In this document: positions 1 through 37,549 of the stretch, one piece after another | Layout: each line of letters opens with the position of its first letter | Position numbering within the stretch: position 1 is the first letter of the stretch | Source of the DNA: a virus | Virus record (IMG/VR): IMGVR_UViG_3300021963_000322 | Location: 1 to 37,549 of that record | Length of the DNA stretch: 37,549 bases | Strand: one strand, 5' to 3' | Translations under genes and position numbers: made by a program | The notes under the pieces: generated by a model | The model's input: the letters and a program-made list of their open reading frames with translations, nothing else | Databases searched by the model: none | What the model was told of the DNA's origin: nothing

Positions 1-1075
1 CCCATTCGCTTTCATGGCCCTCGTCCTGACCTTCGGCCAGCAGCCACTTGGGCTTGGGGGCCAGCGCGATGCTCTCGGTCATGCTGGTGCGCCAGAAGTT
101 GTACATCCGCTGCGGGTCTTTGGCGAACCGCACCAGGCCGTATTTCTTGCGCTTGCCCTCAACGATGACTTGGGCACCATAGCACGGGATGATCGGGATG
201 TACTTACCCGGCCACTCGCGTTCTTCCAGCACTTCCATGGCAGTCAGCTTGCACCACTTGACCTTGCGCCGGTAGGACGGGCGCTTGTCCATAATGGTGA
301 TCTGGCTTGCGTCCAGCAGTTCTGCGGACGGCAGTTCGTCTTCGTAGACCTTGGTGCCATCAGACAGCAGGATTAGGGTGGCTTTCTCGCGCTCAACGTG
401 CCAGTACTCGGCCACGCGAATGTCTTCCTTCGTGACCCATTCGGCGTCGCTGTCACCCGTCGCACGGGCGCTGAAGTTGGCCCCATCATCAGCCCCAGGG
501 TACTCGCGCCGAAACGCGGCCTTAGACATCACGCTGGTAATCAGGCATCGCTCGGCGTCTGACCCGTCGGGCGACACGCTGTTGGGGTCAAAGTACACCG
601 AAAACGGGTCGTCTACTGGCTCGATGTAGATTTCCTGGTCGAAACTTTCTTCCGACACATAGTTGGTGGTCACCCGCCAATAGCCCCAGCCCATCTTCAC
701 GGCGTATTCAAACGCGGTGTCGTAGGCCGTGTCGGCGCTGCTGTTGACTTCAATATGCCTGGTGATGCCTTCAATGACTTGGGCAATCTTCAGGTCGCCC
801 TCGTTGTTGACCGGGTGAACCTTGATCCTGGGCCGCTGCTGGCGCTGCTGGTTGGTGACCTGGCGCACATAGGCGTCGATCTTGTTGATGGTCAGGCACG
901 GGCGCGATTCCAGGTTGCGGCTGTTTTGAATCTCCACCGGCCACTGGTCACCCGCGGCAAACTTCAAGTCGCCAAGGGCTTCGGCCCTGTTCTGGCTGTC
1001 CGCTTCGCCCACTAGGCGCAGAAACTTGATTGCCTCGCCGATGCGGTCGTCAGTGTCAATGTCTTGCCGTGCCAT
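1..1075 (-). CDS. Portal protein, left allele, N-terminal part (truncated by contig end)
   Basis: This frame encodes the first ~358 residues of a P22-family portal, the dodecameric ring at the head vertex through which DNA is packaged and ejected. It starts at the ATG at 1075 behind an AAAGGA ribosome site and runs off the left edge of the window. It lines up with the N-terminal half of the complete portal at 33156-35354, with many silent and a few coding differences. The next gene upstream is TerL, ten bases away, as in P22-like packaging modules. The truncation is a contig boundary, not a biological break. The family call rests on similarity of the complete right copy to P22 gp1-type portals. 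Confidence 0.85.
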   Translation of the reverse strand, partial: MARQDIDTDDRIGEAIKFLRLVGEADSQNRAEALGDLKFAAGDQWPVEIQNSRNLESRPCLTINKIDAYVRQVTNQQRQQRPRIKVHPVNNEGDLKIAQVIEGITRHIEVNSSADTAYDTAFEYAVKMGWGYWRVTTNYVSEESFDQEIYIEPVDDPFSVYFDPNSVSPDGSDAERCLITSVMSKAAFRREYPGADDGANFSARATGDSDAEWVTKEDIRVAEYWHVEREKATLILLSDGTKVYEDELPSAELLDASQITIMDKRPSYRRKVKWCKLTAMEVLEEREWPGKYIPIIPCYGAQVIVEGKRKKYGLVRFAKDPQRMYNFWRTSMTESIALAPKPKWLLAEGQDEGHESEW

Positions 1076-1085
1076 ATCAATCCTT

Positions 1086-2369
1086 TCAACTCATCCAGTT
1101 GCCCGCCATGGCCACATTGGCACGTTTCTTGGGTTTGGACGGTTCCTTAATCATCAACGCAATATATCGGAATGCGTCGGCACCGTGCGAATACTGGTCG
1201 TGCAGCGGTTGTCTGCTGAATTGGCCGGTTTCAGGGTCAACGTCATACCGATAATGTCTCAGGCAGTTTAATCCATCTGCCGTGTTTTCCCTATCAAAAT
1301 AGCAGTTAGGGAAGATAGTGCGGGCCGCGTTGATCGAATCGACCACCGGCACCCTGTCCAGAATGCGGGTCTTAAACCCTGCCCCGCGCACGATGTCTTC
1401 GATGCTCCTACCAGCTGCGGCCAGCGTCGTGCTTTGGGCGTCGTGCGGTAGCCAGATGGTGTCGTAGACGTAGCCGTAGGTCTGAAGTTGCGCCAGGTAA
1501 CTGGTCATCGTGCGCTGGCTGTCCTCAAAGTACCGAATCAGGCGCGTTTCCATGCCCACAAACTGCACAAACCACCAGGCGGTAGCGTCGGCCCAGCCCA
1601 GGTCGCAGATGGCGTGTACGGGCTTTGTGGCGTCGTAGGGCACCTTGGTGACCCGTCCCTCGGCTTCGGCCCGCTGCAACTCGTTGGCAAAGATAGCCCC
1701 GTCCACAGACTGGCGGCACATACCTTCCCAAACCTGGTTATATGCTGGCAAGTCCCTGGCCTTCAGGGCTTCCATCTCCAGGCGCAGCGTTTCAGGGAAC
1801 CAGGGGTTGTCGTAGAAGTTGACTTTGATGCTGATGCAGTCCCGCGGTGGCTTGACCACAAACCGCTGGTAGGTTTCGTCTGTCTCCAACTCGGGATTGA
1901 ACGACACCCAGATTTCGCTGTCCTGCTTGCGGATGGTCGGAATCAGGATGTTCCACGACAGGCGGCTGACGGTCTGGGCTTCCTCCACCCAGCACACGTC
2001 CACGCCCTCAAATGATTTGATGTTGGTCGGGTTGTTCTTCAGGCCGATGAAGGCAAACTCGGTGCCATTGGCCCCGCGGATGCTGGCCTGGGTGATTTCG
2101 TAGAACCCCAGCAGCCCAAGGGCTTCGATCTGGTCGCATAGCAGCTTGTGGACAGAATCCTTGATGCTGGTCTGGTACTCGCGGGCGCACAGCACCCGCA
2201 TGGGCTTTTTGGCCCCCAGGATCAGCAGCGCCCTGGCAATGCCCCAGGACTTCGCGCCGCCCCGCCCGCCGTACAGTACCTTGTAGCGGCTTTTTTTGAA
2301 CAGACCTTGCAGTTTGACCGGGAATTCGGCCTTTGCAATGGCCTTGTCAATCGTTGCGTTCTGATCCAT
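1086..2369 (-). CDS. Terminase large subunit, left allele
   Basis: 427-residue DNA-packaging motor of the PBSX/P22 gp2 type: an N-terminal ATPase that pumps DNA through the portal and a C-terminal nuclease that cuts the concatemer. Visible motifs are Walker A GGRGGAKS (34-41), Walker B VDVCWVEEA (123-131), the SFNP coupling motif (156-159), and nuclease acidic residues in DLGWADA (D256), LPHDA (D310) and HGADAF (D398). It overlaps the end of TerS by 23 bases and is followed 10 bases later by portal. It differs from the right copy (35366-36649) at 24 of 427 residues by my count, all outside the motifs and mostly at the two termini. Function is secure; headful packaging is inferred from the P22-like context. 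Confidence 0.95.
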   Translation of the reverse strand: MDQNATIDKAIAKAEFPVKLQGLFKKSRYKVLYGGRGGAKSWGIARALLILGAKKPMRVLCAREYQTSIKDSVHKLLCDQIEALGLLGFYEITQASIRGANGTEFAFIGLKNNPTNIKSFEGVDVCWVEEAQTVSRLSWNILIPTIRKQDSEIWVSFNPELETDETYQRFVVKPPRDCISIKVNFYDNPWFPETLRLEMEALKARDLPAYNQVWEGMCRQSVDGAIFANELQRAEAEGRVTKVPYDATKPVHAICDLGWADATAWWFVQFVGMETRLIRYFEDSQRTMTSYLAQLQTYGYVYDTIWLPHDAQSTTLAAAGRSIEDIVRGAGFKTRILDRVPVVDSINAARTIFPNCYFDRENTADGLNCLRHYRYDVDPETGQFSRQPLHDQYSHGADAFRYIALMIKEPSKPKKRANVAMAGNWMS

Positions 2370-2892
2370 CGGCGTTCACAAACATGACCTGGATGCCAGC
2401 CAGCGGTGAACCGTCCTTGCCGGTGATTTCCTGCTCTACCTTGTCGCGCCAGCCCAGCACATTCTTGGCTGTAAAGATGGCGAACGTGCTGTTGTACGCG
2501 CCCGCCAGCGTCCCTTCGACCAGGTTGGCTTGCTGCAAATCCTTCGCCTTTTTATAGGCGTAAGAAAACGTTGGGTTGCGTAGTTCGCCTTCTGGCGTCT
2601 TCGCAGTAGCCCAATCGTGCAATGTCTCAGTAGTAACCCCTATGTTCGCGGCAAAGCGGGCAAGGGTCGGGAACAGGGCTGGCACGGTCTTTTCCACCGT
2701 GTTGCCTTCCTTGTCTACTGTGGTGACGGTCTTGATTGGCGGCTGGCCAAAGTACTCCAGCAGCATCATGACAAACTCATCCCTGTATTTGGTCGGCCTT
2801 CCACCCAAATTCTTTGGGTGTTCTGGCGCGTCGCGGGTGGGCTTGTCTTTGGGTTGACGCCCCCGCCGCTTGACGGGTGCATCTAAGGTCAT
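2347..2892 (-). CDS. Terminase small subunit, left allele
   Basis: 181-residue DNA-recognition subunit of the packaging terminase, resembling P22 gp3-like packaging proteins. Residues 76-96 look like a helix-turn-helix (ending [11 protein letters not shown]) and the conserved C-terminal part contains [10 protein letters not shown]. The basic N-terminus ([10 protein letters not shown]) resembles an AT-hook; the right copy carries the canonical RGRP form. The ATG overlaps the stop of the preceding small gene (ATGA), and the 3' end overlaps TerL by 23 bases. In P22 the pac site lies inside the small-subunit gene, so a packaging start may lie here, but I cannot identify it by eye. It is two residues longer than its right-hand counterpart. 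Confidence 0.88.
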
Positions 2893-3032
2893 TTTTTGCC
2901 CTTCGGTGCCTTGGCTTCGCGCTTTACTGCATAGGCGATGGCCACCGCTTGCTTGGGTGGCTTTCCTGCTTTGATTTCGGCCTTGATGTTCTTTTGGAAC
3001 GCTTGCTTACTGGGCGATTTGGTCAGGGGCAT
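2889..3032 (-). CDS. Small basic protein, DUF6496-like, left allele
   Basis: 47-residue lysine-rich protein starting [12 protein letters not shown] and containing [17 protein letters not shown], the pattern of a small phage/bacterial family I recognise as DUF6496-like; its function is unknown. It starts inside the 3' end of the upstream coiled-coil gene and its stop overlaps the TerS start (ATGA), so it is translationally coupled to the terminase genes. A nearly identical 46-residue copy lies at 37163-37303. Conservation between the two diverged alleles supports it being a real gene. The name is from memory of the family motif and has not been searched. Confidence 0.75.
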
Positions 3033-3186
3033 CTTGTTTCTCCTTGCTCATCGCTTTGGATTGTTCCTCTGCGATTACTCGGTTGTATTCCTGGATGGCA
3101 CCGCTGATCTGTAACAGAACACTTTCATGCTGTTTCGCCAGTTCTTGCAGTTCAGCCAGGCGCTTTTGCATTTGCTCAAGGGTCAT
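3007..3186 (-). CDS. Small coiled-coil protein, left allele
   Basis: 59 residues starting [19 protein letters not shown], with heptad-spaced leucines across residues 3-35 predicting a short coiled coil, then a charged tail. The ATG overlaps the stop of the upstream gene (ATGA) and the end overlaps the DUF6496-like gene by 26 bases. The right copy at 37278-37460 is 60 residues, with most changes in the last 15. I do not recognise a family. Its place directly ahead of the terminase genes suggests a packaging- or late-operon accessory role, which is only an inference. Confidence 0.72.
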
Positions 3187-3275
3187 TTCTTTGCAGTCTT
3201 GGCGCTTTGTTTGAAGGCTTTGGCCGTGGGTGCGCCTTTGTCCCCAGGGCTTCGCATACGCTCGGGTTTCTTGCC
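3149..3275. repeat. 127-base exact repeat, internal copy
   Basis: Identical to the last 127 bases of the window (37423-37549); the base just before differs (c here, t at 37422). It covers the 3' part of the 54-residue gene and the 5' part of the coiled-coil gene. A repeat of exactly 127 bases that stops at a contig end is what a de Bruijn assembler run with k=127 leaves where two graph paths merge. Confidence 0.93.
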
Positions 3276-3347
3276 CGCGGCCTTTTGCTGTTCGATCCTC
3301 TCACGCTTGGCGTGAATGTTGGCGTACAAACCAGGTTTGGTTGCCAT
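3183..3347 (-). CDS. Small basic phage protein of unknown function
   Basis: 54-residue protein starting MATKPGLYANIHAKRERI and ending in an alanine/lysine-rich tail ([17 protein letters not shown]). The GLYANIHxKRxRI and MRxPGxKGAPT patterns recur in many tailed-phage genomes in small proteins near terminase genes, but I know of no assigned function. Its TGA overlaps the next ATG (ATGA), placing it in the same translational chain as the coiled-coil gene, the DUF6496-like gene, TerS and TerL. The incomplete copy at the right contig end (37457-37549) matches it exactly over the shared bases. Confidence 0.78.
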   Translation of the reverse strand: MATKPGLYANIHAKRERIEQQKAAGKKPERMRSPGDKGAPTAKAFKQSAKTAKK

Positions 3348-3409
3348 GTGCTTTTCCTCGCGCTATATCCAAATTAGTCAAGTTATCGGCTGGCGATAAC
3401 CTGGCTAAC

Positions 3410-3706
3410 TTAGGTGATTGCGGCAAATTGCCACTTGCTGCCATCGGAAATGAACATCTTGCCAGCGCCGGTGGCGTTGGAAGTGGTGCCAATGGAACCC
3501 TTAGGGGCGGTCGTGGTGGTGACGTTGGCCTGGATGGCGGTCAAATAAAAATAAACACCGGCCACCAGGTTGGATGCGGCAGCATCACCAGTGCTTACAA
3601 CGGTGTTGGACACCAAGCCACCGTTTACAACGGCAGCGCCAGTGACAACCACAGAGTCAAGTTGGGGGTCAGCATATGCGACGCCGACGGCTTTGGTATT
3701 GGGCAT
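3410..3706 (-). CDS. Small putative virion protein
   Basis: 98 residues beginning MPNTKAVGVAYADPQLDSV and rich in Thr, Ala, Val and Gly, with alternating hydrophobic/small residues that suggest a beta-structured protein. No Cys, no signal peptide, no membrane segment. Start is supported by AAAGGACTATC just upstream. The composition matches capsid-decoration or tail proteins, and it sits in the late operon ahead of the terminase genes. That is suggestive only; I cannot name a family. It could equally be a scaffold- or fibre-associated protein. Confidence 0.65.
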   Translation of the reverse strand: MPNTKAVGVAYADPQLDSVVVTGAAVVNGGLVSNTVVSTGDAAASNLVAGVYFYLTAIQANVTTTTAPKGSIGTTSNATGAGKMFISDGSKWQFAAIT

Positions 3707-3716
3707 GATAGTCCTT

Positions 3717-3992
3717 TCAACAGTTCCAGTTTTTCAGGGATGCCTTGGCCCTCTCAGCTGGGCCTTTGGCGTTTTTAACCACCCCTTCCATTCTCGCGCA
3801 GAAAGACGCCTTGCGTCCAGCGTCTGCCTTGGTCTTCGGGTTTGGTGCTGGTGGCTTCAGGTTTGCGTTGTTCTTGGCGTTGTACGCCGCACGGCCTTTC
3901 GCCGTCATCCCCGCCCCTTGCTCTGTGGGGCGGTAGTTGCGATCTTTGCCGGTCGTGGTGCGAGCAATCGGCTTGTCGTGTCCCTTAGCCAT
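3717..3992 (-). CDS. DUF6321-like basic protein
   Basis: 91-residue very basic protein starting MAKGHDKPIARTTTGKDRNY. The middle and end (MTAKGRAAYNA, NLKPPAP and RKASFCARMEGV) match the pattern of the phage/bacterial family I recall as DUF6321, whose members end in SFCARMKGM-like motifs; function is unknown. I chose the start at 3992, inside the 3' end of the GroES-like gene (8-base overlap), because upstream in-frame codons are antisense to GroES-coding sequence. Lys/Arg richness suggests nucleic-acid contact, which is inference. Other alternatives cannot be excluded. Confidence 0.72.
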   Translation of the reverse strand: MAKGHDKPIARTTTGKDRNYRPTEQGAGMTAKGRAAYNAKNNANLKPPAPNPKTKADAGRKASFCARMEGVVKNAKGPAERAKASLKNWNC

Positions 3993-4254
3993 TTGCGTCC
4001 TCCACGATGGCAGCAATGTCTGCTTCCTGAATGATCTGGTAATCCTGGCCGTCAAATTCATGAATTGGCCAATCCAGATACGTGCCGTTTCCGTACTTAA
4101 CCAAATCGCCCACCTTGGCGTCGTGAACGTCAGGGCCGATGGCCACAATCGTTCCCTCGTTCATTTTCTCGCTGTTGATGGTGAAAATGACGTCCGACAG
4201 TTTGCGGACACGAGGCTGCACAACTACACGATCACGAAGCGGGCGAATTGGCAT
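3985..4254 (-). CDS. GroES-like co-chaperonin
   Basis: 89-residue chaperonin-10 family protein. The first strand MPIRPLRDRVVVQP is the family's signature, followed by the mobile-loop region (residues 16-34, with VIF where GroES has IVL), GTIVAIGP, KVGDLVKY, and the closing strand ADIAAIVE. Length is close to cellular GroES (~97) and shorter than T4 gp31. Cpn10 caps the GroEL folding chamber; phage versions such as T4 gp31 allow the host chaperonin to fold the phage coat protein. No GroEL gene is present, so it must work with host GroEL. Start chosen at 4254 because the domain begins there. The C-terminus overlaps the DUF6321-like gene. Confidence 0.88.
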   Translation of the reverse strand: MPIRPLRDRVVVQPRVRKLSDVIFTINSEKMNEGTIVAIGPDVHDAKVGDLVKYGNGTYLDWPIHEFDGQDYQIIQEADIAAIVEDANG

Positions 4255-4453
4255 TTTTTGGTTTCCTTCCAGGCTTTTTGCGCTCGACCAGTTGTTCTGG
4301 TTCAAGGATTGGGATGGTCAAGACAGTCGATAACTGATGCTCACCGCACCAATCCATCTCATGCTTGTTTTGATGCTCCGGGAAACGACGGCAAACACCC
4401 ATCACCTGGGCCTGGGTAAAAAAACGACAAGTCTTGCAACGAACGTCGCTCAT
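4232..4453 (-). CDS. Small cysteine-rich protein with basic tail
   Basis: 73 residues starting MSDVRCKTCRFF, with four cysteines (CKTC, then VCRRF and WCGEH) that could bind one zinc ion, and a basic end containing KKPGRKPK, an AT-hook-like motif. The pairing suggests a DNA- or RNA-contacting protein. It starts by ATGA overlap with the preceding gene and overlaps the GroES gene by 23 bases. I recognise the CxxC...RFP...CGE pattern from unnamed short phage proteins but no function is known to me. Confidence 0.7.
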   Translation of the reverse strand: MSDVRCKTCRFFTQAQVMGVCRRFPEHQNKHEMDWCGEHQLSTVLTIPILEPEQLVERKKPGRKPKNANSPAS

Positions 4454-4632
4454 CGAACCGGCTTTCCCGATTCCACTGCGGCATTCAAACCCGCGGCCAT
4501 GGCTTCAGCGATGCGACGCATTTTGGCTTCGTGCATACGCTTCATTCGATGTTCAGCGGGCGTTGCCACGCGTTCCTTCATAGATGGCGCGGCTGATTTG
4601 GCCGGTGCGGTAGGCATTTTCGAGTGCATCAT
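4450..4632 (-). CDS. Small basic hypothetical protein
   Basis: 60 residues, Ala-, Lys-, Met- and Arg-rich, predicted mostly helical (RMKRMHEAKMRRIAEAMAAGL). The 5' end overlaps the zeta-toxin-like gene by 80 bases in another frame, but the start has a clear AAAGGA site seven bases ahead and the stop overlaps the next ATG (ATGA), which supports it. Either of the two adjacent ATGs (4632 or 4629) could be used. No family recognised. Confidence 0.6.
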   Translation of the reverse strand: MMHSKMPTAPAKSAAPSMKERVATPAEHRMKRMHEAKMRRIAEAMAAGLNAAVESGKPVR

Positions 4633-5458
4633 TAAGTCCTTTCCGTACCTGAGTATGGTTCAACTGTGGTAGTTTGTCAAGACTGCTTACGACGGCTTTT
4701 TTCGGGCCGCGGCTGTTGTCCACGACCATCATAGAAAACCTGTGGTCGTCGCCGTATTTCTCCTGAAGACGTTCCATGACGTCACGCGCTCCCGCGTGGG
4801 TCTTGAAATGCTCATCCAGCGGCACTGTTCTGCCTGTGCCTAAGTCGGCTTCCATCCTGCTAGCCCGCTTCAATGCGCCGTTTTCCAGGGCTTCCACAGG
4901 GTCGCGGTAGGTGTAGACAATACCGACCTTGCGGCCAGCCGATAACGCTTGCTGAATCTTTTTGTCCGCGGAATCGAACGTGTTCATATTCGTGTCGTAC
5001 ACGATTTCTGCGTTCTTGATGTCCGGGTGCTCGTCTTGCACCATCTGAAGCCCAGTCGTTTTGCCTGCGCCGGTTCCGCCTGCGGTGAACAAAACTAAAT
5101 TGTCACGGCCTGCGGGAGTCGGGTTCGACAGTTTTTCTGCATACATCTGTTTGACGAATGCAGACGACGGCTCATGTACGTCTGCCGACCTGGTGCGTTC
5201 GGCTCGGTACTCCGGGGACATTTCGCGGGCGTCATCAGTGTTTAAAATTCGCCCTCCGTCGGTCGTCGGCAGCGCGGCATATTCCTGCGCCAGACCGCTG
5301 TAGTCGTTTTGAAGACGGTCGAAATATGCGGCCTCAATCGGGTTGCCCGATTGGGCCAGTTGGGGCGGCTGCGGAACCAACGACGCCAGGGTTCCTTGGG
5401 TGGTCGCGGCCTGGGGCTGCTGCCCTGCCGCTGCCAGGTCTGACAGCGGGATAGCCAT
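4553..5458 (-). CDS. Zeta-toxin-like P-loop kinase
   Basis: 301-residue protein with a zeta-toxin/AAA-type kinase core. Walker A is GGTGAGKT (127-134), preceded by the hydrophobic strand LVLFTA; YDTNM (154-158) sits where zeta toxins place their substrate-contact Asp, TYRDP (183-187) and R201 are candidate phosphate-binding residues, and VVDNS (245-249) closes the core. Classical zeta toxins phosphorylate UDP-GlcNAc and block wall synthesis. The N-terminal ~70 residues are Pro/Gln/Ala-rich, then ILNTDDAREMSPEYRAERTR precedes the core. No epsilon-type antitoxin lies next to it. It starts immediately after the stop of the 72-residue gene (TAAATG). Lying in the late operon, it may act on the cell late or be packaged; neither is shown. 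Kinase fold is firm, substrate is unknown. Confidence 0.8.
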   Translation of the reverse strand: MAIPLSDLAAAGQQPQAATTQGTLASLVPQPPQLAQSGNPIEAAYFDRLQNDYSGLAQEYAALPTTDGGRILNTDDAREMSPEYRAERTRSADVHEPSSAFVKQMYAEKLSNPTPAGRDNLVLFTAGGTGAGKTTGLQMVQDEHPDIKNAEIVYDTNMNTFDSADKKIQQALSAGRKVGIVYTYRDPVEALENGALKRASRMEADLGTGRTVPLDEHFKTHAGARDVMERLQEKYGDDHRFSMMVVDNSRGPKKAVVSSLDKLPQLNHTQVRKGLNDALENAYRTGQISRAIYEGTRGNAR

Positions 5459-5677
5459 TTATTTCTGGTAGGACGAACGACCGTGGGTGTAGCAAACGCC
5501 TTTCGAGCGGCCACCGTTGTATTGGTGATTGCTGCCCATAGCGTCGGCCTTGCCCATGGCAACACCGTTCACAACCTTGCCGTGGCGCTCGCCGCTGGAA
5601 TCGCTGGCGCTTGCGCCCGCAGGGGCTTTGCCGCCCGATCCGTAGCCTTTGGGAGTCATTTCGGCGTTGTCTTTCAT
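5459..5677 (-). CDS. Small Gly/Ser-rich hypothetical protein
   Basis: 72 residues, low-complexity and polar (Gly, Ser, Lys, Ala), beginning MKDNAEMTPKGYGSGGK. Predicted disordered, with no membrane segment and a single Cys. An AAAGGAAAGACC site precedes the ATG and the stop is fused to the start of the zeta-like gene (TAAATG), so the two are co-translated. Such an immediate upstream position is where a toxin's partner could lie, but it shows no resemblance to epsilon antitoxin. No family recognised. Confidence 0.62.
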   Translation of the reverse strand: MKDNAEMTPKGYGSGGKAPAGASASDSSGERHGKVVNGVAMGKADAMGSNHQYNGGRSKGVCYTHGRSSYQK

Positions 5678-5688
5678 GGTCTTTCCTT

Positions 5689-6048
5689 TCAGTTTAGGAA
5701 TTTCAAGCGGTACAGGGTCGAATCAATCAACTGACTGATTTCGTCGATGATATTCTGAATCTCAGAGTCCTGGGGTAAGTCGCCGCGGGCTTCATCCACA
5801 AACTTTTGGATTGAAGACAGGTACTTGATAGGGTCTGTCGCGCTGTGGAATTCTTCCGGGTACTTCTTGATTTTTTCGTACCGACCTTGGTAGGCTTCGG
5901 CAAAATCATCGGTCAGGTCTACGATGTGTTCGTAGTAGTGCCCCAGCGCCTTGTGCTTGGAATATGAATCCGTCGCCAGGTGCATGAAATGCGTCACCGT
6001 GCTGCTGTGCAGCATCGTGGCGATAAATTCGGCGGCGTCTTCATTCAT
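5689..6048 (-). CDS. DUF5856-like helical protein
   Basis: 119 residues starting MNEDAAEFIATMLHSSTVTHF. The motifs MHLATDSYSKHKALGHYYEHIVDLTDDFAEAYQG (residues ~22-55, quoted in parts here) and SEIQNIIDEI...LIDSTLYRLK fit the phage family DUF5856, all-helical and resembling ferritin/Dps-type bundles; function is not established. The start at 6048 is where the family begins; an ORF extending upstream would read through the terminator. There is no good ribosome site, and the -10 box lies only six bases before the ATG, so the mRNA may be leaderless. It is the first gene of the late operon. Confidence 0.75.
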   Translation of the reverse strand: MNEDAAEFIATMLHSSTVTHFMHLATDSYSKHKALGHYYEHIVDLTDDFAEAYQGRYEKIKKYPEEFHSATDPIKYLSSIQKFVDEARGDLPQDSEIQNIIDEISQLIDSTLYRLKFLN

Positions 6049-6054
6049 GAGCGG

Positions 6055-6083
6055 ATCATAGTGCAAAAAAACGGGGGCGCAAA
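6055..6083 (-). promoter_or_regulatory. Candidate promoter for the late operon
   Basis: On the minus strand TATGAT (6060-6055) is a near-perfect -10. A weak -35, TTGCGC 16 bases away or TTTGCG at 17, falls inside the terminator hairpin. The -10 ends six bases before the ATG at 6048, predicting a start at or next to the initiation codon. Confidence 0.45.
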
Positions 6084-6090
6084 GCCCCCG
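6065..6090 (-). terminator. Rho-independent terminator of the Cro operon
   Basis: On the minus strand CGGGGGC pairs with GCCCCCG around a five-base loop (TTTGC), followed at once by seven T residues. This is a textbook intrinsic terminator. It lies 14 bases past the stop of the HNH gene at 6104 and ends the early leftward operon before the late one begins. Confidence 0.92.
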
Positions 6091-6103
6091 GAAGCATCCT
6101 CGT

Positions 6104-6544
6104 TCATGTATCCACATGGCTAAAAAGCCGCTGCCATTTTGTATCGTCAGGCACGGGAACGTCAAGCGGCCATCGGCCACTATCCAGCAACAGGCCGACC
6201 GTCTTCCTGTGCGCCAGATACCAGGCTTGCTGGCGCTCACGTTTTGACCATTTTGCCCCTTGGTCAATGTCGTAGTGACAACTCATACACAGCGCGGCCA
6301 CAAGGTTGTCGTCGGCTTTGATAGACCGCCCCTTGCCGCCGCCCCAGTTCGTATGAGCGGCTTGCACAAACAGCCCAGACCCGCACAACTGGCAGTCTAG
6401 TCCCGACACTGCTTTGAGCAACCGTTTGCTTCTGATGTACTGACGTTTAGGGTGTGCTATTCGTGCGACCGCACCATCATGCGTTCCGTCGCTTGGCGTG
6501 TTCTCCAAATCTCTATTTCCAGCCTGGCCGCTTCCAGTTCCCAT
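6104..6544 (-). CDS. YbcO/DUF1364-like HNH protein
   Basis: Zinc-containing HNH-type protein. Residues ~40-115 carry the pattern seen in the YbcO (DUF1364) family: LKAVSGLDCQLCG, QAAHTNWGGGKGRSIKADDN, then ALCMSCHYDIDQG, giving two CxxC pairs and two His. Family members sit in lambdoid nin-like regions and are thought to be recombination nucleases. The first ~35 residues are not conserved-looking and overlap the upstream gene by 88 bases, so the true start may be further in, but I see no better ATG. It is the last gene of the early leftward operon, just before a strong terminator. Confidence 0.7.
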   Translation of the reverse strand: MGTGSGQAGNRDLENTPSDGTHDGAVARIAHPKRQYIRSKRLLKAVSGLDCQLCGSGLFVQAAHTNWGGGKGRSIKADDNLVAALCMSCHYDIDQGAKWSKRERQQAWYLAHRKTVGLLLDSGRWPLDVPVPDDTKWQRLFSHVDT

Positions 6545-6789
6545 CTTAAGGTTTCCTCTTTTTCGATTGCAACCGCCAGCCCCTTCAGCAGTTGGATGTA
6601 TTCCGGGTCGGCCAATGCTTCACGCTCTTGTGCGTTTGCGGCTTCGATGCCCATGTGAAGGCTGTCTTTCATCAACATGGCTTTTTTGCTGCGCCTGAAT
6701 TCTTCCAAGTAAACGCGCTGGGCCTTGGCTTCTCCGTAGGCGGGTGCCTTGTCGCGGATATCCTGCGCTGCGTCTTCTGCTTGTCTCAT
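6457..6789 (-). CDS. Conserved phage hypothetical, helical and charged
   Basis: 110 residues starting MRQAEDAAQDIRDKAPAYGEAKAQ. Heavily charged with helical heptads through most of its length, including LRWELEAARLEIEIWRTRQ near the end, so probably an elongated coiled-coil protein. I have seen this N-terminal pattern in recombination regions of other phages but cannot give a function. Start at 6789 has AAGGACACAC ahead; an in-frame upstream start at 6807 would overlap the preceding gene. The following HNH gene overlaps it. Confidence 0.75.
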   Translation of the reverse strand: MRQAEDAAQDIRDKAPAYGEAKAQRVYLEEFRRSKKAMLMKDSLHMGIEAANAQEREALADPEYIQLLKGLAVAIEKEETLRWELEAARLEIEIWRTRQATERMMVRSHE

Positions 6790-6797
6790 GTGTGTCC

Positions 6798-7274
6798 TTA
6801 AAACCACGCTGCTGCGGGGTCGCGCCGTGGTTTTAGGTTTGGCGGCTGTTCTTTACCGCGGCGGCGTTCGATGTAATTACGCTGGCTTGCGCGTTTGGTT
6901 TCTCTGCGTTCTTCGGATGTGCGGTTGGGCATAGCGCGAACACCAAGCCGACCGGCGGGCTTTGGGCCAATAGCCAACGTTCTGGATGTTTGGCCTTGGC
7001 CGTGAACGACCGAAACGATGTGGATTCGTTTTGACAGAATTAGGCTATTCACGGCCTTGATGGCGTCCCGTCGGAATACAGGTAAATCAAGGTCGGTAAA
7101 TTTTTGCGGGCCGTCTTTTAACGCAGCCAATAATGCCCGTTGCGCGGCGTTCATCGGTGGCCGTTTAGGCGTAATCAACGCTTTTCTAACTGCGTTGACA
7201 GCCTCACTCATTGGCTTGCCTGCGTCGTAAGTGTTCAGTAGGTTGATGATGGCTTGTTTAAGGGCTGCGTTCAC
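6798..7274 (-). CDS. Putative DNA-binding regulator (winged-helix-like)
   Basis: 158 residues. Residues ~40-95 read as a winged helix: AQRALLAALKDGP, KFTDLDLPVFRRDAIKAVNSLILSKRIHIV, then a turn. The rest is very basic, with RTSEERRETKRASQRNYIERRRGK, and the protein ends RRDPAAAWF, similar to the RRDPLVAALFG-type ends of several phage DNA-binding proteins. The start overlaps the upstream stop (ATGA). A regulator of late genes is one possibility because it is in the early operon, but nothing in the sequence shows a target. It is not a known Q or N homologue as far as I can tell. Confidence 0.62.
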   Translation of the reverse strand: MNAALKQAIINLLNTYDAGKPMSEAVNAVRKALITPKRPPMNAAQRALLAALKDGPQKFTDLDLPVFRRDAIKAVNSLILSKRIHIVSVVHGQGQTSRTLAIGPKPAGRLGVRAMPNRTSEERRETKRASQRNYIERRRGKEQPPNLKPRRDPAAAWF

Positions 7275-7936
7275 TGCAATGTCTCCGTCAGTCGATAGTC
7301 TTTGAACACCACACCTTTGCTGGCATCACCCACCTTGCAGGCTTTGACCCAGACCTGCTTCCCGTTACAGGATCTCCAGTGACCGCGACGATCGTGCAGT
7401 CTGGGACTGGCATGGGTGCCACCTTGCGGCGCGTTCTTGAGCTGCTTGGGGCCGATCTCGACGGTGTGCCAGTCAAAGCTGATCGGGCTTTTACCCTTCA
7501 ATGCTCGCTTGCGGTTGATGAATGAATCGGTCGGGATCGGCTTGTAGGCAGTCTGCGATTGCTCGGCCAGCTTGAGCAGCACGGCGCAGACCATGCGAAA
7601 GACTGGTCGCACATCTTCCTGCGTGATGGCTCGATCCTTCCGGTAGTAGCGGATACCTTCATCGGTCAGCAGGTAGGCAAACGGTTCCATGTACTTGCCG
7701 TGCCACATCGATGCACCGCCGACCACAACCGAGTCGGCCCCTTGCGTCAACCACAGTGCGAAGTCTTTGCCATCTTGATCGAGGCCGACAATTCCAGTAC
7801 GCGGGAATGGCAGGTTAAGCACGATCTCATTGGCAACCTGGCCACCTTGCCACCGCTCCATCTGGCCGACATCGAACCACATTGCAGTCTCAGGCTCCGG
7901 GGCCATTCGCACAGCCTTCTGGATCAATGGTGTCAT
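7271..7936 (-). CDS. Conserved phage protein of unknown function
   Basis: 221 residues from MTPLIQKAVRMAPEPETAMWF. The C-terminal part contains ASPRLHDRRGHWRS, WVKACKVGD and KGVVFKDYRL, a module I recognise from many phage and prophage proteins of unknown function (R-R-G-H-x-R ... G-D ... K-D-Y). No catalytic motif is evident. I start at 7936 behind a strong AAAGGAATGAT site; the frame is open further upstream only antisense to the next gene. It ends by ATGA overlap with the putative winged-helix gene. Confidence 0.75.
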   Translation of the reverse strand: MTPLIQKAVRMAPEPETAMWFDVGQMERWQGGQVANEIVLNLPFPRTGIVGLDQDGKDFALWLTQGADSVVVGGASMWHGKYMEPFAYLLTDEGIRYYRKDRAITQEDVRPVFRMVCAVLLKLAEQSQTAYKPIPTDSFINRKRALKGKSPISFDWHTVEIGPKQLKNAPQGGTHASPRLHDRRGHWRSCNGKQVWVKACKVGDASKGVVFKDYRLTETLQ

Positions 7937-7937
7937 A

Positions 7938-8309
7938 TCATTCCTTTCTTGCGCGGATGGCGGCGGCGAGGCGTCGCATCGTCGCTTTGTTGTTGAGGAC
8001 GGTGTACGCCTCATTGGGCAGTGACGGCTCTGGGTCACACACCTTTGCACACGCCTCACGCTCGGCAGCAGCAACAAGGGCGGCGAATCGTTCAAGGTTT
8101 TCTGTGTAAACGCATTCCGGGTAAAGAAAGTTCGGGTCATCTGCTGTTGTCCAGCCTATGCCGGACGTATCCATCTCCATCCCAGCCTTCCGCGCCATGC
8201 GGATGATGTCGTCTCTGTTCATCTCTTCTTCCTTCTCATCAGCCCACCGGCCACAGACACCGCAGCGGATGCCTGCGTACAAGGGGTGTGTGCAATGCGA
8301 ACAACTCAT
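7938..8309 (-). CDS. Zinc-ribbon hypothetical protein
   Basis: 123 residues. The N-terminus has two CxxC pairs (MSCSHC, then CGVCG) forming a likely zinc ribbon. A second section starts MNRDDIIRMARKAGM and contains NLERFAALVAAAEREACAKVC, a pattern very common in phage early regions with no known role. An internal ATG at about residue 30 could give a shorter product without the zinc ribbon. It begins by ATGA overlap and ends just before the ribosome site of the 221-residue gene. Confidence 0.7.
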   Translation of the reverse strand: MSCSHCTHPLYAGIRCGVCGRWADEKEEEMNRDDIIRMARKAGMEMDTSGIGWTTADDPNFLYPECVYTENLERFAALVAAAEREACAKVCDPEPSLPNEAYTVLNNKATMRRLAAAIRARKE

Positions 8310-8467
8310 TCCCCCTCCCGCAACAACAGTTGCAACTGTCGCGCCTGAAACATCAATTCGTCGGCCAGCCAGCGGGCCGTAACGATGTCGCGGGCATTTA
8401 GGTGGTCAGTCAACTGCCGATTGGTTTTGGCTACAGCAATCAGGATTTCTGAGTAGTCAGGCATCAT
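8306..8467 (-). CDS. Small helical hypothetical protein
   Basis: 53 residues beginning MMPDYSEILIAVAKTNRQL, predicted entirely helical, ending LQLLLREGE. Two adjacent ATGs (8467 and 8464) both overlap the stop of the VRR-NUC gene, and the TGA overlaps the next start (ATGA). The tight coupling on both sides is the main support for it. No family recognised. Confidence 0.65.
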   Translation of the reverse strand: MMPDYSEILIAVAKTNRQLTDHLNARDIVTARWLADELMFQARQLQLLLREGE

Positions 8468-8754
8468 TCAAGTCCCTTAAGCATTCTTAAAGCGGCGTCC
8501 GGGCCGTCTACGATGGCCACAGGGCCACCGCGCCAGGCTCCGTGCCAGGTCAGTTGTTGTTCAGTCAGCCGTCTTTGCGACGGCGGGCGGCTTCCGTCCT
8601 TAATTTCCATAAGCAAAGTCTCGCCCTGGTATCCAACCAGCAAATCAGGTACACCTTGGCCAACAGCAGCCAAAGACTGCACCGTAGCGCCAGCGGTTCG
8701 TAGAGCCTGGACAATTTGCTCTTGATTCGCATCAACTTTTGCCGCCCTTCTCAT
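8464..8754 (-). CDS. VRR-NUC nuclease
   Basis: 96-residue stand-alone VRR-NUC domain, a PD-(D/E)xK nuclease family common in phages and fused to helicases in cells, and related to the Holliday-junction nuclease fold. Visible motifs are the Gln/Glu helix at the N-terminus (QEQIVQAL), G-x-G-V-P-D-LLV (33-40, D38), MEIKDG (49-54, E50 and K52) and the Q-x-x-W motif (QQLTWH, 66-71). Length is typical. It probably trims or resolves replication/recombination intermediates. It overlaps the end of the upstream gene by 23 bases. Confidence 0.88.
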   Translation of the reverse strand: MRRAAKVDANQEQIVQALRTAGATVQSLAAVGQGVPDLLVGYQGETLLMEIKDGSRPPSQRRLTEQQLTWHGAWRGGPVAIVDGPDAALRMLKGLE

Positions 8755-9007
8755 GCCACTCCTTTTTCATGTCAGCGATCAAGGTATTTAGACCAGCCTG
8801 GCCACGTGTCTTCAGCAAATGTTCCTTGGTCTGCTTCCACCACATTTGAGCAAATTTGCTGCCCTTTTGCTTTTGATGTTCGTTGTACTGCCTGACCCAT
8901 TCCCTCGCCTCGCACTGACGCCGCCAGGCTTCCGACCAAGTGTGTTCGCCGCCAGCCTGCAAGGTCGCCTGTGGCGATAAGAGCGGCTGTGATTTGTTCG
9001 TACTCAA
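8732..9007 (-). CDS. Conserved phage hypothetical (W/R-rich), start uncertain
   Basis: The conserved-looking part begins EHTWSEAWRRQCEAREWV and runs to KKEWHEKGGKS, a pattern I have seen in short phage proteins with no known function. The beginning is uncertain. A TTG at 9007 has an AGGGAG site at proper distance, a TTG at 8962 is closer to the conserved part, and a GTG at 9055 is also in frame. It overlaps in a different frame with the gene at 8772-9062, so translation here is either nested or joined by a frameshift. Confidence 0.55.
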   Translation of the reverse strand: MSTNKSQPLLSPQATLQAGGEHTWSEAWRRQCEAREWVRQYNEHQKQKGSKFAQMWWKQTKEHLLKTRGQAGLNTLIADMKKEWHEKGGKS

Positions 9008-9062
9008 ACGGTTCTCCCTCTTGTAATTTGTTGAGCAATCGCCGTGCCTGGTCACGGTTCAT
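8772..9062 (-). CDS. Small early protein overlapping the next gene
   Basis: 96 residues starting MNRDQARRLLNKLQEGEPF by ATGA overlap with the upstream gene, which strongly supports the start. The first ~35 residues (to LIATGDL) look like the N-terminus of small phage early proteins of unknown role. The remaining ~60 lie antiparallel in reading frame to the apparently conserved W/R-rich product of 8732-9007 and look less protein-like. Either this gene is real throughout and the next is nested in it, or the two are parts of one product joined by a frameshift. Confidence 0.5.
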   Translation of the reverse strand: MNRDQARRLLNKLQEGEPFEYEQITAALIATGDLAGWRRTHLVGSLAASVRGEGMGQAVQRTSKAKGQQICSNVVEADQGTFAEDTWPGWSKYLDR

Positions 9063-9448
9063 TTCGGCATCCTCATCTGCTCGGTCAACCGCCGCAACTT
9101 TGCCAGCGCCTCTTGCTTGGCTTGATTCATCGCAGTTTTCTCGACGGTCGTGGGCTGGCGCGTGATGAGCGAATTAGGCTTGTCAGGAATCTTCGGGCCT
9201 TCCGTCAACAGTTTGGCAAAGGCCAGCGCCGATGGCGGGCGATCTGGATTCATGTACTGCAAGGCGTAATCCATCTTGGGTCGATATGTCAGGCCGCGGC
9301 CACAGGCTTCCTTCCAGGTCTGGCGCACAATGGTCGGGTCGACGTTGCGCCAGTTGTTCTCAAACGCTGCCCCATAGATGGCATTCATCTTCGTGAAGAC
9401 GTAGTCAAAGCCGCTGTCAGCGTCACAGAAGTCGTTTGCGTTCCACAT
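9059..9448 (-). CDS. Hypothetical early protein, possible replication accessory
   Basis: 129 residues starting MWNANDFCDADSGFDYVF. The middle (WRNVDPTIVRQTWKEACGRGLTYRP) and the basic helical end suggest a small helicase-loader or lambda-P-like accessory protein, because it follows the DUF1376 gene in the position where such genes occur. I see no Walker motif, so it is not a DnaC-type ATPase. It starts inside the 3' end of the DUF1376 gene. Function is an inference from position only. Confidence 0.6.
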   Translation of the reverse strand: MWNANDFCDADSGFDYVFTKMNAIYGAAFENNWRNVDPTIVRQTWKEACGRGLTYRPKMDYALQYMNPDRPPSALAFAKLLTEGPKIPDKPNSLITRQPTTVEKTAMNQAKQEALAKLRRLTEQMRMPK

Positions 9449-10187
9449 CGGGAATTACCTCCGTGTTGTCAGACTGCACCCAGAAGGGTTTAGGCTTGGG
9501 GACAGACAGGCCGCGAGTTAGTTCTGCCATCTGGTTGCGGCGTTCTTCCAGCGCCGTCTTCTTGGGTGCTTGTTGTCGGCGTACCCAATTACGCCAGGTT
9601 GCGTCCCAGTCAGTTTTTACGCCCTTCTGACCGGGCTGGGCTATCCAGTAGTCTCGGAAGCCTTCAAAGACGTCCCACGGCACCAAATCGGGCCTTGTTC
9701 GCTGACAAAATTCCAACCACTCTGGAGTCATCAAACAGTCTGGTGGCAGGCGCGTCCCGCGCTGCACTCTCTCTTTCTTTTCTTGGTTGTTGGTTATTGG
9801 TTGTTGGTTAGTGGTTAGTTGAACAGCGGTAGAACGGTTGTTCAACACCTGTTCAACAGATGTTGTGCTGCTGTACTTCCGGCGTTCAGCAGATGCTCTA
9901 CCGGCGTTCGATTTTTTCTCTCGAAATGCTCGGTACTCTGCGATTTCGTAGTCGCACCGTGACTGGTGCCATCCGTCTTCTGCCAGGCTAAAAAAACTGG
10001 CCAGCAGCAGTTCGACGTCCTCCTGACTCGCGCCAAGTTGGAACGCCAAAACTTTGGGGTTGTCGGGGAGCGGCTTCTCGCTGTCGTAGTACATCCACAG
10101 CAGCCGCAAGTAGGCCATGCACTGCGCGTCGTTTAGGCGTGCTGTAGCCTTTATGAAGTCACCAATATGGTGCTGGTAGTAGTGCAT
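9423..10187 (-). CDS. DUF1376 (YdaU-like) protein, probable replication role
   Basis: 254 residues. The N-terminal ~100 form the DUF1376 domain: MHYYQHHIGDFIKATARL, LRLLWMYYDSEKPLP, then WHQSRCDYEIAEYR. Members lie beside helicase loaders in phage replication regions and often occupy the place of an origin-binding protein. The middle is low complexity (Ser/Thr/Asn/Gln). The C-terminal third (WLEFCQRTRPDL, FRDYWIAQPGQKG, WDATWRNWVRRQ) matches the DnaT/replication-type tail seen in similar proteins. I start at 10187, where the domain begins and a GGAGG lies four bases ahead; 10211 is also in frame. The first long gene after cro. Confidence 0.82.
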   Translation of the reverse strand: MHYYQHHIGDFIKATARLNDAQCMAYLRLLWMYYDSEKPLPDNPKVLAFQLGASQEDVELLLASFFSLAEDGWHQSRCDYEIAEYRAFREKKSNAGRASAERRKYSSTTSVEQVLNNRSTAVQLTTNQQPITNNQEKKERVQRGTRLPPDCLMTPEWLEFCQRTRPDLVPWDVFEGFRDYWIAQPGQKGVKTDWDATWRNWVRRQQAPKKTALEERRNQMAELTRGLSVPKPKPFWVQSDNTEVIPDVERKRLL

Positions 10188-10289
10188 CGAACCTCCAATC
10201 TGTCCTCCCAAAAAGAAACCGACGGCAGGCGGGGAGGCTCGCTTTTCGGTTGGCTCATGACTTCCAACCTAGCCGGGTTCCACACAATT

Positions 10290-10448
10290 CTAGTCGTTGA
10301 ACCACTCCGGTTTCAAGGCTTTCAACTGCCAGACGCGGGCCGTGGGGATGGCGTCACCCCACTGGCTGATGGCCTGGCGCGTGATCCCGAGCAACTTTGC
10401 CAGTGCCATGGCAGTGCCCGCCTTTTCGATTGCTTGTTTCTTGTCCAT
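10290..10448 (-). CDS. cro: Cro-like repressor (P22 Cro family)
   Basis: 52-residue helix-turn-helix protein. ALAKLLGITRQAISQWGDAI (residues 15-34) is the DNA-binding motif and closely follows the pattern of P22 Cro (AVAKALGIS..AVSQW..IP). The protein ends ALKPEWFND. P22 Cro is 61 residues, so this is near full length. It is the first gene of the leftward early operon. The start has no obvious ribosome site, and the -10 box of its promoter ends six bases before the ATG, so the transcript may be leaderless. Its likely operators (12-base TAAGCNNGCTTA-like sites) overlap its own promoter and three rightward ones. No partner CI gene is visible. Confidence 0.85.
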   Translation of the reverse strand: MDKKQAIEKAGTAMALAKLLGITRQAISQWGDAIPTARVWQLKALKPEWFND

Positions 10449-10454
10449 GCTCGC

Positions 10455-10483
10455 ATGGTAAGCCTACTTGCGCTTTCTTGCAA
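10455..10483 (-). promoter_or_regulatory. Leftward early promoter (P-cro)
   Basis: On the minus strand TTGCAA (10483-10478), a 17-base spacer and TACCAT (10460-10455). The operator-like site 10459-10470 overlaps the -10 exactly as in the rightward promoters. The predicted start falls at or within two bases of the cro ATG. Confidence 0.75.
10459..10470. promoter_or_regulatory. Operator 1
   Basis: TAAGCCTACTTG, matching TAAGCNNGCTTA at 8 of 10 defined positions. Read on the minus strand, its last base is the second base of the -10 of P-cro. Probable Cro-binding site; the protein assignment is inference. Confidence 0.7.
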
Positions 10484-10488
10484 CAGAC

Positions 10489-10500
10489 AAAAAAATTTTT
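10489..10500. promoter_or_regulatory. A/T tract between divergent promoters
   Basis: Seven A then five T, centred between the -35 boxes of the leftward (10478-10483) and rightward (10511-10516) promoters. It is placed to act as an UP element for both, and such tracts are bent. Role is inferred from position. Confidence 0.5.
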
Positions 10501-10510
10501 GCTCAGGTAC

Positions 10511-10539
10511 TTGACATGGCGTGTAAGCGGGCTTAACAT
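10511..10539 (+). promoter_or_regulatory. Rightward early promoter 1
   Basis: TTGACA (10511-10516), a 17-base spacer and TAACAT (10534-10539): a strong sigma-70 promoter. Operator 2 lies between and overlaps the -10. It drives the 62-residue gene at 10573. Confidence 0.88.
10524..10535. promoter_or_regulatory. Operator 2
   Basis: TAAGCGGGCTTA, a perfect 5+2+5 inverted repeat matching the consensus completely. It ends at the second base of the -10, so binding would block RNA polymerase. Confidence 0.78.
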
Positions 10540-10572
10540 AGAGCCTGTGATTAACGAACCGGAAAAAACAAA

Positions 10573-10761
10573 ATGACTGAAGCCCAAGCCCGCAGCAAGT
10601 TTGCAGCCTACTTTCTCGACCTGCAAGAAGACGCACGCAACGCAGGTGTGTCAGTCAACAAGCAACATGAATGGGCGCTGTCGATCATGGTCTGGCTGGA
10701 AGAAGGCATTGTTCCTCCCAGTGCGATCCAATGGAAGTGCCCTCGCAGCCTCAAGGTCTGA
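10573..10761 (+). CDS. Small early protein of unknown function
   Basis: 62 residues starting MTEAQARSKFAAYFLDLQED, predicted helical, with HEWALSIMVWLEEGIVP in the second half. It is the first gene of the rightward early operon, 33 bases after the promoter's -10. The ribosome site is weak (GGAAAAAACAAA). No family recognised. First-position early genes in phages are often host-takeover or anti-defence proteins, but nothing here shows that. Confidence 0.68.
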   Translation: MTEAQARSKFAAYFLDLQEDARNAGVSVNKQHEWALSIMVWLEEGIVPPSAIQWKCPRSLKV

Positions 10762-10807
10762 CACACACACCGCCCCGGTCAGCCGGGGCATCAACCGGAG
10801 CCTGAAC

Positions 10808-10972
10808 ATGAACGCACCTACAGCAACACCCTGGCAAGTTGTCAAATCATTCAACGGCTTTGTCGTGACTCGCAGTTGGTCGAGCGGCTTCTACCAACGA
10901 ATGAAAGCCAGTTTTCAGACAGAAGCAGACGCCATTGCAACAGCCGCCAAAGAAAACAAAAAAACTTGTTGA
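10808..10972 (+). CDS. Small early protein of unknown function
   Basis: 54 residues starting MNAPTATPWQVVKSFNGFVV and ending in a lysine-rich tail. GGAG lies seven bases before the ATG. Residues 8-45 look like one small alpha/beta domain (WQVVKSF, FVVTRSW, then a helix EADAIATAAK). The next promoter's -35 box overlaps its stop codon region. No family recognised. Confidence 0.6.
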   Translation: MNAPTATPWQVVKSFNGFVVTRSWSSGFYQRMKASFQTEADAIATAAKENKKTC

Positions 10973-10998
10973 CACGCTAACGTAAGCAGGCTTACAAT
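10969..10998 (+). promoter_or_regulatory. Rightward early promoter 2
   Basis: TTGACA (10969-10974) and TACAAT (10993-10998) with an 18-base spacer, or TTACAA at 17. Operator 3 overlaps the -10. It starts inside the end of the 54-residue gene and serves the gene at 11037. Confidence 0.85.
10983..10994. promoter_or_regulatory. Operator 3
   Basis: TAAGCAGGCTTA, a perfect 5+2+5 inverted repeat that matches operator 2 at 11 of 12 positions and ends at the second base of the -10, the same geometry as at the other promoters. Confidence 0.78.
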
Positions 10999-11003
10999 TC
11001 GTT

Positions 11004-11028
11004 CATGCCCTCGCGGGTCTTTTAAGGA
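11004..11028 (+). repeat. Repeated leader, copy 1
   Basis: ATGC, a CCC/GGG mini-hairpin (11008-11017), then GGGTCTTTTAAGGA (11015-11028), which supplies the ribosome site of the gene at 11037. It begins about where transcription from promoter 2 should start. Copies at 11311-11334 and 11755-11782. Confidence 0.75.
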
Positions 11029-11036
11029 AAATCAAG

Positions 11037-11243
11037 ATGACCAAAGCAGAAGCCCTCAAGAAAGCACAGGCAGCACGTCACGCTGCAAACGTAGCCCAGG
11101 CCCGTGTTGCGATGTACTGCGTCGCGTTAGGCGGCAACGATAAATTGATTCAAACGGCAATTCTTGAATCGGACGTTGCGACAGAAGTCGCGCAGAAATG
11201 GGAACGTGTTGCAGCGATGCACCCCCCACGCGTCGCAGCCTGA
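11037..11243 (+). CDS. Small early protein of unknown function
   Basis: 68 residues starting MTKAEALKKAQAARHAANVA, alanine-rich and largely helical with a basic N-terminal helix. One Cys, no membrane segment. Its expression signals are clear: strong promoter 2, operator 3 and the repeated leader with AAGGA eight bases ahead. No family recognised. Confidence 0.68.
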   Translation: MTKAEALKKAQAARHAANVAQARVAMYCVALGGNDKLIQTAILESDVATEVAQKWERVAAMHPPRVAA

Positions 11244-11263
11244 TCCGCAAACAAGCACTCCCC

Positions 11264-11307
11264 GCTTATATGTTTGTTTACTAATCAACTTGGGGCTACG
11301 GCCCCAA
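11264..11307 (+). promoter_or_regulatory. Half operator and leader hairpin
   Basis: GCTTATA (11264-11270) resembles the operator half-site plus -10 seen at the true promoters, but no -35 lies upstream. TTGGGGC/GCCCCAA (11290-11307) forms a seven-base stem with loop TACG just ahead of leader copy 2. It could be a weak terminator or an RNA-stabilising hairpin; there is no T run. Confidence 0.4.
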
Positions 11308-11310
11308 CTT

Positions 11311-11334
11311 ATGCTTTCACGGGTCTTTTAAGGA
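11311..11334 (+). repeat. Repeated leader, copy 2
   Basis: ATGCTTTCAC then GGGTCTTTTAAGGA (11321-11334), identical to copy 1 over the last 14 bases. Unlike the other copies it has no promoter at the matching distance upstream, so it appears to be a cassette that has lost its promoter. Confidence 0.72.
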
Positions 11335-11341
11335 GAAACAA

Positions 11342-11605
11342 ATGGTCAAGATGATGAAGTTCTACGTTACCAACGGCGTCGAAAAAGCCCGTGTCTGGTA
11401 CAGCCGCTCAACCCTGATTGATGGTCGTGACTGCGTAACGATCTACGCAAAAGACTACACAAATGCGCTCTATCGCGTGTTTGCCGATCAGGCTCCCTAC
11501 GAAAACAACACCGACATCATGACCGACTATTTTGAAACAGGTCGGGTCAGGATTTTCCCTGGAAATCCCCTGTGGAATGCGGCTTGCGCCAGGGCTGCGC
11601 GGTAA
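11342..11605 (+). CDS. Small early protein of unknown function
   Basis: 87 residues starting MVKMMKFYVTNGVEKARVWY, a compact alpha/beta protein: beta strands FYVTN, ARVWYS and VTIYAKDY, then TNALYRVF and YFETGRVRIFPGNPLW. No Cys cluster, no catalytic motif seen. AAGGAG lies seven bases ahead, within leader copy 2. The next gene follows after 10 bases. No family recognised. Confidence 0.7.
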   Translation: MVKMMKFYVTNGVEKARVWYSRSTLIDGRDCVTIYAKDYTNALYRVFADQAPYENNTDIMTDYFETGRVRIFPGNPLWNAACARAAR

Positions 11606-11615
11606 GGAGTTGGCC

Positions 11616-11714
11616 ATGGACAGGGAACCTACACACTTGCAAATCCTGCTCATGGCCATCGCTGCGGTGGCTGTTGGCTACCCGCTGCTTTGGCTTGCAA
11701 TGGCTTTGTTTTGA
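11616..11714 (+). CDS. Tiny single-pass membrane protein
   Basis: 32 residues, MDREPTHLQ followed by one hydrophobic segment of ~20 residues (ILLMAIAAVAVGYPLLWLAM). TAAGGAG precedes the ATG at good distance and overlaps the stop of the 87-residue gene. Tiny inner-membrane early proteins of this kind are common in phages and sometimes act in superinfection exclusion, but there is no direct evidence of that here. Confidence 0.62.
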   Translation: MDREPTHLQILLMAIAAVAVGYPLLWLAMALF

Positions 11715-11718
11715 CTGC

Positions 11719-11748
11719 TTGACACAGCCAGTCAATCTGGCTTACGAT
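11719..11748 (+). promoter_or_regulatory. Rightward early promoter 3
   Basis: TTGACA (11719-11724), an 18-base spacer and TACGAT (11743-11748). The site 11733-11744, CAATCTGGCTTA, matches the operator at 8 of 10 positions. Leader copy 3 follows six bases after the -10. Confidence 0.8.
11733..11744. promoter_or_regulatory. Operator 4 (imperfect)
   Basis: CAATCTGGCTTA: right half intact, left half with two mismatches to TAAGC. Same position relative to the -10 as in the other three promoters. Expected to bind more weakly than operators 2 and 3. Confidence 0.6.
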
Positions 11749-11754
11749 GTACCC

Positions 11755-11782
11755 ATGCCGCAATCGTGCGGTCTTTTAAGGA
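11755..11782 (+). repeat. Repeated leader, copy 3
   Basis: ATGCCGCA..., with CCGCA/TGCGG forming a five-base hairpin (11758-11771), then GGTCTTTTAAGGA (11770-11782). The AAGGAG is the ribosome site of the gene at 11791. Same order of parts as copy 1. Confidence 0.75.
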
Positions 11783-11790
11783 GCAAACAG

Positions 11791-11988
11791 ATGAACGACA
11801 CCACCAACCAGGTTGCAACCTTTGTAAATGCCGACCTGGGCATCGCAGCCACCGTGACCGCCGTAACCAAAGGCTTTGCCGTCACGCTGCTCGACACCGA
11901 TGCGGAAATGATTGTGGCCACCCGCATCTTCCCGCTGGCCATGCTGGTTCAGGCAGTCGCCTTTGCGAAAGACATTGCCAATGTCTAA
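11791..11988 (+). CDS. Small early protein of unknown function
   Basis: 65 residues starting MNDTTNQVATFVNADLGIAA. Short alternating strands (ATVTAVTKGFAVTLLDTD) and a hydrophobic end (FPLAMLVQAVAFAKDIANV) suggest a small alpha/beta protein; the last helix is amphipathic rather than clearly membrane-spanning. It has its own promoter, leader and AAGGAG site, and the next gene starts inside its 3' end. No family recognised. Confidence 0.68.
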   Translation: MNDTTNQVATFVNADLGIAATVTAVTKGFAVTLLDTDAEMIVATRIFPLAMLVQAVAFAKDIANV

Positions 11989-12130
11989 ACGCAAGCCACA
12001 GCGGGCCACGCCGCCCGCGGTCAACATTCTTGACCCTAAATTCAAGTACACGCCTGCTGCGGCTACTGACGTCACTAAAACGTGGCGTCGGTTTGGCTGG
12101 AAGCCTCTTGCAGAAACGAACCGCAAATGA
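11981..12130 (+). CDS. Small conserved early protein
   Basis: 49 residues starting MSKRKPQRATPPAVNILDPKF, basic at the start, with KFKYTPAAATDVTKTWRRFGW in the middle. I recognise the DPxFKYxPA...T-x-x-x-x-xRRFG pattern from short proteins next to recombination genes in other phages; function unknown. It overlaps the preceding gene by 8 bases and its stop overlaps the Erf start (ATGA). Confidence 0.68.
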   Translation: MSKRKPQRATPPAVNILDPKFKYTPAAATDVTKTWRRFGWKPLAETNRK

Positions 12131-12756
12131 GCCAGCAACAGTTCTACGAAACAGTCCAACGACAACAGGAATACGACGAAATGCATCCTCTCAATAAAGC
12201 CGCCGCGGCCTTGGTCAAGGCTCAAAAAGAGTTTGGGCCTGCGCTCAAGTCCAGCACTAACCCGCACTTCAAGTCACGGTATGCCGACCTGGCCGCTTGC
12301 GTCGAAGCAGTGATTGACGCACTCAACAACAACGGCATTGCACTCACACAACGCCTTAGCCCATGCGACGACGGCGTGACTGTTGAAACCGTGTTTGTCC
12401 ACGAATCAGGCGAAGTTATCAACTGCGGCCAACTCCATGTCCCCGCGGCCAAACAAGACCCGCAAGGCTATGGTTCTGCGCTGACCTATGCCCGCCGGTA
12501 CAGCCTGATGGCTGCTTGCGGTATCGCCCCTGAAGACGACGACGGCAATGCCAGCAGCCGCCGACCGCCATCACAGCCTTTGCCCGACATAACTGACCAC
12601 CTGGCAGCGATTGACGCCAGCGTCAACAGCGACGACCTCGCACGCGTCTACGCCGCAGCATACGAAGCCTGCAACGGTCACCAGCAACTTCAGGCCCGTG
12701 TAATCGCAGCCAAGAAAGCCCGCATCGAACGCGCCAAAAAGGAGAAACAGCAATGA
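12127..12756 (+). CDS. erf: ERF-family single-strand annealing protein
   Basis: 209-residue recombinase of the P22 Erf type, which anneals complementary single strands to repair, circularise or recombine phage DNA. The ERF domain covers ~20-140, with LNKAAAALVKAQKEF, SRYADLAACVEAV, and the signature GSALTYARRYSLMAACGI (116-133). The C-terminal part is Pro-rich then helical and basic (KKARIERAKKEKQ). P22 Erf is 204 residues. It starts by ATGA overlap; an internal ATG at 12181 is possible but the first start is better coupled. It is followed by the YqaJ exonuclease, making a complete exonuclease/annealase pair with the SSB-like gene. Confidence 0.93.
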   Translation: MSQQQFYETVQRQQEYDEMHPLNKAAAALVKAQKEFGPALKSSTNPHFKSRYADLAACVEAVIDALNNNGIALTQRLSPCDDGVTVETVFVHESGEVINCGQLHVPAAKQDPQGYGSALTYARRYSLMAACGIAPEDDDGNASSRRPPSQPLPDITDHLAAIDASVNSDDLARVYAAAYEACNGHQQLQARVIAAKKARIERAKKEKQQ

Positions 12757-12914
12757 AACTCGAAATCGATACCAACGAAATCAAAGCCGCAGTTTTGGAC
12801 TACTACAACAACAAACTCGGCACCACGTTTAACACCGTCGATTTCCGCTGGTCGTGCCCAAACATGGCCGAGTTAAGCGAAACAGACAAAACTGAGGAGC
12901 AACCAAATGACTGA
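12753..12914 (+). CDS. Small hypothetical protein in the recombination cluster
   Basis: 53 residues starting MKLEIDTNEIKAAVLDYYNN; acidic, ending TEEQPND. Starts by ATGA overlap with erf and ends inside the exonuclease gene. The short alpha/beta start plus an acidic tail could mark a partner protein, but I recognise no family. Support comes from the tight coupling on both sides and the clear AAGGAG site. Confidence 0.68.
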   Translation: MKLEIDTNEIKAAVLDYYNNKLGTTFNTVDFRWSCPNMAELSETDKTEEQPND

Positions 12915-13527
12915 GCAACGCACTGAAGACTGGTTTGCTGCCAGGCTGGGCAAGGTCACGGCCTCCTCACTCCACAAGGTTCTTGCCAAAACAAAAACCG
13001 GATACGGGGCAGACCGCGGCAACTACATGACGCAACTGGTGCTGGAACGCGTCACAGGCTCAAAGGCTGAGTCCTACACCAACGCAGCCATGCAATGGGG
13101 GATTGACCAGGAACCGTTTGCCAGGGCTGCGTATGAAGCCAAGACGGGCGTGATGGTTGAGGAGGTAGGGTTTATGCCTCACCCGATTATCGACGCGTCT
13201 GGGGCTTCTCCTGACGGTCTTGTGGGCACTGATGGCATGGTGGAAATCAAATGCCCTGACAGCAAGACTGCCCTGGAATGCTGGCTGTCAGACAAACCGG
13301 TAGAAGCAAAATACTTTGCTCAGATGCAATGGCAGATGCGTTGTGCTAACCGCGCCTGGTGCGATTACGTTGTCTTTGATCCGAGGATGCCTGCAAAGGC
13401 TCAACTCTTCATCACACGCGTTCAGCGCGACGATAAATGGCTTGCCGACACAGAAACGGAAGTCATCAAGTTTTTGGCTGAAGTCGACGCCAAAGTTGCA
13501 GCACTCAACAAAATCCTTGGGGAATAA
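12907..13527 (+). CDS. YqaJ-family 5'-3' exonuclease
   Basis: 206-residue exonuclease of the lambda Exo/YqaJ family, which resects double-stranded ends to give the single strands that Erf anneals. Motifs: SLHKVLAKT helix, W-G-x-x-x-E (WGIDQE, 64-69), SPDG (101-104, catalytic D103), EIKCP (113-117, E113 and K115) and YFAQMQWQM, the Gln-bearing helix. Length is typical (lambda Exo 226). It overlaps the preceding small gene by 8 bases and is followed four bases later by the SSB-like gene. Confidence 0.93.
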   Translation: MTEQRTEDWFAARLGKVTASSLHKVLAKTKTGYGADRGNYMTQLVLERVTGSKAESYTNAAMQWGIDQEPFARAAYEAKTGVMVEEVGFMPHPIIDASGASPDGLVGTDGMVEIKCPDSKTALECWLSDKPVEAKYFAQMQWQMRCANRAWCDYVVFDPRMPAKAQLFITRVQRDDKWLADTETEVIKFLAEVDAKVAALNKILGE

Positions 13528-13530
13528 GTC

Positions 13531-13785
13531 ATGCCGAAAGTACAGAAGGTCGTCAAAGTCATCACGGGCCAATACACCAACGCACAGGGCCAGCAGAAGA
13601 ATCGTTACATGAAAATCGGCTCAATCATCGACACCAAAAACGGGCCAATGTTGAAGTTGGACGCCAACCCGTTTGTGAAAGGTGGCTGGGATGGCTGGGC
13701 GTATCTCAACGACCCCGATCCCGTGGAAGGCGAACAGCCCCAGCGCCGCGCACATAACGACCTTGATGACGACGTACCGTTCTGA
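13531..13785 (+). CDS. SSB-like protein with acidic C-terminal tip
   Basis: 84 residues starting MPKVQKVVKVITGQYTNAQG. Short strands (VVKVITGQY, KNRYMKIGSIIDTKNGPMLKL, DGWAYLND) suggest a small OB-like fold, and the end HNDLDDDVPF is strikingly like the DDDIPF tip by which bacterial SSB recruits repair proteins. It follows the exonuclease by three bases. Single-strand binding would fit the Erf/YqaJ pathway. The core is shorter than canonical SSB (~110-residue OB domain), so the function is inferred from the tail and context. Confidence 0.7.
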   Translation: MPKVQKVVKVITGQYTNAQGQQKNRYMKIGSIIDTKNGPMLKLDANPFVKGGWDGWAYLNDPDPVEGEQPQRRAHNDLDDDVPF

Positions 13786-13787
13786 CC

Positions 13788-13994
13788 ATGAACGCGGCCA
13801 ACCTAGACAACTCCGATCGTCTTCAGCGAGTCTTGCGGCTGTTGCTGAAAGGCGGAGAGTTCACTACTTTGGACATCGTGATGCAGGCCCAAGTTTGCGC
13901 CGTCAACAGCGTAGTTGCTGAATTGCGACAGCATGGGTATGCCATCAACTGCCAGCGCCGCGGTGACAAATGGTTTTATCGCCTAAAAAGATAG
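13788..13994 (+). CDS. Small winged-helix DNA-binding protein
   Basis: 68 residues: DRLQRVLRLLLKGGEFTTLDIV (helix 1-2), QVCAVNSVVAELRQHGYAI (recognition helix) and a basic beta hairpin QRRGDKWFYRLK, a complete minimal winged helix of the kind found in phage regulators (HTH_39-like). It starts two bases after the SSB-like stop and is the last gene of the rightward early operon. It may be a regulator or a DNA-end protein; target unknown. Confidence 0.75.
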   Translation: MNAANLDNSDRLQRVLRLLLKGGEFTTLDIVMQAQVCAVNSVVAELRQHGYAINCQRRGDKWFYRLKR

Positions 13995-14006
13995 GCTGTC
14001 CGCCAT

Positions 14007-14079
14007 GCCCTGGTGACTGCCGCCAGGGCCGGGATTGCCCCAACAGACCGCCGCCGCTGACCTGGGCGGCTGTCTGGGG
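14007..14079. terminator. Convergent hairpins between early and late operons
   Basis: Two hairpins lie between the converging genes. GCCCTGG/CCAGGGC (14007-14029) has a seven-base stem. 14038-14079 forms a 14-base stem with two one-base bulges (CCCCA, ACAG, CCGCC against their complements). No T run follows either, so this may be a two-way terminator of imperfect type or a transcription block. Confidence 0.55.
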
Positions 14080-14087
14080 CTGGCTAC

Positions 14088-14543
14088 TCAAACGATTTCA
14101 AAGTGCGGGCCGTCGATAAATGGCCGTCTGCCCTGCTTTCGGCACCAATCGACATACGACATCATTGCCGCTTCCATCGTGCCTTGCCATTTGCGGATAT
14201 CGTTGACAGTCCACGCGCCGCCCCATCGTAGCGGTACGTTTTCAGCGATTGCCGCCTCTTTCATGGCGTCTGCAATGTCGTCGTACAGGTTTAGTTCCCA
14301 CGACCCCCTGGTGCCGATATAGGCCATCAGGTCAACCGCTTTACCCTGGACGTGTGTCCCACCCTCGCGGACTTGGCTTGCGCCCTTGTCGAACAGTTCA
14401 CGCTGGCGCTGGGGCGTTCTCACGCCTTCGATCACCGCAAAGTCCACCTTGGTCAACTCAATGGCGCGATGGACAACGATCACCAGGCGGTAGTCCACGC
14501 CCTCAAGGTTGGCCAGCGACCGCTTGGACAGCTTGAAGGTCAT
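14088..14543 (-). CDS. Endolysin, M15-type L-Ala-D-Glu/D-Ala peptidase
   Basis: 151-residue zinc peptidase of the M15 family (VanY/T5 endolysin type), which cuts peptide bridges of peptidoglycan to release virions. Visible zinc ligands are GGTHVQGKAVDL (61-72, H64 and D71) and DGPHFEI (144-150, H147). The N-terminal domain contains GVDYRLVIVVHRAIE and EGVRTPQRQ. No signal peptide, so export depends on the holin. It starts by ATGA overlap with the holin gene and is the last gene of the late operon. Confidence 0.9.
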   Translation of the reverse strand: MTFKLSKRSLANLEGVDYRLVIVVHRAIELTKVDFAVIEGVRTPQRQRELFDKGASQVREGGTHVQGKAVDLMAYIGTRGSWELNLYDDIADAMKEAAIAENVPLRWGGAWTVNDIRKWQGTMEAAMMSYVDWCRKQGRRPFIDGPHFEIV

Positions 14544-14929
14544 CGCTTAATCGCTTGGGCGATGCTGGGGGCGATCTTTTCCACAGACCTACCCACAACA
14601 TATCCACCAAGCCCGAATTCGACAATCGACCAGAGTTTGATGTATTCGGCTTCGGACAGGTTTGGCGCAGCCCAGCCAAACCACCTGGCCACGATCAGGG
14701 CCACAAAGGTAATCATGGTCAGCGGTCGCCAGTTTGCGGCCAGCCAATGAGTGGATGCCGCTTCGGTCTGGATGATCTTGGACGCGGCCTGTTCGATTTC
14801 AGACTGCGCGGCCAGTAGCTGGCGCATCACTTCGGCTTCGGCCTTGGCTTTTTCTGCGGGGTCGGGGAACAGGTTGCCGACCACCTTCCCCAGAATGGGG
14901 GCCAGTACAGGGATCAGGGCTTGCAGCAT
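14540..14929 (-). CDS. Holin (GTA_holin_3TM-like)
   Basis: 129-residue membrane protein resembling the three-segment holin family of gene-transfer agents and phages. Hydrophobic stretches are at 4-20 (IPVLAPILGKVVGNLF), 69-87 (PLTMITFVALIVARWFGW) and 100-115 (LWSIVEFGLGGYVVGR), separated by an Ala/Glu-rich helix. Holins form the timed membrane holes that let the endolysin reach the wall. It lies directly upstream of the endolysin gene. No Rz/Rz1 spanin pair was found downstream. Confidence 0.85.
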   Translation of the reverse strand: MLQALIPVLAPILGKVVGNLFPDPAEKAKAEAEVMRQLLAAQSEIEQAASKIIQTEAASTHWLAANWRPLTMITFVALIVARWFGWAAPNLSEAEYIKLWSIVEFGLGGYVVGRSVEKIAPSIAQAIKR

Positions 14930-14938
14930 GGCGGCTCC

Positions 14939-15172
14939 TTACTTGTGAAAGTAGCTGGAAAAGTAGCCGATGGCGCTTGATGCGGCAGACACCAAGGCCA
15001 TGCCCGCCCAAAAGCCCCCTCGGCCCTGGTTGGCCAGCGCCACCAGCTTTTCTAGGTTGCCTTCCATCTTGTCAATCTTCTTTTCCATGTCATCAAACCG
15101 GCGCTCGTAGTTCTGGACTTTTTCCCAGAGTTGGCCGTACTTGACTGGATCAATGTCTGGTTGCTGCGCCAT
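14939..15172 (-). CDS. Small coiled-coil membrane protein, probable lysis accessory
   Basis: 77 residues: a coiled coil (15-45, QNYERRFDDMEKKIDKMEGN) then one membrane segment (53-72, WAGMALVSAASSAIGYFSS) and a short cytoplasmic end with FHK. This layout matches XhlA-type and similar accessory proteins that lie beside phage holins. It might act as a holin regulator or as a second holin. Located between the gp16-like gene and the holin. Confidence 0.72.
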   Translation of the reverse strand: MAQQPDIDPVKYGQLWEKVQNYERRFDDMEKKIDKMEGNLEKLVALANQGRGGFWAGMALVSAASSAIGYFSSYFHK

Positions 15173-17839
15173 TTATCGTCGTCCTTCCGTTTCGACATTT
15201 CGTTGTTCAATAACTGCTTGGCCAGCACCAGCGCCCACAACACCAGGTCTAACCATGTCTGTAATTGGAATTGTTTTGCGCGGCGGGGGCGGTACTACCG
15301 TAGGTTCTGTGGCCTGGCGCAACAAGTCTGATGCCTTGCGCTGTTGCACACGTTGCTGCACTGCTACTGCTGCGCCAGTCAACAATGGGAAATTCCATCC
15401 AGCAATGGTGGCCAACAAGTTGTTAATTTCGCCAGACTGAACAACACCTTTAACGAAATTTGCGGCTGCTGGTGCGGTGTTCGATCTGTTGACCGCTGCT
15501 GCTACTGGCGCAACCAGTGCATTTTCCGCAACACGGTTTAGTTTGGTCAAGTTGCTAAATTGTTCGGGCGTCAGGAATCGCTGTAAACGATCAGCCATTG
15601 GCCCTTTCACAAAGTCTTTTAGTCCGGCTTGACTAAAGGCTGCGTTTTCATCGCTGACGTTGTTGGTCACGCGATTTTTAATGTGCTTGATGATGTCATT
15701 CTGCACTTGCGCCAAGGCTTCAGGATTGTTGGCCTGAAGGTACTTTTGCATCTTGTCAATTTCGTTGACGTTGCCTTGCAAGATGTGTTTAGTTACCCAT
15801 TTGTCGGGTTCCTTGCCGCGTATCGCATCTTTTAGTGCAGGAATGCTGTCAATGGTTTGGAATCGTTCCTGTGCAATTTTTCGGGCTTCACGCGCAGCAG
15901 CACCCGCTTGGCCAGGCAGATTGGCACCGGCTTCATTGATGGCATTGTTCAACGAACGGCGCAATTCATCTAAAGCATTGAGAGTGCCTTTGGATTGTTT
16001 AGATGGATCGTAATTGTTGTTGATAACCTTAATCAGTCGTTCAGCATCATCAATCGTGGTGACTTTCAGTTGCTTGCCGCTTAACAATCCAAGTGAATTC
16101 AGATTGTTGCGAACGCCACCAGGAATTTGATCTTTACCAAAGTCCCGCAACACTCGCGCATAGTCTTGCGCCAGCCCCGTCAACGGTACGTCAATGTTGC
16201 GGCCAGTAGATTGCCGATAGGCTGCATATGCATCACGAACGCGTTGTGCGGCCACCTCGTCGGCTTGGCCCAATGCGTTGCTTAATGTAAAGCCGCTGGT
16301 GGTAATTGATTGTCCCTTAGCAGCACCAAAGTCATCCAGCTTGCTTAACAACGCTTTGTTTTGCGCTTGCAGCACTTGTTGAATCGGCTCGCCTACGCCT
16401 TGAATGCCGCGCAAATTTTGTTCAACAGCAAACTGCATGGGGTCACGGGTCAACTGTCCACGCAACATCGGAATGCCCAACTCATTTGCTTCGCTAAAGT
16501 TGCGGGCAAATTGCTGAAATGTTTTAATGTCACCAGTCTGAAGCGCCGTCTTGGCCTGGTCTTGCAGACCTTTGAAATACTGCGGCGCAATCGTGTTGGG
16601 GTCTAACCCAGCTTCACGCAACACGGTGTTAGCTGCGTCATCCAGTTGATTGGCTGGGACAGCACCGCCGAATCTTTTACGAACAGCGTCAATGCCGCGC
16701 CCAGCGGTTGTGCTGAACATTTGAATAGCCGCGCCACCGCCAGCGCCAAACGTTGCGCCAGTCGCCGCCTGTTTGAGTTTTTCGGTTGTAAATGATGCTT
16801 GCTGATCCTCCACAGGCGTCATCAGCACGTTGGCTACTGCGCCTTGGCCAGCAGCCTTAGCCGCAGCGCCTTTGATGGTTGTAGGTGCTGCGCCAAACGT
16901 AGGAATCAATTTATTCAAAGGGTTCACTACGTAGCCGGTAATTTCACCCGCGATAGCAGCCTTCGGGCTTTCTTTGCGGCCAGCTTGTTCCATGGCTTGA
17001 TTGGCCAACTCAATGTTTTGTTGGGCATTGGCCATGATGTTTTGGCGAGTGGATTCATCCAAACCAGGAAAATACTTGCCGACCAACTGTTGCACCGCAC
17101 CAATAGATTTGGAAACGGTGCCGCCAGCAACGTTGGCAAATGTGCCAATTTCTGCCGAACCGGGAATAGACTCAATCGCGCTTTGAAGTTTTTTACCAAA
17201 CTCCGTTTGAGATTCAAACATCCGCGGAACAGGCGGCTTAGATGGCGCTGCGGTTGTTGGTGTAGGCGTCGCACTTGGCGCTGCACTTGGCGCTGCGGCA
17301 GTCGAAGCAGGTTCAGGGGCACCTTTTAATGCTCTCTCAAGACCGCCAAGATCAAACTCCCCAGTCGATCCAGCCGCAGCAGCAGGTGCCGCAGCGGGCG
17401 CAGGTGCCCGTTGTCCATAAATGGCCCCAGGCCCGCTTTCAAACTGCGTGATGCCCGCGGTCAGTTGCAGACGTACCAGCGGGTTGCTAAGGTCAATCGG
17501 CTGGTCGGGCTTTAGGCCAGTCACCCTGGCCACATGGTTGATGTAGTTGCGCGTCCCTTCGGGCGTGTTGCCTTTGCCGGTCGGCGGTGACCAGGTGTTA
17601 ATGACGCCTTCCAGCGTATTGATGCCCCGCTTGCCGTAGGCTTGCAGGTTCTGGTCAAGTGCCCGCAACCCTTCGTCCATGGTGCCGAATTGGGCCAGTT
17701 GGCCCTTGGGCATCAGTGCGCCAGGGTTGTTGGTTCGCAGCGGCGCGGGGGTCGTCGCTGTTTGTGAAGGTGGTTCAGATTTGCGCGGCTTTACACCCAA
17801 CGCGCCCTCTAAGCCAGTCAGGTCAAATTCTTGTGCCAT
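15173..17839 (-). CDS. gp16-like ejection protein with N-terminal hydrolase domain
   Basis: 888 residues, longer than P22 gp16 (609). Residues 34-144 form a peptidoglycan-degrading-type domain found in phage structural proteins (TNNPGAL, GLRALDQNL, WSPPTGKGNTPEGTRNYI, GITQFE). A duplicated motif EFDLxGLExAL flanks it (residues 4-14 and 161-171), joined by Pro/Ala-rich linkers. The remaining ~700 residues are helical, with a membrane-like glycine/alanine stretch around 315-390, as expected for a protein ejected into the cell with the DNA. It follows gp20-like by two bases. It would open the cell wall for DNA entry. Confidence 0.82.
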   Translation of the reverse strand: MAQEFDLTGLEGALGVKPRKSEPPSQTATTPAPLRTNNPGALMPKGQLAQFGTMDEGLRALDQNLQAYGKRGINTLEGVINTWSPPTGKGNTPEGTRNYINHVARVTGLKPDQPIDLSNPLVRLQLTAGITQFESGPGAIYGQRAPAPAAAPAAAAGSTGEFDLGGLERALKGAPEPASTAAAPSAAPSATPTPTTAAPSKPPVPRMFESQTEFGKKLQSAIESIPGSAEIGTFANVAGGTVSKSIGAVQQLVGKYFPGLDESTRQNIMANAQQNIELANQAMEQAGRKESPKAAIAGEITGYVVNPLNKLIPTFGAAPTTIKGAAAKAAGQGAVANVLMTPVEDQQASFTTEKLKQAATGATFGAGGGAAIQMFSTTAGRGIDAVRKRFGGAVPANQLDDAANTVLREAGLDPNTIAPQYFKGLQDQAKTALQTGDIKTFQQFARNFSEANELGIPMLRGQLTRDPMQFAVEQNLRGIQGVGEPIQQVLQAQNKALLSKLDDFGAAKGQSITTSGFTLSNALGQADEVAAQRVRDAYAAYRQSTGRNIDVPLTGLAQDYARVLRDFGKDQIPGGVRNNLNSLGLLSGKQLKVTTIDDAERLIKVINNNYDPSKQSKGTLNALDELRRSLNNAINEAGANLPGQAGAAAREARKIAQERFQTIDSIPALKDAIRGKEPDKWVTKHILQGNVNEIDKMQKYLQANNPEALAQVQNDIIKHIKNRVTNNVSDENAAFSQAGLKDFVKGPMADRLQRFLTPEQFSNLTKLNRVAENALVAPVAAAVNRSNTAPAAANFVKGVVQSGEINNLLATIAGWNFPLLTGAAVAVQQRVQQRKASDLLRQATEPTVVPPPPRKTIPITDMVRPGVVGAGAGQAVIEQRNVETEGRR

Positions 17840-17841
17840 GT

Positions 17842-19572
17842 TTAGTCCCCTCTGACCAACCGGCCATACGCCTGAAGTTTTTGCAACAACATTTGCTGTT
17901 CAGTCAAATTCACGTTGTTGGCATTCAACCATTTCGTTAGTCCATCCCTACCGCCTGTGTCGTATGCGTTTTTCATTCTCAACGCCAAAGGATCATAGGC
18001 ATCATTCATGGCTCGATCAAAATCAGGTTTGGCGTAGTAACTGTTGGGGCTTTTGGCGATGGCACGTTCTAGTCCCGTTGAATAGTTGGCAACGTGCTGC
18101 ATCAAAGGTTCAAGTTGATCCATCACCTTAGAGATGGCTGTTGGATTCTTACCGGCGCTAGCCAATGAGTTTTGCACCGCAGCCAAATCAGCAGCAAATT
18201 TCCCCCCAAACGCTGAATTTTTTTGCAACGCAAGATCAGCAATGTTCTTTTCAATGATGTCACGCGCCGCTGCCGCCAGTTCTTCTGGTTTGCTGCCCGC
18301 CACGTTACCCAACACCGACTGCAATCCTGCAATGGCTTCAGAGTACCGACCCGTTTGTGCAAGTGGCAAATACTGTCTGATGGTGCGAATGTTGTCTACC
18401 GCATTCCGCGCAGGTTGCACTTGTTCACGCGCCGCCATGGCTTGGGTGCGGTAAGTGTTTCCTGATTCCGCGGTTTCAAACGCTGGAATACGCACAGGAG
18501 TTTTGTATTGCGGCGGCAATCCAGCGGGTTCGGATGCAGGCGGCAATGGTGGCGCACCAAATGGCGGCAGATCACGCGCCTGGATGTTGGGCTGTGTAAT
18601 AACGCCTGGCGGCGGTGGCGGTGGCGCAACGACAGGCGCGGCTTGTCCAGTCGGCGTAAGTGGCGCAGTCGGCAATCTTCCAGCAGCAGCAGCCTCCAAA
18701 TCACCAGCCGAAAAGGTGCCAAGCAAATCACCATTAGGCCCAAATGCGTCCATCAATTCGCGGTTATCAGGCCCAATACGCCCTGTCGGCCTAATTCGAC
18801 TTCCAGGTGGCAATTGTGTGATGGCAAGTGGCTTTGTACCAACTTCAATAGTTGGCGATTCTCCAGCCACTGATGGAGTCGTGGTCGTCGGGAAAATAGC
18901 CGCGGTGGTGCTAATTGTGCCAGGCTGTTTGCCAAACGCTGTGCGCTGTGCTGCGACACTCATGACTTGATTGCCAGCATTGATAGCCAACTGCGGCAGC
19001 AAATCGGGATTAGACACCATGCTTAACTGCGTCCTGAATGATTGCACCAGGTTTCGCATGGCCGGGTTGTTGGCGTACTGTTTTTCGATGTTGTCAAAAA
19101 ACCCTTGATAAACCGTCGGGTCTTTGACGCCTTGATAACCATATGCGCTAAGGCCAGACCCCACTACTTCGCGCTGCGATGTAGTCATGTCTTGAATGGC
19201 TCGTTCGGCTTGGGTCTGTGCGGTGCTAAGGTCGCTGTACTGGCGAATCAGTTCACCGCCAGTCAATGGGGCAATTTTAGGAATTTCCGCATTTAACTTA
19301 TTGATGTCAATCCGCCCATCGCTTTGGAAGTTTTCAGGGCGGCTCATAAACTGCATGACCCTTGCTCGTTCAGCTTCTTTTTGCTGCTCCAACGTCAACG
19401 CAATTTGCCCCGTACCAGTCACCTGTTGCTGTTGTTGCAGCAGCAAGGGGTTCATTTGCTCGGACTGCTGATAGGCTTGTGCGCCGCGGGCAAGGTTAAC
19501 CATCTCGCCCAAACTCATGTTGGGCACGGGTTTGATCTGGGCTGCGATAGGGGTTACGCTTAGGTCTGCCAT
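17842..19572 (-). CDS. gp20-like DNA ejection protein
   Basis: 576 residues in the position of P22 gp20 (471). The N-terminal third is helical with Gln-rich segments (QQSEQMNPLLLQQQQQV), the middle is a Pro-rich disordered region (~300-350) and the C-terminal part is helical. Such proteins are ejected ahead of the DNA to build the trans-envelope channel. Sequence similarity to gp20 is weak by eye; the call rests on order between gp7-like and gp16-like genes and on composition. Confidence 0.72.
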   Translation of the reverse strand: MADLSVTPIAAQIKPVPNMSLGEMVNLARGAQAYQQSEQMNPLLLQQQQQVTGTGQIALTLEQQKEAERARVMQFMSRPENFQSDGRIDINKLNAEIPKIAPLTGGELIRQYSDLSTAQTQAERAIQDMTTSQREVVGSGLSAYGYQGVKDPTVYQGFFDNIEKQYANNPAMRNLVQSFRTQLSMVSNPDLLPQLAINAGNQVMSVAAQRTAFGKQPGTISTTAAIFPTTTTPSVAGESPTIEVGTKPLAITQLPPGSRIRPTGRIGPDNRELMDAFGPNGDLLGTFSAGDLEAAAAGRLPTAPLTPTGQAAPVVAPPPPPPGVITQPNIQARDLPPFGAPPLPPASEPAGLPPQYKTPVRIPAFETAESGNTYRTQAMAAREQVQPARNAVDNIRTIRQYLPLAQTGRYSEAIAGLQSVLGNVAGSKPEELAAAARDIIEKNIADLALQKNSAFGGKFAADLAAVQNSLASAGKNPTAISKVMDQLEPLMQHVANYSTGLERAIAKSPNSYYAKPDFDRAMNDAYDPLALRMKNAYDTGGRDGLTKWLNANNVNLTEQQMLLQKLQAYGRLVRGD

Positions 19573-19574
19573 GA

Positions 19575-20282
19575 TTAACCCTTCAGTCCGATTGAGGCGT
19601 TAAATCCTGGATATGGGTCATTCAAACCGCCACCGCCAGTTTGTCTATTCATCAGGTTATACAGGAACGCTGTGTTACCCAAGCCTTGCAACCCACCGGC
19701 CATCGCATTGGCAGCGCCAATCTGACCAGCGCCCAACGCGGTCGCCCCGCCAATCGCGGCCTGGCCAATGTTGCCAGCCGCATTCATCCCGGCTTGGTTG
19801 GCTTGAGTTTGGCCTGTCTGACCGATGCCAGCGATACCGGCCAAGGTGTTGTAGATGTTCTGGCGCTGCGAAATGACCTGGGGCATCGCGGTGCCAAGGG
19901 TGTAGTCAATCGCAAACTTCTGGGCTGCGCGGTCAACGTTCGACCCACCGCCGCCGACGTTCATGGCCGCACGGGCGGCACCTGTACCCTGCTCAATGCC
20001 AAACTGATAGCCAGGCAATCCCAAGATTTCCTCACGGGACACGGGGGCCGTCAGACCCGGCAGCAGTTCGCCAATCCGCGTCAGCGCACCGTAGCCAGCT
20101 TCCCGGTACGGGGCTTGCTGCTGGTTGATGGTTTCAAACATCTGCCGCTGAACATCAGCAGCGTATTGAGTAGCCCCAGCTTGTTGCGCCGCAGCAGACT
20201 TTGCCGCTCTCGACTGCATACCAGCGCCGATCAGGCCAGCGCCAGCACCTAGCAGTAGTGCGGTTCCTGTTCCGATTGCCAT
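19575..20282 (-). CDS. gp7-like DNA ejection protein
   Basis: 235 residues, close to P22 gp7 (229). Starts MAIGTGTALLLGAGAGLIGAG, a glycine/alanine-rich hydrophobic segment typical of the group, then helical Ala/Gln-rich blocks (APYREAGYGALTRIGELLPG, NIYNTLAGIAGIGQTGQTQA) and NAMAGGLQGLGNTAFLYNL near the end. It should be a virion protein ejected during infection. Adjacent to the GNAT gene upstream and gp20-like downstream. Confidence 0.8.
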   Translation of the reverse strand: MAIGTGTALLLGAGAGLIGAGMQSRAAKSAAAQQAGATQYAADVQRQMFETINQQQAPYREAGYGALTRIGELLPGLTAPVSREEILGLPGYQFGIEQGTGAARAAMNVGGGGSNVDRAAQKFAIDYTLGTAMPQVISQRQNIYNTLAGIAGIGQTGQTQANQAGMNAAGNIGQAAIGGATALGAGQIGAANAMAGGLQGLGNTAFLYNLMNRQTGGGGLNDPYPGFNASIGLKG

Positions 20283-20738
20283 TTACAACTCCTTAATGAA
20301 CGTTCTTTCAAGCGGCCTGAACCCTGCTCGAAAGTAGACCTTTTCCATCGCTGCTGCGCGTTCATCTTCCAAAGCAATCATAAACAGCGCCCTTGCGTTT
20401 TTTTCTTTTGCCCAGGCTTCAATCCGTTTGAACATGGCCTGGCCGACCCCGCTGCCTCTGGCGTCAGGCGTCAGCCACCACCATAGTTCCTGCGCCACTT
20501 CGTAACCAGGATTGAAATACATGGGATAAAGCAAACACGACGTCACGCCGACAATCTTGCCGTCCAACTCCCCGACAAACAGCGCAATATTGCTATTTTC
20601 TAACGAAGCGGCCAAAAAAGCACGGATTCCGACAGGATCATAGTCAGCGACGCCGTGCATCGGTGATGCAGCATGGAAGTGCGCTAGCAGTTCAACGTAG
20701 GCATCTAAATCAGCAACCGTTGCTTCTCTAACGTTCAA
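20283..20738 (-). CDS. GNAT-family N-acetyltransferase
   Basis: 151-residue GCN5-type acyltransferase. The acetyl-CoA loop is ARGSGVGQAMFKR (93-105, R/Q-x-x-G-x-G/A motif), preceded by ELWWWLTPD and followed by ALEDERAAAMEKVYFRAGF. Substrate is unknown; candidates are virion or host proteins. It starts with TTG at 20738 inside the TTGA overlap with the upstream gene; a GGAGGGGG site lies ten bases ahead. It lies among virion genes between gp10-like and ejection genes, an uncommon place for an enzyme. Confidence 0.85.
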   Translation of the reverse strand: MNVREATVADLDAYVELLAHFHAASPMHGVADYDPVGIRAFLAASLENSNIALFVGELDGKIVGVTSCLLYPMYFNPGYEVAQELWWWLTPDARGSGVGQAMFKRIEAWAKEKNARALFMIALEDERAAAMEKVYFRAGFRPLERTFIKEL

Positions 20739-20974
20739 AACGTACCCCCTCCAATACCGTTCAGCGCGGTCAGCAGCGTAAACGTACCTTGTGCGGGCGT
20801 GACGTTACCGATCACCGTGTTGTTGATTTCGCCCCCGTTGATGATCTGGTACTGCACCGTGGTGCTGACCAAGTTGGGGTTTTGCAGCCACTGTATCCAC
20901 TCACGCGACGGTCTGCCCGTGGCCTGTTCAATGAACGGCGACGTGGGAAACCGAATGTTCGTAAGGGTCGCCAT
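20735..20974 (-). CDS. Small tail-region protein ending GIGGGTF
   Basis: 79 residues starting MATLTNIRFPTSPFIEQATG, polar and Asn/Thr-rich with a repeat-like end (TPAQGTFTLLTALNGIGGGTF). It follows gp10-like by one base (ATGG over stop). P22 carries the tail-needle gene gp26 near this place; this product is far too short for one, but it may be a tail-tip or fibre-attachment piece. Its C-terminus GIGGGTF closely resembles the C-terminus of the 831-residue fibre. Confidence 0.68.
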   Translation of the reverse strand: MATLTNIRFPTSPFIEQATGRPSREWIQWLQNPNLVSTTVQYQIINGGEINNTVIGNVTPAQGTFTLLTALNGIGGGTF

Positions 20975-22443
20975 CAGTTATCCCCAGGCGATGCCTTCAG
21001 GTTGGCCGACACAATCACAGCCTTCACAGGGTCAGTCACCGCTACTTCAAAGATGCGGTCACGCGCCCACCCCAGCCGCCGCCAGATGGCGCGGTTGGTG
21101 TAATTGCCCTGCCGACCGATGCCGACCCAGTGTTCGTTCGACCAGGTAGACCCGCCGTCGTTCGACCACCGCAGCATCGCCTGGGGGTTGTCACCCTGTC
21201 CCGTGGTCAGCCCGACGCCAGGCTGAAACTGGATTTGAAATTCCTCAAAGTATTGGCGCTGCAAGTCGGTGGTGATGTGTGGCGCACGACGCAACCGACG
21301 AATCGGATTGCCTGCATCGGTGTAGGCGTCAAAGTCTAGGCTGTAGATTTTGCCGTTGTCGTAGTCACCAACTAGGTTCCTGTTGGCAAACGCAATGCAG
21401 TTCTGGCCGCGGTGGCGCTTGTAGACCGCGTTGGGGCTGTCCCACCATAGCCATTTGAACCACTGCTGGGTGGCCAGGTCATAGACCCAGGTCAGATCAA
21501 TGTCGGGGAAGGTGATGACGTAAAACTCGTGGCCTTCCTGCTGCATCGACCAGGCGCGGGCGTTCTCGACGTTCACGCCGATCAGGCTGTTTTCCACCGC
21601 ATGGGTCGAAACCCGCTTGTACTCGTAGCCCATCATCATGCCGATGGTGGCCGTGCCCAGCGTGTCGCGGGACAGGAACATGAACGTTTCGGCGTAACGC
21701 ACCAGCGAGAACCGCGCCCCGATACCGTTCTGGCTTGATGTTCCAGACACCCGCTGAAACGGGAACGTCAGCAGCCCAGGAATCTGGGTGCCCACGTCCA
21801 CCCAGACTTCCGTGGTCACTTCGCCCAGCAGGTAGACCTGGCGGTGGTCAACGATCAAGGCCACCAGGTTATCAGGCGACCCATCCTTGGCCCCGTACCA
21901 TGCCTGGGTGGACAGGGGCGACCCAAGGTCAGTTGATGACCACAGTTGCGTCCCTGGCTTGTTATAGATGATGTAGTTGTCCACCGTGTCGCACACGTCG
22001 GCACCCTGCCAAGCCCCGTCAGACGGGGGCAGCGTCACAAACGTGTTGGTGGCCACAACGTAGTAGTAGCGGTTCACGCCATCCACGATGTAGGCCGTCA
22101 AACCCTGCACGGTCATCACGTTGTCGGTGATTGACACCGGCCCGCTGCTTGTAGTCAAAGTCCCGACCTGAATGTAGGACAACGCCTGGTCGATGCGGTA
22201 GACCCGATTGCCACAGACCGCGATGGCGTACTGTAGGCCCGACAGCGCCCGTTGCCCGCGGATTTCGGCGGGAATGGGGAAAGTGATTTCGGTCACCAGG
22301 CCAGGGGTCGGGTACAGCGCCACAATCCCCCTTTCGCCTGGCTGTTTCGTCGGGTCGATTTCGGGGTAGAAGTTGATCGTTTCTTGATCGTCTTGGTAGA
22401 TTGATCGGGTTGTGTAAGACGCGCCGACAAAACCAAAATCCAT
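20974..22443 (-). CDS. gp10-like head-completion (packaged-DNA stabilisation) protein
   Basis: 489 residues versus 472 in P22 gp10, the plug protein that closes the portal channel after packaging. Starts MDFGFVGASYTTRSIYQDDQ with ETINFYPEIDP, the family's N-terminal pattern, and continues as a beta-rich (propeller-like) domain with YRIDQALSYIQVG, TYIVDGVNRYYY and PDIDLTWVYD. It lies immediately downstream of the HNH gene and upstream of the 79-residue gene. Function by family similarity. Confidence 0.9.
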   Translation of the reverse strand: MDFGFVGASYTTRSIYQDDQETINFYPEIDPTKQPGERGIVALYPTPGLVTEITFPIPAEIRGQRALSGLQYAIAVCGNRVYRIDQALSYIQVGTLTTSSGPVSITDNVMTVQGLTAYIVDGVNRYYYVVATNTFVTLPPSDGAWQGADVCDTVDNYIIYNKPGTQLWSSTDLGSPLSTQAWYGAKDGSPDNLVALIVDHRQVYLLGEVTTEVWVDVGTQIPGLLTFPFQRVSGTSSQNGIGARFSLVRYAETFMFLSRDTLGTATIGMMMGYEYKRVSTHAVENSLIGVNVENARAWSMQQEGHEFYVITFPDIDLTWVYDLATQQWFKWLWWDSPNAVYKRHRGQNCIAFANRNLVGDYDNGKIYSLDFDAYTDAGNPIRRLRRAPHITTDLQRQYFEEFQIQFQPGVGLTTGQGDNPQAMLRWSNDGGSTWSNEHWVGIGRQGNYTNRAIWRRLGWARDRIFEVAVTDPVKAVIVSANLKASPGDN

Positions 22444-22445
22444 AG

Positions 22446-22943
22446 TTATGCCCCTCTCGCTAAATATGCTTTGTTTCGCACAATACGTGAGACATTGTTT
22501 GCGTGTAACCCAAACCTATTTGCAAGATCAACATAAGTCACGCCGGGAACATAAATTTTTCTTATCATGTCGGCTTGTTCTTGTGTCAATTTTGCTTTTT
22601 TATGCTGTGCGCCTTTGGGTGCATTTGAACGCCCTTTGATTGCTGCATCCCTGTTGTTGTCCGCATAGTTGCCAAGTGACATATGCGAGGGGTTGCAGCA
22701 CAAACGATTGTCACACTTGTGCAGAATGAATTGCTTGGCTTTTTTATCTTTGGGGGCTGACATTTCAATCAGACCTGGATTTGTCAACGCAAAAACAATT
22801 CGATGTGCTGAATAAACTTTCTGACCAATCGTTATGCTGCCATAGCCTGTACTGTTCTTGCAGCCAAGCCAATTCCAACATTCGTCGGCATTGCCTTGCG
22901 AAACAAGTTCCCAAACATCGGCAAACACCTTTCTTTTGGCCAT
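22446..22943 (-). CDS. Free-standing HNH homing endonuclease
   Basis: 165 residues. HNH motif with AHRIVFALT (H47), HKCDNRLCCNPSHMSLG (H75, C77, C82-83, H87) and NNRDA (96-100); a DNA-binding helix-turn-helix follows at ~134-157 (VTYVDLANRFGLHANNVSRI). The region is clearly more A/T-rich than its neighbours. It interrupts the gp4-gp10 pair, as free-standing homing nucleases often do in phages, and probably spreads by cutting phages that lack it. Confidence 0.88.
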   Translation of the reverse strand: MAKRKVFADVWELVSQGNADECWNWLGCKNSTGYGSITIGQKVYSAHRIVFALTNPGLIEMSAPKDKKAKQFILHKCDNRLCCNPSHMSLGNYADNNRDAAIKGRSNAPKGAQHKKAKLTQEQADMIRKIYVPGVTYVDLANRFGLHANNVSRIVRNKAYLARGA

Positions 22944-22978
22944 GGGTTAAATCCTCACGTTTTCATTCATCATAAAAC

Positions 22979-23959
22979 CTAGTTGAAGCCGCCATCGAGG
23001 ATGAACGCGGCGTCTTTGGGTCGGCCCGTCATCAAGACGTCAGGATACCTGCTGACCTGCGGCGGCTTCATGTTCGTGCGTTTGATCGTTGCTTTAGCCT
23101 GAGCAGCGTAGGCGGTAATCTGGCTCGCCTGAATCTGGTTGACCTTCCCGTACATCGGCATCATGCGCTCGCCTAGACACCACCGCAACGCCATGTTGTA
23201 GCCCTGCGGGAATTCCATGCTGCCGTACAGGTCGCCAAACTCGCGGAAGATAGTCTGCGTAAACAGGTGCATTTCTCCCTGCGAAGGGTTCGGCCACAGG
23301 TAGATGGTGCCCAGCAGTTCAGACGGCTGGTAGTACAGCGATTTAGGCCATGGGCCGTTCAGCGTCTTCAGTCCGATTGACTCATATTCTTCCAGGCTCA
23401 GAATTGCAATCGGATAATCCAGTCCGCCACCGTAGATGGGCACGCCGTTTGATGTGGTCTGCACTCGCACAAACGCGGATTCAATCGTAAGCGGTCGCTG
23501 GTAGTACGCGTCAATAATTTGCGTCACGACAGGCGTCGTGTGTGTGCGGCTAACCGTGTAGGTGCCGCCCTCGTTGACGTTGCCACCAGCGCCCGTTCCA
23601 AAGCCCACAATGGTCGTCCCAGACAGCACGCCAGGCCCGGACAGCGTCATGCCCATGGTAATCGCGCCTTTGGTCACGCCGTTTGCTGGAACCGTTAGAG
23701 TCGTGCCGCTGATTGATCCAACAAACCTGGCCGACACGTTGCCTGCTGGCCCGATGGTGTACTGAACCTGGTTCTGCACGCATGGAAACACGATTTCCGT
23801 GCGGTAAAACACCATCATGTTTTCATTCGACCACTGGGCAATCATGTCGTTCAGCAAATCCAGCCCGTCCTGGGCTTCGTCTGCTGTCGGGTTTTCGCCC
23901 GACGCCAACGCGCCAATGTCCTTCATTGACCGGGTGATGATGTCGTATGGCGTGGTCAT
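22979..23959 (-). CDS. gp4-like head-completion protein with inserted domain
   Basis: 326 residues, about twice P22 gp4 (166). N-terminal part is typical of gp4-like tail-accessory factors that extend the portal (MTTPYDIITRSMKDIGALAS, ADEAQDGLDLLNDMIAQWS). After YTIGP (67-71), residues ~79-150 are a beta-rich insert (SISGTTLTVPANGVTKGAITMGM, GTYTVSRT), then the normal sequence resumes at YQRPLTIESAFVR. It precedes the HNH gene. Confidence 0.82.
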   Translation of the reverse strand: MTTPYDIITRSMKDIGALASGENPTADEAQDGLDLLNDMIAQWSNENMMVFYRTEIVFPCVQNQVQYTIGPAGNVSARFVGSISGTTLTVPANGVTKGAITMGMTLSGPGVLSGTTIVGFGTGAGGNVNEGGTYTVSRTHTTPVVTQIIDAYYQRPLTIESAFVRVQTTSNGVPIYGGGLDYPIAILSLEEYESIGLKTLNGPWPKSLYYQPSELLGTIYLWPNPSQGEMHLFTQTIFREFGDLYGSMEFPQGYNMALRWCLGERMMPMYGKVNQIQASQITAYAAQAKATIKRTNMKPPQVSRYPDVLMTGRPKDAAFILDGGFN

Positions 23960-23968
23960 GTTTTGTCC

Positions 23969-25597
23969 TTAAACCGCTGTTCCATCGGTGTCGTTGGTAG
24001 GCAGTGCCCCATTGCTGCGTAGAACAGTTGACGCATCAAACCACACATATCGAGAAGCGCCAACTTGTGTTCCAGGAATTAGTATTGGGTTTAACCAGCC
24101 TCCCGCTGTTGTTTTTGCCGTACCGATACTTCCACCAGTTTCAAAACTTCCAACATATAGATATGCGCTATTGTCGGACTTAACGGCATAACCGAAAGAA
24201 CCAATTGTCCATCCGGTAACGCTTGCAGAAAGGGCAGCTATTCCATCGTTATCGTACAGATAAACATAATATCGAGTATTAGCAGGAAGTCCTGTTAGAT
24301 CAAGCGAAATTCCAGTGTTAGGAATTTGAATTGCAATCCATTCACCATTCGTTGATGCAACACCTACGCCACTTTGATTAGCAGGGCCGCGCAAACGTAA
24401 AGGCACAGTATTGCCAAACGGATTCTGTGAATTTGGTTTGAAAGCCACTTCAGACGCACTAGCAACCTGCAAAACTCCGCAGTTTGCAACATGGTCAAAT
24501 TCCCATCCGTCAAATCGCACTTGACCAGCATAGTCAAAGTTTTCCCAGTTGGCGTTGCGAACACGGCAGGTATCGAAGTTGACGTTTGCGCCTGACAATT
24601 TGAACGCGGTGCAAGGATTGTTACCCGATGTGGCGCGGATCGTCACACCGTCGATATCGACTTGGTTGATGGTGTACGACCCGCCAATGAATTCACATTG
24701 CGCTGTTGCGGTATACGTGTCGTTGTTGTAGAGCTGAAGATTGCGACCTTTGAATACGTTGACTCCAGTAACGTAAAGACCACGCTTCTTGCAGTTCTCA
24801 AATGTAGTGTTTCGCAGGTCAACTGTCTGACCAAGGCCGGATTCACCCTTGATGAACAAGCCCACGTTTTCAACACCATTGGCGAAAGCGCACTGCTCCA
24901 TCGTCATAACCTGGCCTTTCCAGATCATGCCGCCAGATGGCGGTGGTGTGCTGGCGCTGGCTGTCCCGCACGTTTGAAAAAACACTTCACGCAGATAGGT
25001 ATAAGAACCTTCGTTGCGTCCCGCCGTACCGTCAGCCTTGATGCCCCAACGGGCGCACGTATCAATCCAGCACTGCGTGACGCTAATCATGTTCCAGCCG
25101 TCATCAACAAACAGCCCGTTTGCCATTTCAATACCATCCAAGGTCATGCCTTTGATGTATAAATGGTCAATCTTGACCTCGTATGCGTTCAGCACACGAA
25201 TTCCAGTAGCCCCGGCAGTTGTTGCTGTGTTGATGATTGCAAACTCAGCCAAAACAGCACCCATCGAGGCGGTATAAGAACCACCATGCACCCCGCTATC
25301 AATATCAATCAAAGGCTTGTTGGCTGCGCGATGGTCAAAAAATGTTTTGGTCATTCCATCGCCAACAATCTTTATGCCTGGGCTGGTGAACCCAAAGGTG
25401 GCAAAAGTGTTGTAGGAAAGCGTATCTGAAACAAGGTATGTTCCAGCAGGAACGTAAACAATACGACCTTGCGCTGCTGTAATAGCAGCTTGCAATGCAG
25501 CATAACTATCAACAGCCCCCGTGGGGTCAGCGCCATAATCAAGTGCATTGACGTACTGCCCCTCAATCATTGAGTATGTGACTTTCGTGAGTGCCAT
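23969..25597 (-). CDS. Tailspike with pectate-lyase-like beta helix
   Basis: 542-residue receptor-binding/depolymerase protein. A short N-terminal adaptor (MALTKVTYSMIEGQYVN) leads into the Pectate_lyase_3 start ALDYGADPTGAVDSYAALQAAI (18-39) and YVPAGTYLVSD, followed by repeated right-handed beta-helix coils and a C-terminal beta domain (ISLDLTGLPANTRYYVYLY, then ASRYVWFDASTVLRSNG). Such spikes bind and cut host polysaccharide. Substrate cannot be read from the sequence. Confidence 0.88.
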   Translation of the reverse strand: MALTKVTYSMIEGQYVNALDYGADPTGAVDSYAALQAAITAAQGRIVYVPAGTYLVSDTLSYNTFATFGFTSPGIKIVGDGMTKTFFDHRAANKPLIDIDSGVHGGSYTASMGAVLAEFAIINTATTAGATGIRVLNAYEVKIDHLYIKGMTLDGIEMANGLFVDDGWNMISVTQCWIDTCARWGIKADGTAGRNEGSYTYLREVFFQTCGTASASTPPPSGGMIWKGQVMTMEQCAFANGVENVGLFIKGESGLGQTVDLRNTTFENCKKRGLYVTGVNVFKGRNLQLYNNDTYTATAQCEFIGGSYTINQVDIDGVTIRATSGNNPCTAFKLSGANVNFDTCRVRNANWENFDYAGQVRFDGWEFDHVANCGVLQVASASEVAFKPNSQNPFGNTVPLRLRGPANQSGVGVASTNGEWIAIQIPNTGISLDLTGLPANTRYYVYLYDNDGIAALSASVTGWTIGSFGYAVKSDNSAYLYVGSFETGGSIGTAKTTAGGWLNPILIPGTQVGASRYVWFDASTVLRSNGALPTNDTDGTAV

Positions 25598-25607
25598 CTG
25601 TTACCTC

Positions 25608-26660
25608 TTACACAAAATAAGTCATAGATGCGCGAATTTGCGCGTTTGTCCCAATTGCGGTTGCGTTGTTATACGTTTGAATATTCATATCTGTTCCTGA
25701 TGCGGCCACCCGAGCCTGTAATTGCGATCCTGTTAATGCATTTTCTCGGCCTGTGCCGTTGGCAATTGCGGCGCCGTTTGTAAATGGCAGTGATACATTG
25801 AGCGCCCCAGCGCCAGTGCCAGCATTGGTGATAGTGACAGAAAAATTGATATGTACCACTCGTCCAATTCTGGTGTAGTTGCAAGTGCCAAGGGTGTAAC
25901 TTGTAATGGCTCCAGTGCTAGATGTTACTGTTGGAGTCCATGTTCCTTCTTCATAATAATTTAGCAATTGACTGGTCATTCCAGCAAGAGAGCTGTTTGC
26001 GGTAAAGTTAAATCCTTTAGCCGCTGTCCCTTGAATTAAATTTCCAGTGCTAAGTGTTGCATTACCAACTAATGTTGGCGTTGTAATTGATGGTGACGTT
26101 GAAAATACCAAATTGGTGCTGGTCGTTCCTGTGGCTCCAGATGCGGTGTATCCCGTGATGTTGTTGAATGCAGTGATTCCAGCAGTGCCGGTTCCTGTGC
26201 CGCCACGCGATACAGCCAAAGTTCCCGTCCAGCCCAAAGTCAATGATGCAGCATTCAACAATGCAGTGCTGGCGCTGCCGCCCAAGGTCAACGTGACGTT
26301 GGTGTCATCGGTCTTGGTTAAGGCCGCTGGCGCGTTCCATTGCGGCGCTGTACCGGATGAACCCAACCATTGTCCGGATGTTCCGATGGCCAGCTTTGTG
26401 AACGTAGTTCCACTGGCGTAATACAGCAAATCACCCGCGGTATAACTAGTCAGGCCGGTGCCGCCCGCTGTCGTCGGCGTAGTCTTCCAAGCGATGACCT
26501 GCACTGCGTTGGCGTTGTCCTTGTAGAACAGTTTGCCGTCAGTGATGTTTATGGCCAGTTCCGATCCCAACGTGCTGTTGGTCAGGTTGCCCGCAGCCGG
26601 TGCTTGGCTGGACGTGCTGCTACTGTAAATCAGGATTGGGGTGTAGCCTGTTTGCGCCAT
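25608..26660 (-). CDS. Tail fibre protein
   Basis: 350 residues, Thr/Ser/Gly/Ala-rich with repeated beta modules (NLTNSTLGSELAINITDGKLFYKD, LAVSRGGTGTGTAGITAFNN) and a C-terminal domain starting YYEEGTWTPTVTSSTG that is common in phage fibre tips. Lacks an obvious catalytic motif. It lies between the head-binding-type protein and the tailspike. Confidence 0.8.
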   Translation of the reverse strand: MAQTGYTPILIYSSSTSSQAPAAGNLTNSTLGSELAINITDGKLFYKDNANAVQVIAWKTTPTTAGGTGLTSYTAGDLLYYASGTTFTKLAIGTSGQWLGSSGTAPQWNAPAALTKTDDTNVTLTLGGSASTALLNAASLTLGWTGTLAVSRGGTGTGTAGITAFNNITGYTASGATGTTSTNLVFSTSPSITTPTLVGNATLSTGNLIQGTAAKGFNFTANSSLAGMTSQLLNYYEEGTWTPTVTSSTGAITSYTLGTCNYTRIGRVVHINFSVTITNAGTGAGALNVSLPFTNGAAIANGTGRENALTGSQLQARVAASGTDMNIQTYNNATAIGTNAQIRASMTYFV

Positions 26661-26662
26661 GC

Positions 26663-27163
26663 TTAATACTCCACTTCAATTTTGGAAGTGAAAGGCGGCG
26701 CTTGCGAGAACGTCAAAGTTACGCCGCTAACGCTATATGTATTCTTAAATTGGTATACACCATTGATAAATACATTAGTAAAATTTTCTGAAGAAGGGGC
26801 CGCTGGCAAAGTAAATGCCACCACAACACCATCCCCCGTAAAATTAATTATGTTTGTAAATGGATTTTGATTGATGCCCAAAACATTATCAAACGTTCCA
26901 ATTAAATTGTTTGCGCTGTCTTGAACAACAAATTTATAATTAATTCCATTTGTTAGCCATATTTCACCTGAAGGCACTCGCCCCGCGCCATCCAAAATGA
27001 TAGGATTGCTATGTGCAATATTTCCTGCATTCGTGGTGTACGTTGCAGCGTTGGTGGTCGTCCCGGCCAGGTAGGTGAAAATCTTTCCACCAGCCAGTGG
27101 GTTGCCGTTGTTGTCAAATAATTGACCGCCTACGCCATAAAAGGGTGAAAGGTTGACTGCCAT
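26663..27163 (-). CDS. Tailspike head-binding-like protein
   Basis: 166 residues with GGQLFDNNGNPLAGGKIFTYLAG, SNPIILDGAGRVPSGEIWLTNG and YKFVVQDSANNLIGTFDNV, the pattern of the head-binding domain found at the start of P22-type tailspikes. The C-terminal third (GVVVAFTLPAAPSS, VYQFKNTY) is another small beta domain. Here the head-binding module is a separate gene rather than fused to the spike. The DNA is more A/T-rich than neighbours. Confidence 0.72.
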   Translation of the reverse strand: MAVNLSPFYGVGGQLFDNNGNPLAGGKIFTYLAGTTTNAATYTTNAGNIAHSNPIILDGAGRVPSGEIWLTNGINYKFVVQDSANNLIGTFDNVLGINQNPFTNIINFTGDGVVVAFTLPAAPSSENFTNVFINGVYQFKNTYSVSGVTLTFSQAPPFTSKIEVEY

Positions 27164-27165
27164 AG

Positions 27166-27474
27166 TTATTCCTCAAATTTGGGGGTGAACACCTGGGGCG
27201 CCCAAGGCAGCGGCGTTTCGTCGCGTTCAGCCAGGTTTTTCAGTTGCTGCGCCATACGCGCTTCGATCAGTCCGTCGCATTCGTCCTTGATCCAGCCCAC
27301 GATCATTTCTTCGGTGACTTTTTCAAACGGCACGACTAGGCGCTGGCCCTTAAAAAACCATGTGCCTTCGGTTTCGACGGCCATGTCATCTTGGGCGGCG
27401 CGGGCGTGGTATTGGGCTTGCGTAATCAGCCCATCTTTGGCTTTAATGCTCAGAATCTTCCAGGTGTAGTTCAA
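27166..27474 (-). CDS. Small DUF7936-like protein
   Basis: 102 residues starting with a TTG at 27474 that overlaps the upstream stop (TTGA). NYTWKILSIKAKDGLITQAQYHARA, TWFFKGQRLVVPFEKVTEEMIVGWI and a Glu-rich C-terminus fit a family of small phage tail-associated proteins I recall as DUF7936; function unknown, perhaps a fibre chaperone. Confidence 0.68.
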   Translation of the reverse strand: MNYTWKILSIKAKDGLITQAQYHARAAQDDMAVETEGTWFFKGQRLVVPFEKVTEEMIVGWIKDECDGLIEARMAQQLKNLAERDETPLPWAPQVFTPKFEE

Positions 27475-29966
27475 AATGCGCCCCCGCCGATGCCGCCTGT
27501 GGGTGTTAAAACGCCCGTAGACGGGTTGAATTTCAGTTTAGTGCTGGACACCTTGGCAGGCAGATTGCCCGTGCTATTGGTCACCCAAACCGGATAATAA
27601 TCGGCGTTTGTCGATGTGTCGTCGGTGATGCCGATGTTAGCCGCATTCGTTGCGTTCGTCGCGCTGCCTGCTGATCCCGCGCTGCCGTCAATACTTACGC
27701 CGGTCAAACTCTGGCTGGCGCTGGCACGGTTCAAAGCAATTTGCGTCGTGCCAATGTACAGGCTTGAATTGCCCAGCACGCCGGTCGGGATGGTGCCTGA
27801 CAGTTGCCCCGCAGGCAGGCTCGTCAGGCTTGCACCAGACCCGCTGAACCCTGTCGCCGTGAGCGTGCCTGTCGACGGGTTAAATTGCAGTTTGGTAGAC
27901 GATGTGTACTCGGTCGTCAGGTTGCCCGCGGTTTGATTGGCCAGCAGCGGGTAATACGTTGCGTTGGTCGTCGTGTCGTCGGTAACCGTTGCGTAGGCCG
28001 TCGGCGTGACCCAAGACGGGGCTGACACGCCGTTGCTTTGCAAGACCTTGCCAGCATCACCAGCCACTGACGCAACGAATGACGTCGCGCCCGCCCCTGT
28101 TTGATACGGGATGCTGGCCGCGGCTCCGCCAGCCAGGTTGGTGGCTGTGGTTGCGCTGGTGGCACTTGTCGCGCTGCCGACAGTAATGCTCGATGGGTTC
28201 GTCCATTGCGGGGCCGTTGCGCCCGCGGTCATGATGTAGGTGCTTGTCCCCAGCCCCAGGAACGTTGTTGCTCCTGCGCCGGTTTGATACGGCACGCTGC
28301 CCTGTAGACCGCCTGCAAGGTTGGTTGCTGTCGTAGCGGTGGTGGCGCTGCCTGCGCTGCCCGCGGTGGCCGCATAACTGACCGACAGCGTGCTGGCGGC
28401 AACGTTTTTCCAGTATTGCGCGGTGCTGTCGTACTGGATCACATCTAGGTTGTTTAACGTCCCGAATTGGACGTTGCCATCAGTACCTCCAAGAACCGAC
28501 CCATAAGTAGGCCGCACAAACAAAACGCCATTTGACGTCCCGACATGGACAACCGCGGCCACCATGCAGATTGCGTTCGGGGCGTTGGGCTTGGTCTTGG
28601 TCAGACCTCCGGTCACCGCCGGGTTGTAATACAACTCCTGGCCCTGAACCCATGCTTCAGCGCCGCCCGTGGTGTTCAGTTGCCTGATTTCGCCAAAGGT
28701 CGTGACAAAAATCCAGTCGTTGTTGTTGCCGGTTTCTGCGGCAATGCCAAGAATGTAATTGGCTTGGTCAACAGACAGTCCCGCTGCGGCCTTGCCAATC
28801 AAACCACCAGACGCGCCCAAGGTGCCCGCAAACGACACCACTTGGCCCTTGGTGATGGCCCCTTGGCATTTGATGCGGTAATACAGTTCTTCGCCGACCT
28901 TATGCACAACGCTGCCGTTCATTTGGAACGCCATCGTTTGGAATTGCTGCTCGTTGTTGTAGTACAGCCGCCCCGTCGCATCAGTCGGCAACGGGTTTTG
29001 CGTAGTGTTGAATTGGATGTACGTCGGGCTGGCAATCGAGCCTGTAATGGCCGACATACTGGTGATGTCGTTGTTAGCCCCCAGAATGGCCGCAGACAGA
29101 TTCGCCCTCGCGCCTGCGGCATCCGATGCGCCTGTGCCGCCATGCAGCACAGCAACGTCTGTGGCTTCCCAAGTACCTGTCCCAATCGTGCCAAGCGTGG
29201 TGATGCTGGTCTGGCCTGGATAGGTCGTAGAAATCCGCAACCCGCTGGCGCTGGCGTCCAGGCTCGTACCGTTCAGTTTCACTGAAAACTGATTAGCCAC
29301 CAGTTGCAGGCCGTTGCCTGCCGTGTACGTTCCCGCGCCTGAAAACTGCGTCCAAGGCATATTGGTCACGCCAATCGTGCCCGTTGATCCCGCGGTGGTG
29401 ACCCAACCAGTCGCCGCCAGGCTCACGCCGTCTTCAATAAACGTAAACGCGCCGGGCACTTCAGACCAAGCGTTCAGGTCTGCGGTGCGCGTCCAGCCGC
29501 TGGCCGCTGCGGCATAAATGCCGTTTTGAGCCTGATTCGTCTGGTTCTTGACCAGAATCCGCGTGCCCGCGGTCAGCGTAGACGGCCAGTCGCCGCCCGC
29601 CTGCGTTGCCAGTCCCGACAGCGTGATATCTGCGGTCGTGGTGTACAAACACGACGCCTTGATATCAAGCCCCTGAGCCACGGAATCGACGTATGCTTTA
29701 TTTGCTACGTCAGCATCCGCGGTCGGAGTCGCTGCAACCTGGGCCGTCGTGAAATACGCTGCGGCTGGCGTGTTGCCACCGATAACCGACGAATCAATCG
29801 TTGAGTTCGTGATGCTCAATCCTGACTGAACAGGATTGATGGGCGGGTAAAAGTACGACCCCGCAGGCCCGACCAGCGTAATCGGCGTAAACGTCGGCTC
29901 AGGGCCAAAAATGCCCTGAACAGGAACGATATTGATGGTCTGCTGGTTGGCGACCTGGTTGGTCAT
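27471..29966 (-). CDS. Large tail fibre protein with repeated modules
   Basis: 831 residues. N-terminal ~190 include LSITNSTIDSSVIGGNTPAAAYF and GLDIKASCLYTTTADITLSG, a pattern seen near the start of many phage fibres. Further along are repeated modules: NLAGG...S(V/I)PYQTGAGAT(T/S)F twice, and a C-terminal pair of DD(T/S)xTNA(T/D)YYP...STxLxFNPSTGxLT. It ends GGIGGGAF. No chaperone domain or enzyme motif seen. The TTGA overlap leads to the DUF7936-like gene. Confidence 0.82.
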   Translation of the reverse strand: MTNQVANQQTINIVPVQGIFGPEPTFTPITLVGPAGSYFYPPINPVQSGLSITNSTIDSSVIGGNTPAAAYFTTAQVAATPTADADVANKAYVDSVAQGLDIKASCLYTTTADITLSGLATQAGGDWPSTLTAGTRILVKNQTNQAQNGIYAAAASGWTRTADLNAWSEVPGAFTFIEDGVSLAATGWVTTAGSTGTIGVTNMPWTQFSGAGTYTAGNGLQLVANQFSVKLNGTSLDASASGLRISTTYPGQTSITTLGTIGTGTWEATDVAVLHGGTGASDAAGARANLSAAILGANNDITSMSAITGSIASPTYIQFNTTQNPLPTDATGRLYYNNEQQFQTMAFQMNGSVVHKVGEELYYRIKCQGAITKGQVVSFAGTLGASGGLIGKAAAGLSVDQANYILGIAAETGNNNDWIFVTTFGEIRQLNTTGGAEAWVQGQELYYNPAVTGGLTKTKPNAPNAICMVAAVVHVGTSNGVLFVRPTYGSVLGGTDGNVQFGTLNNLDVIQYDSTAQYWKNVAASTLSVSYAATAGSAGSATTATTATNLAGGLQGSVPYQTGAGATTFLGLGTSTYIMTAGATAPQWTNPSSITVGSATSATSATTATNLAGGAAASIPYQTGAGATSFVASVAGDAGKVLQSNGVSAPSWVTPTAYATVTDDTTTNATYYPLLANQTAGNLTTEYTSSTKLQFNPSTGTLTATGFSGSGASLTSLPAGQLSGTIPTGVLGNSSLYIGTTQIALNRASASQSLTGVSIDGSAGSAGSATNATNAANIGITDDTSTNADYYPVWVTNSTGNLPAKVSSTKLKFNPSTGVLTPTGGIGGGAF

Positions 29967-29968
29967 GC

Positions 29969-30310
29969 TTAGTCCCCAGCCAGCGGCGTCACATAAACAT
30001 CGCCGTTCGCGGCACTTCCAATCAGGGACACAAAGAAATTATTCCGCGGGGCAGGAATTGCCATCGGATAAATCATGTTCGGCGGCAGAACAACGCCTGG
30101 CGTTGACGCGGTCGTCAGCGGCACCACAGGCGTGGGCGTCGTTCCTGACGTTGTGCCCAGCGTGACCGTAACAGTCGCGGTTCCGACGTTCAGCAGCGCA
30201 ACATAGTTGTTTTCAATGTTGCTGTTGGGCGTGATTTGCAGGGGGGTTGTGGCGCTGGCCGATACTGTGATGCGGCTAGTCGGCCCGTTAGGTCTGAATA
30301 AAGGCAGCAT
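29969..30310 (-). CDS. Small beta-rich virion protein
   Basis: 113 residues starting MLPLFRPNGPTSRITVSASA, Thr/Pro/Ala/Val-rich with alternating strand patterns (TATVTVTLGTT, PMAIPAPRNNFFVSLIGSA). Sits just after the terminator that closes the coat transcription unit and two bases before the large fibre. Could be a head-fibre or fibre-attachment protein. No family recognised. Confidence 0.65.
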   Translation of the reverse strand: MLPLFRPNGPTSRITVSASATTPLQITPNSNIENNYVALLNVGTATVTVTLGTTSGTTPTPVVPLTTASTPGVVLPPNMIYPMAIPAPRNNFFVSLIGSAANGDVYVTPLAGD

Positions 30311-30350
30311 AGGTTTCCCCTTTGTTGCGAAATTATAGGCTCAGGAAGCG

Positions 30351-30379
30351 AAAAAGCCACCCCTTTTGGGGGCGGCTTT
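30351..30379 (-). terminator. Terminator after the coat/decoration unit
   Basis: On the minus strand AAAGCC-x-CCCC pairs with GGGG-x-GGCTTT (ten pairs, one mismatch, five-base loop) and runs into TTTTT. It lies between the stop of the 141-residue gene and the start of the 113-residue gene, so it would reduce tail-gene expression relative to coat. Confidence 0.85.
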
Positions 30380-30401
30380 CCCTGCTCGTCATTCCATCCG
30401 A

Positions 30402-30827
30402 TCAGGACAGGAACGTAAGGTCATACCCGTAGATAAACACATCGGCGGTAGCCGCTGCGCCTTGGGCAGTCGTGCAACGAATGTAGAGTTGGCTTACATC
30501 GATTGCATCGGTGCTAGTAGCGGCGGTAACCACTACTTTGGCGCTGCTGCTGTTGCCAGTCAGGGCATAGGCAGACTTGATGGTGGCGCCAGTTGCGCCG
30601 GGGCCGGTGTAGACAGCCAGTTGGGCGGTCGTCAGGTCAACGCTGGCGTTAGCCACGATGATTGACTGAACGCTAACGTTGCCGCTGTCGTTCACCAGGC
30701 TCACGACGGTGTCACCGACGGAGTTCAGATTTACACCCTGGGCGCTAGCCAGCAGGCGCAGAGCCTGGTTGCTGGCCAGATTGGACGGGTGATTGGTCTG
30801 GGTACTTGCGGGGCCGGGATTGCTCAT
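30402..30827 (-). CDS. Putative head decoration protein
   Basis: 141 residues starting MSNPGPASTQTNHPSNLASNQ; beta-rich (VVSLVNDSGNVSVQSIIVANASVDLTTAQ, LYIRCTTAQGAAATADVFIYGYD), Ala/Ser/Thr/Val dominated, no Cys cluster. It is the gene next to coat and shares its transcription unit, ended by a terminator. In related phages such a place holds decoration or head-fibre proteins. Function is inferred. Confidence 0.7.
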   Translation of the reverse strand: MSNPGPASTQTNHPSNLASNQALRLLASAQGVNLNSVGDTVVSLVNDSGNVSVQSIIVANASVDLTTAQLAVYTGPGATGATIKSAYALTGNSSSAKVVVTAATSTDAIDVSQLYIRCTTAQGAAATADVFIYGYDLTFLS

Positions 30828-30853
30828 GTCAGTTTCCTTTCAATATGGGTTGA

Positions 30854-32110
30854 TTAGGCCGCGACACGGCAAGCCAGTTCCTGGTACAGCGGTGCCCAGC
30901 CGTACAGAACGTCAAGACGGGTCGGAATACTGTCGTTGTTGATCGTGTATTGGCGAACCACACGAATCGACAGGCCCAGTTCCTTATCCGATGCGCGACC
31001 AGCAAAATGCACGCCGTCAGGCAGTTCCAGGTCAGCAGTGGCCAGCGTGAACGCATTGCGGTGCATCACGATGTTCTGCGGGCTGACAACGCCGGTGGCC
31101 GACGTACCGATGCTGAACGGGGTAACCGTTGCGGTAGCGGAAGTCGTCGGAATGGTGACGTTTTGGAATTGACCGCCAGTAATGATGGCCGGAACCACAG
31201 TCACAGACATGGTGGACGAACCAGAACCCGTCACAGTGGACTGAACCACAAAATTGCGGGGCTTGTTGGAGCCATAAGCCTGGCGGTTCTGCGGGTTGAC
31301 GGCAAACACGTTGGCAATCTGAATCACATCGCCTTGACGCAGGGTCAGGCCCGCGCTGTGGGTCAGGGTGATCGTGCTGCTCGATGCCCAGCCGGTCGAA
31401 ATGCCGATGGATTGCGTGTTGGCGGTCAGCGTGCCAGCGGTGGTTGTCCACGCGCCGAACGTCTGCGCCACAACGTTCTGATCCATCTTCCAGTTCATGC
31501 CGCCCGAATCACGGCCCATCAGACCCTTCTGGTACTGAGTGCTGACAGCGGATTGGGGGTTGAACAGACCTTTCAGGCTGTCAACGATGGTGGCGCTGGT
31601 AAACGGCTCAATGATGCAAGACCGACGGCCATCACGGGGGGCACCTTCCGAATCCAGATAAGCTTGGGCGGTCAGATAGGTGATAAGACCCGACGGCGGG
31701 GTGCCAGCGGTACCAACGATGTTGGCGGTGTTGTTCTTCGCCATGGTCAGACCGTCGAAATCGATCTTGTTGGCGATAGCGGCAACGGCAGGCTTCAGAA
31801 CACGGTCGCTGAACATATCGAGCGACAGAGCCAGGTCTTGCGTGGTGAATTGCGTGTCAACGTGGAATTGAGTCGACAGGGTCACCGGGATGCTGGTTTC
31901 GTTGAAGTCTTCAACGTTCAGCGCGGGGCCGGTAGTACCGATGAAACGGCCCGGACGGCGGACGTTCAGGGTGTTACCAATCTTTGCGCCGACAACAGCA
32001 AACTGGTCGTCATACTCGCGGTTTACTTCTGACGAAAACGTCAGTTCGTTTTCCAAAACCATCAACGCTTCGTTGGTGATTTTGCTAATGGTAAGCAAAT
32101 TGTTAGACAT
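30854..32110 (-). CDS. Major coat protein (P22 gp5-like)
   Basis: 418 residues versus 430 in P22 gp5, HK97-fold coat. Recognisable parts: ALSLDMFSDRVLKPAVAAIANKID (helix corresponding to the spine region), an inserted I-like domain with SSTITLTHSAGLTLRQGDVIQI (~250-280), and C-terminal NAFTLATADLELPDG and LSIRVVRQYTINNDSIPTRLDVLYGWA. It follows the scaffold gene. The GroES-like protein may assist its folding, as T4 gp31 does for its coat. Confidence 0.9.
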   Translation of the reverse strand: MSNNLLTISKITNEALMVLENELTFSSEVNREYDDQFAVVGAKIGNTLNVRRPGRFIGTTGPALNVEDFNETSIPVTLSTQFHVDTQFTTQDLALSLDMFSDRVLKPAVAAIANKIDFDGLTMAKNNTANIVGTAGTPPSGLITYLTAQAYLDSEGAPRDGRRSCIIEPFTSATIVDSLKGLFNPQSAVSTQYQKGLMGRDSGGMNWKMDQNVVAQTFGAWTTTAGTLTANTQSIGISTGWASSSTITLTHSAGLTLRQGDVIQIANVFAVNPQNRQAYGSNKPRNFVVQSTVTGSGSSTMSVTVVPAIITGGQFQNVTIPTTSATATVTPFSIGTSATGVVSPQNIVMHRNAFTLATADLELPDGVHFAGRASDKELGLSIRVVRQYTINNDSIPTRLDVLYGWAPLYQELACRVAA

Positions 32111-32139
32111 TTCTGTTTCCTTGGAAAAAGGTTAGTTTG

Positions 32140-33075
32140 TCAGCGGATTTTCTTTGCTGCTCGTGCGGCCTTCCACTGCTGATATGTACCATGGAAATTG
32201 CCATCGGCGTCCAGGTTCGCATCAATCGTGTTAACCGCGCCTCGCAACGGATTGATCGGCGCTGGCGCTTTTGACTTCCCAACAACAGGCTTGGCCGCAG
32301 GGGCAGATTCCTTTGCATCCCGCACAAAGCGGGCTTCAATCTTTCCGATTTCACGAACAGCGGAGACAACCGACATATCGGCCAGTTTCTTTGCGTACTC
32401 GGCATTCTCAGCCAGGTAATAAAGAATTTGCGGGCCATGCTCTGATTCGATGATTGCATCGCGCACCGGGTCAGTAACCCTGACGTCGCTGCTTTGCACC
32501 ATGTCATCAAAGTCGGGCAGTTCGTTTTTGGCTGCGTTCACGCGGTCAGCCCAGGCTTTGAATTTAGCGTCCTGTTCTGCCGCGGCCTTGCGAGCCTTCT
32601 CTTCCCTGTCCCGTTCTGCCAGTTTCTTGTCAGCGGTGTATTCGGCGAGTGCTTTGGCGTACTCGTACATATCGCTGAATTGTTCCGGCTTGGGTTCCGG
32701 GCCAACTTCGTCCGCTTCGGCTTGCGCCGGTTGCGGGTTGATTTTGGCTTCCAGTTCCTTCAGCCTGGCTTCCAGTGATTCCCTTGCTTCACGCTCACGG
32801 CGGGCTTCCTCGCGGGCCGCTTCACGTTGCTTGGTAATCTCCGAAAACCGCCGTTCTAACTTCGGATTAGGCTTCTTTTCCTTTGGTTCTTCTGTTGCTG
32901 TCGCGTCATTCCCTTCCCCGTCCTGTCCACTTTGATCGGCCTCAACATCCGGCTCGGCTTGTGCCGCCTCGTTTGTGGGCGTGGGATCAACTAGACCAAG
33001 TTTCTGGGCCGCGAATTCCGCTAGATTCTCACTTGTCACCAAGTTGCTGGCAACGCGTTCTTGCACTTCAGACAT
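32140..33075 (-). CDS. Scaffolding protein
   Basis: 311 residues, strongly charged and helical with a long coiled-coil (KLERRFSEITKQREAAREEARREREARES and following, ~85-125), acidic N-terminus and basic C-terminus ending YQQWKAARAAKKIR, the kind of positively charged end that binds coat in P22 gp8 (303 residues). It lies between portal and coat, the P22 place for gp8. Guides procapsid assembly and leaves before or during packaging. Confidence 0.85.
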   Translation of the reverse strand: MSEVQERVASNLVTSENLAEFAAQKLGLVDPTPTNEAAQAEPDVEADQSGQDGEGNDATATEEPKEKKPNPKLERRFSEITKQREAAREEARREREARESLEARLKELEAKINPQPAQAEADEVGPEPKPEQFSDMYEYAKALAEYTADKKLAERDREEKARKAAAEQDAKFKAWADRVNAAKNELPDFDDMVQSSDVRVTDPVRDAIIESEHGPQILYYLAENAEYAKKLADMSVVSAVREIGKIEARFVRDAKESAPAAKPVVGKSKAPAPINPLRGAVNTIDANLDADGNFHGTYQQWKAARAAKKIR

Positions 33076-33095
33076 AGGTAACCCTACGAATTAAC

Positions 33096-33155
33096 CCGAT
33101 GAAAACCCATCGGTAGGTTTGGGCCGATTTTTAACCCGAAATCAATTTAAGTCAA
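33096..33155 (-). promoter_or_regulatory. Possible coat-operon promoter and hairpin
   Basis: Between portal and scaffold. On the minus strand TTGACT (33155-33150), a 16-base spacer and TAAAAA (33133-33128) form a weak promoter. Downstream, CCGATG/CATCGG (33096-33113) makes a six-base hairpin in the leader. Extra transcription of scaffold and coat from here would be logical; signals are weak. Confidence 0.35.
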
Positions 33156-35354
33156 TCACTGCGGCATACCCATGCCAGGTTGCATTTCCGGCTGCATAGG
33201 CGGCTGCATTGGGGGCTGCATGGGTTGAGCCAGCAATTCCTGTCCTGCCTGAATAAATGGGTTCTGCGTCTGGTTGACTTCCATTTCCGCAAACGCTGAC
33301 GCTTGCTTTTGTTCGGCGTTGCGGCGTTCGATTTCCGCGGCCAACGCTTCGGCGGGTAGACCTCCCAAGACCAGTCGCACCATGGCGTCTAGTTCCATCT
33401 TGTTTTGGTCTGTCACCGCTTTCATGTTGACTTGATTGACGCGGGCTTCGTTAATGGTGTCGGTGTTGTATGCGCGGCTGATAACGTCCATCAGTTTGCG
33501 CCGGTTTTGGCCGTCCTCCTTGATCGATGCGACTTGGCCGCGGTTGTTAATCTCCAGTTGCATGGCAATCATTTTCTGCTCCATGTCGGCAACAGCCTTC
33601 TGGGCTTGCAGCAACTGCATCTGAATCTGCGGCGGTACATCCGTGTCCGGGCTGATCTGTGCCAGCGGATTCATCGCGGCCAGACGGTCGGCAATGATGT
33701 CTGCGCCGGGAAAATCCATGTTGCGGAACAACAGGTCGCCCGCGGCTTGGAAGACCGTAGGCTCGGCCATCAGCGGCATCATGGTATCTACAGCCTGCTG
33801 GCGCTTGCTGTTGTAGCCGGGGCCGACGTCCATCACAACGTCATACAGGCCGACAGTCACATCGTTCATGACTTCGCCTGCCGCCTGAACCTCGTTGATG
33901 GTCACTAGGTCAGGCTTTCCGTCAACGCCAATAATCCGCAACACGCGCTGCGTGTCGTAAATCTTCGGGATCAAGTCCAGCAGAATCTTGCCGGTGTGCT
34001 TGATGCTCCGAGTCATGTTGTCGTAGAAATGGAAGTTCGACAGGTCAACCTGCTGCTGCTGGCCCTGTAGCGCCTTCCCGCTGATGTTGCCTGGCAGAGC
34101 CTGAGCGGGGTCAAAAATGCCCAGCACAGTCTTCAAGTCGTCAGCAATCGCGCTAGACGCCACCATAATCCCTTCGGGCGGGGGTTCTGGCTGGATGCGC
34201 GACGGGGGCGGGGCCGGTTGGCCTTCAATATCCTTTTGTTTGTACCGCAGAACAGGCGTTGATTTAATGTTAGCGAGTGCCCACTCACTTTCGTGGCCTT
34301 CGTCCTGGCCCTCAGCCAACAGCCATTTGGGCTTCGGTGCCAAAGCAATGCTTTCGGTCAGGGCCGTGCGCCAGAAATTGAACATCCGCTGCGGGTCTTT
34401 GGCGAACCGCACTAGGCCGTACTTCTTACGCTTGCCCTCAACAACGACCTGGGCACCGTAGCAGGGAACAATCGGAATGTATTTGCCTGGCCATTCCTGT
34501 TCTTCCAGAACTTCCATGGCGGTCAACTTGCACCATTTGACCTTGCGCCGATACGACGGGCGCGAATCCATAATGGTGATCTGGCTGGCTTCCAGCAGTT
34601 CTGGTGACGGCAGTTCGTCTTCGTAGACCTTAGTCCCGTCTGACAGCAGAACCAGAGTCGCTTTCTCGCGCTCTACGTGCCAATACTCTGCGACACGAAT
34701 ATCTTCCTTCGTCACCCATTCGGCATCGCTGTCGCCAGTTGCGCGGGCGCTGAAGTTTGCGCCGTCATCAGCCCCAGGATATTGGCGGCGGAATGCCGCT
34801 TTGGACATCACGCTGGTAATCAGTACGCGTTCGGCGTCTGACCCGTCGGGCGCAACGCTGTTTGGGTCGAAATACACCGAAAACGGGTCGTCAACAGGCT
34901 CGATATAGATTTCTTGGTCGAAACTGTCTTCGCTGACGTAGTTAGTGGTCACTCTCCAGTAACCCCAGCCCATTTTTACAGCGTACTCAAACGCCGTGTC
35001 GTAGGCTGTGTCTGCGCTGCTGTTGACTTCAATGTGCCGGGTGATCCCTTCAATGACTTCAGCAATCTTCAGGTCACCTTCATTGTTGACCGGGTGAACC
35101 TTAATGCGGGGGCGCTGCTGGCGCTGCTGATTGGTGACCTGGCGCACATAGGCGTCGATTTTGTTGATGGTCAGGCATGGCCGCGCCTCCAGGTTGCGGC
35201 TGTTCTGAATCTCAACTGGCCACTGATCGCCGGAAGCAAACTTCAGGTCGCCCAGTGCTTCGGCCCTGTTCTGGCTGTCCGCTTCGCCCACCAGGCGCAA
35301 AAACTTAATTGCGTCCCCGATGCGGCTATCAATGTCGGTGTCTTGCCATGCCAT
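33156..35354 (-). CDS. Portal protein (complete, right allele)
   Basis: 732 residues from MAWQDTDIDSRIGDAIKFLRL, similar in length to P22 gp1 (725) and longer than most portals. Family features include KFASGDQWPVEIQNSR, RPCLTINKIDAYVRQVTNQQRQQRPRI, WGYWRVTTNYVS and a long helical C-terminal barrel region (600-700). It ends in a run of MQPPMQP repeats. I start at 35354 because the left allele starts at the matching place (1075) with the same AAAGGA site; an upstream in-frame ATG at 35378 would overlap TerL. Confidence 0.93.
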   Translation of the reverse strand: MAWQDTDIDSRIGDAIKFLRLVGEADSQNRAEALGDLKFASGDQWPVEIQNSRNLEARPCLTINKIDAYVRQVTNQQRQQRPRIKVHPVNNEGDLKIAEVIEGITRHIEVNSSADTAYDTAFEYAVKMGWGYWRVTTNYVSEDSFDQEIYIEPVDDPFSVYFDPNSVAPDGSDAERVLITSVMSKAAFRRQYPGADDGANFSARATGDSDAEWVTKEDIRVAEYWHVEREKATLVLLSDGTKVYEDELPSPELLEASQITIMDSRPSYRRKVKWCKLTAMEVLEEQEWPGKYIPIVPCYGAQVVVEGKRKKYGLVRFAKDPQRMFNFWRTALTESIALAPKPKWLLAEGQDEGHESEWALANIKSTPVLRYKQKDIEGQPAPPPSRIQPEPPPEGIMVASSAIADDLKTVLGIFDPAQALPGNISGKALQGQQQQVDLSNFHFYDNMTRSIKHTGKILLDLIPKIYDTQRVLRIIGVDGKPDLVTINEVQAAGEVMNDVTVGLYDVVMDVGPGYNSKRQQAVDTMMPLMAEPTVFQAAGDLLFRNMDFPGADIIADRLAAMNPLAQISPDTDVPPQIQMQLLQAQKAVADMEQKMIAMQLEINNRGQVASIKEDGQNRRKLMDVISRAYNTDTINEARVNQVNMKAVTDQNKMELDAMVRLVLGGLPAEALAAEIERRNAEQKQASAFAEMEVNQTQNPFIQAGQELLAQPMQPPMQPPMQPEMQPGMGMPQ

Positions 35355-35365
35355 GTTAGTTCCTT

Positions 35366-36649
35366 TCAACTCATCCAATTACCCGCGGTCGCCATCACTG
35401 GCCGCTTTTTGGGTTTGGACGGCTCTTTAATCATCAGCGCGATATACCGGAAGGCGTCAGCACCGTGCGAATACTGGTCATGCAGCGGTTGCCTGCTGAA
35501 TTGGCCGGTTTCCGGATCGACGTCATACCGATAGTGACGCAGGCAGTTTAACCCGTCGGCTGTGTTTTCTCTATCAAAGTAGCAGTTCGGAAATACCGTG
35601 CGGGCAGCGTTGATCGAGTCAACCACCGGAACCCTGTCCAGAATGCGCGTCTTGAACCCTGCCTGACGCACAATGTCCTCAATGCTGCGGCCAGCCGCGG
35701 CCAGTGTCGTGCTTTGGGCGTCATGCGGCAACCAAATGGTGTCGTAGACGTACCCGTAGGTCTGAAGTTGCGCCAGGTAACTGGACATAGTGCGCTGGCT
35801 GTCCTCAAAGTAACGGATCAGGCGCGTTTCCATGCCCACAAACTGCACAAACCACCAGGCGGTGGCGTCGGCCCAGCCCAGGTCGCAAACCGCATGGACG
35901 GGCTTGGTGGCGTCGTAGGGCACCTTTGTGATGCGCCCCTCAGACTCGGCCTTTTGCAACTCATTGGCAAAGATAGCGCCGTCCACAGACTGGCGGCACA
36001 TCCCTTCCCAAACCTGGTTATACGCTGCCAGGTCGCGGGCTTTCAGGGCTTCCATTTCCAGCCGCAGGGTTTCGGGGAACCATGGGTTGTCGTAGAAGTT
36101 GACTTTGATACTGACGCAGTCCCGCGGAGGCTTGACCACGAACCGTTGATAGGTCTCGTCGGTTTCCAGTTCAGGGTTAAACGACACCCATATTTCGCTG
36201 CCTTCCTTACGGATTGTCGGGATCAAAATGTTCCACGACAGGCGGCTAACAGTCTGCGCTTCCTCAACCCAACAGACGTCGACGCCTTCAAATGACTTGA
36301 TGTTGGTCGGGTTGTTCTTCAGGCCGATGAATGCAAACTCGGTGCCGTTAGCGCCGCGGATGCTGGCCTGAGTGATCTCGTAGAACCCTAGCAGGCCCAG
36401 GGCTTCGATCTGGTCGCATAGCAATTTGTGAACCGAATCCTTGATGCTGGTCTGGTACTCGCGGGCACACAGAATCCGCATGGGCTTTTTGGCCCCCAGA
36501 ATCAACAGCGCCCTAGCAATGCCCCAAGACTTCGCACCGCCTCGCCCGCCGTACAGCACTTTATAGCGGCTCTTGCGAAACAGCCCTTCCAGTTTGATTG
36601 GAAACTGGGCCTTCGCAATAGCCTGGTCAATCGGTGCTTTCTGTTCCAT
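35366..36649 (-). CDS. Terminase large subunit, right allele
   Basis: 427 residues, same motifs as the left copy: GGRGGAKS, VDVCWVEEA, SFNP, DLGWADA, LPHDA and HGADAF. Eight of the 24 differences fall in the first 30 residues and four in the last 14, while the ATPase and nuclease cores are almost unchanged. Overlaps TerS by 23 bases and leads into the complete portal. Confidence 0.95.
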   Translation of the reverse strand: MEQKAPIDQAIAKAQFPIKLEGLFRKSRYKVLYGGRGGAKSWGIARALLILGAKKPMRILCAREYQTSIKDSVHKLLCDQIEALGLLGFYEITQASIRGANGTEFAFIGLKNNPTNIKSFEGVDVCWVEEAQTVSRLSWNILIPTIRKEGSEIWVSFNPELETDETYQRFVVKPPRDCVSIKVNFYDNPWFPETLRLEMEALKARDLAAYNQVWEGMCRQSVDGAIFANELQKAESEGRITKVPYDATKPVHAVCDLGWADATAWWFVQFVGMETRLIRYFEDSQRTMSSYLAQLQTYGYVYDTIWLPHDAQSTTLAAAGRSIEDIVRQAGFKTRILDRVPVVDSINAARTVFPNCYFDRENTADGLNCLRHYRYDVDPETGQFSRQPLHDQYSHGADAFRYIALMIKEPSKPKKRPVMATAGNWMS

Positions 36650-37166
36650 CGGGCTTCACAAACATAACCTGAATGCCAGTGAGCGGGGCACCATCCTTGC
36701 CGGTAATCTCCTGCTCTACCTTGTCGCGCCAGCCCAGCACATTCTTCGCCGTGAAAATGGCAAACGTGCTGTTGTAGCCCCCTGCTAACGTGCCTTCAAC
36801 CAAGTTTGCTTCCTGCAAATCCTTGGCTTTTTTATAGGCGTACGAAAATGCCGGGTAAAGTAAGTGACCACTCACATCTTTTAAGGTCGCCCAGTCATGC
36901 AGGGTTTCCCTGGTCACCCCGATATTCGCAGCGAACCTGGCCAGCGTAGGGAATAGCGCGGGCACGGTTTTCTCTACCGTGTTGCCGTCTTTGTCTACTG
37001 TGGTGACTGTCTTGATAGGCGGCTGGCTGAAGTATTCCAGCAGCATAGGGACAAACTCTTCCCTGTACTTTGTGGGCCTGCCAAGTTTGGGGTGATCTTC
37101 TGTGGGCGTGCTGGGGCCGTCTTTACGTGGTCGCCCCCGCCGTTTGGCAGGTGCATCCGCGTTCAT
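36627..37166 (-). CDS. Terminase small subunit, right allele
   Basis: 179 residues. The N-terminus has [10 protein letters not shown], a canonical AT-hook, and a shorter linker than the left copy. The helix-turn-helix region ends [11 protein letters not shown]. The segment after it ([18 protein letters not shown]) is the most different part between alleles. The C-terminal half is nearly identical. It starts by ATGA overlap with the small basic gene. Confidence 0.88.
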
Positions 37167-37303
37167 TTCTTGCCCTTTGGCTTTGCTTCACGCTTTACAG
37201 CATAGGCAATGGCCACCGCTTGTTTGGGTGGCTTGCCTGCTTTGATTTCGGCCTTGATGTTTTTCTGAAAGGCTTGCTTACTGGGGGATTTGGTCAGCGG
37301 CAT
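37163..37303 (-). CDS. Small basic protein, DUF6496-like, right allele
   Basis: 46 residues, identical to the left copy except for one residue lost near the C-terminus (EAKPKGKK against EAKAPKGKK). Stop overlaps the TerS start. Function unknown. Confidence 0.75.
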
Positions 37304-37460
37304 GGTTCTCTCCTGGCTTGGCCATGGCTTTGGATTGCTCCTCGGCTATCTGGCGGGTGTATTCCTGGATGGCGCCGCTGATCTGTAGCAGTATGGATTC
37401 ATGCTGTTTCGCCAGTTCTTGTAGTTCAGCCAGGCGCTTTTGCATTTGCTCAAGGGTCAT
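37278..37460 (-). CDS. Small coiled-coil protein, right allele
   Basis: 60 residues beginning [19 protein letters not shown]. The 5' end lies in the 127-base exact repeat; downstream it diverges from the left copy, mainly in the last 15 residues ([15 protein letters not shown]). It overlaps the DUF6496-like gene by 26 bases. Confidence 0.72.
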
Positions 37461-37549
37461 TTCTTTGCAGTCTTGGCGCTTTGTTTGAAGGCTTTGGCCG
37501 TGGGTGCGCCTTTGTCCCCAGGGCTTCGCATACGCTCGGGTTTCTTGCC
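37423..37549. repeat. 127-base exact repeat, contig-end copy
   Basis: The last 127 bases of the window, identical to 3149-3275. Its outer edge is the contig end, its inner edge the first mismatch (37422 t against 3148 c). Joining the two copies closes a circle of 34,274 bases (37423 minus 3149). Confidence 0.93.
37457..37549 (-). CDS. Small basic phage protein, 3' part only
   Basis: The C-terminal 30 codons of the 54-residue gene seen complete at 3183-3347; the 5' end is cut by the contig boundary. All bases present are identical to that copy. Not a separate gene on the circular reading. Confidence 0.75.
   Translation of the reverse strand, partial: GKKPERMRSPGDKGAPTAKAFKQSAKTAKK

What the first reader, a model, noticed from the sequence alone, without database searches (positions are those of the whole stretch)
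4553..5677. Zeta-toxin-like kinase without an antitoxin in the phage late operon
The 301-residue protein has a complete P-loop (GGTGAGKT) and zeta-like downstream residues, plus a ~120-residue extra N-terminus. No epsilon homologue is adjacent; the 72-residue upstream gene, fused by TAAATG, is low-complexity. A zeta-type kinase that disables UDP-GlcNAc late in infection would weaken the wall and help lysis; alternatively the disordered N-terminus may tether it to the virion. Neither idea is established for such phages as far as I know.
Basis: partly seen in the sequence, partly recalled or inferred. Interest (0 to 1): 0.6.

Follow-up and report, generated by a model that had tools for sequence, protein, structure and literature searches.

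The report
Phage zeta kinase, probably injected
A P22-like phage carries an intact sugar-nucleotide kinase of the gonococcal zeta-1 toxin type without an antitoxin; in many relatives the same domain is built into proteins the virus packs in its particle, so it is probably a weapon against the host's wall precursors that is delivered at infection rather than half of a toxin-antitoxin pair.

Summary
Window 4553-5458 (-) encodes a 301-aa P-loop kinase, Pfam Zeta_toxin 54.6 bits, under purifying selection, at the head of the packaging and virion gene block of a P22-like phage. Residues 28-300 superpose on gonococcal ng_zeta1 (Z 26.7, against about 11 for ordinary zeta toxins). Asp75, before the P-loop, aligns with ng_zeta1's catalytic Asp56; only residues 1-29 are disordered. 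The protein therefore belongs to the "rewired" zeta class that phosphorylates UDP-sugars at C4'. D75, K133, R198 and R210 are invariant in 130 of 130 distinct relatives.

The 72-residue gene is not a dedicated antitoxin. Two related phages keep it with the kinase missing, and many kinases lack it.

The domain is fused into larger phage proteins in 28 of 131 distinct kinases. At least 21 of those fusions lie in the cassette of internal virion proteins, some with peptidoglycan-cutting or polyvalent-protein domains. This favours delivery with the virion over a lysis aid, but virion association of the stand-alone form is inferred. Iyer et al. 2017 already predicted zeta kinases in phage polyvalent proteins. 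The finding is a new variant of a known kind.

The parts
4553..5458 (-). KIN: stand-alone kinase of the ng_zeta1 (rewired zeta) class, 301 aa. D75 proposed catalytic base, K133 Walker A lysine, R198 and R210 phosphate patch; residues 1-29 disordered
   Evidence: Pfam Zeta_toxin; PDB profile match to ng_zeta1 E 4e-17; AF2 pLDDT 83.6; VIA Z 26.7 to 6eph; active site invariant in 130 of 130
5459..5677 (-). p72: small Gly/Ser-rich conserved protein. KIN start directly abuts its stop (TAA ATG) and KIN has no clear Shine-Dalgarno of its own, so translation is probably coupled
   Evidence: present without KIN in MW202520.1 and MW202674.1
4450..4632 (-). p60: 60-aa ORF overlapping the KIN 3' end by 80 nt; not detected in the 58%-identity relatives, so not an obligate partner
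5689..6048 (-). DUF5856 protein (phrog_858), first gene after the terminator
   Evidence: PF19174 E 6e-24, phrog_858
6072..6090 (-). intrinsic-terminator-like hairpin CGGGGGCTTTGCGCCCCCG + T7, marking the start of the late block
   Evidence: conserved in 50 of 65 relatives, 0 of 65 control stretches
4232..4453 (-). p73, cysteine-containing small protein (weak HIPIP-like match)
3985..4254 (-). GroES-like co-chaperonin
   Evidence: PF00166 E 1e-8, phrog_3188
2347..2892 (-). terminase small subunit
1086..2369 (-). terminase large subunit
   Evidence: PF04466 E 3e-39
19575..20282 (-). P22 gp7-like DNA-ejection protein; with 17842-19572 and 15173-17839 it forms the ejection cassette, which in this phage lacks a fused kinase
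   Evidence: PF25688, phrog_598
14088..14929 (-). lysis cassette (3TM holin + M15 peptidase), far from KIN

Best explanation
KIN is a catalytically intact kinase of the ng_zeta1 class that acts on host sugar-nucleotides, most likely UDP-MurNAc or UDP-GlcNAc, putting a phosphate on a sugar hydroxyl and so starving peptidoglycan synthesis. It is a delivered-effector module: in many relatives it is part of an ejected virion protein or polyvalent protein. The stand-alone form in this phage is probably a freed version of that module, made with the virion proteins and either packaged and injected or acting late in the cell. It is not half of a toxin-antitoxin pair. Shown by sequence and model: class, active site, fusion contexts, absence of a dedicated antitoxin. 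Inferred: substrate, toxicity, packaging of the stand-alone form.
For: Class and active site: profile E 4e-17 to ng_zeta1 with D75 aligned to catalytic D56 and K133 to K115; Z 26.7, rmsd 2.6 over 254 residues, against Z of about 11 for S. pyogenes zeta, PezT and AvrRxo1; D75, K133, D155, R185, R198, R210 and H221 invariant in 130 of 130. ng_zeta1 biochemistry: PMC5923241. Delivery: 28 of 131 distinct kinases sit in ORFs of 520-3123 aa; 21 of these lie beside gp7-, gp20- or phrog_684-like virion genes. Fusion partners include SLT transglycosylase, glucosaminidase, InPase, ddrB-ParB, ART-PolyVal, LPD22 and LPD38. On a midpoint-rooted tree the stand-alone clade nests among fused forms. No dedicated antitoxin.
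Against: No proteomics: the stand-alone form may never enter the virion. The ng_zeta1 residue Asn75, which contacts UNAM, aligns with Ser91, and Lys59 with Arg78, so substrate preference may differ. The R210/R181 register is uncertain. Structural relatives include a NAD kinase (AvrRxo1). Chromosomal relatives with a signal peptide or lipobox (L099, L100) do not fit a purely cytoplasmic role. The root of the tree is not established.
Confidence: 0.5

Rival explanations
1. Late lysis aid: KIN is made in the cytoplasm late in infection and blocks wall precursor synthesis so that the M15 endolysin works faster.
For: It lies in the late block just after a conserved terminator, stand-alone with no recognised export or packaging signal. 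ng_zeta1 expression lyses E. coli (PMC5923241).
Against: It is not in the lysis cassette (14088-14929). The module is repeatedly fused to internal virion proteins, not to lysis proteins.
Confidence: 0.2
2. Counter-defence or host takeover: KIN phosphorylates a nucleotide-like signal or cofactor (for example NAD or an immune second messenger) rather than a wall precursor.
For: The structurally related AvrRxo1 phosphorylates NAD (title of PMC5491322). Fused partners are nucleotide- or protein-modifying polyvalent domains: InPase, ART, ddrB-ParB. The accessory presence/absence pattern fits an arms-race gene.
Against: The fold is far closer to ng_zeta1 than to AvrRxo1 (Z 26.7 against 11.3). No PADLOC match.
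Confidence: 0.17
3. Toxin-antitoxin or addiction module with p72 as an unfolded antitoxin, as ng_epsilon1 is an extended peptide.
For: p72 lies immediately upstream in 64 of 85 distinct stand-alone cases, with a TAAATG junction in the window. ng_epsilon1 has no globular fold (PMC5923241).
Against: p72 homologues are kept where KIN is precisely missing: MW202520.1 has DUF5856-p72-p73-GroES with 61 bp between p72 and p73; MW202674.1 likewise lacks KIN between p72 and p73. 18 distinct stand-alone kinases lack p72 and 3 have it elsewhere. No Epsilon_antitox match.
Confidence: 0.05
4. A structural or assembly NTPase, or a nucleic-acid end kinase, that only resembles zeta.
For: Polynucleotide kinases appear further down the structure list (Z about 9); it sits beside packaging genes.
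Against: The ng_zeta1 match covers almost the whole chain, including the rewired N-terminal block and the Asp base; PNK matches cover 136-138 residues only.
Confidence: 0.05

Closest known systems
ng_zeta1 toxin of Neisseria gonorrhoeae (PDB 6EPG/6EPH/6EPI)
   Same: Fold over residues 28-300 including the rewired N-terminal block; catalytic Asp before the P-loop; Walker A Lys; conserved arginines
   Different: No C-terminal OB domain, no epsilon partner, phage-borne, a disordered tail at residues 1-29; Asn75 is replaced by Ser and Lys59 by Arg
Zeta-toxin-like kinase domains of polyvalent and MuF proteins (Iyer et al. 2017, PMC5512222)
   Same: Phage context; fusions with InPase, ddrB-ParB, ART and LPD domains in the relatives; proposed role in injection
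   Different: Stand-alone gene upstream of the terminase genes in P22-like phages; fusions here lie in the P22-type ejection cassette; assignment to the ng_zeta1 class is not in that paper's passages read here
Canonical zeta/PezT of epsilon-zeta modules (1GVN, 3Q8X, 2P5T)
   Same: P-loop phosphotransferase fold, Pfam Zeta_toxin
   Different: Z only about 10-11; order of sequence blocks differs; no epsilon homologue
AvrRxo1 (4Z8Q/4Z8V)
   Same: Zeta-like kinase fold (Z 11.3)
   Different: A bacterial effector acting on NAD in plants; much more distant in structure

Membership tests
ng_zeta1-type (rewired) zeta kinase | Same order of structural blocks, with catalytic Asp N-terminal to the P-loop | tested here: met
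   D75 aligns with D56 in two sequence alignments; strand 71-73 precedes it in the model; Z 26.7 over 28-300; D75 130/130
ng_zeta1-type (rewired) zeta kinase | Walker A Lys and phosphate-contacting arginines | tested here: met
   K133, R198, R210 invariant 130/130; R198 aligns with R175, R210 register against R181 uncertain
ng_zeta1-type (rewired) zeta kinase | UNAM-contacting Lys59 and Asn75 (a specificity feature of ng_zeta1 and its close homologues, not of the fold) | tested here: inconclusive
   Aligned residues are Arg78 (charge kept) and, in one of two alignments, Ser91; the loop is gapped, so the Asn75 equivalent is unsure
ng_zeta1-type (rewired) zeta kinase | C4'-OH phosphorylation of UDP-sugars | not testable with these tools
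   needs enzyme assay
epsilon/zeta toxin-antitoxin system | Cognate epsilon antitoxin encoded next to the toxin | tested here: not met
   no PF08998 in the record; p72 occurs without kinase and kinase without p72
Phage polyvalent or ejected effector | Domain occurs fused with polyvalent or virion domains | tested here: met
   true of relatives: 28 of 131 distinct kinases
Phage polyvalent or ejected effector | The protein itself is packaged in the virion | not testable with these tools
   the window protein is single-domain; packaging needs virion proteomics

The most novel reading that the evidence does not exclude
A widespread family of ng_zeta1-class sugar-nucleotide kinases is injected by P22-like podophages, fused to or packaged with the ejection proteins, to shut down peptidoglycan precursor synthesis at the moment of DNA entry; this phage carries a freed, separately packaged version.
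Probability: 0.35. Interest if true: 0.7.

Novelty: new variant of a known kind. Interest (0 to 1): 0.45.

Why it matters
Zeta kinases are known as toxins held in check by antitoxins. Here the same chemistry appears in a large phage family with no antitoxin, repeatedly welded to proteins the phage injects. If confirmed, wall-precursor kinases would be virion-delivered weapons, and Iyer's 2017 prediction becomes directly testable with a single-gene enzyme of known structural template.

Tried and rejected
p72 or p60 as antitoxin: rejected on gene-content evidence. PHROGs, NCBIfam and PADLOC gave no informative match for KIN. Sigma-70 promoter hits near KIN are at chance level (6 found, 4.5 expected), so no promoter is claimed. 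The named phage collection has only one relative, annotated 'thymidylate kinase'; that label is not supported, since the domain matches Zeta_toxin. No tRNAs. Literature searches found no report of a zeta kinase in ejection proteins, but the library lacks subscription journals and preprints. Locus tallies include contigs fetched twice; distinct counts are.

Full report
What is there. The window is a viral contig of 37,549 bases from a P22-like podophage: P22-type portal, scaffold and coat families, head closure Hc3, and a gp7-like ejection protein. On the minus strand, after a terminator-like hairpin at 6090-6072, the order is DUF5856, p72, KIN (4553-5458), p60, p73, GroES, DUF6321, TerS, TerL, portal and the virion genes. 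The hairpin is found in 50 of 65 relatives in the same place and in none of 65 control stretches, so KIN is the third gene of what looks like the late transcription block. The timing itself is inferred.

The kinase is real and intact. Pfam Zeta_toxin matches at 54.6 bits. Substitutions between relatives are strongly purified (dN/dS 0.08-0.17). Residues including D75, K133, R198 and R210 are identical in all 130 distinct homologues.

Its class. The only strong relative of known structure is gonococcal ng_zeta1 (phmmer E 2.7e-6; profile E 4e-17). The AlphaFold2 model (mean pLDDT 83.6) superposes on it with Z 26.7 and rmsd 2.6 over 254 residues from 28 to 300, against Z of about 11 for S. pyogenes zeta, PezT and AvrRxo1. 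ng_zeta1 differs from other zeta toxins by swapped sequence blocks. Its catalytic Asp56 precedes the P-loop and it phosphorylates UDP-sugars at C4' (PMC5923241). The query's D75 aligns with Asp56 and K133 with K115. Thus most of the N-terminus that looked 'extra' is the rewired catalytic block, and only residues 1-29 are a low-confidence tail. Of two UNAM contacts of ng_zeta1, Lys59 aligns with Arg78 and Asn75 probably with Ser91, so the exact sugar is open.

No antitoxin. p72 lies next to KIN in 64 of 85 distinct stand-alone cases but is absent in 18 and elsewhere in 3. In phage MW202520.1 (TerL 76% identical) the order is DUF5856-p72-p73-GroES with no kinase; MW202674.1 (TerL 72%) also keeps p72 before p73 without a kinase. 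The p72 match in MW202674.1 is 40.8 bits against at most 23.1 for 200 shuffles. In L160 and L170 the kinase sits next to TerS, away from p72. p72 is therefore a core gene of this phage group and the kinase an accessory insertion. The TAAATG junction and the lack of a Shine-Dalgarno before KIN suggest translational coupling instead (inference).

Delivery. Across three viral scans, one genome scan and one phage record, 131 distinct kinase segments were compared. Of these, 28 lie in ORFs of 520-3123 residues, and at least 21 of those are flanked by gp7-, gp20- or phrog_684-like internal virion genes. Partner domains include SLT transglycosylase (weak, L117), glucosaminidase + InPase + LPD38 (L128), ddrB-ParB (L111, L163), ART-PolyVal (weak, L111), LPD22 (L116; weak in L179) and InPase (L047). 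The tree needs at least three changes between fused and stand-alone states on well-supported branches, and with midpoint rooting the stand-alone clade nests within fused forms. Some stand-alone relatives carry hydrophobic, Gly-rich N-terminal segments (L044, L122, L150). The window's own ejection proteins show no Zeta_toxin match.

How it most likely works. The kinase phosphorylates a UDP-sugar of the peptidoglycan pathway and starves wall synthesis. Because the module keeps turning up inside ejected proteins, delivery with the DNA is the favoured mode, with late cytoplasmic action as the main alternative. Substrate and packaging of the stand-alone form are not shown.

Relation to the literature. 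Iyer et al. 2017 (PMC5512222) already noted zeta-toxin-like kinases in polyvalent and MuF proteins and suggested wall weakening during injection. What is added here is the ng_zeta1 class assignment with the relocated Asp, the stand-alone form at the head of the late block of P22-like phages, its place in the P22-type ejection cassette of relatives, and the gene-content evidence against an antitoxin.

Noticed in passing
1-3275 and 34280-37549: The contig ends are 85% identical direct copies (portal start, TerL, TerS twice). Twelve relatives of 33.6-35.4 kb each carry one TerL, so this is probably a chimeric assembly of a roughly 34-kb circular or circularly permuted genome running into a second strain, not a real duplication.
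   Followed up: partly
L099:5932-6786 and L100:100-1089: Chromosomal relatives in pseudomonadotal MAGs begin with an apparent Sec signal (L099) or lipobox (L100): exported zeta-type kinases, which is odd for an ATP-dependent enzyme.
   Followed up: no
3985-4254: GroES-like co-chaperonin gene next to the packaging genes, conserved in the relatives and in MW202520.1 and MW202674.1.
   Followed up: partly
5689-6048: DUF5856 lies directly upstream of KIN even in phages with a very different terminase (L118, L149, L150), yet also occurs without the kinase (MW202520.1).
   Followed up: partly
MW202577.1 (L053:6117-8753): Record annotates an 878-aa protein as 'thymidylate kinase'; its C-terminal domain is a Zeta_toxin-type kinase.
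   Followed up: yes
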